Part shown: in pieces, positions 1 through 48,852 of the stretch
Numbering within the stretch: the first letter of the stretch is position 1
How the letters are laid out: each line of letters begins with the position of its first letter
Assembly: GCA_020429185.1 (NCBI GenBank)
Contig: JAGQLO010000006.1
Coordinates: forward strand, 1 to 48,852
Reading direction: 5' to 3'
Length of the DNA: 48,852 nt
From: Candidatus Doudnabacteria bacterium
Lineage (GTDB): Bacteria > Patescibacteriota > JABMPQ01 > JAGQLO01
Translations under genes and position numbers: made by a program
Notes under the pieces: generated by a model
What the model was told of the DNA's origin: nothing
The model's input: the letters and a program-made list of their open reading frames with translations, nothing else
The model's database searches: none

Positions 1-258
<258 letters not shown>

Positions 259-279
259 TTCGCTTCAATAAAGAATCCT

Positions 280-3200
280 ATGGCAACCCCACAAGACTTC
301 GAGGCGATTAAGCTTAAGCTTGCGTCTCCAGATCAGATCCTCGCCTGGAGTTATGGAGAGGTGAAGAAGCCGGAAACAATCAACTATCGAACCCAGCGTC
401 CTGAGAAAGAAGGTCTCTTCTCAGAGCGTATCTTTGGACCAACAAAGGACTGGGAATGTTACTGTGGAAAGTACAAGCGCATCCGCTTTAAGGGTATTAC
501 CTGTGATAAGTGTGGTGTGGAAGTGACTCGTAGCATCGTGCGCCGTGAGCGTATGGGTCACATTACGTTGGCTGCTCCCGTGTCTCACATTTGGTTCCTT
601 CGAGGCGTTCCTTCGAAGGTCGGAATGATGCTTGATATCTCCGTGCGTCAGCTGGAAAAGGTGGTGTACTTTGCGAGCTATCTTGTGACTTCTGTAGATG
701 AAGATGCAAAGCAGGAAGCTGCACAGGAATTGGAAGAGGAGTACAAAGCAACGAAGAAGGAGATTCGCGACCAGTCGAAGACGCTCTTGAAGGAAGCGAA
801 GGACGCGCATGCTGCGGCTGTCGCAGATGGTGCAAAGAAGAAGTCTGCTGATGCGGACTTGGCAAAAGTTGAGAAGCGTATCGAGGCAGACGAAGATAAG
901 AACATGAAGGACCTCGAAGAGGCGTTTGCAAAAGAACAGTCTGACCTGAAGGGAGTTGAGAAGCTACGTATTTTGTCTGAGCTGGAATACCGTGAACTGT
1001 CAGACAAGTACGGTCACGTATTCCAGGCAGGCATCGGTGCTGAATCGCTGCGAAAGGTTCTCGAGGAGATCGATGTTGACGACATGATCGAAGAGCTTCG
1101 TGAAGCAGTTGAGCAAGCAACGGTTGCGCAGCGTCGTAAAATTGAGCGTCGTCTCAACTTGTTCTTGTCGATGAAGAAGGCGGGCATTCGTCCTGAATGG
1201 TCCATTTTGACGGTGTTGCCAATTATTCCTCCTGACCTGCGCCCAATGGTGCAGTTGGATGGTGGTCGATTTGCGGCATCTGACCTGAATGACCTGTACC
1301 GACGCGTGATTAACCGTAACAACCGTTTGAAGCGTTTGCTCGAGTTGAACGCACCAGAGGTGATTACGCGAAACGAGAAGCGTATGTTGCAGGAATCGGT
1401 AGACGCGTTGATCGACAATGGGGCTCGCGCTTCGAAGGCGGCGACAGCAACGACTGGTCAGAAGCGAGCACTTCGATCGCTTGCAGACTTGCTTAAGGGA
1501 AAGCAGGGTCGTTTCCGACAGAACTTGCTTGGTAAGCGAGTGGACTACTCTGGTCGTTCGGTGATTGTGGTCGGACCACAGCTCAAATTGAACGAGGTGG
1601 GTATTCCAAAGACCATGGCACTCGAGTTGTTCAAGCCGTTTGTGATTCAGAAGTTGATTCGTCGTGAAGTTGTGCACAATGTGCGCTCTGCTTCGAAGTT
1701 GATTGATGAGCGTGAATCCGTTGTCTGGGACGTATTGGAAGAGGTGATTCAGGGACACTATGTGTTGCTGAACCGTGCTCCAACGCTTCACCGATTGGGT
1801 ATTCAGGCGTTCCAGCCAATCCTGATTGAAGGTAAGGCAATCCACTTGCACCCAATGGTGTGTACTGCGTTTAATGCCGACTTCGACGGTGACCAGATGG
1901 CTGTGCACGTGCCACTGACCTTTATGGCGCGAAAGGAAGCTCGAGAAATCATGTCAGCTTCTAAGAACTTGCTTCGTCCTGCAACGGGTCAGCCGATTGC
2001 AACGGCTACGAAGGACATGGTGCTTGGATGTTACTTCATTACACGTGAGAAGAAGGGTGCGCTTGGTGAAGGGAAGATCTTCTCATCTGAAGATGAGGCA
2101 CTGTACGCAAGTCAGGTTGGCGCTGTTGATCTTCGTGCCAAGGTGCATGTGCGCATTAAGGAAGGCGATCTCATTGAAACAACTGTTGGTCGCGTGATCT
2201 TTAACCAGCTCCTTCCAGATGAACTTCGTTACGTGAACGAAGTGACGAACAAGAAGGTAATGGCCCGTATCCTCGCTGATGCGTTTGAGCAACTTGGAGA
2301 AGAAGCTGCAGTGCAGTTGATTGATGGATTCAAGGATCTTGGATTCCAGCACCTCACGAAGTCTGGTATTTCGTGGAGTATGAATGACCTCCGTATTCCG
2401 GAGCAGAAACAGGAAATGCTCGATGAAGCAGCTGCAGAGGTTGAAACGATTCGTCAGCAGTTCAAGCAAGGTCTTCTGACCGACAACGAGCGTTACGCTC
2501 GCGTGATCGAGACTTGGGCAGGCGTGAAGGATAAGATTACCGACCTTTCCAAAGATGCGTTGGACCCAACAGGTGCTGTGTATCAGATGGTTGACTCGGG
2601 AGCTCGTGGTTCTTGGCCACAGCTTGTGCAGATGACCGGTATGCGTGGTCTGATGGCTGCTCCTTCGGGGCGCACTATTGAGCTTCCTGTTCTTGATTCG
2701 TTCAAGGAGGGACTTGGTGTGTTGGAGTACTTTATCTCCACTCACGGTGCTCGAAAGGGACAGTCTGACACGGCTCTTCGAACGGCGAATGCTGGATATC
2801 TGACACGTCGTCTTATTGACGTATCCCAGGACATTATTGTGCTTGAGGATGATTGTGGAGACGAAGAAGGTATCTCGATCAACCGAGAAGATAGTGCTGC
2901 GATGCAGACAACTATTGCCCAGCGTATTCTTGGTCGCTATCTGGCGCAGGATGTGAAGGATGGAACCAAGGTGATTGCCAAGGCAGGTGAGGACGTTACG
3001 GTTGAAGCCATGGAGGCAATCGCGAAGCTTGATCCAGATGAGGTGATTATGCGTTCGGTTCTTTCCTGTCGTTTGACAAAGGGCGTGTGTCGCAAGTGTT
3101 ACGGATGGGACTTGGGACACAACAAGCCTGTTGAACTTGGAACTGCTGTTGGAATCATTGCGGCGCAGTCGATTGGTGAACCTGGTACGCAGCTCACGAT

Positions 3201-4332
3201 GCGTACCTTCCATACGGGTGGTGTGGCGTCTGCTGATGACATTACACAAGGTCTTCCACGTGTTGAAGAACTCTTTGAAGCTCGCAACATTAAGAAGCCC
3301 GCTGTTGTTGCACAGGTAGACGGTGTCGTTTCAATCGAGCGAAACGATGACCATCAGGTATTGCGCATCACACCTTCGGGTAGCGAGAAGGACACCTATG
3401 AAATCGAAGAAGGATTCAAGGTGAAGCCGAAGGACGGAGGTATGGTGAAGAAGGGTGCTGTGTTGCTGACGAAGGGTCGAAAGAACATCGTTGCCGAGAA
3501 TGCAGGTCAGGTGAAGGTGGGTACGAAGAATATCCATGTGATCTTGCCTTCGAGCATTGAGCAGATTGAAGAACTTCCTCACGACGCTCCATTGCGTGTG
3601 AAGGATGGAGATCTTGTTGTAGCAGGACTTCAGCTTACAGAAGGACACGTTGATCTTCAGCAGTTGTTTGAAGTGGCTGGTCGTCGTGCGGTTCAGCGTT
3701 ACATCTTGCGTGATGTTCAGGAGATCTACTCAAGTCAGGGGCAGGACATTAACGACAAGCACGTTGAAATCATCATTCGTCAGATGTTGCAGCGTGTACG
3801 TGTAACGAAGTCTGGAGATTCCGACTTCAATACGGGTCAGATTGTGTCTCGCGTTGCTTTCCAGAAGGCAATCGAGGACCTTGAGGCATTGAAGGGAAAG
3901 AAGGAACTTCCTGAGGCTGAGGATATGCTCCTTGGTATCACGAAGGCGTCGTTGACGACGGACTCATTCCTTTCATCTGCTTCCTTCCAGGAAACGGCAC
4001 GTGTGTTGATCGACGCTGCGATTACAGGTCGCGAAGACAATCTTGTTGGCCTAAAGGAAAACGTGATCATTGGTAAGTTGATTCCTGCTGGAACCGGGTT
4101 CGATAGCAGCTTTGCTGCTGAGGCTCGTGAAGAAGCAGCTGAGCAGCTTGCGCTTGATCGGGAACGTGACGAAGAAATGGTCTCGGCAACCCCTTCGTAC
4201 GACGAAGATGGGAATCTCTTGCCACCTGAAGAGTTCGCACTTGAAGAAGGCGACCTTCCGGGTCTCGTCGAAGAGGTGACGTCGGCGGGTACCTCTACAG
4301 ATGACGAGGAAGACAGAGCAATCGAAGTTTAA
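280..4332 (+). CDS. rpoC: RNA polymerase beta' subunit
   Basis: This 1350-residue protein is the largest catalytic subunit of RNA polymerase. The N-terminal zinc site is visible as Cys60, Cys62, Cys75 and Cys78. The catalytic metal-binding loop NADFDGDQM lies near residue 535. The second zinc site is seen as DDCGDEEG with [11 protein letters not shown], near residues 865-945. A charged, Lys/Glu/Ala-rich coiled-coil insertion occupies roughly residues 130-240. The last 60 residues are acidic and poorly conserved. The ATG at 280 gives the normal N-terminus; no convincing Shine-Dalgarno precedes it, which fits translational coupling to rpoB. A strong hairpin terminator follows at 4342. Length is within the family range for beta' without the large proteobacterial insertions. 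Confidence 0.98.
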
Positions 4333-4341
4333 TCGCTTCTT

Positions 4342-4378
4342 ACAAAACACACCTTGCGGGGTGTGTTTTGTATTTTGT
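4342..4378 (+). terminator. rpoBC terminator
   Basis: A perfect 12-bp inverted repeat (4342-4353 with 4360-4371, loop of six bases) directly follows the rpoC stop codon and is followed by a T-rich stretch. It should end the rpoBC transcript. Confidence 0.8.
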
Positions 4379-4416
4379 GCAAACACTCAATTGCTGTTTA
4401 TTGTCAAGTCGTTATG

Positions 4417-4425
4417 TGCTATACT
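4417..4425 (+). promoter_or_regulatory. Extended -10 promoter of ftsK
   Basis: TG-C-TATACT reads as an extended -10 element about 40 bases before the ftsK ATG. No good -35 box is present at the right distance, which extended -10 promoters tolerate. The same TGCTA core recurs upstream of several other genes in the window. Confidence 0.5.
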
Positions 4426-4464
4426 CTCGTGGTAACTTGAAGACAAAGATTGTTCAGATTGTGT

Positions 4465-6696
4465 ATGGCAAAGCGAAAAAAGAAAGGATCAGGACGTAGG
4501 AAGAAACCACCAGTAAAAGCTGGCTGGAGTATTTCTTCTGGAATTAAGCCAGAAACCTTACGGGGGCTGGTTATCGTGTCTGTATTTGGAGCTTCCGCGG
4601 TGTTTGCTCTTTCGCTTCTTGATGTGGCGGGTCCGCTTGGAACGTATGTCTCAAACGGACTTCGGTGGGTGTTTGGGTGGTTTGCTTGGGTATTTACGTT
4701 CTTGTTATTCGGTGTTGGAGTCCAGCTTATCCGAATTGAAAAAACGGAAGGAAAATCTATTCGTCCTGCGGCTGTCCTTGGGCTATTGGTATTTGTGAGC
4801 TCTCTTTCCGGGATTCTGCATCTTACACAGCCGCATGATCAAGCCCTGGAGGTTGTTTCACAACATCGTGGTGGGGGGTTTGTCGGATTTTTAGCTTCAT
4901 ATTATTTGGAAGCTGTAGCCAGCCAATGGCTTACATTTGTCATTTTGTTTGTTCTCGCTGTTGGAAGCTTGTTGGTGATGTTGTCGACGTCACTTGCTCA
5001 AGCAGTGGATCTTCTGCAGCGCGCTTGGGAGGCTATGGGACGAGCACTTCTTTGGGTGCGAGGGCGTACGCGGGGAGATGGTGAAAAAGGATCTTCTGGT
5101 ATTCGTGTGAGTTCAATGCAGGTGAACCAGCATGGGTCTGATGATGACGACGAAGAGGATGATGAGTCGGAAGAAGAGCGCGATCCTCGAAGAGCTGGTT
5201 TCGAAACTAGGCCAGTTCAGGCCGCTTCTGTTAGCGGTGAAGTTGCTGCGGAAGATGGAGTTGCTCAAACAGAAAGGCTCGATCCAAATTGGAAGCCGTT
5301 CCCGTTAAAATTGCTTGTAAAGGACAGTGGTCGTCCTGAAACAACAGATTTGGAGGGATCTGCGAATAAAATTCGTGACACGCTTGATTCATTTGGCATT
5401 CAGGTGGATATGGAGGAGGTGAACGTAGGACCAACGGTTACACAGTTTACGATGCGACCGGCTGAGGGTGTTCGTTTGAATCAGATTACGACACTGCAGA
5501 GCGACCTCTCGCTTGCGCTTGCAGCTCACCCATTGCGTATCGAAGCTCCTATTCCTGGTCGTTCGTTGGTTGGTATTGAAGTTCCGAACAAGACTGTTTC
5601 AACGGTTCGATTGCGGGGCGTTCTAGAGTCGCAAGAGTTTAAAGATCGAAAGAGTGCTCTTAGTCTTCCGTTGGGTCGTACCGTTTCTGGTGCTTCAGAG
5701 ATTGCAAACTTGGCAAAGATGCCCCACTTGCTTATTGCAGGTGCAACTGGTGCTGGAAAATCTGTGTGTATCAACTCCATTCTCGTGTCGCTGTTGTATC
5801 AGAACTCTCCTCAGGAGTTGAAGCTTATTCTTGTCGACCCGAAGAAGGTTGAGTTGACGAACTACAATGGTCTCCCACATTTGCTTACTCCTGTGGTAAC
5901 GGAAGTTGATAAAACAGTGAATGCGTTGAAGTGGGCGGTCTCTGAGATGGAGCGTCGATTTAAGCTTCTTTCCGAAGTTGGAAAGCGTGATATTACATCC
6001 TACAACGAAATTTCAGATGAGAAGTTGCCGTACTTAGTTATCGTGATCGATGAGCTTGCTGACTTGATGGCAGTCGCGGCAAATGAAGTGGAGGCCGCCA
6101 TTGTTCGACTGGCGCAGATGGCTCGTGCAGTTGGTATTCACTTGATATTGGCTACGCAGCGTCCTTCCGTGAATGTGATTACTGGTTTGATTAAGGCGAA
6201 TATTACCGCTCGTATCGCGTTTGCTGTTGCCTCTCAGATTGATTCGCGTACGATCATTGATACCGCTGGCGCTGAGAAATTACTGGGAAATGGAGACATG
6301 TTGTATATCACCAGTGATTTATCGAAACCGCGACGCGTCCAGGGGGCATTTGTAGATGACAAGGAAATCAAGCGCGTAAAGGAAGCTTCGGAAGACTATG
6401 GTGTCGTGGATTACAATGAGGATGTGACAGATGGAACTTCTGGAAGTGGTGGGTCTTCTGGAGGGGATGGAGGGGCGATTGATGATGATTTGTATGATGA
6501 GGCGCGCGCGTTGGTCATTCAGACTGGGAAGGCCTCTGCTTCCTACCTGCAGCGTCGGCTACGTGTTGGATATGCTCGTGCAGCTCGGCTGCTCGATATT
6601 CTGGAAGAGCAGGGAGTCGTGGGTCCGGCAGATGGTGCGAGGCCACGAGAAGTATTTGTGCAGCCGGACGATGTTCCGCCGCCAGAAGCTGAATAA
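4465..6696 (+). CDS. ftsK: DNA translocase FtsK/SpoIIIE
   Basis: This 743-residue protein is a hexameric DNA pump that moves chromosome termini through the division septum. The first 200 residues hold several hydrophobic helices that anchor it in the membrane, after a Lys/Arg-rich start. An acidic low-complexity linker (about 215-240) leads to the motor domain, with Walker A GATGAGKS near residue 427 and Walker B VIVIDELADL near 525. The final 65 residues form a winged-helix gamma domain (DEARALVIQTGKASASYLQR) that in the family reads KOPS-type polarity sequences. A TTG at 4450 is in frame, but ATG 4465 gives the usual basic start MAKRKKK. It lies downstream of rpoC but has its own promoter. 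Confidence 0.95.
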   Translation: MAKRKKKGSGRRKKPPVKAGWSISSGIKPETLRGLVIVSVFGASAVFALSLLDVAGPLGTYVSNGLRWVFGWFAWVFTFLLFGVGVQLIRIEKTEGKSIRPAAVLGLLVFVSSLSGILHLTQPHDQALEVVSQHRGGGFVGFLASYYLEAVASQWLTFVILFVLAVGSLLVMLSTSLAQAVDLLQRAWEAMGRALLWVRGRTRGDGEKGSSGIRVSSMQVNQHGSDDDDEEDDESEEERDPRRAGFETRPVQAASVSGEVAAEDGVAQTERLDPNWKPFPLKLLVKDSGRPETTDLEGSANKIRDTLDSFGIQVDMEEVNVGPTVTQFTMRPAEGVRLNQITTLQSDLSLALAAHPLRIEAPIPGRSLVGIEVPNKTVSTVRLRGVLESQEFKDRKSALSLPLGRTVSGASEIANLAKMPHLLIAGATGAGKSVCINSILVSLLYQNSPQELKLILVDPKKVELTNYNGLPHLLTPVVTEVDKTVNALKWAVSEMERRFKLLSEVGKRDITSYNEISDEKLPYLVIVIDELADLMAVAANEVEAAIVRLAQMARAVGIHLILATQRPSVNVITGLIKANITARIAFAVASQIDSRTIIDTAGAEKLLGNGDMLYITSDLSKPRRVQGAFVDDKEIKRVKEASEDYGVVDYNEDVTDGTSGSGGSSGGDGGAIDDDLYDEARALVIQTGKASASYLQRRLRVGYARAARLLDILEEQGVVGPADGARPREVFVQPDDVPPPEAE

Positions 6697-6796
6697 CCTG
6701 AACACATTTTGTGTCTTGTCTTTTCTGTCTGGCATGCGACCATAGCCGGCCGCCCCTTTGGGTCGAGAATATGGTTTGGGGCGCTTTTCGTTGTTG

Positions 6797-6805
6797 TGAT
6801 ATTGA
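6797..6805 (+). promoter_or_regulatory. Possible extended -10 of the RodZ-like gene
   Basis: TG-A-TATTGA lies 12 bases before the ATG at 6818, which would give a leader of only about six bases. No clear -35 box is visible. Confidence 0.35.
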
Positions 6806-6817
6806 ACTGAAGTAGGT

Positions 6818-7678
6818 ATGCCGCAGGTGTTTTCGTCGAGAGAAGTTCGCTCTTCTCAGACATTGTCTGAGCGTCTTCAGGCTGCGCGTCGTTTGCGCGG
6901 CGTTTCATTGGAGGACGTCGCCCGAGAAACAGGGGTGCAGGCGCGCTATTTAGAATGGATTGAGGAGGCACGGTTTGATCTTCTTCCTGCCGGTGTCTAT
7001 ACCAAGGGATTTTTGTCCCGCTACGCGCGTGCGATGAACTTGCCGGAAGATGAGATTTTGGCGCTGTACGATCATGAGCGTGGTGTCGATACCAATATTC
7101 GAAAGGCGCGGGGTGAAGAGTTTCCTGAGGTGAAACCTATTTCTGCTCAGCGAACCCGCTTTCTGTTGTCTCCTCGTACGTTGCGTCTCTCTATCGCATT
7201 GTTATTGGTGGTTGCTCTTGCGGGGTATCTCGTGTTTCAGTTTCGTGCGCTTTCAACGCCACCTATCTTGCGGGTTGATTCTCCGGCTTCTGATATGACA
7301 ATTGAGGCAACAACCTTTGAGGTACAGGGCGTTGTTGAAGAGGGAAGTCGATTGTTGCTCAACGGATCTGATGTAAGAGTGGGAGCTGATGGTGCGTTTG
7401 TGGTTGAGGTGCCTCTTGAGCCTGGAGAAAATCATCTACGCTTTGTGGCGACAAGTCCTGTTGGAAAAGAGACAGTGCTTGAGCGTACGGTTGTTGTTCC
7501 TGCATCTCAAGAACCAGTTGTGACAGATGATTCTGATCAGGGCATTTCTTTTGATCAAGGAGGTGTGTTGCCTGAGAGTGTTGAAACTGACGGGGCGAGC
7601 TTGTTGGAAGATTCTTCGACGTCTGGATCTACGGAAGTGATTGAGAGTTCTCCCGAGCCTTCCGTCACTACTCCATAG
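6818..7678 (+). CDS. RodZ-like membrane protein with N-terminal helix-turn-helix
   Basis: This 286-residue protein has an N-terminal helix-turn-helix domain of the RodZ/HTH_25 type (LSERLQAARRLRGVSLEDVA, then LPAGVYTKGFLSRYA) over residues 10-85. A single membrane helix follows at about 127-147 (SIALLLVVALAGYLVFQF). The outer part is a beta-rich Ig-like or glucodextranase-B-like domain (about 153-228) ending in a Ser/Glu-rich tail. RodZ links MreB filaments to the cell envelope, so a role in shape or division is likely. No mreB is in the window, so this rests on domain order only. It stands alone between ftsK and recA. Confidence 0.8.
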   Translation: MPQVFSSREVRSSQTLSERLQAARRLRGVSLEDVARETGVQARYLEWIEEARFDLLPAGVYTKGFLSRYARAMNLPEDEILALYDHERGVDTNIRKARGEEFPEVKPISAQRTRFLLSPRTLRLSIALLLVVALAGYLVFQFRALSTPPILRVDSPASDMTIEATTFEVQGVVEEGSRLLLNGSDVRVGADGAFVVEVPLEPGENHLRFVATSPVGKETVLERTVVVPASQEPVVTDDSDQGISFDQGGVLPESVETDGASLLEDSSTSGSTEVIESSPEPSVTTP

Positions 7679-7699
7679 TTTTTTTGACAGTACGCGTGG

Positions 7700-7726
7700 G
7701 CTGCTTTTAGGGCAGCGTTTTAGTTT
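7700..7726 (+). terminator. Possible terminator after the RodZ-like gene
   Basis: GCTGC (7700-7704) pairs with GCAGC (7712-7716) and is followed by a short T-rich run. The stem is only five base pairs, so the call is weak. Confidence 0.4.
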
Positions 7727-7739
7727 CTTGAGGTTTGTG

Positions 7740-7800
7740 TTGTGTGACATGGGGATGTCCTGGGCATAACCGGGACTTGCGTCCGTGGCTCACCACGCTA
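7740..7800 (+). promoter_or_regulatory. Structured leader upstream of recA
   Basis: The 185-base gap before recA contains three consecutive small hairpins: GACAT/ATGTC (7746-7759), CGGGAC/GTCCG (7771-7785) and GTGG/CCAC (7785-7796). Together they suggest a folded 5' untranslated region. No SOS-type operator is evident. A TTGACA at 7684 could be the -35 box, but no matching -10 box is clear. Confidence 0.35.
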
Positions 7801-7863
7801 CCGTTTCTCTACATTCATTCTTCCCCGTCTGTGGCGGATAGACGCTGGGTTCAACTACTTTTT

Positions 7864-9012
7864 ATGGCACGAACGACCACCACAACGAAGAAGAAGGCAA
7901 AGGCAACATCAGCAGCGTCTGCTGAGGCTTCCGCAAAAAAAACGGAAGACGCTGCGCGATCAAAAGCCGCGACCGTGGCGATTGATCAAATTCAAGAGCG
8001 TTTTGGACAGGGGGCAATCATGCGTCTTGGAGAAGTGCGCATGACAGATGTAGATGCAATTTCAACGGGGTCCGTTTCTCTTGATGTAGCGCTTGGGGTT
8101 GGAGGATTTCCTCGTGGGCGAATTATTGAAGTTTACGGACCAGAATCTTCTGGTAAGTCCACGTTGGCGCAGCATGTTGCAGCAAATGCACAGCGTGCAG
8201 GAGATATTGTGGCCTACGTCGACGCGGAACATGCGCTCGATCCTGACTATGCGCGTAAGATTGGGGTGAATATTGACGACTTGCTTATTTCCCAGCCGGA
8301 GTCTGGGGAACAGGCGTTGGAAATTGTTGAAACGCTTGTGCGATCGAATGCCATTGGGCTTATTGTTGTTGACTCTGTGGCTGCTTTGACACCGCGCGCT
8401 GAGATTGAAGGTGAGATGGGGGATTCTCATATGGGACTTCAGGCACGATTGATGTCGCAGGCGTTGCGAAAGCTTACGAGTGTCGTAGCTAAGACGGGAA
8501 CAACGGTTGTATTTATCAACCAGATTCGTATGAAGATCGGGGTAATGTTTGGAAACCCCGAAGAAACACCGGGTGGAAAGGCATTGAAGTTTTATTCTTC
8601 TGTGCGTATTGACCTTCGGCGTTCTGCTCAAATTAAGCAGGGCGACAAAACGATTGGAAACCGTGTAAAGGTGAAGATTGTGAAGAACAAGGTTGCTCCT
8701 CCATTCCAAACGTGTGAGTTCGACATTATGTACAACGAGGGTATCTCACGCATGGGAGACCTTATCGATGTAGCCTCGCAGTATAAAATTGTGAAAAAAT
8801 CAGGTGCTTGGTTCAACTACGGAGAGGATCAGTTGGGTCAGGGACGTGAGGCGGCAAAGCGGCACCTTCGGGATAATCCGAAGATTGCTAATGAGATTGA
8901 AAAGAAGATCTGGCAGTTTGTGAAACTTGAACGAGAGGCCCTTGCAGATGGCAAGACGGTCGAACAATCGTTTGAGCACGCGGCAGCTGAGATCTCGGGG
9001 ACGTCTTCATAG
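7864..9012 (+). CDS. recA: Recombinase RecA
   Basis: This 382-residue protein is the strand-exchange recombinase for homologous recombination and the SOS co-protease. The Walker A motif GPESSGKS lies near residue 97 and Walker [11 protein letters not shown] near 165. The L1/L2 region is intact ([40 protein letters not shown]). The first 40 residues are a Lys/Ala/Thr-rich extension beyond the usual N-terminus. An in-frame earlier start at 7735 would add 43 residues with no RecA character and a cysteine-rich beginning, so ATG 7864 ([11 protein letters not shown]) is preferred. No obvious Shine-Dalgarno precedes it. It is monocistronic, with a strong terminator after it. Confidence 0.97.
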
Positions 9013-9030
9013 GCGCTACGGCGCTTATAT

Positions 9031-9068
9031 AAGCCAAAAGCGGCCTTAGGCCGCTTTTGGCTTTTTGT
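9031..9068 (+). terminator. recA terminator
   Basis: A perfect 15-bp inverted repeat (9031-9045 with 9049-9063, three-base loop) runs into a T-tract 18 bases after the recA stop. Confidence 0.9.
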
Positions 9069-9199
9069 ATGGACGTTTTTTGTTGTGTTTGGTATCTTGC
9101 ATCGTTCTGGTTGTGTTCACTCGAGTGAGGGTAGCTTGAGTGTTTGGGGCGTATTTTTTAACTTGTTGCCATGACTCGGGCTGGAGTTGTGGGAAGGGT

Positions 9200-10603
9200 A
9201 TGGTTCCAAGGATGGAACGACAGAAGGGCGACGCCAGTCTGAGCTGGCGGCAAAAGGCCTGGAAGGTCTTCGACGAACTCTCGCTCGTGTTTGGGGTACT
9301 CACCGCGCTCGTGTGGTGTTTCCTCAATTACGAGTCATGGAGCAACCTCGTGAACTACGAGATCTTCCATGGATCGAAGTGGTTCGGACATGCGCACGTC
9401 GACGCCGAAGGCGCGGTCCACTACTCGATCACGGTTGGGTACGTGGTGACCGGAGTGTTGCTGAGCCTCACGTTCTTCACTGACGTCGGTATCGAGCTCA
9501 AGGAGTTCGTGCTCGACAAGGTCGGGAAGTGGGGGGAGGTATTGTCGCCGTTCGCCGGCACGGCCGGTGGTGTGATCGGGCCGATGCTCGTGTACGTTTC
9601 GTTCTGCACGATCTTCGTCGTGTGGGCCGAAATGAACAGGGGTGTCATTGCCGTGACGGCGACGGACATCGCGCTCGCGTTGTTTTTGCTGAAGCGGTTC
9701 TTCGGACCGGGGCACGCAATCATTGGGTTCGCGATGATTCTGGCCGTCGCTGACGACGGCGTGGGACTCGCGTTCATCGGCATTTTCCTGAGTAAGGGCG
9801 AAGTTGGGCTTTGGTGGATGCTGTCGTTTGCGATTGCGCTTGCGGTGGGAATTATCGGAGGACGCGTCTTCCGTATTCAGCACCCGTTGTTCTACTTCGT
9901 CTTCTCGGTGGTACCGTGTTGGTTGTGCTTCCAGGTGTCCGGTCTTGAGCCGGCTCTGGGCGCGGTCATCGGGGCCTTCGCGATGCCCACGGGCAAAGAG
10001 GGGGGCGTGTTCGATGCGGAAGAGCTGGAACGCTCGGTGAAACACGATCCTGGCTACGACAAGGCAGGCAACCGCTTCAAGGCCTGGGTGCATGCGCCTA
10101 AGGTGGTCGTTCTGTTTGCGTTCGGGTTCGTGGCGTGTGGTGTGCCGATGACGGCGGCGAGCTTCAACGTGGCAACGCTGATCTTCTCGGCGAGCCTGTT
10201 CATCGGGAAGACCTTCTTCATCTTCGGTCTGACGGTCGCGGCTCACTATGGGTTGTCTTGGCTGCCCGAGTGGAAGGTCTTCACCTGGCTGCGGCTGCAC
10301 AAGATCCGTGCACGCCTGGCTGAAGGTGTCACGTTCCGCGAGTTGTTCGCGGGCAGTATCGCGTGCAGCGTTGGCTGTACAGTGGCGCTGTTCATGATCA
10401 ACGCGACGTGGTCCGAAGGATGGATGCTCGACGGTGCACGCCTCGGCTCCGTGCTTTCGTTGCCGGTGGGCTGGTTCATGTTGTGGCTGCTGCAGAGGCT
10501 CACCGGTCCGTTCCGTCGGTTCGAGACCAAGGAGGCCTGGAGCGCCGCAGTTGAGGCGCTCTCTGACCCCGTCGAGGTCACGCCCGAGCCGTTGGCCGTG
10601 TAG
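9200..10603 (+). CDS. nhaA: NhaA-type Na+/H+ antiporter, divergent
   Basis: This 467-residue polytopic membrane protein matches the NhaA pattern: FFTDVGIELKEF corresponds to the FFLLVGLELKRE region, ATDIALALFLL to the TDIAFALG helix, and AVADDGVGLAFIGIF to the helix with the paired transport aspartates. It would exchange sodium for protons across the inner membrane. About ten hydrophobic helices are visible. The DNA is clearly richer in G and C at third positions than recA or efp on either side, and it forms its own unit with a terminator at 10623, suggesting separate acquisition. Start choice is uncertain: ATG 9200 follows a purine-rich run, and ATG 9212 or an upstream TTG at 9140 are alternatives. 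Confidence 0.8.
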   Translation: MVPRMERQKGDASLSWRQKAWKVFDELSLVFGVLTALVWCFLNYESWSNLVNYEIFHGSKWFGHAHVDAEGAVHYSITVGYVVTGVLLSLTFFTDVGIELKEFVLDKVGKWGEVLSPFAGTAGGVIGPMLVYVSFCTIFVVWAEMNRGVIAVTATDIALALFLLKRFFGPGHAIIGFAMILAVADDGVGLAFIGIFLSKGEVGLWWMLSFAIALAVGIIGGRVFRIQHPLFYFVFSVVPCWLCFQVSGLEPALGAVIGAFAMPTGKEGGVFDAEELERSVKHDPGYDKAGNRFKAWVHAPKVVVLFAFGFVACGVPMTAASFNVATLIFSASLFIGKTFFIFGLTVAAHYGLSWLPEWKVFTWLRLHKIRARLAEGVTFRELFAGSIACSVGCTVALFMINATWSEGWMLDGARLGSVLSLPVGWFMLWLLQRLTGPFRRFETKEAWSAAVEALSDPVEVTPEPLAV

Positions 10604-10622
10604 CGCTCATGCTGGTTGCCTA

Positions 10623-10654
10623 GGCAGGACTTCGGTCCGCCTTTTTTCTTTGTC
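10623..10654 (+). terminator. Terminator of the nhaA-like unit
   Basis: GGCAGGAC and GTCCGCC flank a TTCG tetraloop (10623-10641), with one bulged base, followed by TTTTTTCTTTG. The C-interrupted T-tract is shared with the other GC-rich units in the window. Confidence 0.85.
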
Positions 10655-10693
10655 AAAAAAAAACGCCGTGCGATGAGACACGACGTTTTTTTT
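10655..10693 (-). terminator. efp operon terminator
   Basis: On the minus strand an eight-pair stem (10663-10670 with 10679-10686) is followed by nine T residues. The single A/C mismatch seen on the plus strand becomes a U-G pair in the minus-strand RNA, supporting function for the ychF-NUDIX-efp transcript. Confidence 0.8.
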
Positions 10694-10700
10694 GTAAGAG

Positions 10701-11252
10701 TTACGCACGTTCGACGTATTCTCCTGTTTCCGTGTTAATGCGAATTTTCTCACCCTTCTTAATGAAGAGCGGGGCTTTGATGCGTAGACCAGTCGAGAGT
10801 TCGATTTCCTTGGTTCCACCTCCATCTGATGTGTCACCCTTTACTCCTGGTGGAGCTTCGACAACTTCGAGGACAATTTTTTGGGGAAGTTCTACGCTGA
10901 CAGGTTTTCCGTTGAATATGAGAATTTCCACATCTTCATTCTCTGGCATGTAGTCTGCAATGTCTTCAACTTGTTCTGCAGAAAGCTCGAACTGCTCAAA
11001 CGATTCTGTGTCCATGAAGGTGTAGTTGACACCGTCGTTGTAGAGATACGTTGCTGTGGAGTTTGCAAGATCTGCCTCCTCTGCTTTGTCGTTTCCTTGA
11101 TAGGTTTTGTCGATCACGGCACCGGTGACAAGGTGCTTGAGTTTTGTTTTGAGAATGGCTCCGCCTCGTCCCATTTTGTGGTGGTCGGAAGCGGTGACAA
11201 CGTAGGGTTCTCCATCATGAACAAGGCGAACTCCAACCTTGATGTCGGACAT
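10701..11252 (-). CDS. efp: Translation elongation factor P
   Basis: This 183-residue protein is EF-P, which relieves ribosomes stalled at polyproline. All three beta-barrel domains are recognisable: the N-terminal KOW-like domain (MSDIKVGVRLVHDGEPYVV), the middle OB domain (VNYTFMDTESFEQFEL) and the C-terminal OB domain ending in IRINTETGEYVERA. The loop that normally carries the modified lysine reads HHKMGRGGA, so an arginine sits at the tip. ATG 11252 is chosen; an in-frame extension upstream is Arg/Cys-rich and overlaps the NUDIX gene. It is the last gene of a three-gene operon with ychF and the NUDIX gene. Confidence 0.96.
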   Translation of the reverse strand: MSDIKVGVRLVHDGEPYVVTASDHHKMGRGGAILKTKLKHLVTGAVIDKTYQGNDKAEEADLANSTATYLYNDGVNYTFMDTESFEQFELSAEQVEDIADYMPENEDVEILIFNGKPVSVELPQKIVLEVVEAPPGVKGDTSDGGGTKEIELSTGLRIKAPLFIKKGEKIRINTETGEYVERA

Positions 11253-11281
11253 GTTTAACATACAAAGAGATTCAACAAGAA

Positions 11282-11818
11282 TTAAAACTGTTCTGGGCGG
11301 GGCGCAACCAATCCGGGTACGTCTGGGGGTTGTCCGCGTAAACAGGCTTTGTAGGCTCGCAACATTTCTGCATGGAGTTCGGTGAACGCTGTTTCGTCCA
11401 GAGAATCGAGTGCAGCCCAACGGGGATCAACACAGGTGTTGTCTTCTTGGAGTGTGGGTACAATGTTTTCTTGTGATGTGGGAGTACAAGTGAAACACAA
11501 GGAGATGGCCTGTAGCGGTTTTTTGTATTTGTGAAACGAGAAGAAATTTTCGATGACGTGGTAGAGCTTGTCTACCTTCACTTCAATGCCAGATTCTTCT
11601 TGTATTTCACGTACAACTGCCTGATGGGCGAGTTCTCCTTTGTCGATGCCTCCTCCGGGGAATACAAACTTTCCTGATTTGGCTACGGTTAGAATAAGAA
11701 CTTCATCTGCTGCGTTTTGTACAATTCCGTATGCTGCAGGTCGAAATACGAGGTCGCGTTTTGCCACAGTTCGTGTTCCACCCCCGTATGCCCAGCAGTC
11801 TCGTTTTGAGGAATCCAT
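11282..11818 (-). CDS. NUDIX hydrolase
   Basis: This 178-residue protein contains a complete NUDIX box (GGGIDKGELAHQAVVREIQEESGI at residues about 55-78), matching GX5EX7REUXEEXGU. The family cleaves nucleoside diphosphates linked to another moiety, using Mg2+ held by the REXXEE helix. The substrate cannot be told from the sequence. The surrounding fold (RPAAYGIVQN before the box, YKKPLQAISLCFTC after it) fits a short-chain NUDIX protein of the housekeeping type. It starts nine bases after the ychF stop and ends 29 bases before efp, so it is translated from the middle of the operon. Confidence 0.9.
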   Translation of the reverse strand: MDSSKRDCWAYGGGTRTVAKRDLVFRPAAYGIVQNAADEVLILTVAKSGKFVFPGGGIDKGELAHQAVVREIQEESGIEVKVDKLYHVIENFFSFHKYKKPLQAISLCFTCTPTSQENIVPTLQEDNTCVDPRWAALDSLDETAFTELHAEMLRAYKACLRGQPPDVPGLVAPRPEQF

Positions 11819-11827
11819 ATCAGGCGG

Positions 11828-12898
11828 TTATGCCCCATGATGGAAATGACAGACATCACCGTCGTTCATGACGTAGTCTTTTCCTTCCATGCGCATTGTT
11901 CCTGATTCTCGTGCTCCCTTTTCTCCGTTTCCGGCTACAAAATCTTCGTATCCGATAACTTCTGCTCGGATAAAGTGTTCTTCAAAATCGGAGTGAATGA
12001 CTCCCGCTGCTTCTGGAGCGAGCGCTCCCGTTTGTACGGTCCAGGCGCGCACCTCTTTTTCACCCGCTGTAAAGAACGTGAGAAGATCGAGGGTTGTGTA
12101 GGCAGTACGGATGAGGCGTGCAAGACCTGTTTCTGGCACACCCAACTCTTCCAGAAATGCTTTTGCTTCTTCTGGATCTAGCTCTGAAAGTTCTGCCTCT
12201 ACTTTTGCGCTGATTGGCACGAGTTCGCGACCGCCGCTTTCAAATTCTGGAGCTTGGTCGGAACGGTCTTCTGCGACGTTTGCCACAATAAACGATGGCT
12301 TTCGTGTGAGGAGTCGCACATCTTTGCAGGCTTCTTTTTGGTCATCTGAAAGCTTCACAGTTGAGGCATTTATACCGTCAGCGAGAGCTGTTTGAAATGC
12401 GCGAAGGGCTTCGGCACGATCTTTTGCTTCTTGTGCTCCACTTTTTTCGTCTTTTTCCGCCTTGTGTAGCATGGTTTCTACCGTACTCAGGTCGGCGAGT
12501 TGCAGTTCCGTTTCGATGGTCTCTAGGTCTTCTTTTGGATCTACCTTGTTGTTGACGTGCGTAATGTCTCCATCTTCAAAAAAACGGAGGACATGTGCGA
12601 TCGCATCCACTTCTCGAATGTGTGAAAGGAATTTGTTGCCGAGTCCTTCGCCTTTTGAAGCGCCTCGAACGAGTCCGGCGATGTCAACAAATTCGATTGT
12701 TGTTGGAAGGATTTGTTCCGGATTCACGATGTTCGCAAGTGTTTGAAGTCGTTCGTCTGGAACGGGAACACAGCCTACGTTTGGATCGATTGTGCAAAAC
12801 GGAAAATTCGCAGCATCGACTTGCTGCTTAGTGAGTGCGGTAAATAATGTGGACTTGCCAACATTTGGAAGTCCTACGATCCCAATTTTCAGGCTCAT
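11828..12898 (-). CDS. ychF: Redox-responsive ATPase YchF (Obg-like)
   Basis: This 356-residue protein is a YchF/OLA1 P-loop protein of the Obg group that binds ribosomes and hydrolyses ATP. The P-loop reads GLPNVGKST (residues 9-17) and the switch region [20 protein letters not shown] (around 72-91). A coiled-coil stretch follows ([19 protein letters not shown]). The C-terminal TGS-like domain begins about residue 270 ([17 protein letters not shown]) and ends [13 protein letters not shown]. Where most YchF proteins have NxxE for nucleotide specificity, this one has NVAED in the expected strand, consistent with ATP preference. First gene of the ychF-NUDIX-efp operon. Confidence 0.96.
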
Positions 12899-12917
12899 GT
12901 GTTCAGATGATGGGCGA

Positions 12918-12946
12918 AGTGTAGGGGACGGCGCCTAAACGGGCAA
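12918..12946 (-). promoter_or_regulatory. ychF operon promoter
   Basis: On the minus strand TTGCCC (12941-12946) and TACACT (12918-12923) are separated by 17 bases. Transcription would begin about 13 bases before the ychF ATG. It faces away from the rpsF promoter. Confidence 0.55.
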
Positions 12947-12987
12947 GATGTGCTTGGATTTTGCTTGAAAATAAGCCTAAAACCCTC

Positions 12988-13016
12988 TTGACAGGAGCTA
13001 AAACATGGCGTACCTT
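12988..13016 (+). promoter_or_regulatory. rpsF-ssb-rpsR promoter
   Basis: TTGACA (12988-12993) is followed after exactly 17 bases by TACCTT (13011-13016). This places the transcript start near 13023, downstream of the in-frame ATG at 13005 and about 60 bases before the S6 start at 13086. The untranslated stretch could hold an S6:S18 feedback site, but no specific fold was confirmed. Confidence 0.65.
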
Positions 13017-13085
13017 TCTGTTTGGTCGTTTGCGGAGCACGACTCTGCAGAAACGGCCATTTTACGTAGTATTAACGAATCGGTG

Positions 13086-13694
13086 ATGACATACGAACTC
13101 GTCGCCATTCTCTCACCGAAGCTGTCTGACGATCAGGTCAAGGCAGAGCAGGACGCCTTCCGTTCCCTTATCGAGGGAGCAGATGGGAAGGTTCTGCGAG
13201 AGGATACCTGGGGTAAGCGAGAGCTTGCGTACCAGATTAAGCATCTCTCCCATGGGATGTATGTCCAAACAGACTTCGAGGCTGACTCGTCGTTCTTGGA
13301 CGAATTGAATAAGCAGCTTCGGCTGCGTGAAGAAGTTATTCGCTTCCTCATTCTAAAGAAAGAGAAGGGCTCTGGAACACTCTCTGACTTTACAGGTGTG
13401 AGCGAGGACGCTTCAGAGGAAGGTGAAGTATCAGCTCCAAAGACCACTGAGGAGGCTGTTGCCACACCAGATGTTCTTGAGGCATCGACGAAGGCTGAAA
13501 CGCCTGCGATCGACACCACTTCCGATTCCAAAGAAGAAGAGGTAGTCGAATCTACTTCCGACTCTGAGGAAGAGGAACAAGAAGCTCCTAAAGCTGAAAA
13601 GGCTGCTCCGGCTGAATCGAAAGCTGGAATGGAGGAACTCGATAAGAAGCTGGACGACTTGCTCGACAGTACTCTTGACGAGGAGGTAAAGTAG
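13086..13694 (+). CDS. rpsF: Ribosomal protein S6 with long acidic tail
   Basis: This protein binds S18 and 16S rRNA in the small subunit. The S6 fold spans the first 97 residues: MTYELVAILSPKLSDDQV, then WGKRELAYQIKHLSHGMYVQ and LRLREEVIRFLILKKEK. A Glu/Ser/Ala-rich tail of about 105 residues follows, making it twice the usual length. ATG 13086 matches the family N-terminus. An ATG at 13005 would add 27 unrelated residues and lies upstream of the likely transcript start. It is the first gene of the conserved rpsF-ssb-rpsR order. Confidence 0.93.
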   Translation: MTYELVAILSPKLSDDQVKAEQDAFRSLIEGADGKVLREDTWGKRELAYQIKHLSHGMYVQTDFEADSSFLDELNKQLRLREEVIRFLILKKEKGSGTLSDFTGVSEDASEEGEVSAPKTTEEAVATPDVLEASTKAETPAIDTTSDSKEEEVVESTSDSEEEEQEAPKAEKAAPAESKAGMEELDKKLDDLLDSTLDEEVK

Positions 13695-13720
13695 CGGAGC
13701 ATAGCTACTAACCGACAACT

Positions 13721-14179
13721 ATGGACCTCAACAAAGCACAAATCATTGGACGTCTCACACGTGATCCAGAGTCGCGATCGACTCCTGGCGGACAGCAGGT
13801 AGCAACGTTTTCTGTGGCAACTGGGTTTAGCTGGACAGACCAGCAAGGTCAGAAGCAGGAGCGAACGGAGTTTCACAATGTTGTTGCGTGGCGTAAATTG
13901 GCTGAAATCTGTTCTCAATACCTCACAAAGGGAAAGCAGGTGTACATTGAAGGACGCTTGCAGACTCGAAGTTGGGAAGGACAAGATGGCCAGAAGCGTT
14001 ACCGTACGGAGATCGTTGCAGACAACATGATTATGTTGGGTTCTGCTGGTGGAGCTCAGAATACAGCTTCTCAGGTGGCTCCTGTTGCTGCTGCAGCCGC
14101 TGTTGATTCTGCTCCTGTACAACAGGAACAAGATGCTTCGAGCAGTGACGAAATCAGCATCGAAGATATTCCGTTTTAG
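13721..14179 (+). CDS. ssb: Single-stranded DNA-binding protein
   Basis: This 152-residue protein coats single-stranded DNA during replication and repair. The OB fold covers residues 1-108 ([53 protein letters not shown]). A short Ala/Gln/Ser linker follows, and the protein ends in the acidic tip [10 protein letters not shown], the conserved SSB peptide that recruits partners such as exonuclease I and PriA. It sits between rpsF (26 bases) and rpsR (9 bases), the classic gene order. No clear Shine-Dalgarno is present, consistent with coupling to rpsF. Confidence 0.97.
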
Positions 14180-14188
14180 TCCCATTGC

Positions 14189-14428
14189 ATGCCAATTAAT
14201 CAAACTGTTCACCGTCGACGACCTCGCGTTCGTGGCTGCTATGTCTGCCATGAAAAGCTTGCGTCTGTTGATTACAAGGATGTGAACTTCCTGCGTCAAT
14301 TTCTTTCTACATACGGAAAGGTGATGCAGCGACGTCGCAGCAAGCTGTGTTCAAAGCACCAGCGAAATGTAGCTCTTGCTATCAAGCGTGCGCGCTACAT
14401 GGCGCTACTGCCATACACACTTCGCTAA
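14189..14428 (+). CDS. rpsR: Ribosomal protein S18 (cysteine-containing form)
   Basis: This 79-residue protein is ribosomal protein S18, the S6 partner in the small-subunit platform. The conserved core is clear: VDYKDVNFLRQFLSTYGKV and KLCSKHQRNVALAIKRARYM, ending ALLPYTLR. Two cysteines in CYVCHEK at residues 17-20 plus Cys and His in CSKHQR form the putative zinc-binding set of the C-plus S18 type known from actinobacteria and others. It ends the rpsF operon just before a hairpin terminator. Confidence 0.96.
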   Translation: MPINQTVHRRRPRVRGCYVCHEKLASVDYKDVNFLRQFLSTYGKVMQRRRSKLCSKHQRNVALAIKRARYMALLPYTLR

Positions 14429-14451
14429 TATACATCCCTTGTATAAGCGCA

Positions 14452-14482
14452 AAACGAGCCCATGAGGCTCGTTTGTGTTTGT
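14452..14482 (+). terminator. rpsF operon terminator
   Basis: AAACGAGCC (14452-14460) pairs perfectly with GGCTCGTTT (14466-14474), followed by a T/G-rich run, 24 bases after the rpsR stop. Confidence 0.8.
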
Positions 14483-14500
14483 GTGAAGGGAGCGGTATGA

Positions 14501-14509
14501 TGCTATATG
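14501..14509 (+). promoter_or_regulatory. Extended -10 promoter of the phosphatase-phosphomannomutase pair
   Basis: TG-C-TATATG is an extended -10 element 11 bases before ATG 14521, giving a leader of about five bases. This argues against the earlier in-frame ATGs at 14497 and 14500. Confidence 0.5.
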
Positions 14510-14520
14510 AAAGCTGCATA

Positions 14521-15351
14521 ATGGCTTTTGTTCGTTTCATGGATCTTGATATTCAACAGGCGGTCTTTGAAGGTGAAAACGCTCTTCGCTCAGTGCGGTC
14601 CTATTTGTGTGTACGTCATGGTGATGTACTTCAGGAGCCAAAAGGGGGCAAGGAAGTGGTTACCGAAGCTGATCGTTATGTTGAGCGATTGATACTGGAT
14701 CGTTTGCAAGCTGTCTTTCCTGACTGGCGCTATCACTCCGAAGAAAGTGGGGGCGATGTGGTTGCCGGCGAAGGATTGATGTGGGCATTGGATCCGATTG
14801 ATGGCACGACAAACTTTTCCTCCGGTCTTTCAGGGTTCGCTTCGATGCTTACCTTGTTCGATGGGGAGGAATTAATTGTGAGTCTTGTCTTCGATGCGGT
14901 ACACAATCGTATGTATCGCGCGATTAAGGGCGAGGGGGCCACGGTAAATGGCGATCCTATTCGCGTGTCTGATCGTCAGGCATTTGATCGGGCGCAGATT
15001 CTCTACGAGGTTGGGTATCTTCCAGGAGAACGCGAGTTTTTCTATAAGGTGTTTGAAACCGTAGGACAGAATGTACGCTCGTTCCGGCGTCTGGGTTGCT
15101 CAGGTCTTTCTGGTGCCATGATTGCGCAAGGAGGATTCGAAGCGTTGTTATCGTTTGGAACGCATCCGCTTCACGATGTTGCCCCCATTGCACTTCTTGT
15201 GCGCGAGGCGGGCGGGCTCGTGACGGACTTCAAGGGTCAAACGTGGCGCGCAACTTCCCCAACGCCACAGGTGTTACTCGCTGCCCCGCAGGTTCATGAA
15301 CAGCTTCTGACGTATATCACGTCTTCACTCAAAGAACAGTCATTTGTTTAA
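14521..15351 (+). CDS. Inositol monophosphatase family protein
   Basis: This 276-residue protein belongs to the inositol monophosphatase/SuhB superfamily of Mg2+-dependent sugar or nucleotide phosphatases. The metal-binding motifs are present: EES after WRYHS (near residue 78), the signature WALDPIDGTTNF (about 90-101), and the late motif HDVAPIALLVREAGG, where the usual WD is replaced by HD. Substrate cannot be fixed; fructose-1,6-bisphosphate, inositol phosphate and PAP are all handled by relatives. The start may be ATG 14521 or 14539. It precedes a phosphomannomutase gene by 15 bases, so a role in sugar-phosphate metabolism is plausible. Confidence 0.88.
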   Translation: MAFVRFMDLDIQQAVFEGENALRSVRSYLCVRHGDVLQEPKGGKEVVTEADRYVERLILDRLQAVFPDWRYHSEESGGDVVAGEGLMWALDPIDGTTNFSSGLSGFASMLTLFDGEELIVSLVFDAVHNRMYRAIKGEGATVNGDPIRVSDRQAFDRAQILYEVGYLPGEREFFYKVFETVGQNVRSFRRLGCSGLSGAMIAQGGFEALLSFGTHPLHDVAPIALLVREAGGLVTDFKGQTWRATSPTPQVLLAAPQVHEQLLTYITSSLKEQSFV

Positions 15352-15366
15352 CATGTTCACTATCTT

Positions 15367-16773
15367 ATGACAGCACTCAATCGAGGTATGTTCCGCATGT
15401 ATGATATTCGCGGGATTGTTGATGCAGACATCACCCCAGAAATTGCTGAGTTGATTGGGAAAGCGTGGGGTACGTATTTGATGCGCAAGGGTGTTTCTAA
15501 GGCGGTACTTGGTCGTGATAGCCGGGAAACATCTCCAGAGTACGCTGCCTGCGTTGCGAAAGGACTTCAGTCGACGGGTGTGTCTGTGACAGATATCGGT
15601 ATGGTGATTTCTCCTATGGAGTATTTCGCCGAGCGACATTTTGATGCCAATGGTGGCGTCATGATTACCGCAAGTCACAACCCTGCTGAATACAATGGAT
15701 TCAAGTTGAACTACAACAAGTCCTCTGTATATGGAGATGTTTTGCAAGAAGTTGCAGACATGATTGAGAAGGCTGATTTTGATGAGGTTGAAGAGCAAGG
15801 TGGGTACGAAGACAAGTCAACTGAGCTTGAGGAGGCCTATTTTGCCATGCTGAAAGAAAAGATTCAGCTCGAAAAGCCATGGAAAGTGGTTGTAGATTGT
15901 GGAAATGGAACGGCTGGCCCGTTTGCTCCTCGTGCGTTGCGCGGGTGGGGCTGTGAAGTGACCGAACTGTATTGCGATGTTGATCCTTCTTTTCCAAATC
16001 ATCAGCCTGACCCGGTAAAGGAGCAGTATCTTCAAGACTTGATTGCTAAGGTAAAAGAAGAAGACGCAGATTTGGGTATCGGGTATGACGGAGATGGTGA
16101 TCGTATCGGTGTTGTTGATCGAAACGGAAATATAGCTTGGGGCGATGATCTCATGATTTTGTATTTCGAGGAGGTCTTGAAGAACTATCCTGGCATGCGC
16201 AGTATCATCGAAGTGAAGTGTTCCCAGGCTCTGGTGGACATGGTCGAGAAGTTTGGTGGCAAGCCAGAGTTCTACAAGACAGGACACTCGCTCATTAAGG
16301 CTCGCATGAAGGAAATCGATGCGAAGTTTACAGGCGAGATGTCGGGTCACATGTTCTTCGCCGACGAGTTCTATGGCTATGACGATGCAATTTACGCAAC
16401 AGGTCGCTTGTTGCGCGCACTTGAACGAAAGGGGGTTGATTTGGCTGATGCGTTTGAGGGAGTGCCGGAGTATCATTCCACACCAGAGGTTCGTGTCGAA
16501 ACAACAGATGAAGCGAAGTTCCCGCTTGTTGAGAAAATTGTGAAGCATTTCAAGGAAGAAACAGACTTCGATGTAGAAGATGTTGATGGTGCTCGTGTTC
16601 TGTTTGGTGACGGGTGGGGACTTGTGCGCGCTTCAAATACGCAGCCTGCCATTGTGGTACGCGCTGAGGCTCAAACTCCTGAGCGGTTGGAAGAGTTTAA
16701 GAAGATGCTTGAAGAGCAGCTCGTTGCAGATCCTTCGATTAAGCATGTTGATTGGAGTGGGCGTGAAGGATAA
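15367..16773 (+). CDS. manB: Phosphomannomutase/phosphoglucomutase
   Basis: This 468-residue enzyme of the alpha-D-phosphohexomutase superfamily moves phosphate between C6 and C1 of mannose or glucose, feeding sugar nucleotides for envelope glycans. All four active-site loops are visible: the phosphoserine loop TASHNPAEYNG (near residue 101), the Mg2+ loop DGDGDR (near 243), the sugar-binding loop GEMSGHMFF (near 325) and the phosphate-binding loop RASNTQPAIVVRAE near the C-terminus. The length and the GEMSGH motif fit the dual-specificity PMM/PGM group. It is co-transcribed with the upstream phosphatase. The O-antigen-ligase-like gene at 41247 is a possible downstream user. Confidence 0.95.
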   Translation: MTALNRGMFRMYDIRGIVDADITPEIAELIGKAWGTYLMRKGVSKAVLGRDSRETSPEYAACVAKGLQSTGVSVTDIGMVISPMEYFAERHFDANGGVMITASHNPAEYNGFKLNYNKSSVYGDVLQEVADMIEKADFDEVEEQGGYEDKSTELEEAYFAMLKEKIQLEKPWKVVVDCGNGTAGPFAPRALRGWGCEVTELYCDVDPSFPNHQPDPVKEQYLQDLIAKVKEEDADLGIGYDGDGDRIGVVDRNGNIAWGDDLMILYFEEVLKNYPGMRSIIEVKCSQALVDMVEKFGGKPEFYKTGHSLIKARMKEIDAKFTGEMSGHMFFADEFYGYDDAIYATGRLLRALERKGVDLADAFEGVPEYHSTPEVRVETTDEAKFPLVEKIVKHFKEETDFDVEDVDGARVLFGDGWGLVRASNTQPAIVVRAEAQTPERLEEFKKMLEEQLVADPSIKHVDWSGREG

Positions 16774-16798
16774 GTCCTCAGTGTAGTGTTCTGCCGAA

Positions 16799-16833
16799 TA
16801 AAAAAAACCGCCCCTCGGGGCGGTTTTTTTTGA
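16799..16833. terminator. Bidirectional terminator between manB and trpS
   Basis: AACCGCCCC and GGGGCGGTT flank a two-base TC, with eight A on one side and eight T on the other. It ends manB on the plus strand and trpS on the minus strand. Confidence 0.92.
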
Positions 16834-16839
16834 AGAGAA

Positions 16840-17832
16840 TTATCGGAGTCCCACTTCTTTTGAAACCGTTTCGAGCGTTTGGTTTGCAACCGCGTTTGCG
16901 CGCATTGCTCCTTCGGCGAGGAGAGCGTCGATCGCATCTGTATCTGCGAGCAATGCTTGTGCGCGTTCGCGAATCGGGGCAATGGTTTCAACAACCGCAT
17001 CAGCTAACGCGGACTTAAAGTCGCCATATCCTTTTCCTTCGAATCGCTGTTCGATGGCTTGCGTAGTTGTGTCTTCGAGTGCCGCGAACAATTCAATCAG
17101 ATTGTTGAGCGCGGGTTTGTTCTCACCGCCCTTCACTTCTTCTCCTGAATCAGTGACGGCTCGCATCACGTTTTTGCGTAATGTGTCGTCATCTGCCAAG
17201 AGTGGGAGAGTGCCTTTTGGATCATCGTCACTCTTCGACATTTTCTGTTCTGGGTGCGATAGCGACATGACACGTGCACCAAGTTCTCCTGCAAAGCGTT
17301 CTGGGATCGTGAACAACTCTTTGTTGTATGTGTTGTTGAACTTCTTTGCGAGGTCGCGTGCAAATTCCAGGTGCTGCACTTGGTCGTCGCCAACAGGAAC
17401 AAGGTTTGCTTGATAGAGCAAAATGTCGGCGGCCATTAAGATCGGATACGAGAAGAGTGCGAGATTTACTCGCTCCGCACCTCCTTTCGCTGCTTTGTCC
17501 TTGAATTGTGTCATGCGCTCGAGGTCTCCCATTTTGGAGCGCGAAGACAAGATCCACATGAGCTGTGTATGTGCTGGTACATCGGATTGCGCGAAGATGG
17601 CACTCTTTGCGGGATCGATTCCGGCTCCCACATAGAGTGCAGCTACTTCACGTACTTTTTGTCGAAGGGTTTCAGCGTCATCGATTGTGTCGAGCGCATG
17701 AAGGTCAACAAGCATGAAGAACGTTTCGTGTTCTCCAGAGTTTTGAAGCTCGACCCATTGTTTGAGGGCTCCGAGATAGTTTCCAATGTGAAGATCGCCA
17801 GAAGGACGAACGCCAGAGAGAATTCGGGACAT
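16840..17832 (-). CDS. trpS: Tryptophanyl-tRNA synthetase
   Basis: This 330-residue class I enzyme charges tRNA-Trp. The HIGH-equivalent motif is GDLHIGNYLGAL (residues 12-23) and the KMSKS motif KMSKSDDDPKG lies near residue 197. DLHALDT and SDVPAHTQLMWIL are typical for bacterial TrpRS. Length matches the family. It reads in the same direction as the RNase J gene, 70 bases behind it, and shares a bidirectional terminator with manB. No strong promoter was recognised in that gap, so co-transcription with rnj is possible. Confidence 0.97.
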   Translation of the reverse strand: MSRILSGVRPSGDLHIGNYLGALKQWVELQNSGEHETFFMLVDLHALDTIDDAETLRQKVREVAALYVGAGIDPAKSAIFAQSDVPAHTQLMWILSSRSKMGDLERMTQFKDKAAKGGAERVNLALFSYPILMAADILLYQANLVPVGDDQVQHLEFARDLAKKFNNTYNKELFTIPERFAGELGARVMSLSHPEQKMSKSDDDPKGTLPLLADDDTLRKNVMRAVTDSGEEVKGGENKPALNNLIELFAALEDTTTQAIEQRFEGKGYGDFKSALADAVVETIAPIRERAQALLADTDAIDALLAEGAMRANAVANQTLETVSKEVGLR

Positions 17833-17902
17833 AGAATGCAGATCACTGAGTTGGCTTCTTGTGCACGTTTGCTGTGCGCAAGTTCATACTGCCAATAGCG
17901 TA

Positions 17903-19984
17903 CTACACCCCGATGATGATTGGCAGGACCATTGGGCGACGGTGTGTCTTCTGGAGCAAGTATTCTCCAAGTTCGTCGCGTAATTTGTCGCGTAGGTAGA
18001 CGTCGTTGGCAGACATATCGGGATCTTTGGTTTCTAAGATCTTCTCGGCCACGCCGCGGATTTGCTCTACAAATTTTTGGTTTTCCTTCATGTAGATGAA
18101 TCCGCGAGAGATAACATCTGGCTTTTCTAGAAGAGCTCCCGTTTTGCCATCGATACGAGCGATTACAACTACCATTCCTTCGCCGGCTAACATGGCGCGA
18201 TCACGAAGGACGACATTTGAAACATCTCCAATTCCGAGTCCGTCAACCATCACGTGGTCGGCGGGAATACGTCGGTCGGTGACCTTTCCAATTCCGTCCT
18301 TAAACTCAACGATTTGTCCGTTGTCGGGTCGGAGTGACTTCTTTTCGTCTACAAGTCCGATCTCTTGCGCGATACGTGCGTTGAGCAGGCGGAAGTACTG
18401 CGTTCCGTGGATTGGAAGGTAATACTCTGGGCGTACGAGTTGGAGCATCATCTTGGTGTCTTCCTTTGTGGCGTGTCCACCCGTGTGAATGTCCATTTCC
18501 TTGTAGTGCACAATGTTTACGCCGGAACGAGCGAGTGAATCTTGAAGTCGTTGCACGGATGCTTCGTTTCCAGGAATCACAGAACTCGAGAAGATCACCG
18601 TGTCTTGTGTCTTCAGGTCTAAAAAGCGGTGTTCGTTGTTCACAATGCGCATCAGCGCAGCATTCTCTTCGCCCTGCGCTCCCGTACACATCACGGTTAT
18701 TTTCTCACGCGGAAGACGATTGATTTCCTTTGCGTTTGCAAACTGTCGCTTGTCCGCTTTGAGGTATCCCATCTTCATGGCAATTTCCACGTTTGTTTTC
18801 ATGGAGTAGCCTTCGATGAGTACTTTGCGGTCGTATTTTGCTGAGATGTCGAGCACCTGCTGGATACGAGGGATCAGCGAGGAGAATGATCCAACGATCA
18901 CTCGACCTGTGGCACGACTCATGGCGATGTCGAGGTTTTCTCCAATGACCTTTTCGGACAATGCATAACCTGACTTCATGACGCTTGTGGAGTCTGAACA
19001 CAGCAGTTTTACGCCTCGGTTTCCAAGTGCAGCAATCTTGCCAAACTCTGTTGTTGGCTCGTTGACGGGCGTGTGGTCAAATTTCCAGTCTCCTGTGTTG
19101 ATGACCATTCCTTCCGGTGTGTCGATGGCGACACCGACTGAGTCAGGAATGTTGTGGTTTACGCGGAAGAAGCTCAGGGTAAATGCGCCTAGCTTTACTT
19201 CGTCGTCTGCATCAAGTTCGTGAATGTTGAGTTGGAGGTCTGGATAGTCATCCTGCTTCTTCTTCAGCATGGCGGCCGTGAATGGCAGGGTAAAGATGCG
19301 AGGCGCTCCAAGCTTGTTGTACAGGTGTGGCAATCCACCGGTGTGGTCGAGGTGGCCGTGTGTGATTACGATTCCGCGAATGAATTTCTCTTTTCCACGA
19401 AGATACGAAATGTTTGGAATGATGTAATCAATTCCTGGCATGTCTTCTTCTGGGAACTGGAGTCCCATGTCAACAATAATGATGTCCCTGTCGTACTCAA
19501 TGATCATGCAGTTTCGACCAATCTCTTCCATTCCTCCAAGAGGAATTACCTTTAGAGTTTTTGTTGGAGGAGTTGGTCCGGTGACATTCGCAACTTGAGA
19601 CATCTGAATAGCGCGTGGCAATAAATTGCCTTGTGGTCGTGGACGCATCTTCTTGTTTTTCCCGCCCTTTCCACCCGGTTTTCCTCGGGATGGTCCGCGT
19701 TTGGCAGGGGAGGGTTTACGGCTCGGTCTGTCTGCAGGCTTGTCGGCAGGTACCCGCTTTGGTGTCGAGGCGGCCGAAATTGTTGCACTTGATGTGCTTG
19801 AAGTTGCTACGGGTGCAGTTTGCGTGCGTGCAGACTCAGCGGCAACCTTTTTTGGTTTGTTTCGCTGAACGAGGCGGGAGCGCAATACGTTTCCCGCGAG
19901 TGTTTTGTTGGACATAGTCATATCAGTAGATGAAGACGCCGTGCGGTTGCGCGATGGCAATGGCGTTGGTGTCGGTACGTTCAT
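17903..19984 (-). CDS. rnj: Ribonuclease J with long basic N-terminal extension
   Basis: This 693-residue protein is RNase J, a metallo-beta-lactamase/beta-CASP nuclease with 5'-3' exonuclease and endonuclease activity on mRNA and rRNA. The enzyme core begins about residue 143 (LKVIPLGGMEEIGRNCMIIE); the zinc motif HGHLDH is near 210, with GDWKFDHTPV and HTGGHATKED later. The first 140 residues are a Lys/Arg/Pro/Ala-rich, probably disordered region with a KPGGKGGKNKK patch that could bind RNA. The start at 19984 is supported by an extended -10 box six bases upstream, implying a leaderless message; ATG 19915 is an alternative. Confidence 0.95.
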   Translation of the reverse strand: MNVPTPTPLPSRNRTASSSTDMTMSNKTLAGNVLRSRLVQRNKPKKVAAESARTQTAPVATSSTSSATISAASTPKRVPADKPADRPSRKPSPAKRGPSRGKPGGKGGKNKKMRPRPQGNLLPRAIQMSQVANVTGPTPPTKTLKVIPLGGMEEIGRNCMIIEYDRDIIIVDMGLQFPEEDMPGIDYIIPNISYLRGKEKFIRGIVITHGHLDHTGGLPHLYNKLGAPRIFTLPFTAAMLKKKQDDYPDLQLNIHELDADDEVKLGAFTLSFFRVNHNIPDSVGVAIDTPEGMVINTGDWKFDHTPVNEPTTEFGKIAALGNRGVKLLCSDSTSVMKSGYALSEKVIGENLDIAMSRATGRVIVGSFSSLIPRIQQVLDISAKYDRKVLIEGYSMKTNVEIAMKMGYLKADKRQFANAKEINRLPREKITVMCTGAQGEENAALMRIVNNEHRFLDLKTQDTVIFSSSVIPGNEASVQRLQDSLARSGVNIVHYKEMDIHTGGHATKEDTKMMLQLVRPEYYLPIHGTQYFRLLNARIAQEIGLVDEKKSLRPDNGQIVEFKDGIGKVTDRRIPADHVMVDGLGIGDVSNVVLRDRAMLAGEGMVVVIARIDGKTGALLEKPDVISRGFIYMKENQKFVEQIRGVAEKILETKDPDMSANDVYLRDKLRDELGEYLLQKTHRRPMVLPIIIGV

Positions 19985-19990
19985 GTAATT

Positions 19991-19999
19991 GTTCTATCA
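19991..19999 (-). promoter_or_regulatory. Leaderless-type promoter of rnj
   Basis: On the minus strand TG-A-TAGAAC ends exactly six bases before the ATG at 19984. This spacing puts the transcript start on or next to the start codon, a pattern seen at four other genes here. Confidence 0.5.
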
Positions 20000-20084
20000 G
20001 AGTGAGACACGGGGACTCGTGTTCACGAGAGTAAATAGGGGAATAGGCCCATTCCCATTCGCTCAAAGAGCGAAAAAAGCATTG

Positions 20085-22247
20085 TTAGGATTCCTCGTTC
20101 GGTGAGGGTTCAGTTTGTTCTTCTTCTATTGAAGTTGATTCTTCTGATGTCTCTTCGTCTGCAGCTACTTCCTCTGTTGGTTCGTCTGTTGTGCGTTCTT
20201 CTGTTGCCTCAGACTCGGTTACCACGTCAGATTCAGTAGACGCTTCCGTTGCTTCTTCGGATTCTTCTTGTGGTGCTGGGCGCCACTTCACGTTTCGGTA
20301 CCAGAAGTTTGCATCTGCGAGTCGGTCGGATGGGAAGGTGACAGCATTCATGTCTACACCTTTCACGTCTGTGTCGAGTGCGTAGGTGTACGTTGGGATG
20401 TACAAGAAGATGGCTGGGAGGTCCTCCGCGAGCTCGTTTTGGAAGTGGACGTACTTTCGAACACGTTCGTCTTCATTTGCTTCCTTTCGTGCGGTCTCCA
20501 AGAGATCGTCAACCGTTGGGTTCTTGTAAGAGGTAAGGTTAAGACCTGGATCTTCGCGGAGTGTTGAGTGCCAGAATGGGTAGGGATCTGGGTCGTGTGC
20601 TACAGACTGTCCAAATAGCAGTGTTTGATAGTTACGTGGTCGAATACGCTCTGTTCGTAGGAGTGCACTGTCGAGTGCGACAATGTTTACTTCAATGCCG
20701 AGCGCTTCCCATTCTTCGGTTAAAATACCGGCAATACGTGGGAATGGATCGTGATCAGGCATGACAACTTCAATTGTCAGTGTTTGATCATCTTTGGTTC
20801 GGAATGAATTTCCTTCGTTGAGCGTCCAGCCAGCTCCGTCAAGAAGTTCTGCGGCGTGTGCGTCATCGTGTTCTAGTCCCGCTACTTCTGGGTTAAACCC
20901 AAGGAATGAAGGAAGGATAGGAGCATTTGTGACGCGTGCAGCGCCGTTAAGTGCTTCGTCAACAATGCGTTGTCGGTCCAGACTTGCACCGAGTGCTTGT
21001 CGAACTTCAAGTTCCTTAAGCGCTTCGTTCTTTGTTTGGTTAAAGAAGAGCGCAAAATAACTTGGGAGCTCGAGATCCATAATGTTCCAGTTGTCGAGCT
21101 TGTTTTCTGGAAGGGCGGCTCGTTGTGCAGGCGACAGCGTGTGAATTCCGTCAATGCGACCCTTTTCGAAATCGCTCAACAGCTTTTCTGAGTTGCTGTA
21201 GTACTTGAACGTAAAGGTGTCTAAGTATGGTACTTGTCCGTAGAAGTCCTTGTTTCGTTCTAGTTCGTAGGACGTGATTAGTTCTGTTGTCGTGTCGCGT
21301 CGGAACTGCTTGAACAGGAATGGGCCCGAACCAATCACCTGCAGGTTTTCATCTGCGAGAGGAATTTGCGCAGGGGTGACGTCTTGCCAAATGTGCTTCG
21401 GAAGAATTCCAAATGTTGTGTTCTCTCGAAGGAATGGAACGAAGGCGTCTTTGGTGAGGGTAAATTTCACCGTGAAGTCGTCTAATTTTTCGACAGCAAC
21501 AGATTGGAAGTCTGCTTGTCGGGGTGACTTCACTTCTGGGTCTTTCATGAGCTGCACTGTGAAGACAATGTCGTCTGCGGTGACTTGTTCTCCATCATGC
21601 CAGAGTGCGTCTTGTCGCAAGGTGAAGGTGTAGTTTTTCCCGTCTTCAGAGACTTCGTATGATTCTGCCAGATCTGGTTGCAGCTCCTGGTTGGAGTCGT
21701 AACGCATCAGACCTGAGTACATCAACTGAGCGAGATCTCGGTCGGCGTCTTTCGCAAGGAGAATTGGGTTGACCGTTTCTGGTTGGCCAAGCACACCTTC
21801 TACGTAGTCACCTCCGTTTTGTGGGAGTGCAGTGAGGTAGGTGCGGCCTGCTCCAATGACAGCGAGTACGAGTCCAATGGCCACAAGGAACCCCGCTGCG
21901 AACAGCGTGCGACGCTCCCATGTTCGGAGCATGACAGGAAAGTATTTCCAGTGTGTTTTGGAAGGAAACACCTTTGTGATCTGCGTTTTCTCTTCTTGCT
22001 GTGCGATCTTTTTGTCTTGCTTTGCTCTGCTCTTTTCGGCGTTCTTTTTTCCTCGTGCAGCAGAACGCTCACTTTTAAGACGCATGCGTTCTTCTTTCGC
22101 TTTCGCTTTGAGTTCGCGCTTGTCGTCTCGCTTCTGTACTTCAGGAGCTTTGCGAGCAATTTTTTCAGGTCGTGGCGGAGTGATGTCCGTAGCGACCTTT
22201 TTTGTTGGCGACGAGGGAGTGTCCGACGTCTGAGAATCGTTTGTCAT
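20085..22247 (-). CDS. Membrane-anchored peptide ABC transporter substrate-binding protein
   Basis: This 720-residue protein contains a family 5 solute-binding domain (OppA/DppA type), shown by PETVNPILLAKDADRDLAQL, the signature DGKNYTFTLRQDALWHDGEQ and VTADDIVFTVQL. Instead of a lipoprotein signal it has about 110 basic cytoplasmic residues rich in Lys, Arg and Glu, then one membrane helix (about 115-140, FAAGFLVAIGLVLAVIGAG). The last 80 residues are Glu/Thr/Ser-rich. No permease or ATPase gene is adjacent, so it may capture peptides for a transporter encoded elsewhere or act in another way. It starts seven bases after secG and is co-transcribed with it. Confidence 0.88.
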   Translation of the reverse strand: MTNDSQTSDTPSSPTKKVATDITPPRPEKIARKAPEVQKRDDKRELKAKAKEERMRLKSERSAARGKKNAEKSRAKQDKKIAQQEEKTQITKVFPSKTHWKYFPVMLRTWERRTLFAAGFLVAIGLVLAVIGAGRTYLTALPQNGGDYVEGVLGQPETVNPILLAKDADRDLAQLMYSGLMRYDSNQELQPDLAESYEVSEDGKNYTFTLRQDALWHDGEQVTADDIVFTVQLMKDPEVKSPRQADFQSVAVEKLDDFTVKFTLTKDAFVPFLRENTTFGILPKHIWQDVTPAQIPLADENLQVIGSGPFLFKQFRRDTTTELITSYELERNKDFYGQVPYLDTFTFKYYSNSEKLLSDFEKGRIDGIHTLSPAQRAALPENKLDNWNIMDLELPSYFALFFNQTKNEALKELEVRQALGASLDRQRIVDEALNGAARVTNAPILPSFLGFNPEVAGLEHDDAHAAELLDGAGWTLNEGNSFRTKDDQTLTIEVVMPDHDPFPRIAGILTEEWEALGIEVNIVALDSALLRTERIRPRNYQTLLFGQSVAHDPDPYPFWHSTLREDPGLNLTSYKNPTVDDLLETARKEANEDERVRKYVHFQNELAEDLPAIFLYIPTYTYALDTDVKGVDMNAVTFPSDRLADANFWYRNVKWRPAPQEESEEATEASTESDVVTESEATEERTTDEPTEEVAADEETSEESTSIEEEQTEPSPNEES

Positions 22248-22254
22248 GCGTACG

Positions 22255-22473
22255 TTACGCCAGGAACATCATGGCAACAGAAATGCCAAAGAATGCTACG
22301 GCAATAAGAATAGTTGCGGTAAATAGAAACTTCTCTGGTCCGCGTCGTGTGGTTTGCACAGAAGAGTTTCCTCCGAATGTCTCGGAAAGCCCTGCACCCA
22401 TGTTTTGAAGTAAGACAACGAGCATGAGTAGGACACTCAATACCATCTGAACGATGAGTAATGCTGAATTCAT
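22255..22473 (-). CDS. secG: Protein translocase subunit SecG
   Basis: This 72-residue protein has the SecG layout: a first membrane helix (LLIVQMVLSVLLMLVVLLQ), the conserved loop QNMGAGLSETFGGNSS, and a second helix (TATILIAVAFFGISVAMMF). SecG assists SecYE in protein export. It leads a two-gene unit with the substrate-binding protein and has its own promoter at 22535-22563. A six-pair GCGAGC/GCTCGC hairpin lies in its leader. Confidence 0.93.
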   Translation of the reverse strand: MNSALLIVQMVLSVLLMLVVLLQNMGAGLSETFGGNSSVQTTRRGPEKFLFTATILIAVAFFGISVAMMFLA

Positions 22474-22534
22474 AAGTCGGTTGTGCGAGCGCCAAGTCGC
22501 AGTCCTTCGCGCAGCTCGCTCTAGTAGTGGCTAA

Positions 22535-22563
22535 AGGGTAGAAAGGTCTGTCGATTCTGTCAA
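22535..22563 (-). promoter_or_regulatory. secG promoter
   Basis: On the minus strand TTGACA (22558-22563) and TACCCT (22535-22540) are 17 bases apart. Transcription would begin about 55 bases before the secG start. Confidence 0.65.
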
Positions 22564-22604
22564 TGTAAAAATTTCTCTTTGCCTTAAATAAGGCATTTCT
22601 TTGG

Positions 22605-23675
22605 TTATTGAAGGACCTCAACTGTTACCGGTATGACACCTGCCGAAAGAGGTGCTCCAAGTTGCTGAAAGAGGTCACTTCGCAGGTCAATCACGGTTGG
22701 GTAGGAGAATCCACCTGTGTCGTCGATCACTACATCGAGTGATCTGCCCGTGTTTGTGTTTGTAACACGTACTTTTGTGCCACGTGGAAGTGTCGTGCTT
22801 GCGGCAGCTGTTGGGCCCCAATAGTACGTTGCACGACCTGTCTGAATGTTGCCCGTTGGAGTTCCTGTAACGGGTGCTGGCGTTGGCGCCGCTACTTTTG
22901 TTCCGCGACGAACCTTCTTTGGAGTTGCTTCTGAAAGAACCTCTTCTTCTATAAGTTCGCGTTCGAGTTCCTCACCGTCTTCGTAGGTCACTTCATAGGT
23001 AAGACGCTTCAGTCCGTTTTCTCCCTCTTGATCAATGACAGACGTTCCTTTTTCAAGTGAGTTGTCGTCCGTGGTGATGGTGTCGAAGGGGATGGATTCT
23101 TCTTCGATTGCCTCTTCTGTGGTTACTCGAATGACGTTAATGTCGCCCGTTTCTGGAAGGCTGGCGTCTGCTGCTGGTTCAACGCGATCGTTCTCTTCAA
23201 GGGTGATGTCGAGTTCATCGAGTAATTCCTGGATTGTCTTTGCAGTGGATTCAATTTCTTGTGATTCTCCGCCATCGATAAGAGTGAGTGTTCGTGCACG
23301 CTCTACAAGAATGGTCCCGCCATGCGCGATCGCTTCTTGTCGGCTTGGTGTCACTCGGTCTGCGCTGGCAAGTTGAATATTCAGTTCTTCCAAAGCTTGT
23401 GCTACTTGGCCACTATAGACCTCTGCGTGAATTGTGAGTCCTGTGTCGATGACGGTCACCGACTTTGCGTCTGGTGACGCAGCAATGGCAGGCGGTAGGA
23501 CTGGCTGTTCTGCTGGGGTTCCGGCCGAGATGGCTTGTTCTGGAGGAAGTCTGAGCGTGTCGACAACGCTTGCTGTTGCGCGTTCGTCGATCCCTGCAAA
23601 TGCAGAAAGCGTAATCATGGCCGCCAATAATAAGAGTCCGGCGGATTTGGCGAAGATGCTTGTGCGGAAGGCCAT
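22605..23675 (-). CDS. Secreted DUF348/G5/double-psi-barrel cell-wall protein
   Basis: This 356-residue exported protein resembles actinobacterial resuscitation-factor and YabE-like wall proteins. A signal or anchor helix is at residues 11-27. Two DUF348-like repeats follow (SGQVAQALEELNIQLASADRV and TIQELLDELDITLEENDRVE), then a G5-type domain (VIDQEGENGLKRLTYEVTYE). A Pro/Thr linker leads to a C-terminal RlpA-like double-psi beta barrel (GRATYYWG, LPRGTKVRVTNTNTGRSLDV, IDLRSDLFQQLG). This barrel is the fold of lytic transglycosylases and 3D-type wall enzymes. A role in peptidoglycan remodelling is inferred. A highly structured leader precedes it. Confidence 0.85.
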   Translation of the reverse strand: MAFRTSIFAKSAGLLLLAAMITLSAFAGIDERATASVVDTLRLPPEQAISAGTPAEQPVLPPAIAASPDAKSVTVIDTGLTIHAEVYSGQVAQALEELNIQLASADRVTPSRQEAIAHGGTILVERARTLTLIDGGESQEIESTAKTIQELLDELDITLEENDRVEPAADASLPETGDINVIRVTTEEAIEEESIPFDTITTDDNSLEKGTSVIDQEGENGLKRLTYEVTYEDGEELERELIEEEVLSEATPKKVRRGTKVAAPTPAPVTGTPTGNIQTGRATYYWGPTAAASTTLPRGTKVRVTNTNTGRSLDVVIDDTGGFSYPTVIDLRSDLFQQLGAPLSAGVIPVTVEVLQ

Positions 23676-23845
23676 AGAAAGGGAAAAATCGAGCAGTTAA
23701 GCGCAAACCAGGCGCTTAAAAACGACAAGGCCGAAGCGCGTTGCTTCGGCTCGTACTAGCGAAAAACAAGTTAGTTGACGGAGCGCTGGTTCGTGGTGAC
23801 AGCGGAGGCTCCGATAATGCATCGGTCATAGGCCCAACTAGCGTA
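23676..23845 (-). promoter_or_regulatory. Structured 5' leader, riboswitch-like
   Basis: The 195 bases before the wall-protein gene fold into several perfect helices. In plus-strand coordinates these are an outer pair TAGTTG/CAACTA (23772-23777 with 23835-23840) enclosing a branched arm GGAGC-GCTG/CAGC-GCTCC (23780-23812), then GCCGAAGC/GCTTCGGC (23730-23750), then TTAAGCGC/GCGCTTAA (23697-23719) just before the coding region. This arrangement looks like a regulatory RNA, but it was not matched to a known class. Confidence 0.5.
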
Positions 23846-23870
23846 GCAGGTGTGTCGAAGGTGGAGTCAA
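23840..23870 (-). promoter_or_regulatory. Promoter of the wall-protein leader
   Basis: On the minus strand TTGACT (23865-23870) precedes TG-C-TACGCT (-10 at 23840-23845). The 19-base spacer is long but the extended -10 compensates. It is back-to-back with the plus-strand promoter at 23916. Confidence 0.45.
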
Positions 23871-23915
23871 TACAAGGTGTGGATGGAATGTGCGCTGAGT
23901 TGTAGTAGTGGCTGC

Positions 23916-23944
23916 TTGACATTTTCATAAAAAGTGGTTACAAA
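23916..23944 (+). promoter_or_regulatory. Promoter of the serpin-like unit
   Basis: TTGACA (23916-23921), a 17-base spacer and TACAAA (23939-23944) form a near-consensus housekeeping promoter about 135 bases before the ATG at 24079. Confidence 0.7.
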
Positions 23945-23950
23945 ATTCAC

Positions 23951-24078
23951 GACGCTAGATAACCTTCCGTGTGCACTGGGCATACGGGTTTAAGGTAATG
24001 CGTCACATTCGCATCATCGTGACGCTGTGCGTTGCGATTCGTGGGTCGGCTCGGCCGGCCAGCAGAGAGGGGCTGAAC
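23951..24078 (+). promoter_or_regulatory. Hairpin-rich 5' leader of the serpin-like gene
   Basis: The leader contains CCGTGTGC/GCATACGG (23967-23987, one G-U pair) and GCGTCAC/GTGACGC (24000-24025). A Shine-Dalgarno-like AGAGAGGGG then lies seven bases before the ATG. Confidence 0.5.
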
Positions 24079-25119
24079 ATGGACGTTCAGACTCGTGTCT
24101 ATTCGGGTCCCCCGATCGTCGCTGCCCTCGCGGCGGGTCTTCACTACGCCAACCAGAATGGGATCCAGCACGACGGCTGGGCCCTGCCGAGCCCGACGGG
24201 CGAGCGGGATCTGTCGCATCAGGTGATGGACCTGTCGGCGATCGAGAGCGTGCTGCCCCCGGGCGCGCTCGTCGCGGTCGCCGACAAGGATCCGAAGGTC
24301 ATCAACGGCAAGCTCGAGAAGGCCGGGTTCGGCATCCGGGTGCCGGAGACGACCGACGTGGAGTTCGCCGCGTGCGGCATTCTGTCCCTGCTGGGGCAGT
24401 GGCTCTATGCGGATTACTACTTCGGTCCGGCGACGATTCGTCTTTGTTCGGGCGGGCAGGTGCCCGGGATCAAGGCTCGCAGCCAGCAGATCTTGGATCT
24501 CGGTGATCGGCAGGCGATCCGGCTCCGCTTCGGGGAGCGTGATCCGATGAAGGATTGCACTATCTGGCTGGTGCCGTTGCTCGATGCCGGGGACAATCCC
24601 CTCGAGCTGGGAACGCGGGCGGTCGCGGCTTTCCGGGCGGAACAGATCCGCGAGGGGAATGTCGAGTTTCCCAAGGTGCACCTGTTGCACACCCGCAGGA
24701 TCGAGGAGATCATCGGCGCTTACATGCAGGGCACCGACATCTCGATCAACGCGGCGCAGCAGGAGACCGAGCTGGCCATGGACGAGAACGGCCTCAAGCT
24801 GCGTTCCGGTGCCGCCTACTCGGCCACGCGCAGCGCGGGCGGACAGGGTCCGATGCGGATCGACGGGCCGTTCGCGATCGTCGTGACCGTCACGTGGGGT
24901 AGCGAGAAGCGCGAGCTCGTGCTCGGCCACGCGGTGATCGGCACGGACGGGATGCGCGACCCGAAGGCCGGTGATCCCCTGAAGATCGTCGGCAACGCTG
25001 GCTTCATCTCCGGCGTGAGCGATCCACTGGTCACCTCCGCTCGGCCCGAAGAAGGTTCGCAGCTGCCGCAGCCTGGTCCGGTCACGGCTGATGCCGGTGG
25101 TGGGCTCGTCTTCCTGTAG
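24079..25119 (+). CDS. Serpin-like protein in a GC-rich unit
   Basis: This 346-residue protein follows the serpin consensus through its last two thirds. GQWLYADYYFGPATIRL resembles the breach-tryptophan strand (W...F...T). TIWLVPLLD resembles the strand before the LP turn, and VEFPKVHLLHTRRIEEIIG matches the V.LPKF...L...L.LG pattern. ISINAAQQETELAMDENG matches the segment leading into the reactive loop, and IDGPFAIVV with LVLGHAVIG matches the DRPFLF and LFMGRV strands. The distance from the hinge ENG to PF is 27-28 residues, as in antitrypsin. The N-terminal helices look shortened and no signal peptide is seen. The hinge lacks the small residues of inhibitory serpins. The assignment is an inference from pattern only. 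Confidence 0.5.
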   Translation: MDVQTRVYSGPPIVAALAAGLHYANQNGIQHDGWALPSPTGERDLSHQVMDLSAIESVLPPGALVAVADKDPKVINGKLEKAGFGIRVPETTDVEFAACGILSLLGQWLYADYYFGPATIRLCSGGQVPGIKARSQQILDLGDRQAIRLRFGERDPMKDCTIWLVPLLDAGDNPLELGTRAVAAFRAEQIREGNVEFPKVHLLHTRRIEEIIGAYMQGTDISINAAQQETELAMDENGLKLRSGAAYSATRSAGGQGPMRIDGPFAIVVTVTWGSEKRELVLGHAVIGTDGMRDPKAGDPLKIVGNAGFISGVSDPLVTSARPEEGSQLPQPGPVTADAGGGLVFL

Positions 25120-25158
25120 CCTGCAGTCGCACCTTTTTGTATCGTCTCTGACGGCTCT

Positions 25159-25195
25159 GCCCGCCTCTGATCGATGAGGTCGGGCTTTTTCTTTT
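25159..25195 (+). terminator. Terminator of the serpin-like unit
   Basis: GCCCGCCTC pairs with GAGGTCGGGC (one bulged T) and is followed by TTTTTCTTTT. The T-tract touches the stop codon of the convergent uvrC gene at 25194-25196. Confidence 0.82.
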
Positions 25196-27098
25196 ACAAA
25201 TATCTTCGCAGGCGCTCTGTTTTTTCGGTGCCGATCAGTTCTTCAATTTCTTGATCGGAGGCGTCGCGAATACCTTGTACAGATCCAAACTCTTCTAAGA
25301 GTTGTTTCTTGGTTTTGGGGCCAATGCCTGGGACAGAGTCGAGGACAGATGTTACGGTTGATTTGTTGCGACGTGCACGATGGAACGACACAGCAAAACG
25401 GTGCGCTTCGTCGCGGGCACGCGTGAGGAGTCGCAGTGCAGGGTCCGTAAGTGGAAGAACAAGTGGTTCAGATTTGCCAGGAAAGAAGATTTCCTCTTCT
25501 TGTTTGGCGAGTGCCACAATTGGAATACTTTCCAGGTGGAGTTCTTTGAGGACTTCGACACCAATTCCTAACTGGGGTTTTCCTCCGTCGAGTACAAGAA
25601 GGTCGGGGAGTGGCCATTCTTCACCATGACCTGTTTTTGCAGCGTCTCCGTCTGGGTTGTGAGGTGCTGTTGAATGTGTGAAGCGTCGTCGTAACACTTC
25701 TTTCATACGGCGCGTGTCGTCGGGTGCTGCTTCTTCGTTCTTGATTTTGAATTTGCGATATTGATCTTTGTCTGGCTGGCCATTTGTGAAGACCACCATG
25801 GAAGCGACGGGGTTAGAACCTTGCACGTGTGAGACATCGACACATTCAATACGTTCTGGAAGTTGATCAAGTCCGAGTGCTTCTTGAGTGCGTTCAAGTA
25901 TGGCGAGGTTGGCGGACTCTTTTTGTGTGTGCTTTTGTCGTACTTCTCTTGCGTTGGTAAGCGCAAGCTCTGTAAGACGTCGGCGGGCACCGCGTGCAGG
26001 TTTTGAAATCTTGATGTTCTTGTGGTCGAGTTCGAGTGAACCGGCGCGTGTTCCAAGCCAGGTTTCTAGAATGCCAACATTTGTTGGAAGTGTTTCAACG
26101 AAAATTTCCTTTGGGAGTTGTGTAGAGCTTCCATAAAACTGTAGCAAGAACGCTTCCATGGCTTCGGCAGGCGTTTGATTTGCTTCGCGAGACAATGTGT
26201 AGCTTTCACGTGCAACAAGTGAGCTGTTACGAATCACCATGCGCGCAGCAGTGGCACTTGTTTCTTCATCAGTTCCAAAAGCAATGGCAACAATGTCCGC
26301 CTCCTTAAAGGGCACGTTCACAACATCCTGCGGGTTTCCAAGGAGCTTTCCGATGTCGCGGATTTTGTCGCGAAGGTCGGCAGCTTTTTCATACTTCTTG
26401 GCTTCCGAGGCTTTGTTCATGTTGGTGGAGAGTTCTGTGATCAGCTCGGAAGTATCTCCACGTAAAAAAGATTCCAGTTGGCGAACCTGCTCTGTGTAGT
26501 CTTCTTTGGAAATGTATTTTTGCTCTTCGGTGAGTTCATTGAGAACGCAGGGGGCTGTACAGCGTCCAAGATCCTTTTTCAAACAGGGGCGTTTGATAAA
26601 GCTGCTAGGTGTGTCGTCGCGGAGGTTCAATGTGCAGTCGCGAACTTTGAAGGCTCGACTGAGTAAGCGAAGTGTTCGGTTGAGTGAGCCACCTGAAACG
26701 TAGGGTCCGTAATAGTGCGCGCGGCTGTCGCTGATGCGGCGTACCGTTGAAAGTCGTGGATAGTCTTCGGACCAGTCGATGCGAATGTAACGGAAGTTTT
26801 TGTCGTCCTTCAGCATCACGTTGTAGCGCGGTTTGTGCTGCTTGATGAGTGTGTTTTCAAGCAGGAGAGCTTCTTCTTCTGTGTTCACCACAATGTGATC
26901 GATGTGGTGCGCGTTCATCACCATGCGAGCCTTTCCAGACGGTAGTTGATGAAGACGAAGATAACTGGCTCCGCGCTTGCGCAGGTCTTTTGCTTTTCCG
27001 ATATAGAGCGGTTTTCCGGCCTCGGTTTTAAACAAATACACCCCAGGTTGGTGGGGGAATGCTTTAATCGCGGATTCGATGTCTGGGGGGACGGGCAT
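25194..27098 (-). CDS. uvrC: Excinuclease ABC subunit C
   Basis: This 634-residue protein makes both incisions in nucleotide excision repair, acting with UvrA and UvrB. The N-terminal GIY-YIG nuclease is visible as GVYLFKTEAGKPLYIGKAKD (residues 19-38). The UvrB-binding UVR motif lies around residues 210-250. The central cysteine cluster includes KRPCLKKDLGRCTAPC. The C-terminal RNase H-like domain has IECVDVSHVQGSNPVASMV and ends with helix-hairpin-helix repeats (SVPGIGPKTKKQLLEEFGSV). The promoter box ends six bases before the ATG, so the message is probably leaderless. uvrA lies 9 kb downstream; uvrB is not in the window. Confidence 0.97.
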   Translation of the reverse strand: MPVPPDIESAIKAFPHQPGVYLFKTEAGKPLYIGKAKDLRKRGASYLRLHQLPSGKARMVMNAHHIDHIVVNTEEEALLLENTLIKQHKPRYNVMLKDDKNFRYIRIDWSEDYPRLSTVRRISDSRAHYYGPYVSGGSLNRTLRLLSRAFKVRDCTLNLRDDTPSSFIKRPCLKKDLGRCTAPCVLNELTEEQKYISKEDYTEQVRQLESFLRGDTSELITELSTNMNKASEAKKYEKAADLRDKIRDIGKLLGNPQDVVNVPFKEADIVAIAFGTDEETSATAARMVIRNSSLVARESYTLSREANQTPAEAMEAFLLQFYGSSTQLPKEIFVETLPTNVGILETWLGTRAGSLELDHKNIKISKPARGARRRLTELALTNAREVRQKHTQKESANLAILERTQEALGLDQLPERIECVDVSHVQGSNPVASMVVFTNGQPDKDQYRKFKIKNEEAAPDDTRRMKEVLRRRFTHSTAPHNPDGDAAKTGHGEEWPLPDLLVLDGGKPQLGIGVEVLKELHLESIPIVALAKQEEEIFFPGKSEPLVLPLTDPALRLLTRARDEAHRFAVSFHRARRNKSTVTSVLDSVPGIGPKTKKQLLEEFGSVQGIRDASDQEIEELIGTEKTERLRRYL

Positions 27099-27104
27099 GC
27101 AGTC

Positions 27105-27133
27105 AGTATGCAGCGCTTTTTGTGAATTGACAA
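27105..27133 (-). promoter_or_regulatory. uvrC promoter, sharing its -35 with the divergent gene
   Basis: On the minus strand TTGTCA (27128-27133), a 17-base spacer and CATACT (27105-27110) form the promoter. CATACT ends six bases before the uvrC ATG. The -35 box overlaps the plus-strand TTGACA by five bases. Confidence 0.65.
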
Positions 27134-27155
27134 ATGCCTCAATTAAGGGTATTAT
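27127..27155 (+). promoter_or_regulatory. Promoter of the MYG1-like/2H gene
   Basis: TTGACA (27127-27132), a 17-base spacer and TATTAT (27150-27155) lie 36 bases before the ATG at 27192. The -35 hexamer is also used, on the other strand, by uvrC. Confidence 0.7.
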
Positions 27156-27191
27156 TGTTTTGATTAATGGTGCTGAATTTGCGTTGAGCGC

Positions 27192-28622
27192 ATGTCAAAC
27201 GAGCAGAAGACCATACAGACTATCTTTGTGCCAAAGCGTCTTCAGATCGACACGGTTGTGGCGCTCGTTTTGTTGCGTAAGTATGGAGAAAAGTACTATC
27301 CAGGCGTTTCTACAGCAGTACTGACATTTTTTCGGCAACCTCCTGAAGGAAAAACGGCAGAACAGCTTGAACAAGAGGGGATCTTACCTGTCGACATGTT
27401 GGGTGGTGTTTTCGACCACCATCGGGAGACACGTTCACAAGAGACTGAGAGTGTGAGTCAACTTGTTGCGAAGGAGTTGAAGATCCAAGATGATCCGGCA
27501 CTGAAGAAGCTGCTTCGCTTTGCCTATCGTGATGATATTGAGGGAAAGGGCGTTCTTTCTAAAGATGCAATCGACCGTTCATTTGGGTTGCCGGGATTAT
27601 TGAACAATCTGGTGCGTCAGTATCCCGAGGATCCACAGCGTGTATTCGATATCGTCGAGCCCGTGATTTTGGGGCATCTTGCGGAAGAAACTATGCGGCA
27701 TCATGTATTGCCGGATGACTATCGAAAGAAGTTCGATGAAGGAAAGGTGGATGCGTTTCTTATTCCATTTCGTGGGAAGGAGTTACGCGCACTTACGATT
27801 GATTCTGATCGTAAGGGAATGGTTGGTTTTCTAAAGGCGCATCCGAATATCAAAGCAGACATCGTTGCTCAACGATTTGCGAGTGGCCATATCAATGTGG
27901 TTACGAATCAGCAGTTAACGTTGGATCTGGCGGGTGTTGCTGAGCGAATCCGATTGGCAGAAGCTAAGGCGCGTAACATGCATGAGAGTGAATTTGATGC
28001 GAGTAAGCTTCGTGATCGTGCGCGGACGGATGACTTCCCAATGTGGTATTTAGACGATACGTCTCGTACGGTGCAAAATGGTGGAATTGATCCAGAAGGA
28101 ACAGAGCCAACGAAGCTCTCTCTTGAAGATGTGAAATTAGCGATTGTTGAAGGATTGAACGACTCTGACTCACAAAAAAAAGAACGTGTTTCGTCTGATA
28201 AACATCCACGAAGTTCCAAGAATCGAAATAGTGAGCGGGTGGTGTACACTGCGTTGTTTGTAGATGATGTTGCAGCTCTGAAGGCGGCGTTTCCTCCTGT
28301 TCATCCGAACGAGCAGTATCATCACTCAACCATTCAGTACAAGCCGGACGATGGAATCAACGGTATTTCAGTCGGTGTAAAACATTCCATTCATGTGAAG
28401 GGGCGTGTCACAACCGATGCAATTGATGCACTACTGGTCGAGAATAATGCATCTGAAAATGCGTATCCGCATATCACTCTTTCGACAGCAGAAGGTGTAA
28501 AGCCCGTCCAGAGTAATAAAGAGATAGAAACTGCTGCAAAGCGGGGTGAGATTCTTCCGTTGGATGCAACAATCCAAGTAACAGAAGGGTACTACGATGG
28601 GAGTCGAGAGGTGACTCGATAA
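27192..28622 (+). CDS. MYG1-like (DHH-type) protein fused to a 2H phosphoesterase-like domain
   Basis: This 476-residue protein has two recognisable parts. Residues 5-270 resemble the MYG1/UPF0160 branch of DHH nucleases: DTVVALVLLRKYG matches the first helix after the metal motif, and DMLGGVFDHHRE matches DVGGxYDxxxHRYDHHQ. The histidines of the first metal motif are replaced by VPKRLQ. After a charged linker (about 300-345), the C-terminal 130 residues carry two H-x-[ST]-x motifs, HHSTIQY and YPHITLST, as in 2H phosphoesterases that open cyclic phosphates on RNA. An RNA processing or repair role is inferred. It is divergent from uvrC. Confidence 0.6.
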   Translation: MSNEQKTIQTIFVPKRLQIDTVVALVLLRKYGEKYYPGVSTAVLTFFRQPPEGKTAEQLEQEGILPVDMLGGVFDHHRETRSQETESVSQLVAKELKIQDDPALKKLLRFAYRDDIEGKGVLSKDAIDRSFGLPGLLNNLVRQYPEDPQRVFDIVEPVILGHLAEETMRHHVLPDDYRKKFDEGKVDAFLIPFRGKELRALTIDSDRKGMVGFLKAHPNIKADIVAQRFASGHINVVTNQQLTLDLAGVAERIRLAEAKARNMHESEFDASKLRDRARTDDFPMWYLDDTSRTVQNGGIDPEGTEPTKLSLEDVKLAIVEGLNDSDSQKKERVSSDKHPRSSKNRNSERVVYTALFVDDVAALKAAFPPVHPNEQYHHSTIQYKPDDGINGISVGVKHSIHVKGRVTTDAIDALLVENNASENAYPHITLSTAEGVKPVQSNKEIETAAKRGEILPLDATIQVTEGYYDGSREVTR

Positions 28623-28653
28623 CACCCATTTCTTCTTGTTATACCGTTTATTT

Positions 28654-28676
28654 GCCTTAGAAAAGGCATTTTTTGT
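28654..28676 (+). terminator. Terminator after the MYG1-like/2H gene
   Basis: GCCTT and AAGGC flank an AGAA loop, followed by ATTTTTTG, 31 bases after the stop codon. Confidence 0.75.
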
Positions 28677-28712
28677 GCTTATTTGTTTTTCTACTCTTTT
28701 CTTTTGAGGGTA

Positions 28713-28741
28713 TTGACTTTTTATTATATATGTTGTATATT
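28713..28741 (+). promoter_or_regulatory. Strong promoter of the 28876 unit
   Basis: TTGACT (28713-28718), a 17-base AT-rich spacer and TATATT (28736-28741) come close to the sigma-70 consensus, with a T-rich upstream region resembling an UP element. Confidence 0.8.
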
Positions 28742-28748
28742 TCAACTA

Positions 28749-28875
28749 TGCGCGGAGTGTTTCCGCGTTCGTTCGTCCTCATTCCATTTTCTCCGTTTCG
28801 AGGAAGAGGGCATTGACAAGGTCAACTAGTGGCATGCAACGCCCCCGCTTTTGCAGGGGGGTGGAGGAGTGATCC
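28749..28875 (+). promoter_or_regulatory. Hairpin-rich 5' leader and Shine-Dalgarno of the 28876 gene
   Basis: Three hairpins line the leader: CGCGGA/TCCGCG (28751-28767), TTGAC/GTCAA (28813-28825), and CCCCCGC/GC-A-GGGGG (28842-28860). A strong GGAGGAGT (28863-28870) then sits six bases before the ATG. The last hairpin almost touches the ribosome-binding site and could influence initiation. Confidence 0.6.
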
Positions 28876-30468
28876 ATGTCTGACAGCACGAAGAAGCCGG
28901 GTACCGCTGAGGGTGGGACCCGTCGTAGCAGCCGCCGTCCCCGCCGTGGTGCGGGACAGGGTGAGCGTCGTCCGCCGCGGCAGACTGCTGCGGTGGATGC
29001 CAACAACACTGGCGCCGATCAGGCGCTGCAGCCCGCTCCTAAGAAGGGGGGTGAGGGTGGCGGTCGCCCCAAGGGCCGACGTGATGGTGGCCCGCGCAAC
29101 GGCAACCCCGGTTCCGGTCGGCGGCCCCGACCGGCGGACCGCGACGCGCGCGGCAATGGCAACGGCGAGAGTGGGCAGCAGCGGTCGCGGCGCAGCAACC
29201 TGCCCTACTGGGCGTCGACCGGGTGGTTCCGGCCGGTCCCTCAGGGTTCGCGACACCGTAAGCCGAGCGAGATGGTGCGTGGGCACGTGGTCTTGTTGGG
29301 GATCCCGGTTATGCCGGAGGTCCTTAACTGGGCGCAGGCTCGGTTCCTGAGTGACAACCGCAACACCGTCTCGTGGGTGCTCAACCGCACCCCGCCGCCA
29401 CCCCTCGGGGAAGTGGACCGCGACCGCGCGCAGATCGAGTTTGCGGATCTCGTCACGTTGGGGGCCATCACGACCCACCACATGGTTGATGGCGATTCCG
29501 TCGCGTCGGTCATGTCGGAGAATGCGGGTGCGGATCTCGAGTTGCCCCCTCACGTCACCGTGGTCGCTCAGGCGTCCATGGGCGGCGTGGCCGCGGCGCT
29601 CAAGTTGCGGGGTGCGTGCACTCCCGAGCTCGAGCTCGCTGCCGATGCCGCGACGACCAACGTCGAGGTGTGGGATAGCGTCAGCGGCGATGCCCTGATG
29701 GTCCTCGAGGCCATCAAGGGAACGCCTCGCGGCAAGGACTACTACGACATCTTCAGCCAGGTGTTCAACTGGTGGATGGCCGGGTGTTCCGCGAAGGATC
29801 CGGTCGTGGCGACGTTCAAGGCGCACCAGCAGGCCTTCGTCGATGTCGTGGCTGCCACTTCGGCGGCGCAGGCATTGGATCGCTTCTCGGTGCTTGAGGA
29901 TGATGATGACCAGGCACTGACGCCGGACGTGGCGTGGATGTGTCTGGCGCTCGATGAGCCGTACGTCTTGTCACAGATCGGGCGTGCCTTCTGGGTGATG
30001 AACGTTGGTCCGCAGCGTGCTCTCGTGGTGCAGCGGGCCGATTCGTTGATCCTGTCGGTCATGGTGCGCCGTGATCAGCAGGATATCCGGGCGCTGCTTC
30101 GGCTGTCGCCTGGTCTGGGCTACTACACGCGGTTCCCGCTCCATGGGGATCACGACGTGGTTTCTCAGGCGATCCAGATGGCTTTCGACATCGTCGACGG
30201 CAAGTCCGTCGACATGGATCTCTTCAACGAGCTCGTCGGCGAGCTCGAAGAGGCTCGCAAGGCGCACGAGGCTGCGATTCGGGAGGCTGACGAGAGTCGG
30301 CGCCTTCTCGAAGGAATGCCGTTCGGTGATCGTCGGCCGCGTCGGCACGAGCGTCCGTCGAAGCCGGCTCATCAGCCGCGAAACGAGGGGTTCAATCCCC
30401 AGCTGCGCGAGAAGATCGCGTTGCTCCTGCCGCAGCTCAAGGCGCAGCTCGCTGCGCTGCAGGGCTAG
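28876..30468 (+). CDS. Unrecognised GC-rich protein A of a putative paralogous family
   Basis: This 530-residue protein was not recognised. Residues 1-110 are Arg/Gly/Pro-rich and probably disordered, starting with the motif AEGGTRRSSRRPRRGAGQ. The globular part begins near LPYWASTGWFRPVPQG. VVLLGIPVMPEVLNWAQARF lines up with VLGHRVGPGLQGW in the protein at 33114, and HVTVVAQASMGGVAAALKLR followed by VEVWDSVS lines up with MVVIPPTTDALLALLRAEG and RDQWDSIT there. A Glu/Ala-rich coiled coil (about 455-480) precedes a basic C-terminus. GC content is well above that of the neighbouring uvrC and MYG1-like genes. Function is unknown; nucleic-acid binding through the basic tail is plausible. Confidence 0.6.
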   Translation: MSDSTKKPGTAEGGTRRSSRRPRRGAGQGERRPPRQTAAVDANNTGADQALQPAPKKGGEGGGRPKGRRDGGPRNGNPGSGRRPRPADRDARGNGNGESGQQRSRRSNLPYWASTGWFRPVPQGSRHRKPSEMVRGHVVLLGIPVMPEVLNWAQARFLSDNRNTVSWVLNRTPPPPLGEVDRDRAQIEFADLVTLGAITTHHMVDGDSVASVMSENAGADLELPPHVTVVAQASMGGVAAALKLRGACTPELELAADAATTNVEVWDSVSGDALMVLEAIKGTPRGKDYYDIFSQVFNWWMAGCSAKDPVVATFKAHQQAFVDVVAATSAAQALDRFSVLEDDDDQALTPDVAWMCLALDEPYVLSQIGRAFWVMNVGPQRALVVQRADSLILSVMVRRDQQDIRALLRLSPGLGYYTRFPLHGDHDVVSQAIQMAFDIVDGKSVDMDLFNELVGELEEARKAHEAAIREADESRRLLEGMPFGDRRPRRHERPSKPAHQPRNEGFNPQLREKIALLLPQLKAQLAALQG

Positions 30469-30481
30469 GCACGCCCAAGGG

Positions 30482-30567
30482 CCTCCGGCTGACCACCGGA
30501 GGTGTGCCAACACCTTCACGGGCTGACCACCCGCTGCAACTGGCCGTGTATCCGACACGGTTGACCA
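30482..30567 (+). repeat. Tandem hairpins displaying an identical CTGACCA loop
   Basis: CCTCCGG-CTGACCA-CCGGAGG (30482-30502) and CGGG-CTGACCA-CCCG (30519-30533) show the same seven-base loop on different stems. A third hairpin, CCGTGT/ACACGG (30544-30560), is followed by TTGACCA. All lie in the 3' untranslated region of the 28876 gene. Confidence 0.6.
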
Positions 30568-30588
30568 AGTCGTACTTTTCTCGGACCA

Positions 30589-30626
30589 GGCCCAATGCCA
30601 CAGAGCATTGGGCCTCTTTCTTTTGT
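30589..30626 (+). terminator. Terminator of the 28876 unit
   Basis: A perfect 10-bp stem GGCCCAATGC/GCATTGGGCC with a six-base loop is followed by TCTTTCTTTTG. Confidence 0.88.
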
Positions 30627-30694
30627 CTTATGTTAGGCGATTTCTCTGTTTAGACTGTTTAGAGCAGTCGCTTTTTTTTGGTTCCTGCAGACTA

Positions 30695-30722
30695 TTGACA
30701 AAAATATAATATATGCTATATT
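30695..30722 (+). promoter_or_regulatory. Strong promoter of the 30868 unit
   Basis: TTGACA (30695-30700), a 16-base spacer and extended -10 TG-C-TATATT (30717-30722) give one of the best promoter matches in the window. Confidence 0.8.
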
Positions 30723-30723
30723 T

Positions 30724-30867
30724 CTCTCACGACCGTGGTGGGAGTGGTCGAGGGTACACCGCGTGGTGTGCCGATTGGTGAGCGGGCGTCGCCCGTTGTC
30801 ACCGCGTTCTCTCACAATTTGATGATTGTAGATCCGCGTTTCGAGAAGCGGACTACAGGAGTGTGTT
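30724..30867 (+). promoter_or_regulatory. Five-hairpin 5' leader of the 30868 gene
   Basis: Five hairpins fill the leader: CGACC/GGTCG (30730-30750), GGTACACC/GGTGTGCC (30753-30772), GTGA with CGGGC/GCCCG inside TCAC (30778-30802), ACAAT/ATTGT (30814-30829), and TCCGC/GCGGA (30833-30852). AGGAG (30857-30861) follows as ribosome-binding site. Confidence 0.6.
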
Positions 30868-32820
30868 ATGTCCCAGGTAGACATCCAGGGCCTCGCCGGC
30901 CTGCTGCAGGGGTTGGGGGGCGCCCTCGAGGCCCTCAAGAGCGACGCCGCTGCCGGCGCGTTCGAGGGCTTCGACTTCCAGACCGGGCGCGTGGTGCGCT
31001 CGGTCGAGGAGCAGGCGCCCATCCCGGCCAAGGTGGCCAAGCCCAAGCTGAGCGGGCGTGAGCTCAGCGAGGAGATCCGAGAGGCCGGAGAGATCTTCGC
31101 CCGGGCCATGGAGGCGGCCCGCGCGCAGGCTACGGTGTCTGCAGAGCTCGAGGCGAAGGCTGCGCAGGCGGAGGGGAATCCCGCCGTCTACCAGGCCCTC
31201 GTCCGGGCCGCTTCGGAAGCGCGCGACGAGGCGGGTCGCGAGCTCCTGGAGGCCGAACGGGCGGCTGATCGGCTCAAGGTGGCTTACAAGGCTGCCAAGG
31301 TCGACGCGGCGCCGGTCCGGCAGGTCTTCGACGGCACGATGGACGCGACCCTGGCCTACATCCGCTCGCTCGCCCCGAAGGGGCGGCGCACGGACAGGTC
31401 GGAGGTCGTGGCCGAGCCGGTCGAGCGTGACCCGGTTGATCTGACGGAGATCTACGCCCGGGAGATCGAGGCGCTCGAGGGCGCCTACGCCCAGCTCGTG
31501 GGCTGGGTCACGAACGAGCCGCAGCGGGATGCTGAAGGCGAGGTCTTGCTCGATGACGACGGCAACCCGCTCATGGTCGTCGAGAAGGGTTTGTGGAGGG
31601 ACCTCGGCTTCGAGGTCGGGCTGGTCTGGAAGTACGAGGAGGACGACCAGTCCGTCGAGGCGGAGGCCTGGCGCAAGTCGGGCGCTGCTCGCATCTGCGA
31701 GCTCGGGATGCGCGTCGAGGCCTTCCTCAACACGGATGTCGAGGACATCGATGTTGCGGGCTCCTTGGCTTCGCTCCGGCTGGCCGTGTGGGACGCGAAC
31801 ATGGAGGTCCTGCGTATGCGGGCCACCAAGTCGTCTCGCGAGACCAAGACGGCAGTCGCACGGCAGAAGGCCTGGGCTCGTAAGCGAGACCTGCAGGAGC
31901 TGATCCCGGTCGGCTTGGCGTTCCTCGCCCTCTTCCTGGTGCGTGGAATGCAGCGGTCGCAGCGACTGCGCAGCCCCAAGCACCAGTTGGGTTCGGACGA
32001 CCTGCGGTTGCCGACCGAGGGGACCGAGCCGTTCGGGCACGCGTTCCGGCGCCAGCTCCAGCAGAGCGTCCAGATCCCGCGCAAGGTCGAACTCGAGGAT
32101 CTCGTCCAGGCGGTTTTCGACGACCTCGGTCGTCAGGACAACCAGGGTGAGGTGCTCGAGGCGGCGCTGCGTGGACTGCCGCGTCTGAAGGGTGTGAGCG
32201 GCAAGCTGAAGCAGGCTGCGGGCGAGGCGATCGCGTGGTTTGATGGGCGCGAACGGGCCTTCAAGGCCCGGGCCGTGTTCCTGCTCTCGGTGTTCGTTCT
32301 GCGTAGCGTCCACCAGAAGGGGCACCCGTTCGCGCAGATCCTGAAGTTGGCGAACGAGATTCAGGATCGCACGCGGCAGGGGCTCATCGAGTACCTCTGC
32401 CGCGAGGCAGACCTGGACGTGGATCAGGCGGTGAGCCTGGTCACATCGTTCACCACGCCGGCGGACGCCGACTCGACGGAGAAGCGGAACAAGCTCAAGG
32501 TGTGGCAGGTCCTGGCCGCCCTCGTGGGTGGTTTGGAGCTCATCGTGGGTGAAGAGCTCACGATGGGTAGTCGGGCGTGGGATGACCTGCGCAAGGCCTT
32601 GGCCAACTTGACCCGCGCTTTGCCCTCCACACCGGTTTCGCCGAAGGCGATCGAAGCGTCCTCCCCGGACGCGCCGGCTTCCCAGGCCGGTTCCGCCGAA
32701 GGTGGCACCCGCCGCCGCAAGGGCTCGGCTCGCCGACAGGGCGCTGGTCAGAAGGCTGGTTCCCCGGCCGGTTCGCGGACCGCTCGCCGCGCGTTCACGC
32801 GCGGCAATAACGCCAGCTAG
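30868..32820 (+). CDS. Unrecognised GC-rich coiled-coil protein with a possible membrane helix
   Basis: This 650-residue protein was not recognised. Residues 60-160 are Ala/Glu/Arg-rich and strongly helical (coiled coil). An acidic alpha-helical region follows (EIYAREIEALEGAYAQLVGW). One hydrophobic stretch near residue 350 (LIPVGLAFLALFLVRG) may cross the membrane or be buried. The remainder is helical, with a second hydrophobic patch (FKARAVFLLSVFVLR). The last 45 residues are basic and low-complexity and contain AEGGTRRRKGSARRQGAGQ, close to the N-terminus of the protein at 28876 but encoded by different codons. GC content is high throughout. It is monocistronic with its own promoter and terminator. 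Function unknown. Confidence 0.6.
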   Translation: MSQVDIQGLAGLLQGLGGALEALKSDAAAGAFEGFDFQTGRVVRSVEEQAPIPAKVAKPKLSGRELSEEIREAGEIFARAMEAARAQATVSAELEAKAAQAEGNPAVYQALVRAASEARDEAGRELLEAERAADRLKVAYKAAKVDAAPVRQVFDGTMDATLAYIRSLAPKGRRTDRSEVVAEPVERDPVDLTEIYAREIEALEGAYAQLVGWVTNEPQRDAEGEVLLDDDGNPLMVVEKGLWRDLGFEVGLVWKYEEDDQSVEAEAWRKSGAARICELGMRVEAFLNTDVEDIDVAGSLASLRLAVWDANMEVLRMRATKSSRETKTAVARQKAWARKRDLQELIPVGLAFLALFLVRGMQRSQRLRSPKHQLGSDDLRLPTEGTEPFGHAFRRQLQQSVQIPRKVELEDLVQAVFDDLGRQDNQGEVLEAALRGLPRLKGVSGKLKQAAGEAIAWFDGRERAFKARAVFLLSVFVLRSVHQKGHPFAQILKLANEIQDRTRQGLIEYLCREADLDVDQAVSLVTSFTTPADADSTEKRNKLKVWQVLAALVGGLELIVGEELTMGSRAWDDLRKALANLTRALPSTPVSPKAIEASSPDAPASQAGSAEGGTRRRKGSARRQGAGQKAGSPAGSRTARRAFTRGNNAS

Positions 32821-32920
32821 TCGCTGCTAAAGATCGGCCGCATTGGGCACGTGGTCGGTCTGCCTCGCTCTCGCTCCTTCACTCTTCCGACTTCCTCTCG
32901 CTCTTTCGTCGGGGTTTGTT

Positions 32921-32959
32921 GCCCGGTACGTACAACGTGCCGGGCGTTTTCTTTTTCTG
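32921..32959 (+). terminator. Terminator of the 30868 unit
   Basis: GCCCGGTACGT and ACGTGCCGGGC form an 11-bp stem (one G-U pair) with a short loop, followed by GTTTTCTTTTTC. It lies about 100 bases after the stop; nothing else was seen between. Confidence 0.88.
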
Positions 32960-32992
32960 AGATTTTTTTGCAGGAAGTTCTTGGTTAATATC

Positions 32993-33021
32993 TTGACTTT
33001 CTTTCAGAAGTGTTTCATGTT
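32993..33021 (+). promoter_or_regulatory. Probable promoter of the 33114 unit
   Basis: TTGACT (32993-32998) is followed after 17 bases by CATGTT (33016-33021). The -10 box is weaker than in the two preceding units. Confidence 0.5.
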
Positions 33022-33027
33022 TACCAG

Positions 33028-33113
33028 CGTTGTTGGTACTGACTGTACCGTCGCCTCTCATTGAGGCGAACTGAAAAAGGGACCGTTGTCCCAAAGCCAG
33101 AGAAGGAGCAGCG
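33028..33113 (+). promoter_or_regulatory. Three-hairpin 5' leader of the 33114 gene
   Basis: Three perfect hairpins are evenly spaced: GGTAC/GTACC (33035-33049), TCGCCTC/GAGGCGA (33051-33069) and GGGAC/GTCCC (33079-33092). AGAAGGAG (33101-33108) then lies five bases before the ATG. Confidence 0.6.
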
Positions 33114-34193
33114 ATGCCCCTGCCCCCGAGGCTCCCCAAGGGAGCGAAACTGCCATGTTCAGGCGCGACCTTCGTGGTGCACACGAGGCCGCTCGAGGAA
33201 CTGGAACCGCCACGCGGCGTTGATCTGGTGGTCCTCGGACACCGGGTCGGACCAGGCTTGCAAGGTTGGGTGCGGCAATGTCTGCATACCGATGTGCGAG
33301 TTATTGCCGTGCGCGGTACGCAGCCCTCCGATGATTTCGTGTTGCAACGGATGGAGGAGGAGTGGGAAGCGGATACGTACCTGATGACTCGACCTGGGGA
33401 AGCGCCGTCGTTGACGGCGATCGTCGATCATCGACTGTTGCACACGTTGTCGCAGCAGTTTGGTGGGTCGGGTCGTTCGATGATGGTCGTGATTCCGCCG
33501 ACAACCGATGCGTTGCTCGCACTCTTGCGTGCCGAGGGCATCGTGTACGCTGGCATGTTGGACGATGCATCGATCGTCTACCACCAGCGGGACCAGTGGG
33601 ATTCAATCACGCCACTGGGAGAGATCATCGACTACGCTTTGCGCGCTTGGCGTGCGGACCTGAAGGCCTACTCGGCCGTCGTGTCTGCGCTGGCCGGTCT
33701 TCGTGACAAGCTCGGTGATCGTGCCTTCGAGCGTCGTGTCTTCGAGCGCCTTCGTGAAGTGTGGGCAGTTTCTCTGATTGGTGAGCCGGGTAAGGCACGC
33801 GCTGATCTGAAGCGGCGGGTCGACTATTACATGTCGATCGTGCTTCCGGCCTGCGAGGTGCTCGTGGATACTGCTCACCGTGACGGGAACTTGCTGATTG
33901 TCGACGCAACTCGGGCACAGGTGTACGACATCGACGAGATTGCGGCGATTGCGCTCTTCGACGAAGAGGCAGAAGGGACGCAGGTATGCCGCGTCGCGGT
34001 GCGCTGGATGCCGAGTCCGAAGGGTACGAGAGCGGCCGTGTCGCAGATCACGCTGGTGTCGCGAGCGGGCATGCCGGATCTGCGCGAAGCCTTCGGAGTC
34101 GATGCGGGCATGCTGGAGCGGTTCACGTTCCCGGCCTCGCTTCTCGAAGGGCCGAACAAGGCCGAGCTGATGCGGTTGCTCACCGCCGACTAG
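33114..34193 (+). CDS. Unrecognised GC-rich protein B of a putative paralogous family
   Basis: This 359-residue protein was not recognised by name. It shares blocks with its neighbours: VLGHRVGPGLQGW resembles a degenerate first motif of DHH phosphoesterases (GHRxPDxDAxGS) without the aspartates. AIVDHRLLHTL could correspond to the DHH triad. IPPTTDALLALLRAEG plus YAGMLDD matches EPTLDATFAVARALG plus YRGMERD in the protein at 35150. The C-terminal part (WMPSPKGTRAAVSQITLVSR, then DLREAFG and FTFPAS) matches QWRGGTKNRVF, DLRGEVG and FTVPAQ there. No signal peptide or membrane helix is evident. A DHH-like fold with lost catalytic residues is a low-confidence idea. Confidence 0.6.
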   Translation: MPLPPRLPKGAKLPCSGATFVVHTRPLEELEPPRGVDLVVLGHRVGPGLQGWVRQCLHTDVRVIAVRGTQPSDDFVLQRMEEEWEADTYLMTRPGEAPSLTAIVDHRLLHTLSQQFGGSGRSMMVVIPPTTDALLALLRAEGIVYAGMLDDASIVYHQRDQWDSITPLGEIIDYALRAWRADLKAYSAVVSALAGLRDKLGDRAFERRVFERLREVWAVSLIGEPGKARADLKRRVDYYMSIVLPACEVLVDTAHRDGNLLIVDATRAQVYDIDEIAAIALFDEEAEGTQVCRVAVRWMPSPKGTRAAVSQITLVSRAGMPDLREAFGVDAGMLERFTFPASLLEGPNKAELMRLLTAD

Positions 34194-34195
34194 TT

Positions 34196-34231
34196 CCATG
34201 TGTAGGGGCAACACATGGGCTTTTTCTTTTT
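34196..34231 (+). terminator. Terminator of the 33114 unit
   Basis: CCATGTGT and ACACATGG form a perfect eight-bp stem immediately after the stop codon, followed by GC and TTTTTCTTTTTG. Confidence 0.88.
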
Positions 34232-34260
34232 GTCGTATTTTCTCGCGTGGCAAAATTCGC

Positions 34261-34266
34261 TACTCT
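34261..34266 (+). promoter_or_regulatory. Leaderless-type -10 box of the 34273 gene
   Basis: TACTCT ends exactly six bases before ATG 34273. This supports that start over an in-frame ATG at 34198, which lies inside the preceding terminator. Confidence 0.4.
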
Positions 34267-34272
34267 TTTGGC

Positions 34273-35052
34273 ATGACCTACAGTAAAGCTCAGATGCGCA
34301 AGCGCTACATCAAAGGGATTTTCGTTGGTCTTGTGATTGGCGCTCTTGTGATGTTGGTGGGAAGCCAGCTTACAGTTCTTGGAACAAGTGTGTTTGAAAG
34401 TGTGTTCGGTGATACTTCGGAACAGACCGCGCAGGATCGGGCAGAGGAATTGCGTGAACAAGCAGCACGCGGGGGTGGTGAGCCTGAGTCAGAGGATGTT
34501 GAGGCGTCTCAGGAGCCAGAAGAAGAGGAAGTTACCGATGTGGAAGAAGCGGAATCTTCTGAAGATTCCGCAGATGTATCCGAGGAAGAAGAGGTGACTG
34601 AGGAATCGGAAGAGACTCCTTCCTCAACTGCACGTGTGTACGAAAACACGACAGCCGGGTTTGAAATCGATCTTCCTCAAGGTTGGGATGTGACAACGGG
34701 TGCAACGGAAGATGTGCTTTCGCCAACTGACGATACGGATGTGCACGGACACACACATGTGACATCTGGTTTGCTTGTTCGAACACGCACAAAAGATGCT
34801 GAGACATTGTTGCAGGACGTGTACGATGGTTCTTCTGCGCCTGCCTATTACATTGATGCAACTGGCGGTGCGACGGACACAACTGTTGATGGGTATCCAG
34901 CAGTGACGTTTTCGGGAGTGATCGGATATGAGTCCACAACAATCACGGCTATTGATTTAGGAACGATGGTTGTTGAGATCCACGATCCCGGAGAAAAACA
35001 TCAAGATAACGGCCATTACACGGAAGTGTTGAACGCATTTTCTGTGCGGTAG
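34273..35052 (+). CDS. Membrane-anchored protein with acidic linker and PsbP/MOG1-like outer domain
   Basis: This 259-residue protein begins with a basic segment and one membrane helix (IFVGLVIGALVMLVGSQLTV, residues 15-34). A strongly acidic Glu/Ser-rich linker spans about 55-125, and a beta-rich domain of about 130 residues ends the protein. The last domain opens with VYENTTAGFEIDLPQGWDV, a pattern common in PsbP/MOG1-type domains found outside the membrane in many bacteria. Codon use is like the housekeeping genes and unlike the GC-rich units on both sides. Its role is unknown. Confidence 0.7.
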   Translation: MTYSKAQMRKRYIKGIFVGLVIGALVMLVGSQLTVLGTSVFESVFGDTSEQTAQDRAEELREQAARGGGEPESEDVEASQEPEEEEVTDVEEAESSEDSADVSEEEEVTEESEETPSSTARVYENTTAGFEIDLPQGWDVTTGATEDVLSPTDDTDVHGHTHVTSGLLVRTRTKDAETLLQDVYDGSSAPAYYIDATGGATDTTVDGYPAVTFSGVIGYESTTITAIDLGTMVVEIHDPGEKHQDNGHYTEVLNAFSVR

Positions 35053-35079
35053 CCCAAACGAGCGGTGCGGTGATCTTAC

Positions 35080-35107
35080 TTGACACTTCGAATTTTTGTG
35101 TCAATAT
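35080..35107 (+). promoter_or_regulatory. Probable promoter of the 35150 unit
   Basis: TTGACA (35080-35085), a 16-base spacer and TG-T-CAATAT (-10 at 35102-35107) place transcription near 35114. Confidence 0.55.
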
Positions 35108-35149
35108 GGTCAGATGTTCGACGCGTAGCGGCCGTGTTGGTCGTGACGT

Positions 35150-36397
35150 TTGATTGAGCACATCGCACTTTGGCGGGCCTTCGAAGAGGCCTTGAAATCA
35201 GGGGAGAAGGACTTGTTTCTTCTTGAGAGTTCGAGTCGGTACGCATTGCCGGCCGTGTTGTTCGCGGGTGGACACGAGCTCGTGAACGTGGATCGGGATG
35301 CCGACCCGTTTCGTGGACCGCGGGCGGCGAATATCGCGGAGGGTTTCGGTCGCAAGACGCAGGTCGCGCTGGTGGGCAGCCACTGCCGGCCCCGCTTCAA
35401 CGGCCTGGATCGTTTGCTTATGGGTTGGCGCAACGCGGGTGACATGGTCACGCATGTGGCGTCGGCGGCACCTGTGGGGCGCTCGTTCCAGCAGGCGTTC
35501 ATGCCGGACGTGAACGATGACGCGTGGCGTTTCTGCGATACGCGTGCTACGTCGGTGACGGAGCTGGTGCCGGACGGCTGGCTGACCGATCTCGTGCGAC
35601 CGGTGATCCTCGTGGAGCCGACGCTCGATGCGACCTTCGCGGTTGCTCGCGCCCTTGGGCACGGCTACCGGGGCATGGAGCGAGACGTCGCTGCCATCAA
35701 TGGCTGCTGGATCGAGTGGGGCCAGCTGTCCTCCTTCGCACGGGAGTGTGTGTCTCTCACGATGGGGCGTTCGGGGCCTCGGCATCTGTCGCTCGTTCTG
35801 GAACACTTGCTGACGAAGCAGGTGAATCCGGACGCGAGTATCGATCGCCGAACGGCGCTCGGTCGTCTGGTGAAGGCGATGGAGTTCGAGGTCTTCGATG
35901 CCTCGGCCGCGCTGGATCTCGGTGGCATGCAGCTGTCGAAGGACCGTAGTGCTGCAGCGATCGTGGTGCCACAGGGCACGGACGTCGATCTGCGTGAAGT
36001 GGCGGCTCGCGTCATGCGCGACATCGACTCGGACGACTACCGTTCCAGCGTGAACCACGTGCTGTTGCAGTGGCGAGGCGGTACGAAGAACCGCGTCTTC
36101 ACGACCGTGGTCTCGCACTTTCGTTGTGATCGAGATCTGCGCGGTGAGGTTGGACGTCTGACGTCGACCGATCTGAGTGGTGACGATCCGAAGCACTTCA
36201 CGGTTCCCGCGCAGGCGTCTCATCTGCTGGCGCTGTTCTCGGGTGGTGGAACGCATGGCGGCGGCACGCGGCGTTCTGGTAGTCGCTCCGGCGGTGGTCA
36301 TCGGGGTAATAGCGGTCATGGCGGTGGCGGCTTCGGTCGCAGCGGTTATTCCAGCCGCAGCGGTCGATTCGATCCGTCGCAGCATCGCTGGAGCTGA
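35150..36397 (+). CDS. Unrecognised GC-rich protein C of a putative paralogous family, with Gly-Arg tail
   Basis: This 415-residue protein was not recognised by name. VALVGSHCRPRFNGL, ILVEPTLDATFAVARALG with YRGMERD, and the late QWRGGTKNRVF, DLRGEVG and FTVPAQ blocks align with the protein at 33114, suggesting paralogy. The final 50 residues are an RGG-like low-complexity tail rich in Gly, Ser and Arg, containing GGGTRRSGSRSGGGHRG; such tails often bind RNA. The start is taken at TTG 35150 because a stop codon lies just upstream in frame and no ATG follows for over 80 codons. No good Shine-Dalgarno is present, unlike the other GC-rich units. Confidence 0.58.
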   Translation: MIEHIALWRAFEEALKSGEKDLFLLESSSRYALPAVLFAGGHELVNVDRDADPFRGPRAANIAEGFGRKTQVALVGSHCRPRFNGLDRLLMGWRNAGDMVTHVASAAPVGRSFQQAFMPDVNDDAWRFCDTRATSVTELVPDGWLTDLVRPVILVEPTLDATFAVARALGHGYRGMERDVAAINGCWIEWGQLSSFARECVSLTMGRSGPRHLSLVLEHLLTKQVNPDASIDRRTALGRLVKAMEFEVFDASAALDLGGMQLSKDRSAAAIVVPQGTDVDLREVAARVMRDIDSDDYRSSVNHVLLQWRGGTKNRVFTTVVSHFRCDRDLRGEVGRLTSTDLSGDDPKHFTVPAQASHLLALFSGGGTHGGGTRRSGSRSGGGHRGNSGHGGGGFGRSGYSSRSGRFDPSQHRWS

Positions 36398-36422
36398 CTC
36401 GTACTTTGTTCGTGAGTCCGTA

Positions 36423-36461
36423 GGCGTGTTCACTTCGTTGTGACACGCCCTTTTTCTTTTG
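36423..36461 (+). terminator. Terminator of the 35150 unit
   Basis: GGCGTGT-T-CAC pairs with GTG-ACACGCC (one bulged T) and is followed by CTTTTTCTTTT, 26 bases after the stop. Confidence 0.88.
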
Positions 36462-36495
36462 GGTCGTTTTCAGGATTGAATCGATGCCTCATGCG

Positions 36496-36504
36496 TGCTA
36501 GGGT
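36496..36504 (+). promoter_or_regulatory. Possible extended -10 promoter of uvrA
   Basis: TG-C-TAGGGT, about 48 bases before the uvrA ATG, repeats the TGCTA core seen at ftsK and other genes. No clear -35 box. Confidence 0.4.
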
Positions 36505-36551
36505 CGTATTCGCATTGTTGTATGCAATGCTCCTGTGTTTGTTTACTGATT

Positions 36552-39491
36552 ATGACTCGATCTACGACCAACAAAACGACTTCTTCAAAAACAGCAGCGA
36601 CTCGTGCTGCGACCGGCCAGGACATGATTTCTGTACGAGGTGCACGCGTGCACAATTTGAAAAACGTGGATGTCGATATTCCACGTAACAAGCTTGTTGT
36701 GATTACGGGACTTTCTGGTTCTGGGAAGTCGTCTCTTGCGTTTGATACCGTGTATGCAGAAGGGCAGCGCCGCTACGTAGAGTCGCTTTCGGCGTATGCA
36801 CGACAGTTCTTGGGCATTATGGATAAGCCGGATGTGGAACAGATCACTGGCCTCTCTCCGGCTATTTCAATTGATCAGAAATCTGCTTCCCGAAATCCAC
36901 GCTCTACGGTTGGAACGATCACGGAAGTCTATGACTACCTTCGTTTGCTTTATGCTCGCGTTGGTATTCCTCACTGCCCAGAATGTGGGAAGCCGGTTCA
37001 TAAGCAAACACATGAGCAGATTTTGAACGCGATTCTGGAGTATCCGAAGGGAACAAAATTCTTACTCTTGTCTCCGCTCGTGCGTGATAAGAAGGGGGAA
37101 CATAAGAATGCGCTCGTGGGTATTTCTCGTTCTGGGTATGCCCGCGTTCGATTCGATGGCGATGTGTATCCGATTGAAGAGGCGATGGACTTGGATATTG
37201 ATAAGCAACGTAAGCACACGCTTGAGGTCGTTGTGGATCGTGTGCAGTTAGAAGGTACGTCTGCCGATAAGGCACGTCTTGCCGATTCTCTTGAAACAGC
37301 ACTCGATCTTGGTAATGGCCTGATTACGTTGCACTTTCCAGATGAGAAGGATCCAAAGAAACAGGATCGACTGTTCTCTGAACACTTTGCGTGTGCAGAG
37401 TGTGGGGTGAGTCTTTCTGAGCTTGAACCACGTAATTTTTCGTTCAACTCTCCGCATGGGGCATGTCAGAAGTGTTCTGGACTTGGAACAAAACTTGAGG
37501 TTGATCCTGATTTAGTCATTCCAAACAAAAAACTTTCCGTTGCTGAAGGAGCAATTCGACCGTGGTCGTCTACGACGTCTGGTCGCACGTTGTGGTACGA
37601 GCGTGTTCTAGAGGCGGTTGCAACAGAGGAACAGTTTGATGTGCGCGCACCTGTGAAGGACCTGTCTGCGAAGGCGTTGAAGGTCGTGCTGTATGGTTCT
37701 GGCAAGAAGGTCTACACAATTGAAGGAACTGATACGCATGGTCGTCATCGTGTGTTTTCGACGACGTTTGAAGGTGTGATCAACAATCTTGAGCGTCGCT
37801 ATAAGGAGACCGACTCTGACTATATTCGTAAGGAAATTGAGCGCTACATGCGCATCCACGAATGTCCTGAATGTGAGGGAAAGCGATTGCGGCCAGAGGC
37901 ACTTTCTGTGTTGGTGGGAGGAAAAGATATCGCGACAGTGACCTCACTTCCTGTAGATGAGGCGGTGAAGTTCTTTGGTGGGTCACACAAAGATTCGTTA
38001 AAGTTGACGGCACAGGAGAAGAAAATTGGGGCTCAGATTCTGAAAGAAGTTGTGGCGCGTTTAACGTTTCTAACAGATGTGGGTCTTTCGTATCTGACGT
38101 TGGATCGTTCTGCGAACACTCTTTCAGGGGGAGAGGCACAACGTATTCGTCTTGCAACACAGATCGGTTCTGGGCTTACAGGTGTGGTGTACATTTTGGA
38201 CGAGCCGTCGATTGGATTGCATCAGCGAGACAACGATCGACTCATTGCGACGTTGAAGCATCTCCGTGACCTTGGAAATACGGTGATTGTGGTTGAACAC
38301 GACGAGGCAACGATTGAAGAGGCGGACTGGGTGATCGATGTTGGGCCTGGTGCTGGAAAACATGGAGGAAACATCATTGCGCAAGGAACGCCGGCTCAGT
38401 TGAAGAAAGATCCAAATAGTGTGACGGGCGCCTTCCTGTCTGGTGCAGAAGCCATTCCTGTGCGACCTGAGGCAGAGTTGCGAAAGGGAAACGGAAAAGC
38501 ATTGGTGGTGAAAGGAGCAGAGGAACACAGCCTTCGGAATGTTGACGTGGCATTTCCACTTGGAACGTTATTGTGTGTGACTGGAGTGTCTGGTTCCGGA
38601 AAATCTACCTTAGTAGATGACATTCTTGGGAAGGCGCTTGCGGCGCATTTTCACGGAGCAAAAGATCTACCCGGAAAACATAAGGAGATTCAGGGCCTTG
38701 AGCATCTCGACAAGGTCATCCGCATCGATCAGTCACCTATTGGTCGTACACCACGTTCAAATGCGGCCACATACACGGGTGCGTTTACGCCGATTCGTGA
38801 ACTGTTTGCGTCTACACCAGAGGCAAAAATGCGCGGGTATAAGTCAGGGCGCTTCTCGTTTAACGTAAAGGGAGGTCGTTGTGAGGCGTGTCAGGGAGAT
38901 GGGTTGGTGCGCATTGAAATGCACTTCTTGCCTGATGTGTATGTTGAGTGTGAGGAATGTAAGGGTCAGCGCTACAATCGTCAGGCGCTTGAGATTCACT
39001 ACAAAGGTAAGACGATTTCGGATGTGTTGCACATGACGGTTGAGGAGGCTGTGCAGTTCTTCGATGCACTCCCGACGATTCAAAAGCGATTGGATACGTT
39101 GATGCAGGTTGGGCTCGGCTATATCGAACTTGGACAGTCTGCGACCACGCTGTCTGGTGGTGAGGCACAGCGAATCAAATTGGCGACAGAGCTTTCACGT
39201 CGCGCAACTGGACGAACGCTCTATATTCTCGATGAGCCGACGACCGGTCTTCACTTCGAAGATATTCGAAAGCTGCTTTCGGTGTTGAACTCGCTCACAG
39301 ATGCTGGAAATTCCGTGTTAGTAATTGAACACAACCTCGACGTGATCAAGTCTGCTGACTGGCTGATCGATATGGGGCCAGAAGGTGGTTCTGGAGGTGG
39401 AGTAGTTGTGGCAGAAGGCACGCCGTATGATGTGGCGTCGGTAAGCAAGAGTCACACGGGAACGTACCTCGCGCCGTTGTTGAAGAAGTAA
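36552..39491 (+). CDS. uvrA: Excinuclease ABC subunit A
   Basis: This 979-residue protein is the damage-sensing ATPase of nucleotide excision repair. Both ABC modules are complete: Walker [13 protein letters not shown] (near residue 52) and [13 protein letters not shown] (near 680), with signatures [14 protein letters not shown] and [14 protein letters not shown]. The zinc modules are visible as [16 protein letters not shown]...CQKCSG, and [13 protein letters not shown] with [15 protein letters not shown] 36552 ([14 protein letters not shown]) gives a short Thr/Ser/Ala-rich lead before [15 protein letters not shown] at residue 25, which is the usual family start and could be the true one. It converges with the minus-strand gene at 39507. 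Confidence 0.97.
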
Positions 39492-39533
39492 AAAAAAGAA
39501 GGCCTGTTAGCTGGGAGTCGTTCCCAACAGGCC
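39489..39533 (-). terminator. Terminator of the 39507 gene, enclosing its stop codon
   Basis: On the minus strand GGCCTGTT and AACAGGCC close a stem with an inner GGGA/TCCC pair, followed by TTCTTTTTTTT. The TAA stop at 39507-39509 is part of the 3' arm. The T-tract overlaps the end of uvrA on the other strand. Confidence 0.82.
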
Positions 39534-40121
39534 GATGAGCGGTGTTCCGCGTTCGTTGATCCCGACGAACGGGGTGCCGGCAGCCCAGAGCATGACGAGC
39601 GCTTTTCCTGCTGCTCGAAGGGCTTTGTCTGCTTTTTTCTGCGTGTGTGTGTGCACCAGAAAACGCAGGCTTACCATCAAGCATCGCTCAAGCCGGATTC
39701 GACGTGCCTCTGGTAGCTCCGCCATTGTTACCTGCGAAGCATGCAGCGTTCCGTCGGCCAGTGTCCGCAGGTGTTGCCGCACATCCCGTGGATCTTCTGT
39801 GTCCGGAAGATGCTCTTCGAGGATGTCGTAACCCCATCTTGTTGGCTCTCGCGGCCCGTTCAAATCGAACGATTCGGGGGTGTTGATTTCACCCCTCCAG
39901 AATCGTACCGATGCCGCTGTCGAGAGATCGAACGGCAATGGTTCTGGTACGCCCTGCACGATGCATAGGCGTCCAATTTCTAGGCGCATTGGACGTAGTC
40001 CACGCGCTGCTGTGATGGGTGCCAAATGCTGTCTGAGCAGCTTTGCCGTATCGCTGGGGTAGAAATCACCCCAGCTGAAATCTCCGATACGCTGCTCGAA
40101 AGAGCTTCCAGGATTGCCCAT
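39507..40121 (-). CDS. Unrecognised GC-rich protein, minus strand
   Basis: This 204-residue protein was not recognised. It begins MGNPGSSFEQRIGDFSWGDF, has an Arg/Glu-rich middle (EDPRDVRQHLRTLADGTLHA) and ends in a small hydrophobic stretch (ALVMLWAAGTPFVGI) too polar to be a clear membrane helix. ATG 40121 is chosen because a near-perfect Shine-Dalgarno (CTTCCTCCCCC on the plus strand, 40124-40134) lies just before it; in-frame upstream codons to 40190 would cover the promoter. GC content is high. It forms its own unit, convergent with uvrA and divergent from the gene at 40211. No similarity to the other GC-rich proteins was noticed. Confidence 0.62.
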   Translation of the reverse strand: MGNPGSSFEQRIGDFSWGDFYPSDTAKLLRQHLAPITAARGLRPMRLEIGRLCIVQGVPEPLPFDLSTAASVRFWRGEINTPESFDLNGPREPTRWGYDILEEHLPDTEDPRDVRQHLRTLADGTLHASQVTMAELPEARRIRLERCLMVSLRFLVHTHTQKKADKALRAAGKALVMLWAAGTPFVGINERGTPLIGLLGTTPS

Positions 40122-40155
40122 GTCTTCCTCCCCCGGAATGTTCCTGGTCTCGTCG

Positions 40156-40184
40156 ATCCTAGTTGGAGATTTCCCCATGGGCAA
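40156..40184 (-). promoter_or_regulatory. Probable promoter of the 39507 gene
   Basis: On the minus strand TTGCCC (40179-40184), a 17-base spacer and TAGGAT (40156-40161) lie about 35 bases before the ATG. Confidence 0.5.
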
Positions 40185-40195
40185 GCGCAAAGGCG

Positions 40196-40204
40196 TGATA
40201 TCCT
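40196..40204 (+). promoter_or_regulatory. Leaderless-type promoter of the 40211 gene
   Basis: TG-A-TATCCT ends exactly six bases before ATG 40211. The in-frame GTG at 40205 would then lie upstream of the transcript start. Confidence 0.45.
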
Positions 40205-40210
40205 GTGGGT

Positions 40211-41269
40211 ATGACTGAGTTGTCGCGATCTATTTTGAGAACGGTAGTTGTGTTCGATACGCTCGACACGCCGTTAACTCCGCTTGAGATTTGGCGGTAT
40301 CTTGTGGCACCAACTGGGTTTGCTGCATTATCTGATGTCTCGAAGGAAGAACGTGTTGCTGAGCCTTGCTGTTCGTTTCGAGAAGTCGTTGAAGCGCTTC
40401 GTGAGGATCCTCTGTTGCGAGATCGTGTAGAAGAACAGGATGGATATATTGGGTTACGAGGTCGTGTTTCTGAACTGGTGGCAATGCGACACGCAGGCGC
40501 ACGGTTTGCCATGAATCATTGGCGGATTTTGAAGAAGTGGGGCAAGCGCTTTCGTCTTGTGCCGTTTTTGCGATTGTTTTCTGCTTGTAACTTTTTAGCA
40601 ATCGACAAGGTGCACGCAGAAAGTGATATCGACCTGTATCTGGTCGCAGAAAAGGGTCGTTTGTGGTTTGTGCGGTTTGTGATGAACATCTTGGCGCTTT
40701 TGCGTGGCGATCGCATTACCGATGATCATCGCGCTGAGAAACTGTGCCTTTCGTTTAATGCGACCGTCGGTGAAGCACAGCACATGCTTCCGTTGACATT
40801 GGCTCCTCGTGATCCCTATTTCACCCTTTGGACTAATTTTGTGCGACCTGTCTTGGATCGCGGCTCGTTTTCTGAGTTTCGTTTTGTGAATCAGCACTGG
40901 GTGAGTCCTTCGTTACCCCACACAGCCATGATCGATTCTGTTCCTGGAATGTGGGGAGCTCCTGCTTCTGCTTGGCGAGAACGTGTTCGTCTTGGACTGG
41001 AGCGTGTTTTATCTGGCAGACTAGGGGATTGGGCGGAACGTTCTGCAAAGGCAACACAACTGCGTCATCTTCGTGCTCAGGGTCGCGATAAAAACAATGG
41101 CACGAATGTTGTAATTACCGACGACTTGCTCAAGTTTCATTCGAAAGATGGACGAGCAGCGTATCGAGAGAAGATTGAACGGCTTTCTGGTGAATATGGC
41201 TTAGACACGCCTTCTTCGCAGGGCGCTCCACAGATGGATCGTGCGTATGTCGCTGCGAACGCTCGCTGA
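40211..41269 (+). CDS. Nucleotidyltransferase-like protein
   Basis: This 352-residue protein has a helical, possibly winged-helix, N-terminus (residues 10-95). Then comes a segment like the nucleotidyltransferase core, LFSACNFLAIDKVHAESDIDLYLVAEKG, where SDIDL matches the catalytic D-x-D strand. The usual GSxA loop before it is replaced by SACNFLA, so activity is uncertain. Further on, RITDDHRAEKLCLSFN and a long helical C-terminus follow. The target cannot be predicted. The stop codon overlaps the start of the O-antigen-ligase-like gene, so the two are translationally coupled. Confidence 0.6.
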   Translation: MTELSRSILRTVVVFDTLDTPLTPLEIWRYLVAPTGFAALSDVSKEERVAEPCCSFREVVEALREDPLLRDRVEEQDGYIGLRGRVSELVAMRHAGARFAMNHWRILKKWGKRFRLVPFLRLFSACNFLAIDKVHAESDIDLYLVAEKGRLWFVRFVMNILALLRGDRITDDHRAEKLCLSFNATVGEAQHMLPLTLAPRDPYFTLWTNFVRPVLDRGSFSEFRFVNQHWVSPSLPHTAMIDSVPGMWGAPASAWRERVRLGLERVLSGRLGDWAERSAKATQLRHLRAQGRDKNNGTNVVITDDLLKFHSKDGRAAYREKIERLSGEYGLDTPSSQGAPQMDRAYVAANAR

Positions 41270-42542
41270 TTGGTTGCGTTCCTGGTCGATTCCGGCCCTC
41301 GTTTTTTTGTTGCCTTGGCAGATTGTCTGGGTTGTTCGGGTACAAGAAGTGCATGGGTATGTGTGGGATTTGGCAACGATCCGTTTGTACGGAGTGCCTC
41401 TTTTGATCTGTGGTGTTGCGTTGCTTCATTGGCGCCTTGTTGTCGCTGCTTTTCGTAAGGCCTGGGTCGCTTCGTTTGGAGCGCTTGGGGTGCTTGTTGT
41501 GTGGGTTGTTGTAGCGAGTGACTCTCTATTGGCACTTCAGCAGGCGACTCAGATTGTTGCTGGCGTGCTGTTGTTTGTGTTGCTTCTTGTTCGTGCTCAT
41601 CGTGGACCTTCAGAGCATAAGGTGCTTTGGGCATTTCTGATCACGATGTGTGTTCAGGCTATATTGGCGTTGATCCAATTTGGTGTACAAGAAGTGTGGG
41701 GTTCGGTACTTCTTGGTGTTGCTGCGCACACGCCTGGCACATTGGGTGTGCCGGTTGTGGAAGCACTTTCTGGACGCTACTTGAGAGCCTATGGAATGTT
41801 CCCTCATCCGAATATTCTGGGGGCTTGGCTCGCGGTCGGTGCGTTTGCGGCTCTTTGGGGCGTATTGCGATTTGAGCGACGATGGATGGTTCTCACTACT
41901 GGTGTGTTTGCCTTGCTGCTTGCAGGATTGGTTGTGACGTTTTCCAGAAGTGCCTGGCTAGCCCTGGCTCTCGCAGTTGTTGTTTGGATTATTTCTACGG
42001 CCGCTGTGGGAACAGTGCCATACTGGAAGCGGTGGATTGGTCCGATCGTCGTCATTGGTTGTGTGGCAGTGTTGTTGTTGACGGGACTGCGACCACTGCT
42101 CGAAACGCGGGTGGGGTTTGATTCACGTCTCGAAGAAAAGTCGGTGAGTGAGCGTGTGCAGTTTTTTGAACGGGGATGGGATCTCTTCACGCAGCAACCT
42201 GTTATGGGATATGGGCTTGGTCATGCGACCGTTGCGTTGCACGAATACGATGCCGAGTTGCCTGGATATCTTTTGCAACCACCGCATGTTGTGGGTCTTG
42301 TTCTGTTGATTGAGCTCGGTGTTGTGGGTCTGTTTTTGTTGTTCAGTCTTGTCGTGTGGCTGTTCCATATTGTTCGTCGAGAGCTCACGTATTCGACGCC
42401 TATTTTGATTGCTGCGGTGCTTTTTTTGGTAATCATCTCGTTGTTCGATCATTTTTTGTGGACGTTGTGGTCTGGAATGTCGCTCGTTGTTGTTGTGCTT
42501 TCTTTGCCGCTTCTATTGGTGGACAAACGTACACACATCTGA
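41247..42542 (+). CDS. O-antigen ligase/polymerase family membrane protein
   Basis: This 431-residue protein has about ten to twelve hydrophobic helices and the Wzy_C-type signature region: YGMFPHPNILGAWLAVGAFA near residue 185, followed by AGLVVTFSRSAWLALALAV and a large loop with VMGYGLGHATVALHEY. The family joins or polymerises lipid-linked glycan chains on the outer face of the inner membrane. No glycosyltransferases are adjacent, so its glycan is unknown. ATG 41247 is used; GTG 41241 is six bases earlier in frame. It overlaps the preceding gene by 23 bases. Confidence 0.8.
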   Translation: MSLRTLADWLRSWSIPALVFLLPWQIVWVVRVQEVHGYVWDLATIRLYGVPLLICGVALLHWRLVVAAFRKAWVASFGALGVLVVWVVVASDSLLALQQATQIVAGVLLFVLLLVRAHRGPSEHKVLWAFLITMCVQAILALIQFGVQEVWGSVLLGVAAHTPGTLGVPVVEALSGRYLRAYGMFPHPNILGAWLAVGAFAALWGVLRFERRWMVLTTGVFALLLAGLVVTFSRSAWLALALAVVVWIISTAAVGTVPYWKRWIGPIVVIGCVAVLLLTGLRPLLETRVGFDSRLEEKSVSERVQFFERGWDLFTQQPVMGYGLGHATVALHEYDAELPGYLLQPPHVVGLVLLIELGVVGLFLLFSLVVWLFHIVRRELTYSTPILIAAVLFLVIISLFDHFLWTLWSGMSLVVVVLSLPLLLVDKRTHI

Positions 42543-42580
42543 CATCTTCGCGGAGTTGATTGTTCAGGAGGGGGTGAACG

Positions 42581-43318
42581 ATGAGTCGTACTTTGGAAAT
42601 AGAGGTGGGGCAGACCTTGCTTTTGGGAGATTTAGACTGGTCGCTTCGGCGGCAGTTGTTGAGGGCTGCACAGCGTTCGGTTGGCGCTCTGTCTCATCGC
42701 ACGTCTGGGTTAGGCGAACTCCTTCGGTGTGTTGGGCAACGTGCCGTGCGCTCACTGCCGTTCGTTGAGGTGAATCGCATTCCGGAGTTGGATCCGCGTG
42801 CGCGTATTTTGCTGACGTCTGTGTCGCGAGCGTGGCAATACGGGGAACCGTTTGTTCCGGCTCGACTGGTTGCTCCGGTGTTTTGGAGCGATCGGCTCTC
42901 AAGCCAAGAGCACACTTGGCTTCAGCAGGTAACGTTCTGGTCGCTCTGGAAGGGGAGTGAGTGGACTGAGCCAAGCTGTTGTGTGGAGCCGAGCGGGATG
43001 CTGCAAGAACCGCTGCCAGATTTGGAACTCGTGCAGGACCAACATGTTTGGGTTGTACAGTGTGTGGCCCATTCACCTGAGACGGCGTTGTTGCAACTGC
43101 GCTACGCACGTGATCGATCAGAGTTACTTGGTGTTGCACTTGGTTCGCTGTGTGTGATTACGCTCGTCGTGACGGAGGCGTTTGAACGCGCGATTCGGTC
43201 TGAATTTCCCGGCGTACGGATCTACGCCGTATCGCGTGAAGAAGTTGCGCCGGGCGAGACGCTAGCAGCCCTGTTCTCTGGGTTTCCGCACAAAGAGTTT
43301 GGTTTTTACCTGTGTTGA
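42581..43318 (+). CDS. Unrecognised protein downstream of the O-antigen-ligase-like gene
   Basis: This 245-residue protein was not recognised. It begins MSRTLEIEVGQTLLLGDLDW, is rich in Trp (WQYGEPF, FWSLWKGSEWTE) and Leu, and contains one hydrophobic stretch near residues 188-202 (LLGVALGSLCVITLVVT) that may be buried. No signal peptide or metal motif was seen. A strong Shine-Dalgarno, GGAGGGGG, lies seven bases before the ATG. It starts 38 bases after the preceding gene and probably closes that operon; a hairpin terminator follows at its 3' end. Function unknown. Confidence 0.7.
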   Translation: MSRTLEIEVGQTLLLGDLDWSLRRQLLRAAQRSVGALSHRTSGLGELLRCVGQRAVRSLPFVEVNRIPELDPRARILLTSVSRAWQYGEPFVPARLVAPVFWSDRLSSQEHTWLQQVTFWSLWKGSEWTEPSCCVEPSGMLQEPLPDLELVQDQHVWVVQCVAHSPETALLQLRYARDRSELLGVALGSLCVITLVVTEAFERAIRSEFPGVRIYAVSREEVAPGETLAALFSGFPHKEFGFYLC

Positions 43319-43346
43319 TGTGAATTGGCGCAGGATTTTTCTTTTC
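43309..43346 (+). terminator. Terminator of the 40211-43318 operon
   Basis: CCTGTG (43309-43314) pairs with CGCAGG (43329-43334, one G-U) and is followed by ATTTTTCTTTTC. The 5' arm lies inside the last codons of the preceding gene. Confidence 0.6.
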
Positions 43347-43371
43347 TGTGAATAGGAGTGTGCGTATTATC

Positions 43372-43400
43372 TTGACGCGTTGATATTGGCACTCTACAAT
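43372..43400 (+). promoter_or_regulatory. groESL promoter
   Basis: TTGACG (43372-43377), a 17-base spacer and TACAAT (43395-43400) form the promoter. The -10 box lies within the nine-base spacer of the CIRCE operator. Confidence 0.85.
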
Positions 43401-43412
43401 GCCGAGTGCTAA
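43386..43412 (+). promoter_or_regulatory. CIRCE operator (HrcA binding site)
   Basis: TTGGCACTC, nine bases, then GAGTGCTAA is the CIRCE inverted repeat with one change from the consensus TTAGCACTC. HrcA bound here would cover the -10 box and repress groESL until heat shock. No hrcA gene is in the window. Confidence 0.92.
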
Positions 43413-43477
43413 TTTCGTTGGGCTTCGCCCATCCGTTAGCCATTTTCTTACGTACAATATCTAATCACGAACGCAGT

Positions 43478-43765
43478 ATGAAGATCACTCCACTGCACGA
43501 TAAGGTTGTTCTCAAGCCTTCTTCTGCCGAAACAACAACGGCATCTGGCATCGTATTGCCTGACACTGTCGATAAAGAAAAGCCTGAGCAGGCTGAGGTT
43601 GTTGCTGTTGGTCCTGGAAAGTTGTTGGAAGATGGATCCCGCGCAGAAATGCCCGTACAAAAGGGTGACATCGTGTTGTTTGGAAAGTACTCACCAACAG
43701 AAGTTTCTGTTGATGGTAAGGACTATTTGATTGTGTCCGCCGACGACATTCTTGCCACGCTTTAG
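43478..43765 (+). CDS. groES: Co-chaperonin GroES
   Basis: This 95-residue protein is the lid of the GroEL folding chamber. It starts MKITPLHDKVVLKP, contains GIVLPDTVDKEKPEQAEVVA as the mobile-loop region, and ends KDYLIVSADDILATL, all typical. Length is standard. ATG 43478 is used; an in-frame earlier codon at 43406 falls inside the CIRCE element and is excluded. It is followed by groEL after 32 bases in the same heat-shock operon. Confidence 0.97.
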   Translation: MKITPLHDKVVLKPSSAETTTASGIVLPDTVDKEKPEQAEVVAVGPGKLLEDGSRAEMPVQKGDIVLFGKYSPTEVSVDGKDYLIVSADDILATL

Positions 43766-43788
43766 TCTGTTATTCGTTACTTCGTTAA

Positions 43789-45447
<1,659 letters not shown>

Positions 45448-45460
45448 TTCCAGCTGTAAA

Positions 45461-45490
45461 AAAAGGAGCCCGAGAGGGCTCCTTTTGTTT
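45461..45490 (+). terminator. groESL terminator
   Basis: AAAAGGAGCCC and GGGCTCCTTTT form a perfect 11-bp stem around a GAGA tetraloop, 13 bases after the groEL stop. Confidence 0.92.
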
Positions 45491-45498
45491 GCTAATAT
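45490..45498 (+). promoter_or_regulatory. Leaderless-type promoter of the 45505 gene
   Basis: TG-C-TAATAT ends six bases before ATG 45505, directly after the groESL terminator. Confidence 0.5.
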
Positions 45499-45504
45499 GC
45501 ATGT

Positions 45505-46035
45505 ATGAGAACAACACCACAACACGTTCGCTATTCAGATAATTGGCAACAGGGATATGAATATGTTCTGACCGAGGCCTCTGGCAGGGGGTTTGATGCT
45601 GAGTTTGCACCCGAACTGACGCCGAAGGAGATGCTCAAGCTAGGTGTGTTTGGTGGTGCGTATTTTCAAGGGGTCGATGGACTCATTCCAGAAGATCTTC
45701 CAAAACGTTGGTTTGATGGAGTTGCCCTTTCTGAAGACGGTGAGAAACACGCTGAACACAATTTTTACAAGATTCGTGCGAGTGCTTCGCGCGAAGAGTG
45801 GGTAAAGAAGGGGTGGATTCGAGAAGAAGATCCTCATGGGTGGTTTCAGTGGTACTGCCGCTATTACCTGGGTCGACGGCTGTATGAAGAAGATCAGCGA
45901 CAGATAGGTCGTTGGAAGGCGTTTACCCGTCATGTGGCGCAGGTGCGAAAGAACTGTCGACCACGTGATCTAGACTGTCGTCCAAAGCAGCGACAAGCGT
46001 TGCTTCATTGGGCGTATGACAGCCGTAAGATGTAG
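45505..46035 (+). CDS. Conserved protein of unknown function (GWFQWYCRYY type)
   Basis: This 176-residue protein has the look of a small conserved family with many invariant aromatic residues: TPKEMLKLGVFGGAYFQG, then WFDGVALSEDGEKHAEHNFY, KKGWIREEDPHGWFQWYCRY and YYLGRRLYEEDQRQIGRW. The late RPRDLDCRPKQRQALLHWAY is equally patterned. No signal peptide, membrane helix or metal site is clear. I recall similar sequences from diverse organisms without an assigned role, but this could not be checked. It is monocistronic, with a leaderless-type promoter. Confidence 0.72.
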   Translation: MRTTPQHVRYSDNWQQGYEYVLTEASGRGFDAEFAPELTPKEMLKLGVFGGAYFQGVDGLIPEDLPKRWFDGVALSEDGEKHAEHNFYKIRASASREEWVKKGWIREEDPHGWFQWYCRYYLGRRLYEEDQRQIGRWKAFTRHVAQVRKNCRPRDLDCRPKQRQALLHWAYDSRKM

Positions 46036-46078
46036 TTGGATTATCCCCACGATTTTCCCGGAAACTGCACGTCTACGC

Positions 46079-46084
46079 TATACT
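46079..46084 (+). promoter_or_regulatory. Possible -10 box of the DUF4870-like gene
   Basis: TATACT within CGCTATACT lies about 43 bases before the ATG at 46128. No -35 box is clear. Confidence 0.35.
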
Positions 46085-46127
46085 GCGCGCGTTGATTACG
46101 TATACGAACGAAGGGAGGTGCAATCAA

Positions 46128-46472
46128 ATGGAAGAACAAAACAACATGCCACAACAAGCGGGAGGGAACGACGTTGAATCCAACAAGGCGATGGCTGCGC
46201 TGTCGTACATTGGAATCTTGGTTCTTATTCCGTTGTTGGCAAAGAAAGATAGTCCGTACGCACAATTCCACGCAAAGCAGGGGTTGGTTCTCCTTATTGC
46301 CGAGGTGATCACAAGCATCATCATGGCGATTCCTCTCATTGGATGGATCGTTGGTGTTGTCGGATCGATTACTTGGCTCGTGATTGCCATTATGGGAATC
46401 GTTGCTGCCTTTAAGGGTGAGCAGAAGGAACTCCCAATCATTGGTGGGTTTGCGAAGAAAATGAACATGTAA
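46128..46472 (+). CDS. DUF4870-like small membrane protein
   Basis: This 114-residue protein has a polar start (MEEQNNMPQQAGGN), then the typical sequence AALSYIGILVLIPLLAKKDS with PYAQFHAKQGLVLLIAEVIT, and further hydrophobic helices (IPLIGWIVGVVGSITWLVIA). This matches the DUF4870/Tic20-like family of small four-helix membrane proteins whose role in bacteria is undefined. A strong Shine-Dalgarno, GGGAGGTG, lies seven bases before ATG 46128, which fixes the start; an upstream TTG at 46092 is rejected. Confidence 0.85.
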   Translation: MEEQNNMPQQAGGNDVESNKAMAALSYIGILVLIPLLAKKDSPYAQFHAKQGLVLLIAEVITSIIMAIPLIGWIVGVVGSITWLVIAIMGIVAAFKGEQKELPIIGGFAKKMNM

Positions 46473-46485
46473 TGATGTTCGGTTT

Positions 46486-46540
46486 GTGCCAACGGCACGA
46501 GCGGCTGGCGTTCAGAACCTTGTGTTCGGAGCGCTGCCAG
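46486..46540 (+). promoter_or_regulatory. Hairpins between the DUF4870-like gene and pyk
   Basis: GTGCC/GGCAC (46486-46498) and CTGGC/GCCAG (46505-46540, with an inner GAAC/GTTC) form two hairpins. No T-tract follows, so they look like part of a pyk leader and not a terminator. Confidence 0.35.
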
Positions 46541-46576
46541 TCTGGCTAGTTGGGTATTCGTTCGTTTTAGAGGGTC

Positions 46577-48037
46577 ATGGCAACACAGAAACGTACAAAA
46601 ATCGTGGCAACACTTGGGCCGGCTTCTGAGTCGGTTTCTGTTCTTGCTCGTATGATGCGTAATGGAATGGATATTGCGCGACTGAATTTTTCGCATGGAA
46701 CGCACGAGCATCATGAGTTACTTATCAAGCGTGTGCATCAGGCAGCACGAAAAGTCGGCAAAACGGTTGCTATTATGCAGGATCTTTCAGGTCCGAAGCT
46801 GCGTGTGGGAGAGTTGCCGGAGGGAGGTGTAAAACTGACGCGTGGGAAGGAGTTCTTGTTCCGCATGAAGGGTGCGTTTGAACAGAATGGAGATGCCCTC
46901 GCCATTCCATTGCCCGTTCGTCATTTTCCGCGTTTTGTGAAGCGTGGGGCAAAGATCTTGTTAGATGATGGCAAAATGGAAGTGCGCGTGGTTTCGAAAG
47001 GTGCTCATTGGGTGAAAGTGCGTGTGATGCAGGGTGGAACATTGATTTCGCACAAAGGGGTGAATATTCCGCACACAGCCATTCTGATGTCTCCTGTAAC
47101 GGCAAAAGATCGTGCTGATCTATTGTTTGGATTGCAGCAAGGCGTCGATGCTGTTGCTGTTTCGTTTGTGCAATCAGCAGAGGATATTCGAAGTGTTCGT
47201 TCATTGATCACGCGCTATGAAAAGCGGTATCGACTTCGATCTGCTGATCGGCCTGAGGTGAAGATTATTGCCAAGATTGAGAAGCCTTCCGGAGTAGAAC
47301 ATTTCGATGAGATTTTGGAAGAAGTTGATGGGATCTTGATTGCTCGCGGGGACTTGGCGTTGGAGGTGGGATACGAGCAGGTACCTGTCCTTCAAAAGGA
47401 ACTGATTGCGAAGTGCTTGATGAAGAGTAAGCCGGTGATTGTTGCAACGCAGATGCTCGATTCGATGACAGATCTTCCTGTGCCGACGCGTGCAGAGGTG
47501 TCTGATGTTGCGAACGCGGTCATTGATCATGCGGACTGCGTAATGCTTTCTCAGGAATCGGCTGTTGGGAAATTTCCGGCTGAGACGGTTGAACGCATGC
47601 GTGATGTGATTCTTGAGACAGAGCGTTCTGCGTACGATGATATTGCGCTTGGTCACGTCTTCTCCATGGGAGATCCATCTGATGAAGAAGCAATCGCTGC
47701 TTCTGCTGGACTGTTGGCTCGTATGACTGATGCTGATGGAATGCTTGTCGCTTCTCTTTCGAGTGCGGCCGTGCGGCTTGTGTCACACCAGCGAGAAGAG
47801 CTTCCTATTTTTGCCATCACGGAAGATCCACGTCGAGAACGACAGCTCGTGTTTTTCTGGGGGGTGACTCCGGTGTTTCTGTCTTCGCCTGCTCGCAATG
47901 TCGAGGAACTTATGACGAACGCGTTGCGTGCCGTGAAACAACGAAAGCTTGTGAAAAAGAACGCGAAGCTTGTGGTGGTGGCACGGCAGCCAGTTGGTAA
48001 AGACGGGCCGGTAAACGTCGTGCAACTGGTTCAATAG
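46577..48037 (+). CDS. pyk: Pyruvate kinase
   Basis: This 486-residue enzyme makes pyruvate and ATP from phosphoenolpyruvate, the last step of glycolysis. The N-terminus KRTKIVATLGPASESVSVL and MDIARLNFSHGTHEHH are typical. The catalytic segment KIIAKIEKPSGVEHFDEILE and metal-binding ARGDLALEVGYEQV follow, then VIVATQMLDSM. The normally VMLSGETAxGxYP block reads VMLSQESAVGKFP, a mild variation. The C-terminal regulatory-type domain is present (about 355-486). AGAGGGTC before the ATG serves as a ribosome-binding site. It is monocistronic here. Confidence 0.96.
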   Translation: MATQKRTKIVATLGPASESVSVLARMMRNGMDIARLNFSHGTHEHHELLIKRVHQAARKVGKTVAIMQDLSGPKLRVGELPEGGVKLTRGKEFLFRMKGAFEQNGDALAIPLPVRHFPRFVKRGAKILLDDGKMEVRVVSKGAHWVKVRVMQGGTLISHKGVNIPHTAILMSPVTAKDRADLLFGLQQGVDAVAVSFVQSAEDIRSVRSLITRYEKRYRLRSADRPEVKIIAKIEKPSGVEHFDEILEEVDGILIARGDLALEVGYEQVPVLQKELIAKCLMKSKPVIVATQMLDSMTDLPVPTRAEVSDVANAVIDHADCVMLSQESAVGKFPAETVERMRDVILETERSAYDDIALGHVFSMGDPSDEEAIAASAGLLARMTDADGMLVASLSSAAVRLVSHQREELPIFAITEDPRRERQLVFFWGVTPVFLSSPARNVEELMTNALRAVKQRKLVKKNAKLVVVARQPVGKDGPVNVVQLVQ

Positions 48038-48058
48038 TATGCGCTAGCATGCGCAGAA

Positions 48059-48088
48059 GCTGAGGGGCTTGACCCCTTGACTTTTTTG
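48059..48088 (+). terminator. Possible pyk terminator, overlapping the next promoter
   Basis: AGGGG/CCCCT around CTTGA, followed by a T-run, may end the pyk transcript. The T-run also forms part of the promoter spacer at 48077-48104. Confidence 0.4.
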
Positions 48089-48104
48089 GTACCAATGGTA
48101 CATT
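48077..48104 (+). promoter_or_regulatory. Promoter of the candidate structured RNA
   Basis: TTGACT (48077-48082), a 16-base spacer and extended -10 TG-G-TACATT (48099-48104) closely match the promoter design of the 30868 unit. Transcription would start near 48111. Confidence 0.65.
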
Positions 48105-48110
48105 CGTGCC

Positions 48111-48510
48111 GTTCTTCAGGAACAGTGAAGTATTCATTTCCGCACCGCCGTCCCCGGGATGGTGGTGCGATGCCGGAGTCGGAGGGGTCTGCCCGCCCTC
48201 TCTAGTCGACGTGTTGTGGGCGTCGCGTGATTCCGATGAGGGCGCAGCTGCCCAACAAGTTGCGTCCTGGAAGTCTGGGCGGGTGGGGCTGAACGGCTCT
48301 GCCCGCCCAGAACTTCCGAATCGTTGTTCTTTGAACAAGGTGGCGTTGGAGAGGTGTCCGAAGCCCGGGGACATCTCCTTCGCCACCGCCTTTTGCCGAA
48401 GGCCGGCAGTCAGCTTCGTAGGGTTCTCCCCCGAGCATGTGCTCGACCCGACGATCGAAGCTGGCTGCCGGCCGCCTTTACCCCCTTTGCTCTGGCACTG
48501 CGGGGTTTTC
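48111..48510 (+). ncRNA. Candidate GC-rich non-coding RNA with a string of long hairpins
   Basis: This 400-base region has its own promoter and no convincing protein. It contains GCACCGCC/GGTGGTGC (48142-48168), GTCG-GAGGG/CCCTC...CGAC (48178-48210), GTTG-GGGC/GCCC-AAC (48213-48256), and a 15-pair stem GGAAGTCTGGGCGGG with CCCGCCCAG-A-ACTTCC (48269-48317). TTGTTC/GAACAA follows (48324-48338), then GGTGGCG plus GAGGTGTCC pairing with GGACATCTC and CGCCACC (48339-48387), and an 18-pair stem (48401-48418 with 48456-48473, one G-U) enclosing CGAGC/GCTCG. A CCCC/GGGG stem with TTTTC follows at 48481-48509. None of the hallmarks of RNase P RNA, tmRNA, SRP RNA or 6S RNA was found. It is a prediction from fold and promoter only. 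Confidence 0.6.
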
Positions 48511-48528
48511 AATTGCCTGCGTATTGCC

Positions 48529-48557
48529 TTGAAGATCCTGTGTAGCCGTGTTACCTT
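48529..48557 (+). promoter_or_regulatory. Probable tRNA-Ser promoter
   Basis: TTGAAG (48529-48534), a 17-base spacer and TACCTT (48552-48557) lie about 30 bases before the tRNA. The -10 box is identical to that of the rpsF operon. Confidence 0.55.
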
Positions 48558-48585
48558 CTTCGCGCCCCTACAACTCAAGATATCT

Positions 48586-48675
48586 GGAGAGGTCGCATAG
48601 TGGCCTAGTGCGCTTGCTTGGAAAGCAGGTAAACCTTCACGGGTTTCGAGGGTTCGAATCCCTCCCTCTCCGCCA
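48586..48675 (+). tRNA. tRNA-Ser (anticodon GGA)
   Basis: The acceptor stem GGAGAGG/CCTCTCC, the T arm with GGTTCGAATCC, and an anticodon loop TTGGAAA with anticodon GGA are all present. A long variable arm (AAACC/GGGTTT) marks it as a class II tRNA, as expected for serine. The CCA end is encoded at 48673-48675. Confidence 0.96.
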
Positions 48676-48723
48676 CGCGCCGTATCGTCATGCATCATGG
48701 TTGTACGGCGTGTTGTATTTTGG
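48674..48723 (+). terminator. Probable tRNA-Ser terminator
   Basis: ACGCGCCGTA pairs with TACGGCGTGT (one G-U) and is followed by TGTATTTTG, right after the tRNA. Confidence 0.6.
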
Positions 48724-48726
48724 GTG

Positions 48727-48735
48727 TGCTACGCT
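48727..48735 (+). promoter_or_regulatory. Extended -10 promoter of the gene at 48755
   Basis: TG-C-TACGCT lies 19 bases before ATG 48755 and repeats the TGCTA core. Confidence 0.4.
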
Positions 48736-48754
48736 TTCTGTATCTTTCTTTTCT

Positions 48755-48852
48755 ATGGCACAACAAACGATTACAGGTCGCATTAATGCTCTTGCGTTAC
48801 AGTTCCTTGATGAACAGCCCGAGGGTGTTCGTTGGTCTGAACTTTTGAAAAG
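48755..48852 (+). CDS. Start of an unrecognised protein (3' truncated)
   Basis: Thirty-two codons are visible before the window ends, beginning MAQQTITGRINALALQFLDE and continuing QPEGVRWSELLK. The pattern suggests a small winged-helix-like N-terminus, but too little is present to assign a family. Confidence 0.6.
   Translation, partial: MAQQTITGRINALALQFLDEQPEGVRWSELLK

Follow-up and report, generated by a model that had tools for sequence, protein, structure and literature searches.

Within a window that consists of one contig of 48,852 bases (from a genome of 0.91 Mb in 44 contigs), we identified two genes, P3 and P4, and probably a third, P1, as likely paralogs derived from a DHH phosphoesterase with a permuted order of motifs. 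The metal ligands have been lost in these proteins, and they are likely binding proteins; for this reading as a whole we estimate a probability of about 60%. A first-pass annotation of the window had already suspected a DHH core that has lost its aspartates, and this suspicion was borne out by intact relatives and by their fold. The new part of the finding is the permuted motif order. The insertion of the genes into a uvrC-P5-P6-uvrA neighbourhood and the genome-wide occurrence of GC-rich orphans are further points beyond the earlier annotation.

Genes and motifs in the window

The three open reading frames are present where they had been described, at 28876, 33114 and 35150 on the plus strand, and show the codon-position bias of real genes. 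P1 and P3 are preceded by clear Shine-Dalgarno sequences, and P4 has an unsure TTG start. The genes, their flanking neighbours and the motif sites are as follows.

27192..28622, + strand: P5 (flank), conserved neighbour; DHH-like protein of conventional motif order (FDHHRET) whose C-terminal domain is 2H-like
28876..30468, + strand: P1, 530 aa, probably a degenerate permuted-DHH protein, GC3 0.79, Shine-Dalgarno sequence GGAGGAG; the N-terminal 128 aa are Arg/Gly-rich with a net charge of +19
29284..29322, + strand: motif-II-like strand of P1, HVVLLGIPVMPEV, residues 137-149, Gly at the family Asp position (placed by eye and with MAFFT; weakly supported for P1)
29554..29613, + strand: motif-I-like block of P1, VTVVAQASMGGVAAALKLRG, residues 227-246, no Asp remaining
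30868..32820, + strand: P2, 650 aa, GC-rich orphan inserted alongside P1 and P3
33114..34193, + strand: P3, 359 aa, degenerate permuted-DHH protein by comparison with relatives, GC3 0.72, Shine-Dalgarno sequence AAGGAG
33222..33260, + strand: motif-II strand of P3, DLVVLGHRVGPGL, residues 37-49, Asp replaced by Gly
33297..33335, + strand: motif III site of P3, RVIAVRGTQPSDD, DHH gone
33480..33575, + strand: motif-I block of P3, MMVVIPPTTDALLALLRAEGIVYAGMLDDASI, one Asp of DxDG and the following Asp retained
34198..35052, + strand: P6 (flank), conserved, with one membrane segment predicted; its homolog adjoins that of P5 in genome G005
35150..36397, + strand: P4, 415 aa with the start unsure, likewise a degenerate permuted-DHH protein by this comparison, GC3 0.73; the last 51 residues are rich in Gly, Ser and Arg
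35360..35398, + strand: motif-II strand of P4, QVALVGSHCRPRF, residues 71-83, Asp replaced by Gly
35603..35698, + strand: motif-I block of P4, VILVEPTLDATFAVARALGHGYRGMERDVAAI, one Asp retained
36242-36367: C-terminal tail of P4, Gly/Arg/Ser-rich

Relationship among the window genes

On the basis of sequence comparison, P3 and P4 are homologous. A single BLASTP comparison of the two gave E=5e-4, and their global alignment yielded z=4.3, with a score that none of 200 shuffles reached. In a tree of 11 rows P3 grouped with P4 (82/89); this tree is saturated, with very long branches of 4-7.5 changes per site, and P1 was not placed in it. Branches of this length would be compatible with fast change in an adaptive role, as had been suggested, and equally with a relaxation of constraint once the active site was gone.

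Matching blocks in the same order had been reported for all three proteins. The blocks are indeed collinear in P1, P3 and P4, with block 2 at residues 227-246, 123-147 and 152-175, respectively, and with a DLR/DIR block at each C-terminus. The WDSVS/WDSIT block is restricted to P1 and P3, and its only counterpart in P4 is WGQLS.

The proposal of divergent paralogs is firm for P3 and P4 and holds as probable for P1. BLASTP comparisons of P1 with P3 and with P4 were not significant, and the global z values were 0.4-0.5 for P1-P4 and 1.5-1.7 for P1-P3, as would fit a GC-rich P1 gene that has no relationship to the other two and in which the blocks match by chance. With an eight-member profile of relatives, P3 scored 10.2 bits and P4 8.7 bits (0/500 shuffles for both), and P2, not claimed as a member, scored as high as P1 (2.2 bits, 2/500 shuffles, and 0.8 bits, 1/500 shuffles, respectively). 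Profile-profile comparison, one of the checks proposed with the first annotation, points the other way: P1 matched a family profile that contains P3 and P4 with E=0.004 and a score of 27-30 over 88 columns and in the right place, whereas the maximum was 23.3 among 16 other proteins (including 11 GC-rich ORFs from the same genome) and 22.6 among 100 shuffles. P1 also reached z=2.9-3.0 to two relatives, shares the Asp-to-Gly change and has a DIR block at its C-terminus. We consider an unrelated P1 rather unlikely; P1 is probably the third copy.

Within P2, residues 300-351 matched the permuted-DHH profile in its C-terminal strand region at a borderline level (E=0.04-0.06; 2/500 shuffles). This match is possibly due to chance, and we do not claim P2 as a fourth member. 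A scan of the genome for more copies, also proposed earlier, found none.

Relatives in other Patescibacteria

The window proteins had been regarded as an undescribed family, and they gave nothing above cut-off in Pfam, NCBIfam, PHROGs or PADLOC. No relatives of P3 were found in the genome contig collection and none of P1-P4 and two relatives in the viral contig collection, and there was no match of the G006 member (see below) to phages or of P3 to plasmids. A P3 search of 58 genomes identified a single gene in genome G006, from the same order (E=3.4e-4). The G006 protein also recovered P3 (E=5.7e-4), so that the match holds in both directions, and it led to homologs in G115 (49% identity), G005 (E=1.8e-15), G192 (8e-8) and G008 (2e-4). 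The family is sparse: 380 genomes from this phylum contained 5 relatives. When 84,980 species were scanned, 6 loci were returned, all in Patescibacteria and including two from Uhrbacteria and one from Magasanikbacteria; by sequence, two of the six are the already known G006 and G115 genes.

Some candidates were rejected. A match in G214 (E=0.007) is MurG and reflects chance, and P0008 and P0009, DHH-bearing neighbours of the relatives, were not supported as members. We also note two orphans that adjoin permuted-DHH genes (L006:11346-11915 and L031:6968-7930) and in which DHH precedes a motif-I-like stretch that contains Asp (NLDSVGAAA and DADMTFAVAA, respectively). Homology of these two to the permuted-DHH family or to each other was not established.

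Family members have about 340 aa. Their layout consists of a hydrophobic strand that ends in Asp (motif II), DHH (motif III), a spacing of about 50 residues, DxDG (motif I), and then Tyr and Asp. Five members can be aligned along their length and have invariant Asp, His, Asp-Gly and Asp residues, the last Asp-Gly of DxDG being invariant. According to the alignments, the catalytic Asp of motif II, the DHH of motif III and the DxD of motif I are all present in the intact relatives (G006, G115, G192, G005 and L041-L043), and beyond motif I these proteins continue with a linker of helices, followed at the C-terminus by an alpha/beta domain where DHHA1 would be. The G008 protein is partly degenerate (TEH; HANCMDG) and thus intermediate. 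GC3 of the family genes was above that of the surroundings in G006, G115 and L041-L043 (0.83-0.95), but not in the AT-rich G192 (0.24).

The DHH signature, attributed at first to the first block of the window proteins, is recognizable there only in part, being spread over two blocks. All three window proteins have Gly at the position of the motif-II Asp and lack DHH; in motif I, P3 and P4 retain the last Asp, and P1 retains none. With the metal ligands lost, P1, P3 and P4 should not catalyze by the DHH two-metal mechanism, and would probably bind their target without cutting it.

Insertion into a conserved neighbourhood

The order P5, P6, uvrA and the gene at 40205 (window 25194-41269) is kept in G005 and G001, indicating a conserved neighbourhood. 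In G005, homologs of all four genes are consecutive in one orientation, with a gap of only about 50 bases between those of P5 and P6, and uvrC is located upstream, two genes away and in the opposite orientation. The P5 and P6 homologs in G001 again lie ahead of uvrA, with a TruD-like gene among those between them. The distance from uvrC to uvrA in G002 is 1.1 kb. Since relatives have no copies at this site, P1, P2 and P3 are additions between P5 and P6, and P4 is an addition between P6 and uvrA. Judged from this gene order, the window copies are lineage-specific GC-rich insertions. The "unrelated unit" that had been noted between the copies is P2, which we find to be GC-rich as well, and the supposed housekeeping-like gene is P6, which is conserved and has a predicted membrane segment but is not a housekeeping gene.

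The high GC content described for P1, P3 and P4 was confirmed (GC3 0.72-0.79), and the added genes together have GC3 values of 0.72-0.87, compared to about 0.43-0.50 in P5, P6, uvrC and uvrA. In a 274-kb sample of the genome (median GC3 0.49), 17 of 202 ORFs (about 8%), a few of which may be spurious, exceeded a GC3 of 0.66, so that GC-rich orphans are a general class in this genome. This scattered class was noted at 9140-10603 and 23971-25119 of the window and in genome sample L071-L086, and nhaA and an orphan next to uvrC are among its genes.

An alternative is that the inserted genes are acquired GC-rich cargo in decay, former permuted-DHH enzymes that now persist as drifting ORFs without function. 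The absence of the catalytic residues, the extreme branch lengths, the failure to find close relatives anywhere searched, the lineage-specific insertion and the abundance of GC-rich orphans in the genome would all fit such decay. It is nevertheless unlikely, because three to four adjacent ORFs are intact at 359-650 codons, show a strong bias by codon position and have ribosome-binding sites, and because small genomes lose useless DNA quickly.

The C-terminal domain of P5 is 2H-phosphoesterase-like (HHSTI...PHITL), with a weak Pfam match to tRNA_lig_CPD (E=0.0017), and the stand-alone homolog in G053 also matches LigT. DHH has been lost in the P5 homologs of G005 and G001. A closer kinship of P5 with P1, P3 and P4 was not supported by comparison. 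GC-rich genes adjoin P5 homologs at L050:8401-9414 (G111) and L049:1711-2949 (G040), and these genes may be decayed P5 copies. Both ends of the former match P5 collinearly, with a score reached by 3/300 shuffles; the likeness of the latter to P5 was judged by eye only.

Permuted motif order and DHH-type fold

The native order of motifs in the family is II-III-I, while the known DHH order is I-II-III. Native members remained below the cut-off for the Pfam DHH family (PF01368; 28.1 bits), with only the later part matching and motif I outside the match. We rearranged the sequences by placing the motif-I segment of 38-40 residues ahead of the motif II-III segment. L042 cleared the cut-off only when rearranged (29.4 bits, compared to 20.0-22.0 for controls with shuffled segments), and rearranged G192 scored 24.3 bits, compared to 20.0-21.1 in its controls. 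Real segments at the front gained 4-8 bits over the native order or the controls, whereas shuffled segments gained almost nothing. The native-order profile matched archaeal RecJ (5yh1) in two blocks of swapped order, profile positions 22-59 at chain residues 133-169 and profile positions 89-116 at chain residues 46-72, the second block being weak alone. As far as motif comparisons can tell, these results show that the family core is a circular permutation of the DHH motif order, and this order accounts for the failure of profile libraries to recognize the family. Searches of 5.4 million open papers gave no account of a circularly permuted DHH protein, and within this scope such a permutation of the phosphoesterase core in nature seems to be undescribed.

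That the family is DHH-like but unpermuted, with DxDG after DHH by coincidence, is very improbable in view of the gain from moved real but not shuffled segments, the start of native Pfam matches past motif I and the invariant last Asp-Gly of DxDG, even though motif I is short, the second 5yh1 block is weak and the whole-length native-order profile recovered no DHH protein among PDB sequences.

Structure prediction and fold search, likewise suggested with the first annotation, were informative for an intact relative but not for P3. For the G192 member, AlphaFold2 gave a model with a mean pLDDT of 81.6 from 5 sequences. In a Foldseek search of the PDB, all 24 matches at E<=0.001 were DHH-superfamily entries, among them PAP phosphatase (1.6e-6), archaeal RecJ, RecJ-Cdc45, PggH, NrnA and yeast exopolyphosphatase, which we take to be a member of the superfamily. 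TM-scores were low (0.17-0.48), as expected if the chain is permuted and the aligner works sequentially, although this is not proof of permutation. On the evidence of the model, the family is of the DHH phosphoesterase type. The C-terminal domain is composed of strands and helices in the model, has no GGGH and did not match PF02272. In the P3 model (overall pLDDT 57), strands alternate with helices across most of residues 11-150, where pLDDT is 74-85, but the model matched nothing in the PDB.

Comparison with known DHH proteins and proposed role

By Foldseek, the intact relatives resemble the fold of DHH/DHHA1 phosphoesterases such as archaeal PAP phosphatase (8a8k), PggH and the nanoRNase/pApase NrnA, with which they share motif II, DHH, DxDG, a similar length and the combination of DHH core and C-terminal domain. 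They differ in having motif I after motif III and a C-terminal domain without a visible GGGH signature; the window copies differ further in lacking the catalytic residues. The motif II-III segment is closely similar to that of RecJ and archaeal GAN nucleases (5yh1, 5x4h; VVIVDNGGT...KIVVIDHHD vs VVFVDNPAT...VVIVRDHHD), but the family is shorter, permuted, and without an OB domain. CDC45 and several archaeal RecJ homologs are a precedent for DHH-fold proteins without an active site (PMC3307487, PMC4873980). Their likeness to the window copies is a functional analogy only; they are unpermuted replication subunits conserved across phyla, whereas the window copies are lineage-specific. If functional, the window copies would add to CDC45 another example of a DHH enzyme that has become a protein without cutting activity. 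Recognition of the permuted family makes testable proteins of a number of Patescibacteria orphans.

The ancestor of the window copies would have been a circularly permuted DHH-type phosphoesterase, sparse in Patescibacteria. By analogy with characterized DHH proteins, the intact relatives are expected to be metal-dependent phosphodiesterases of small substrates (nanoRNA, pAp, or cyclic or linear dinucleotides). The window copies, as GC-rich additions to the conserved uvrC-P5-P6-uvrA neighbourhood, would most likely have retained the fold and work by binding nucleotide or nucleic acid without cutting. Since P1 and P4 bear Arg/Gly-rich tails, the ligands may be RNA, ssDNA or nucleotides, and the copies may perhaps act in partnership with the adjacent DHH protein P5. 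A more general scheme, in which permuted-DHH paralogs that are inactive and bear tails are inserted next to an active DHH protein (here P5) and sense or regulate a nucleotide signal or short RNA without cutting, is a speculation that we consider doubtful.

A basic stretch (AEGGTRR...RR.GAGQ) is common to the N-terminus of P1 (28876-28983) and the C-terminus of P2 (32695-32760), indicating that these two adjacent GC-rich genes carry similar disordered tails.
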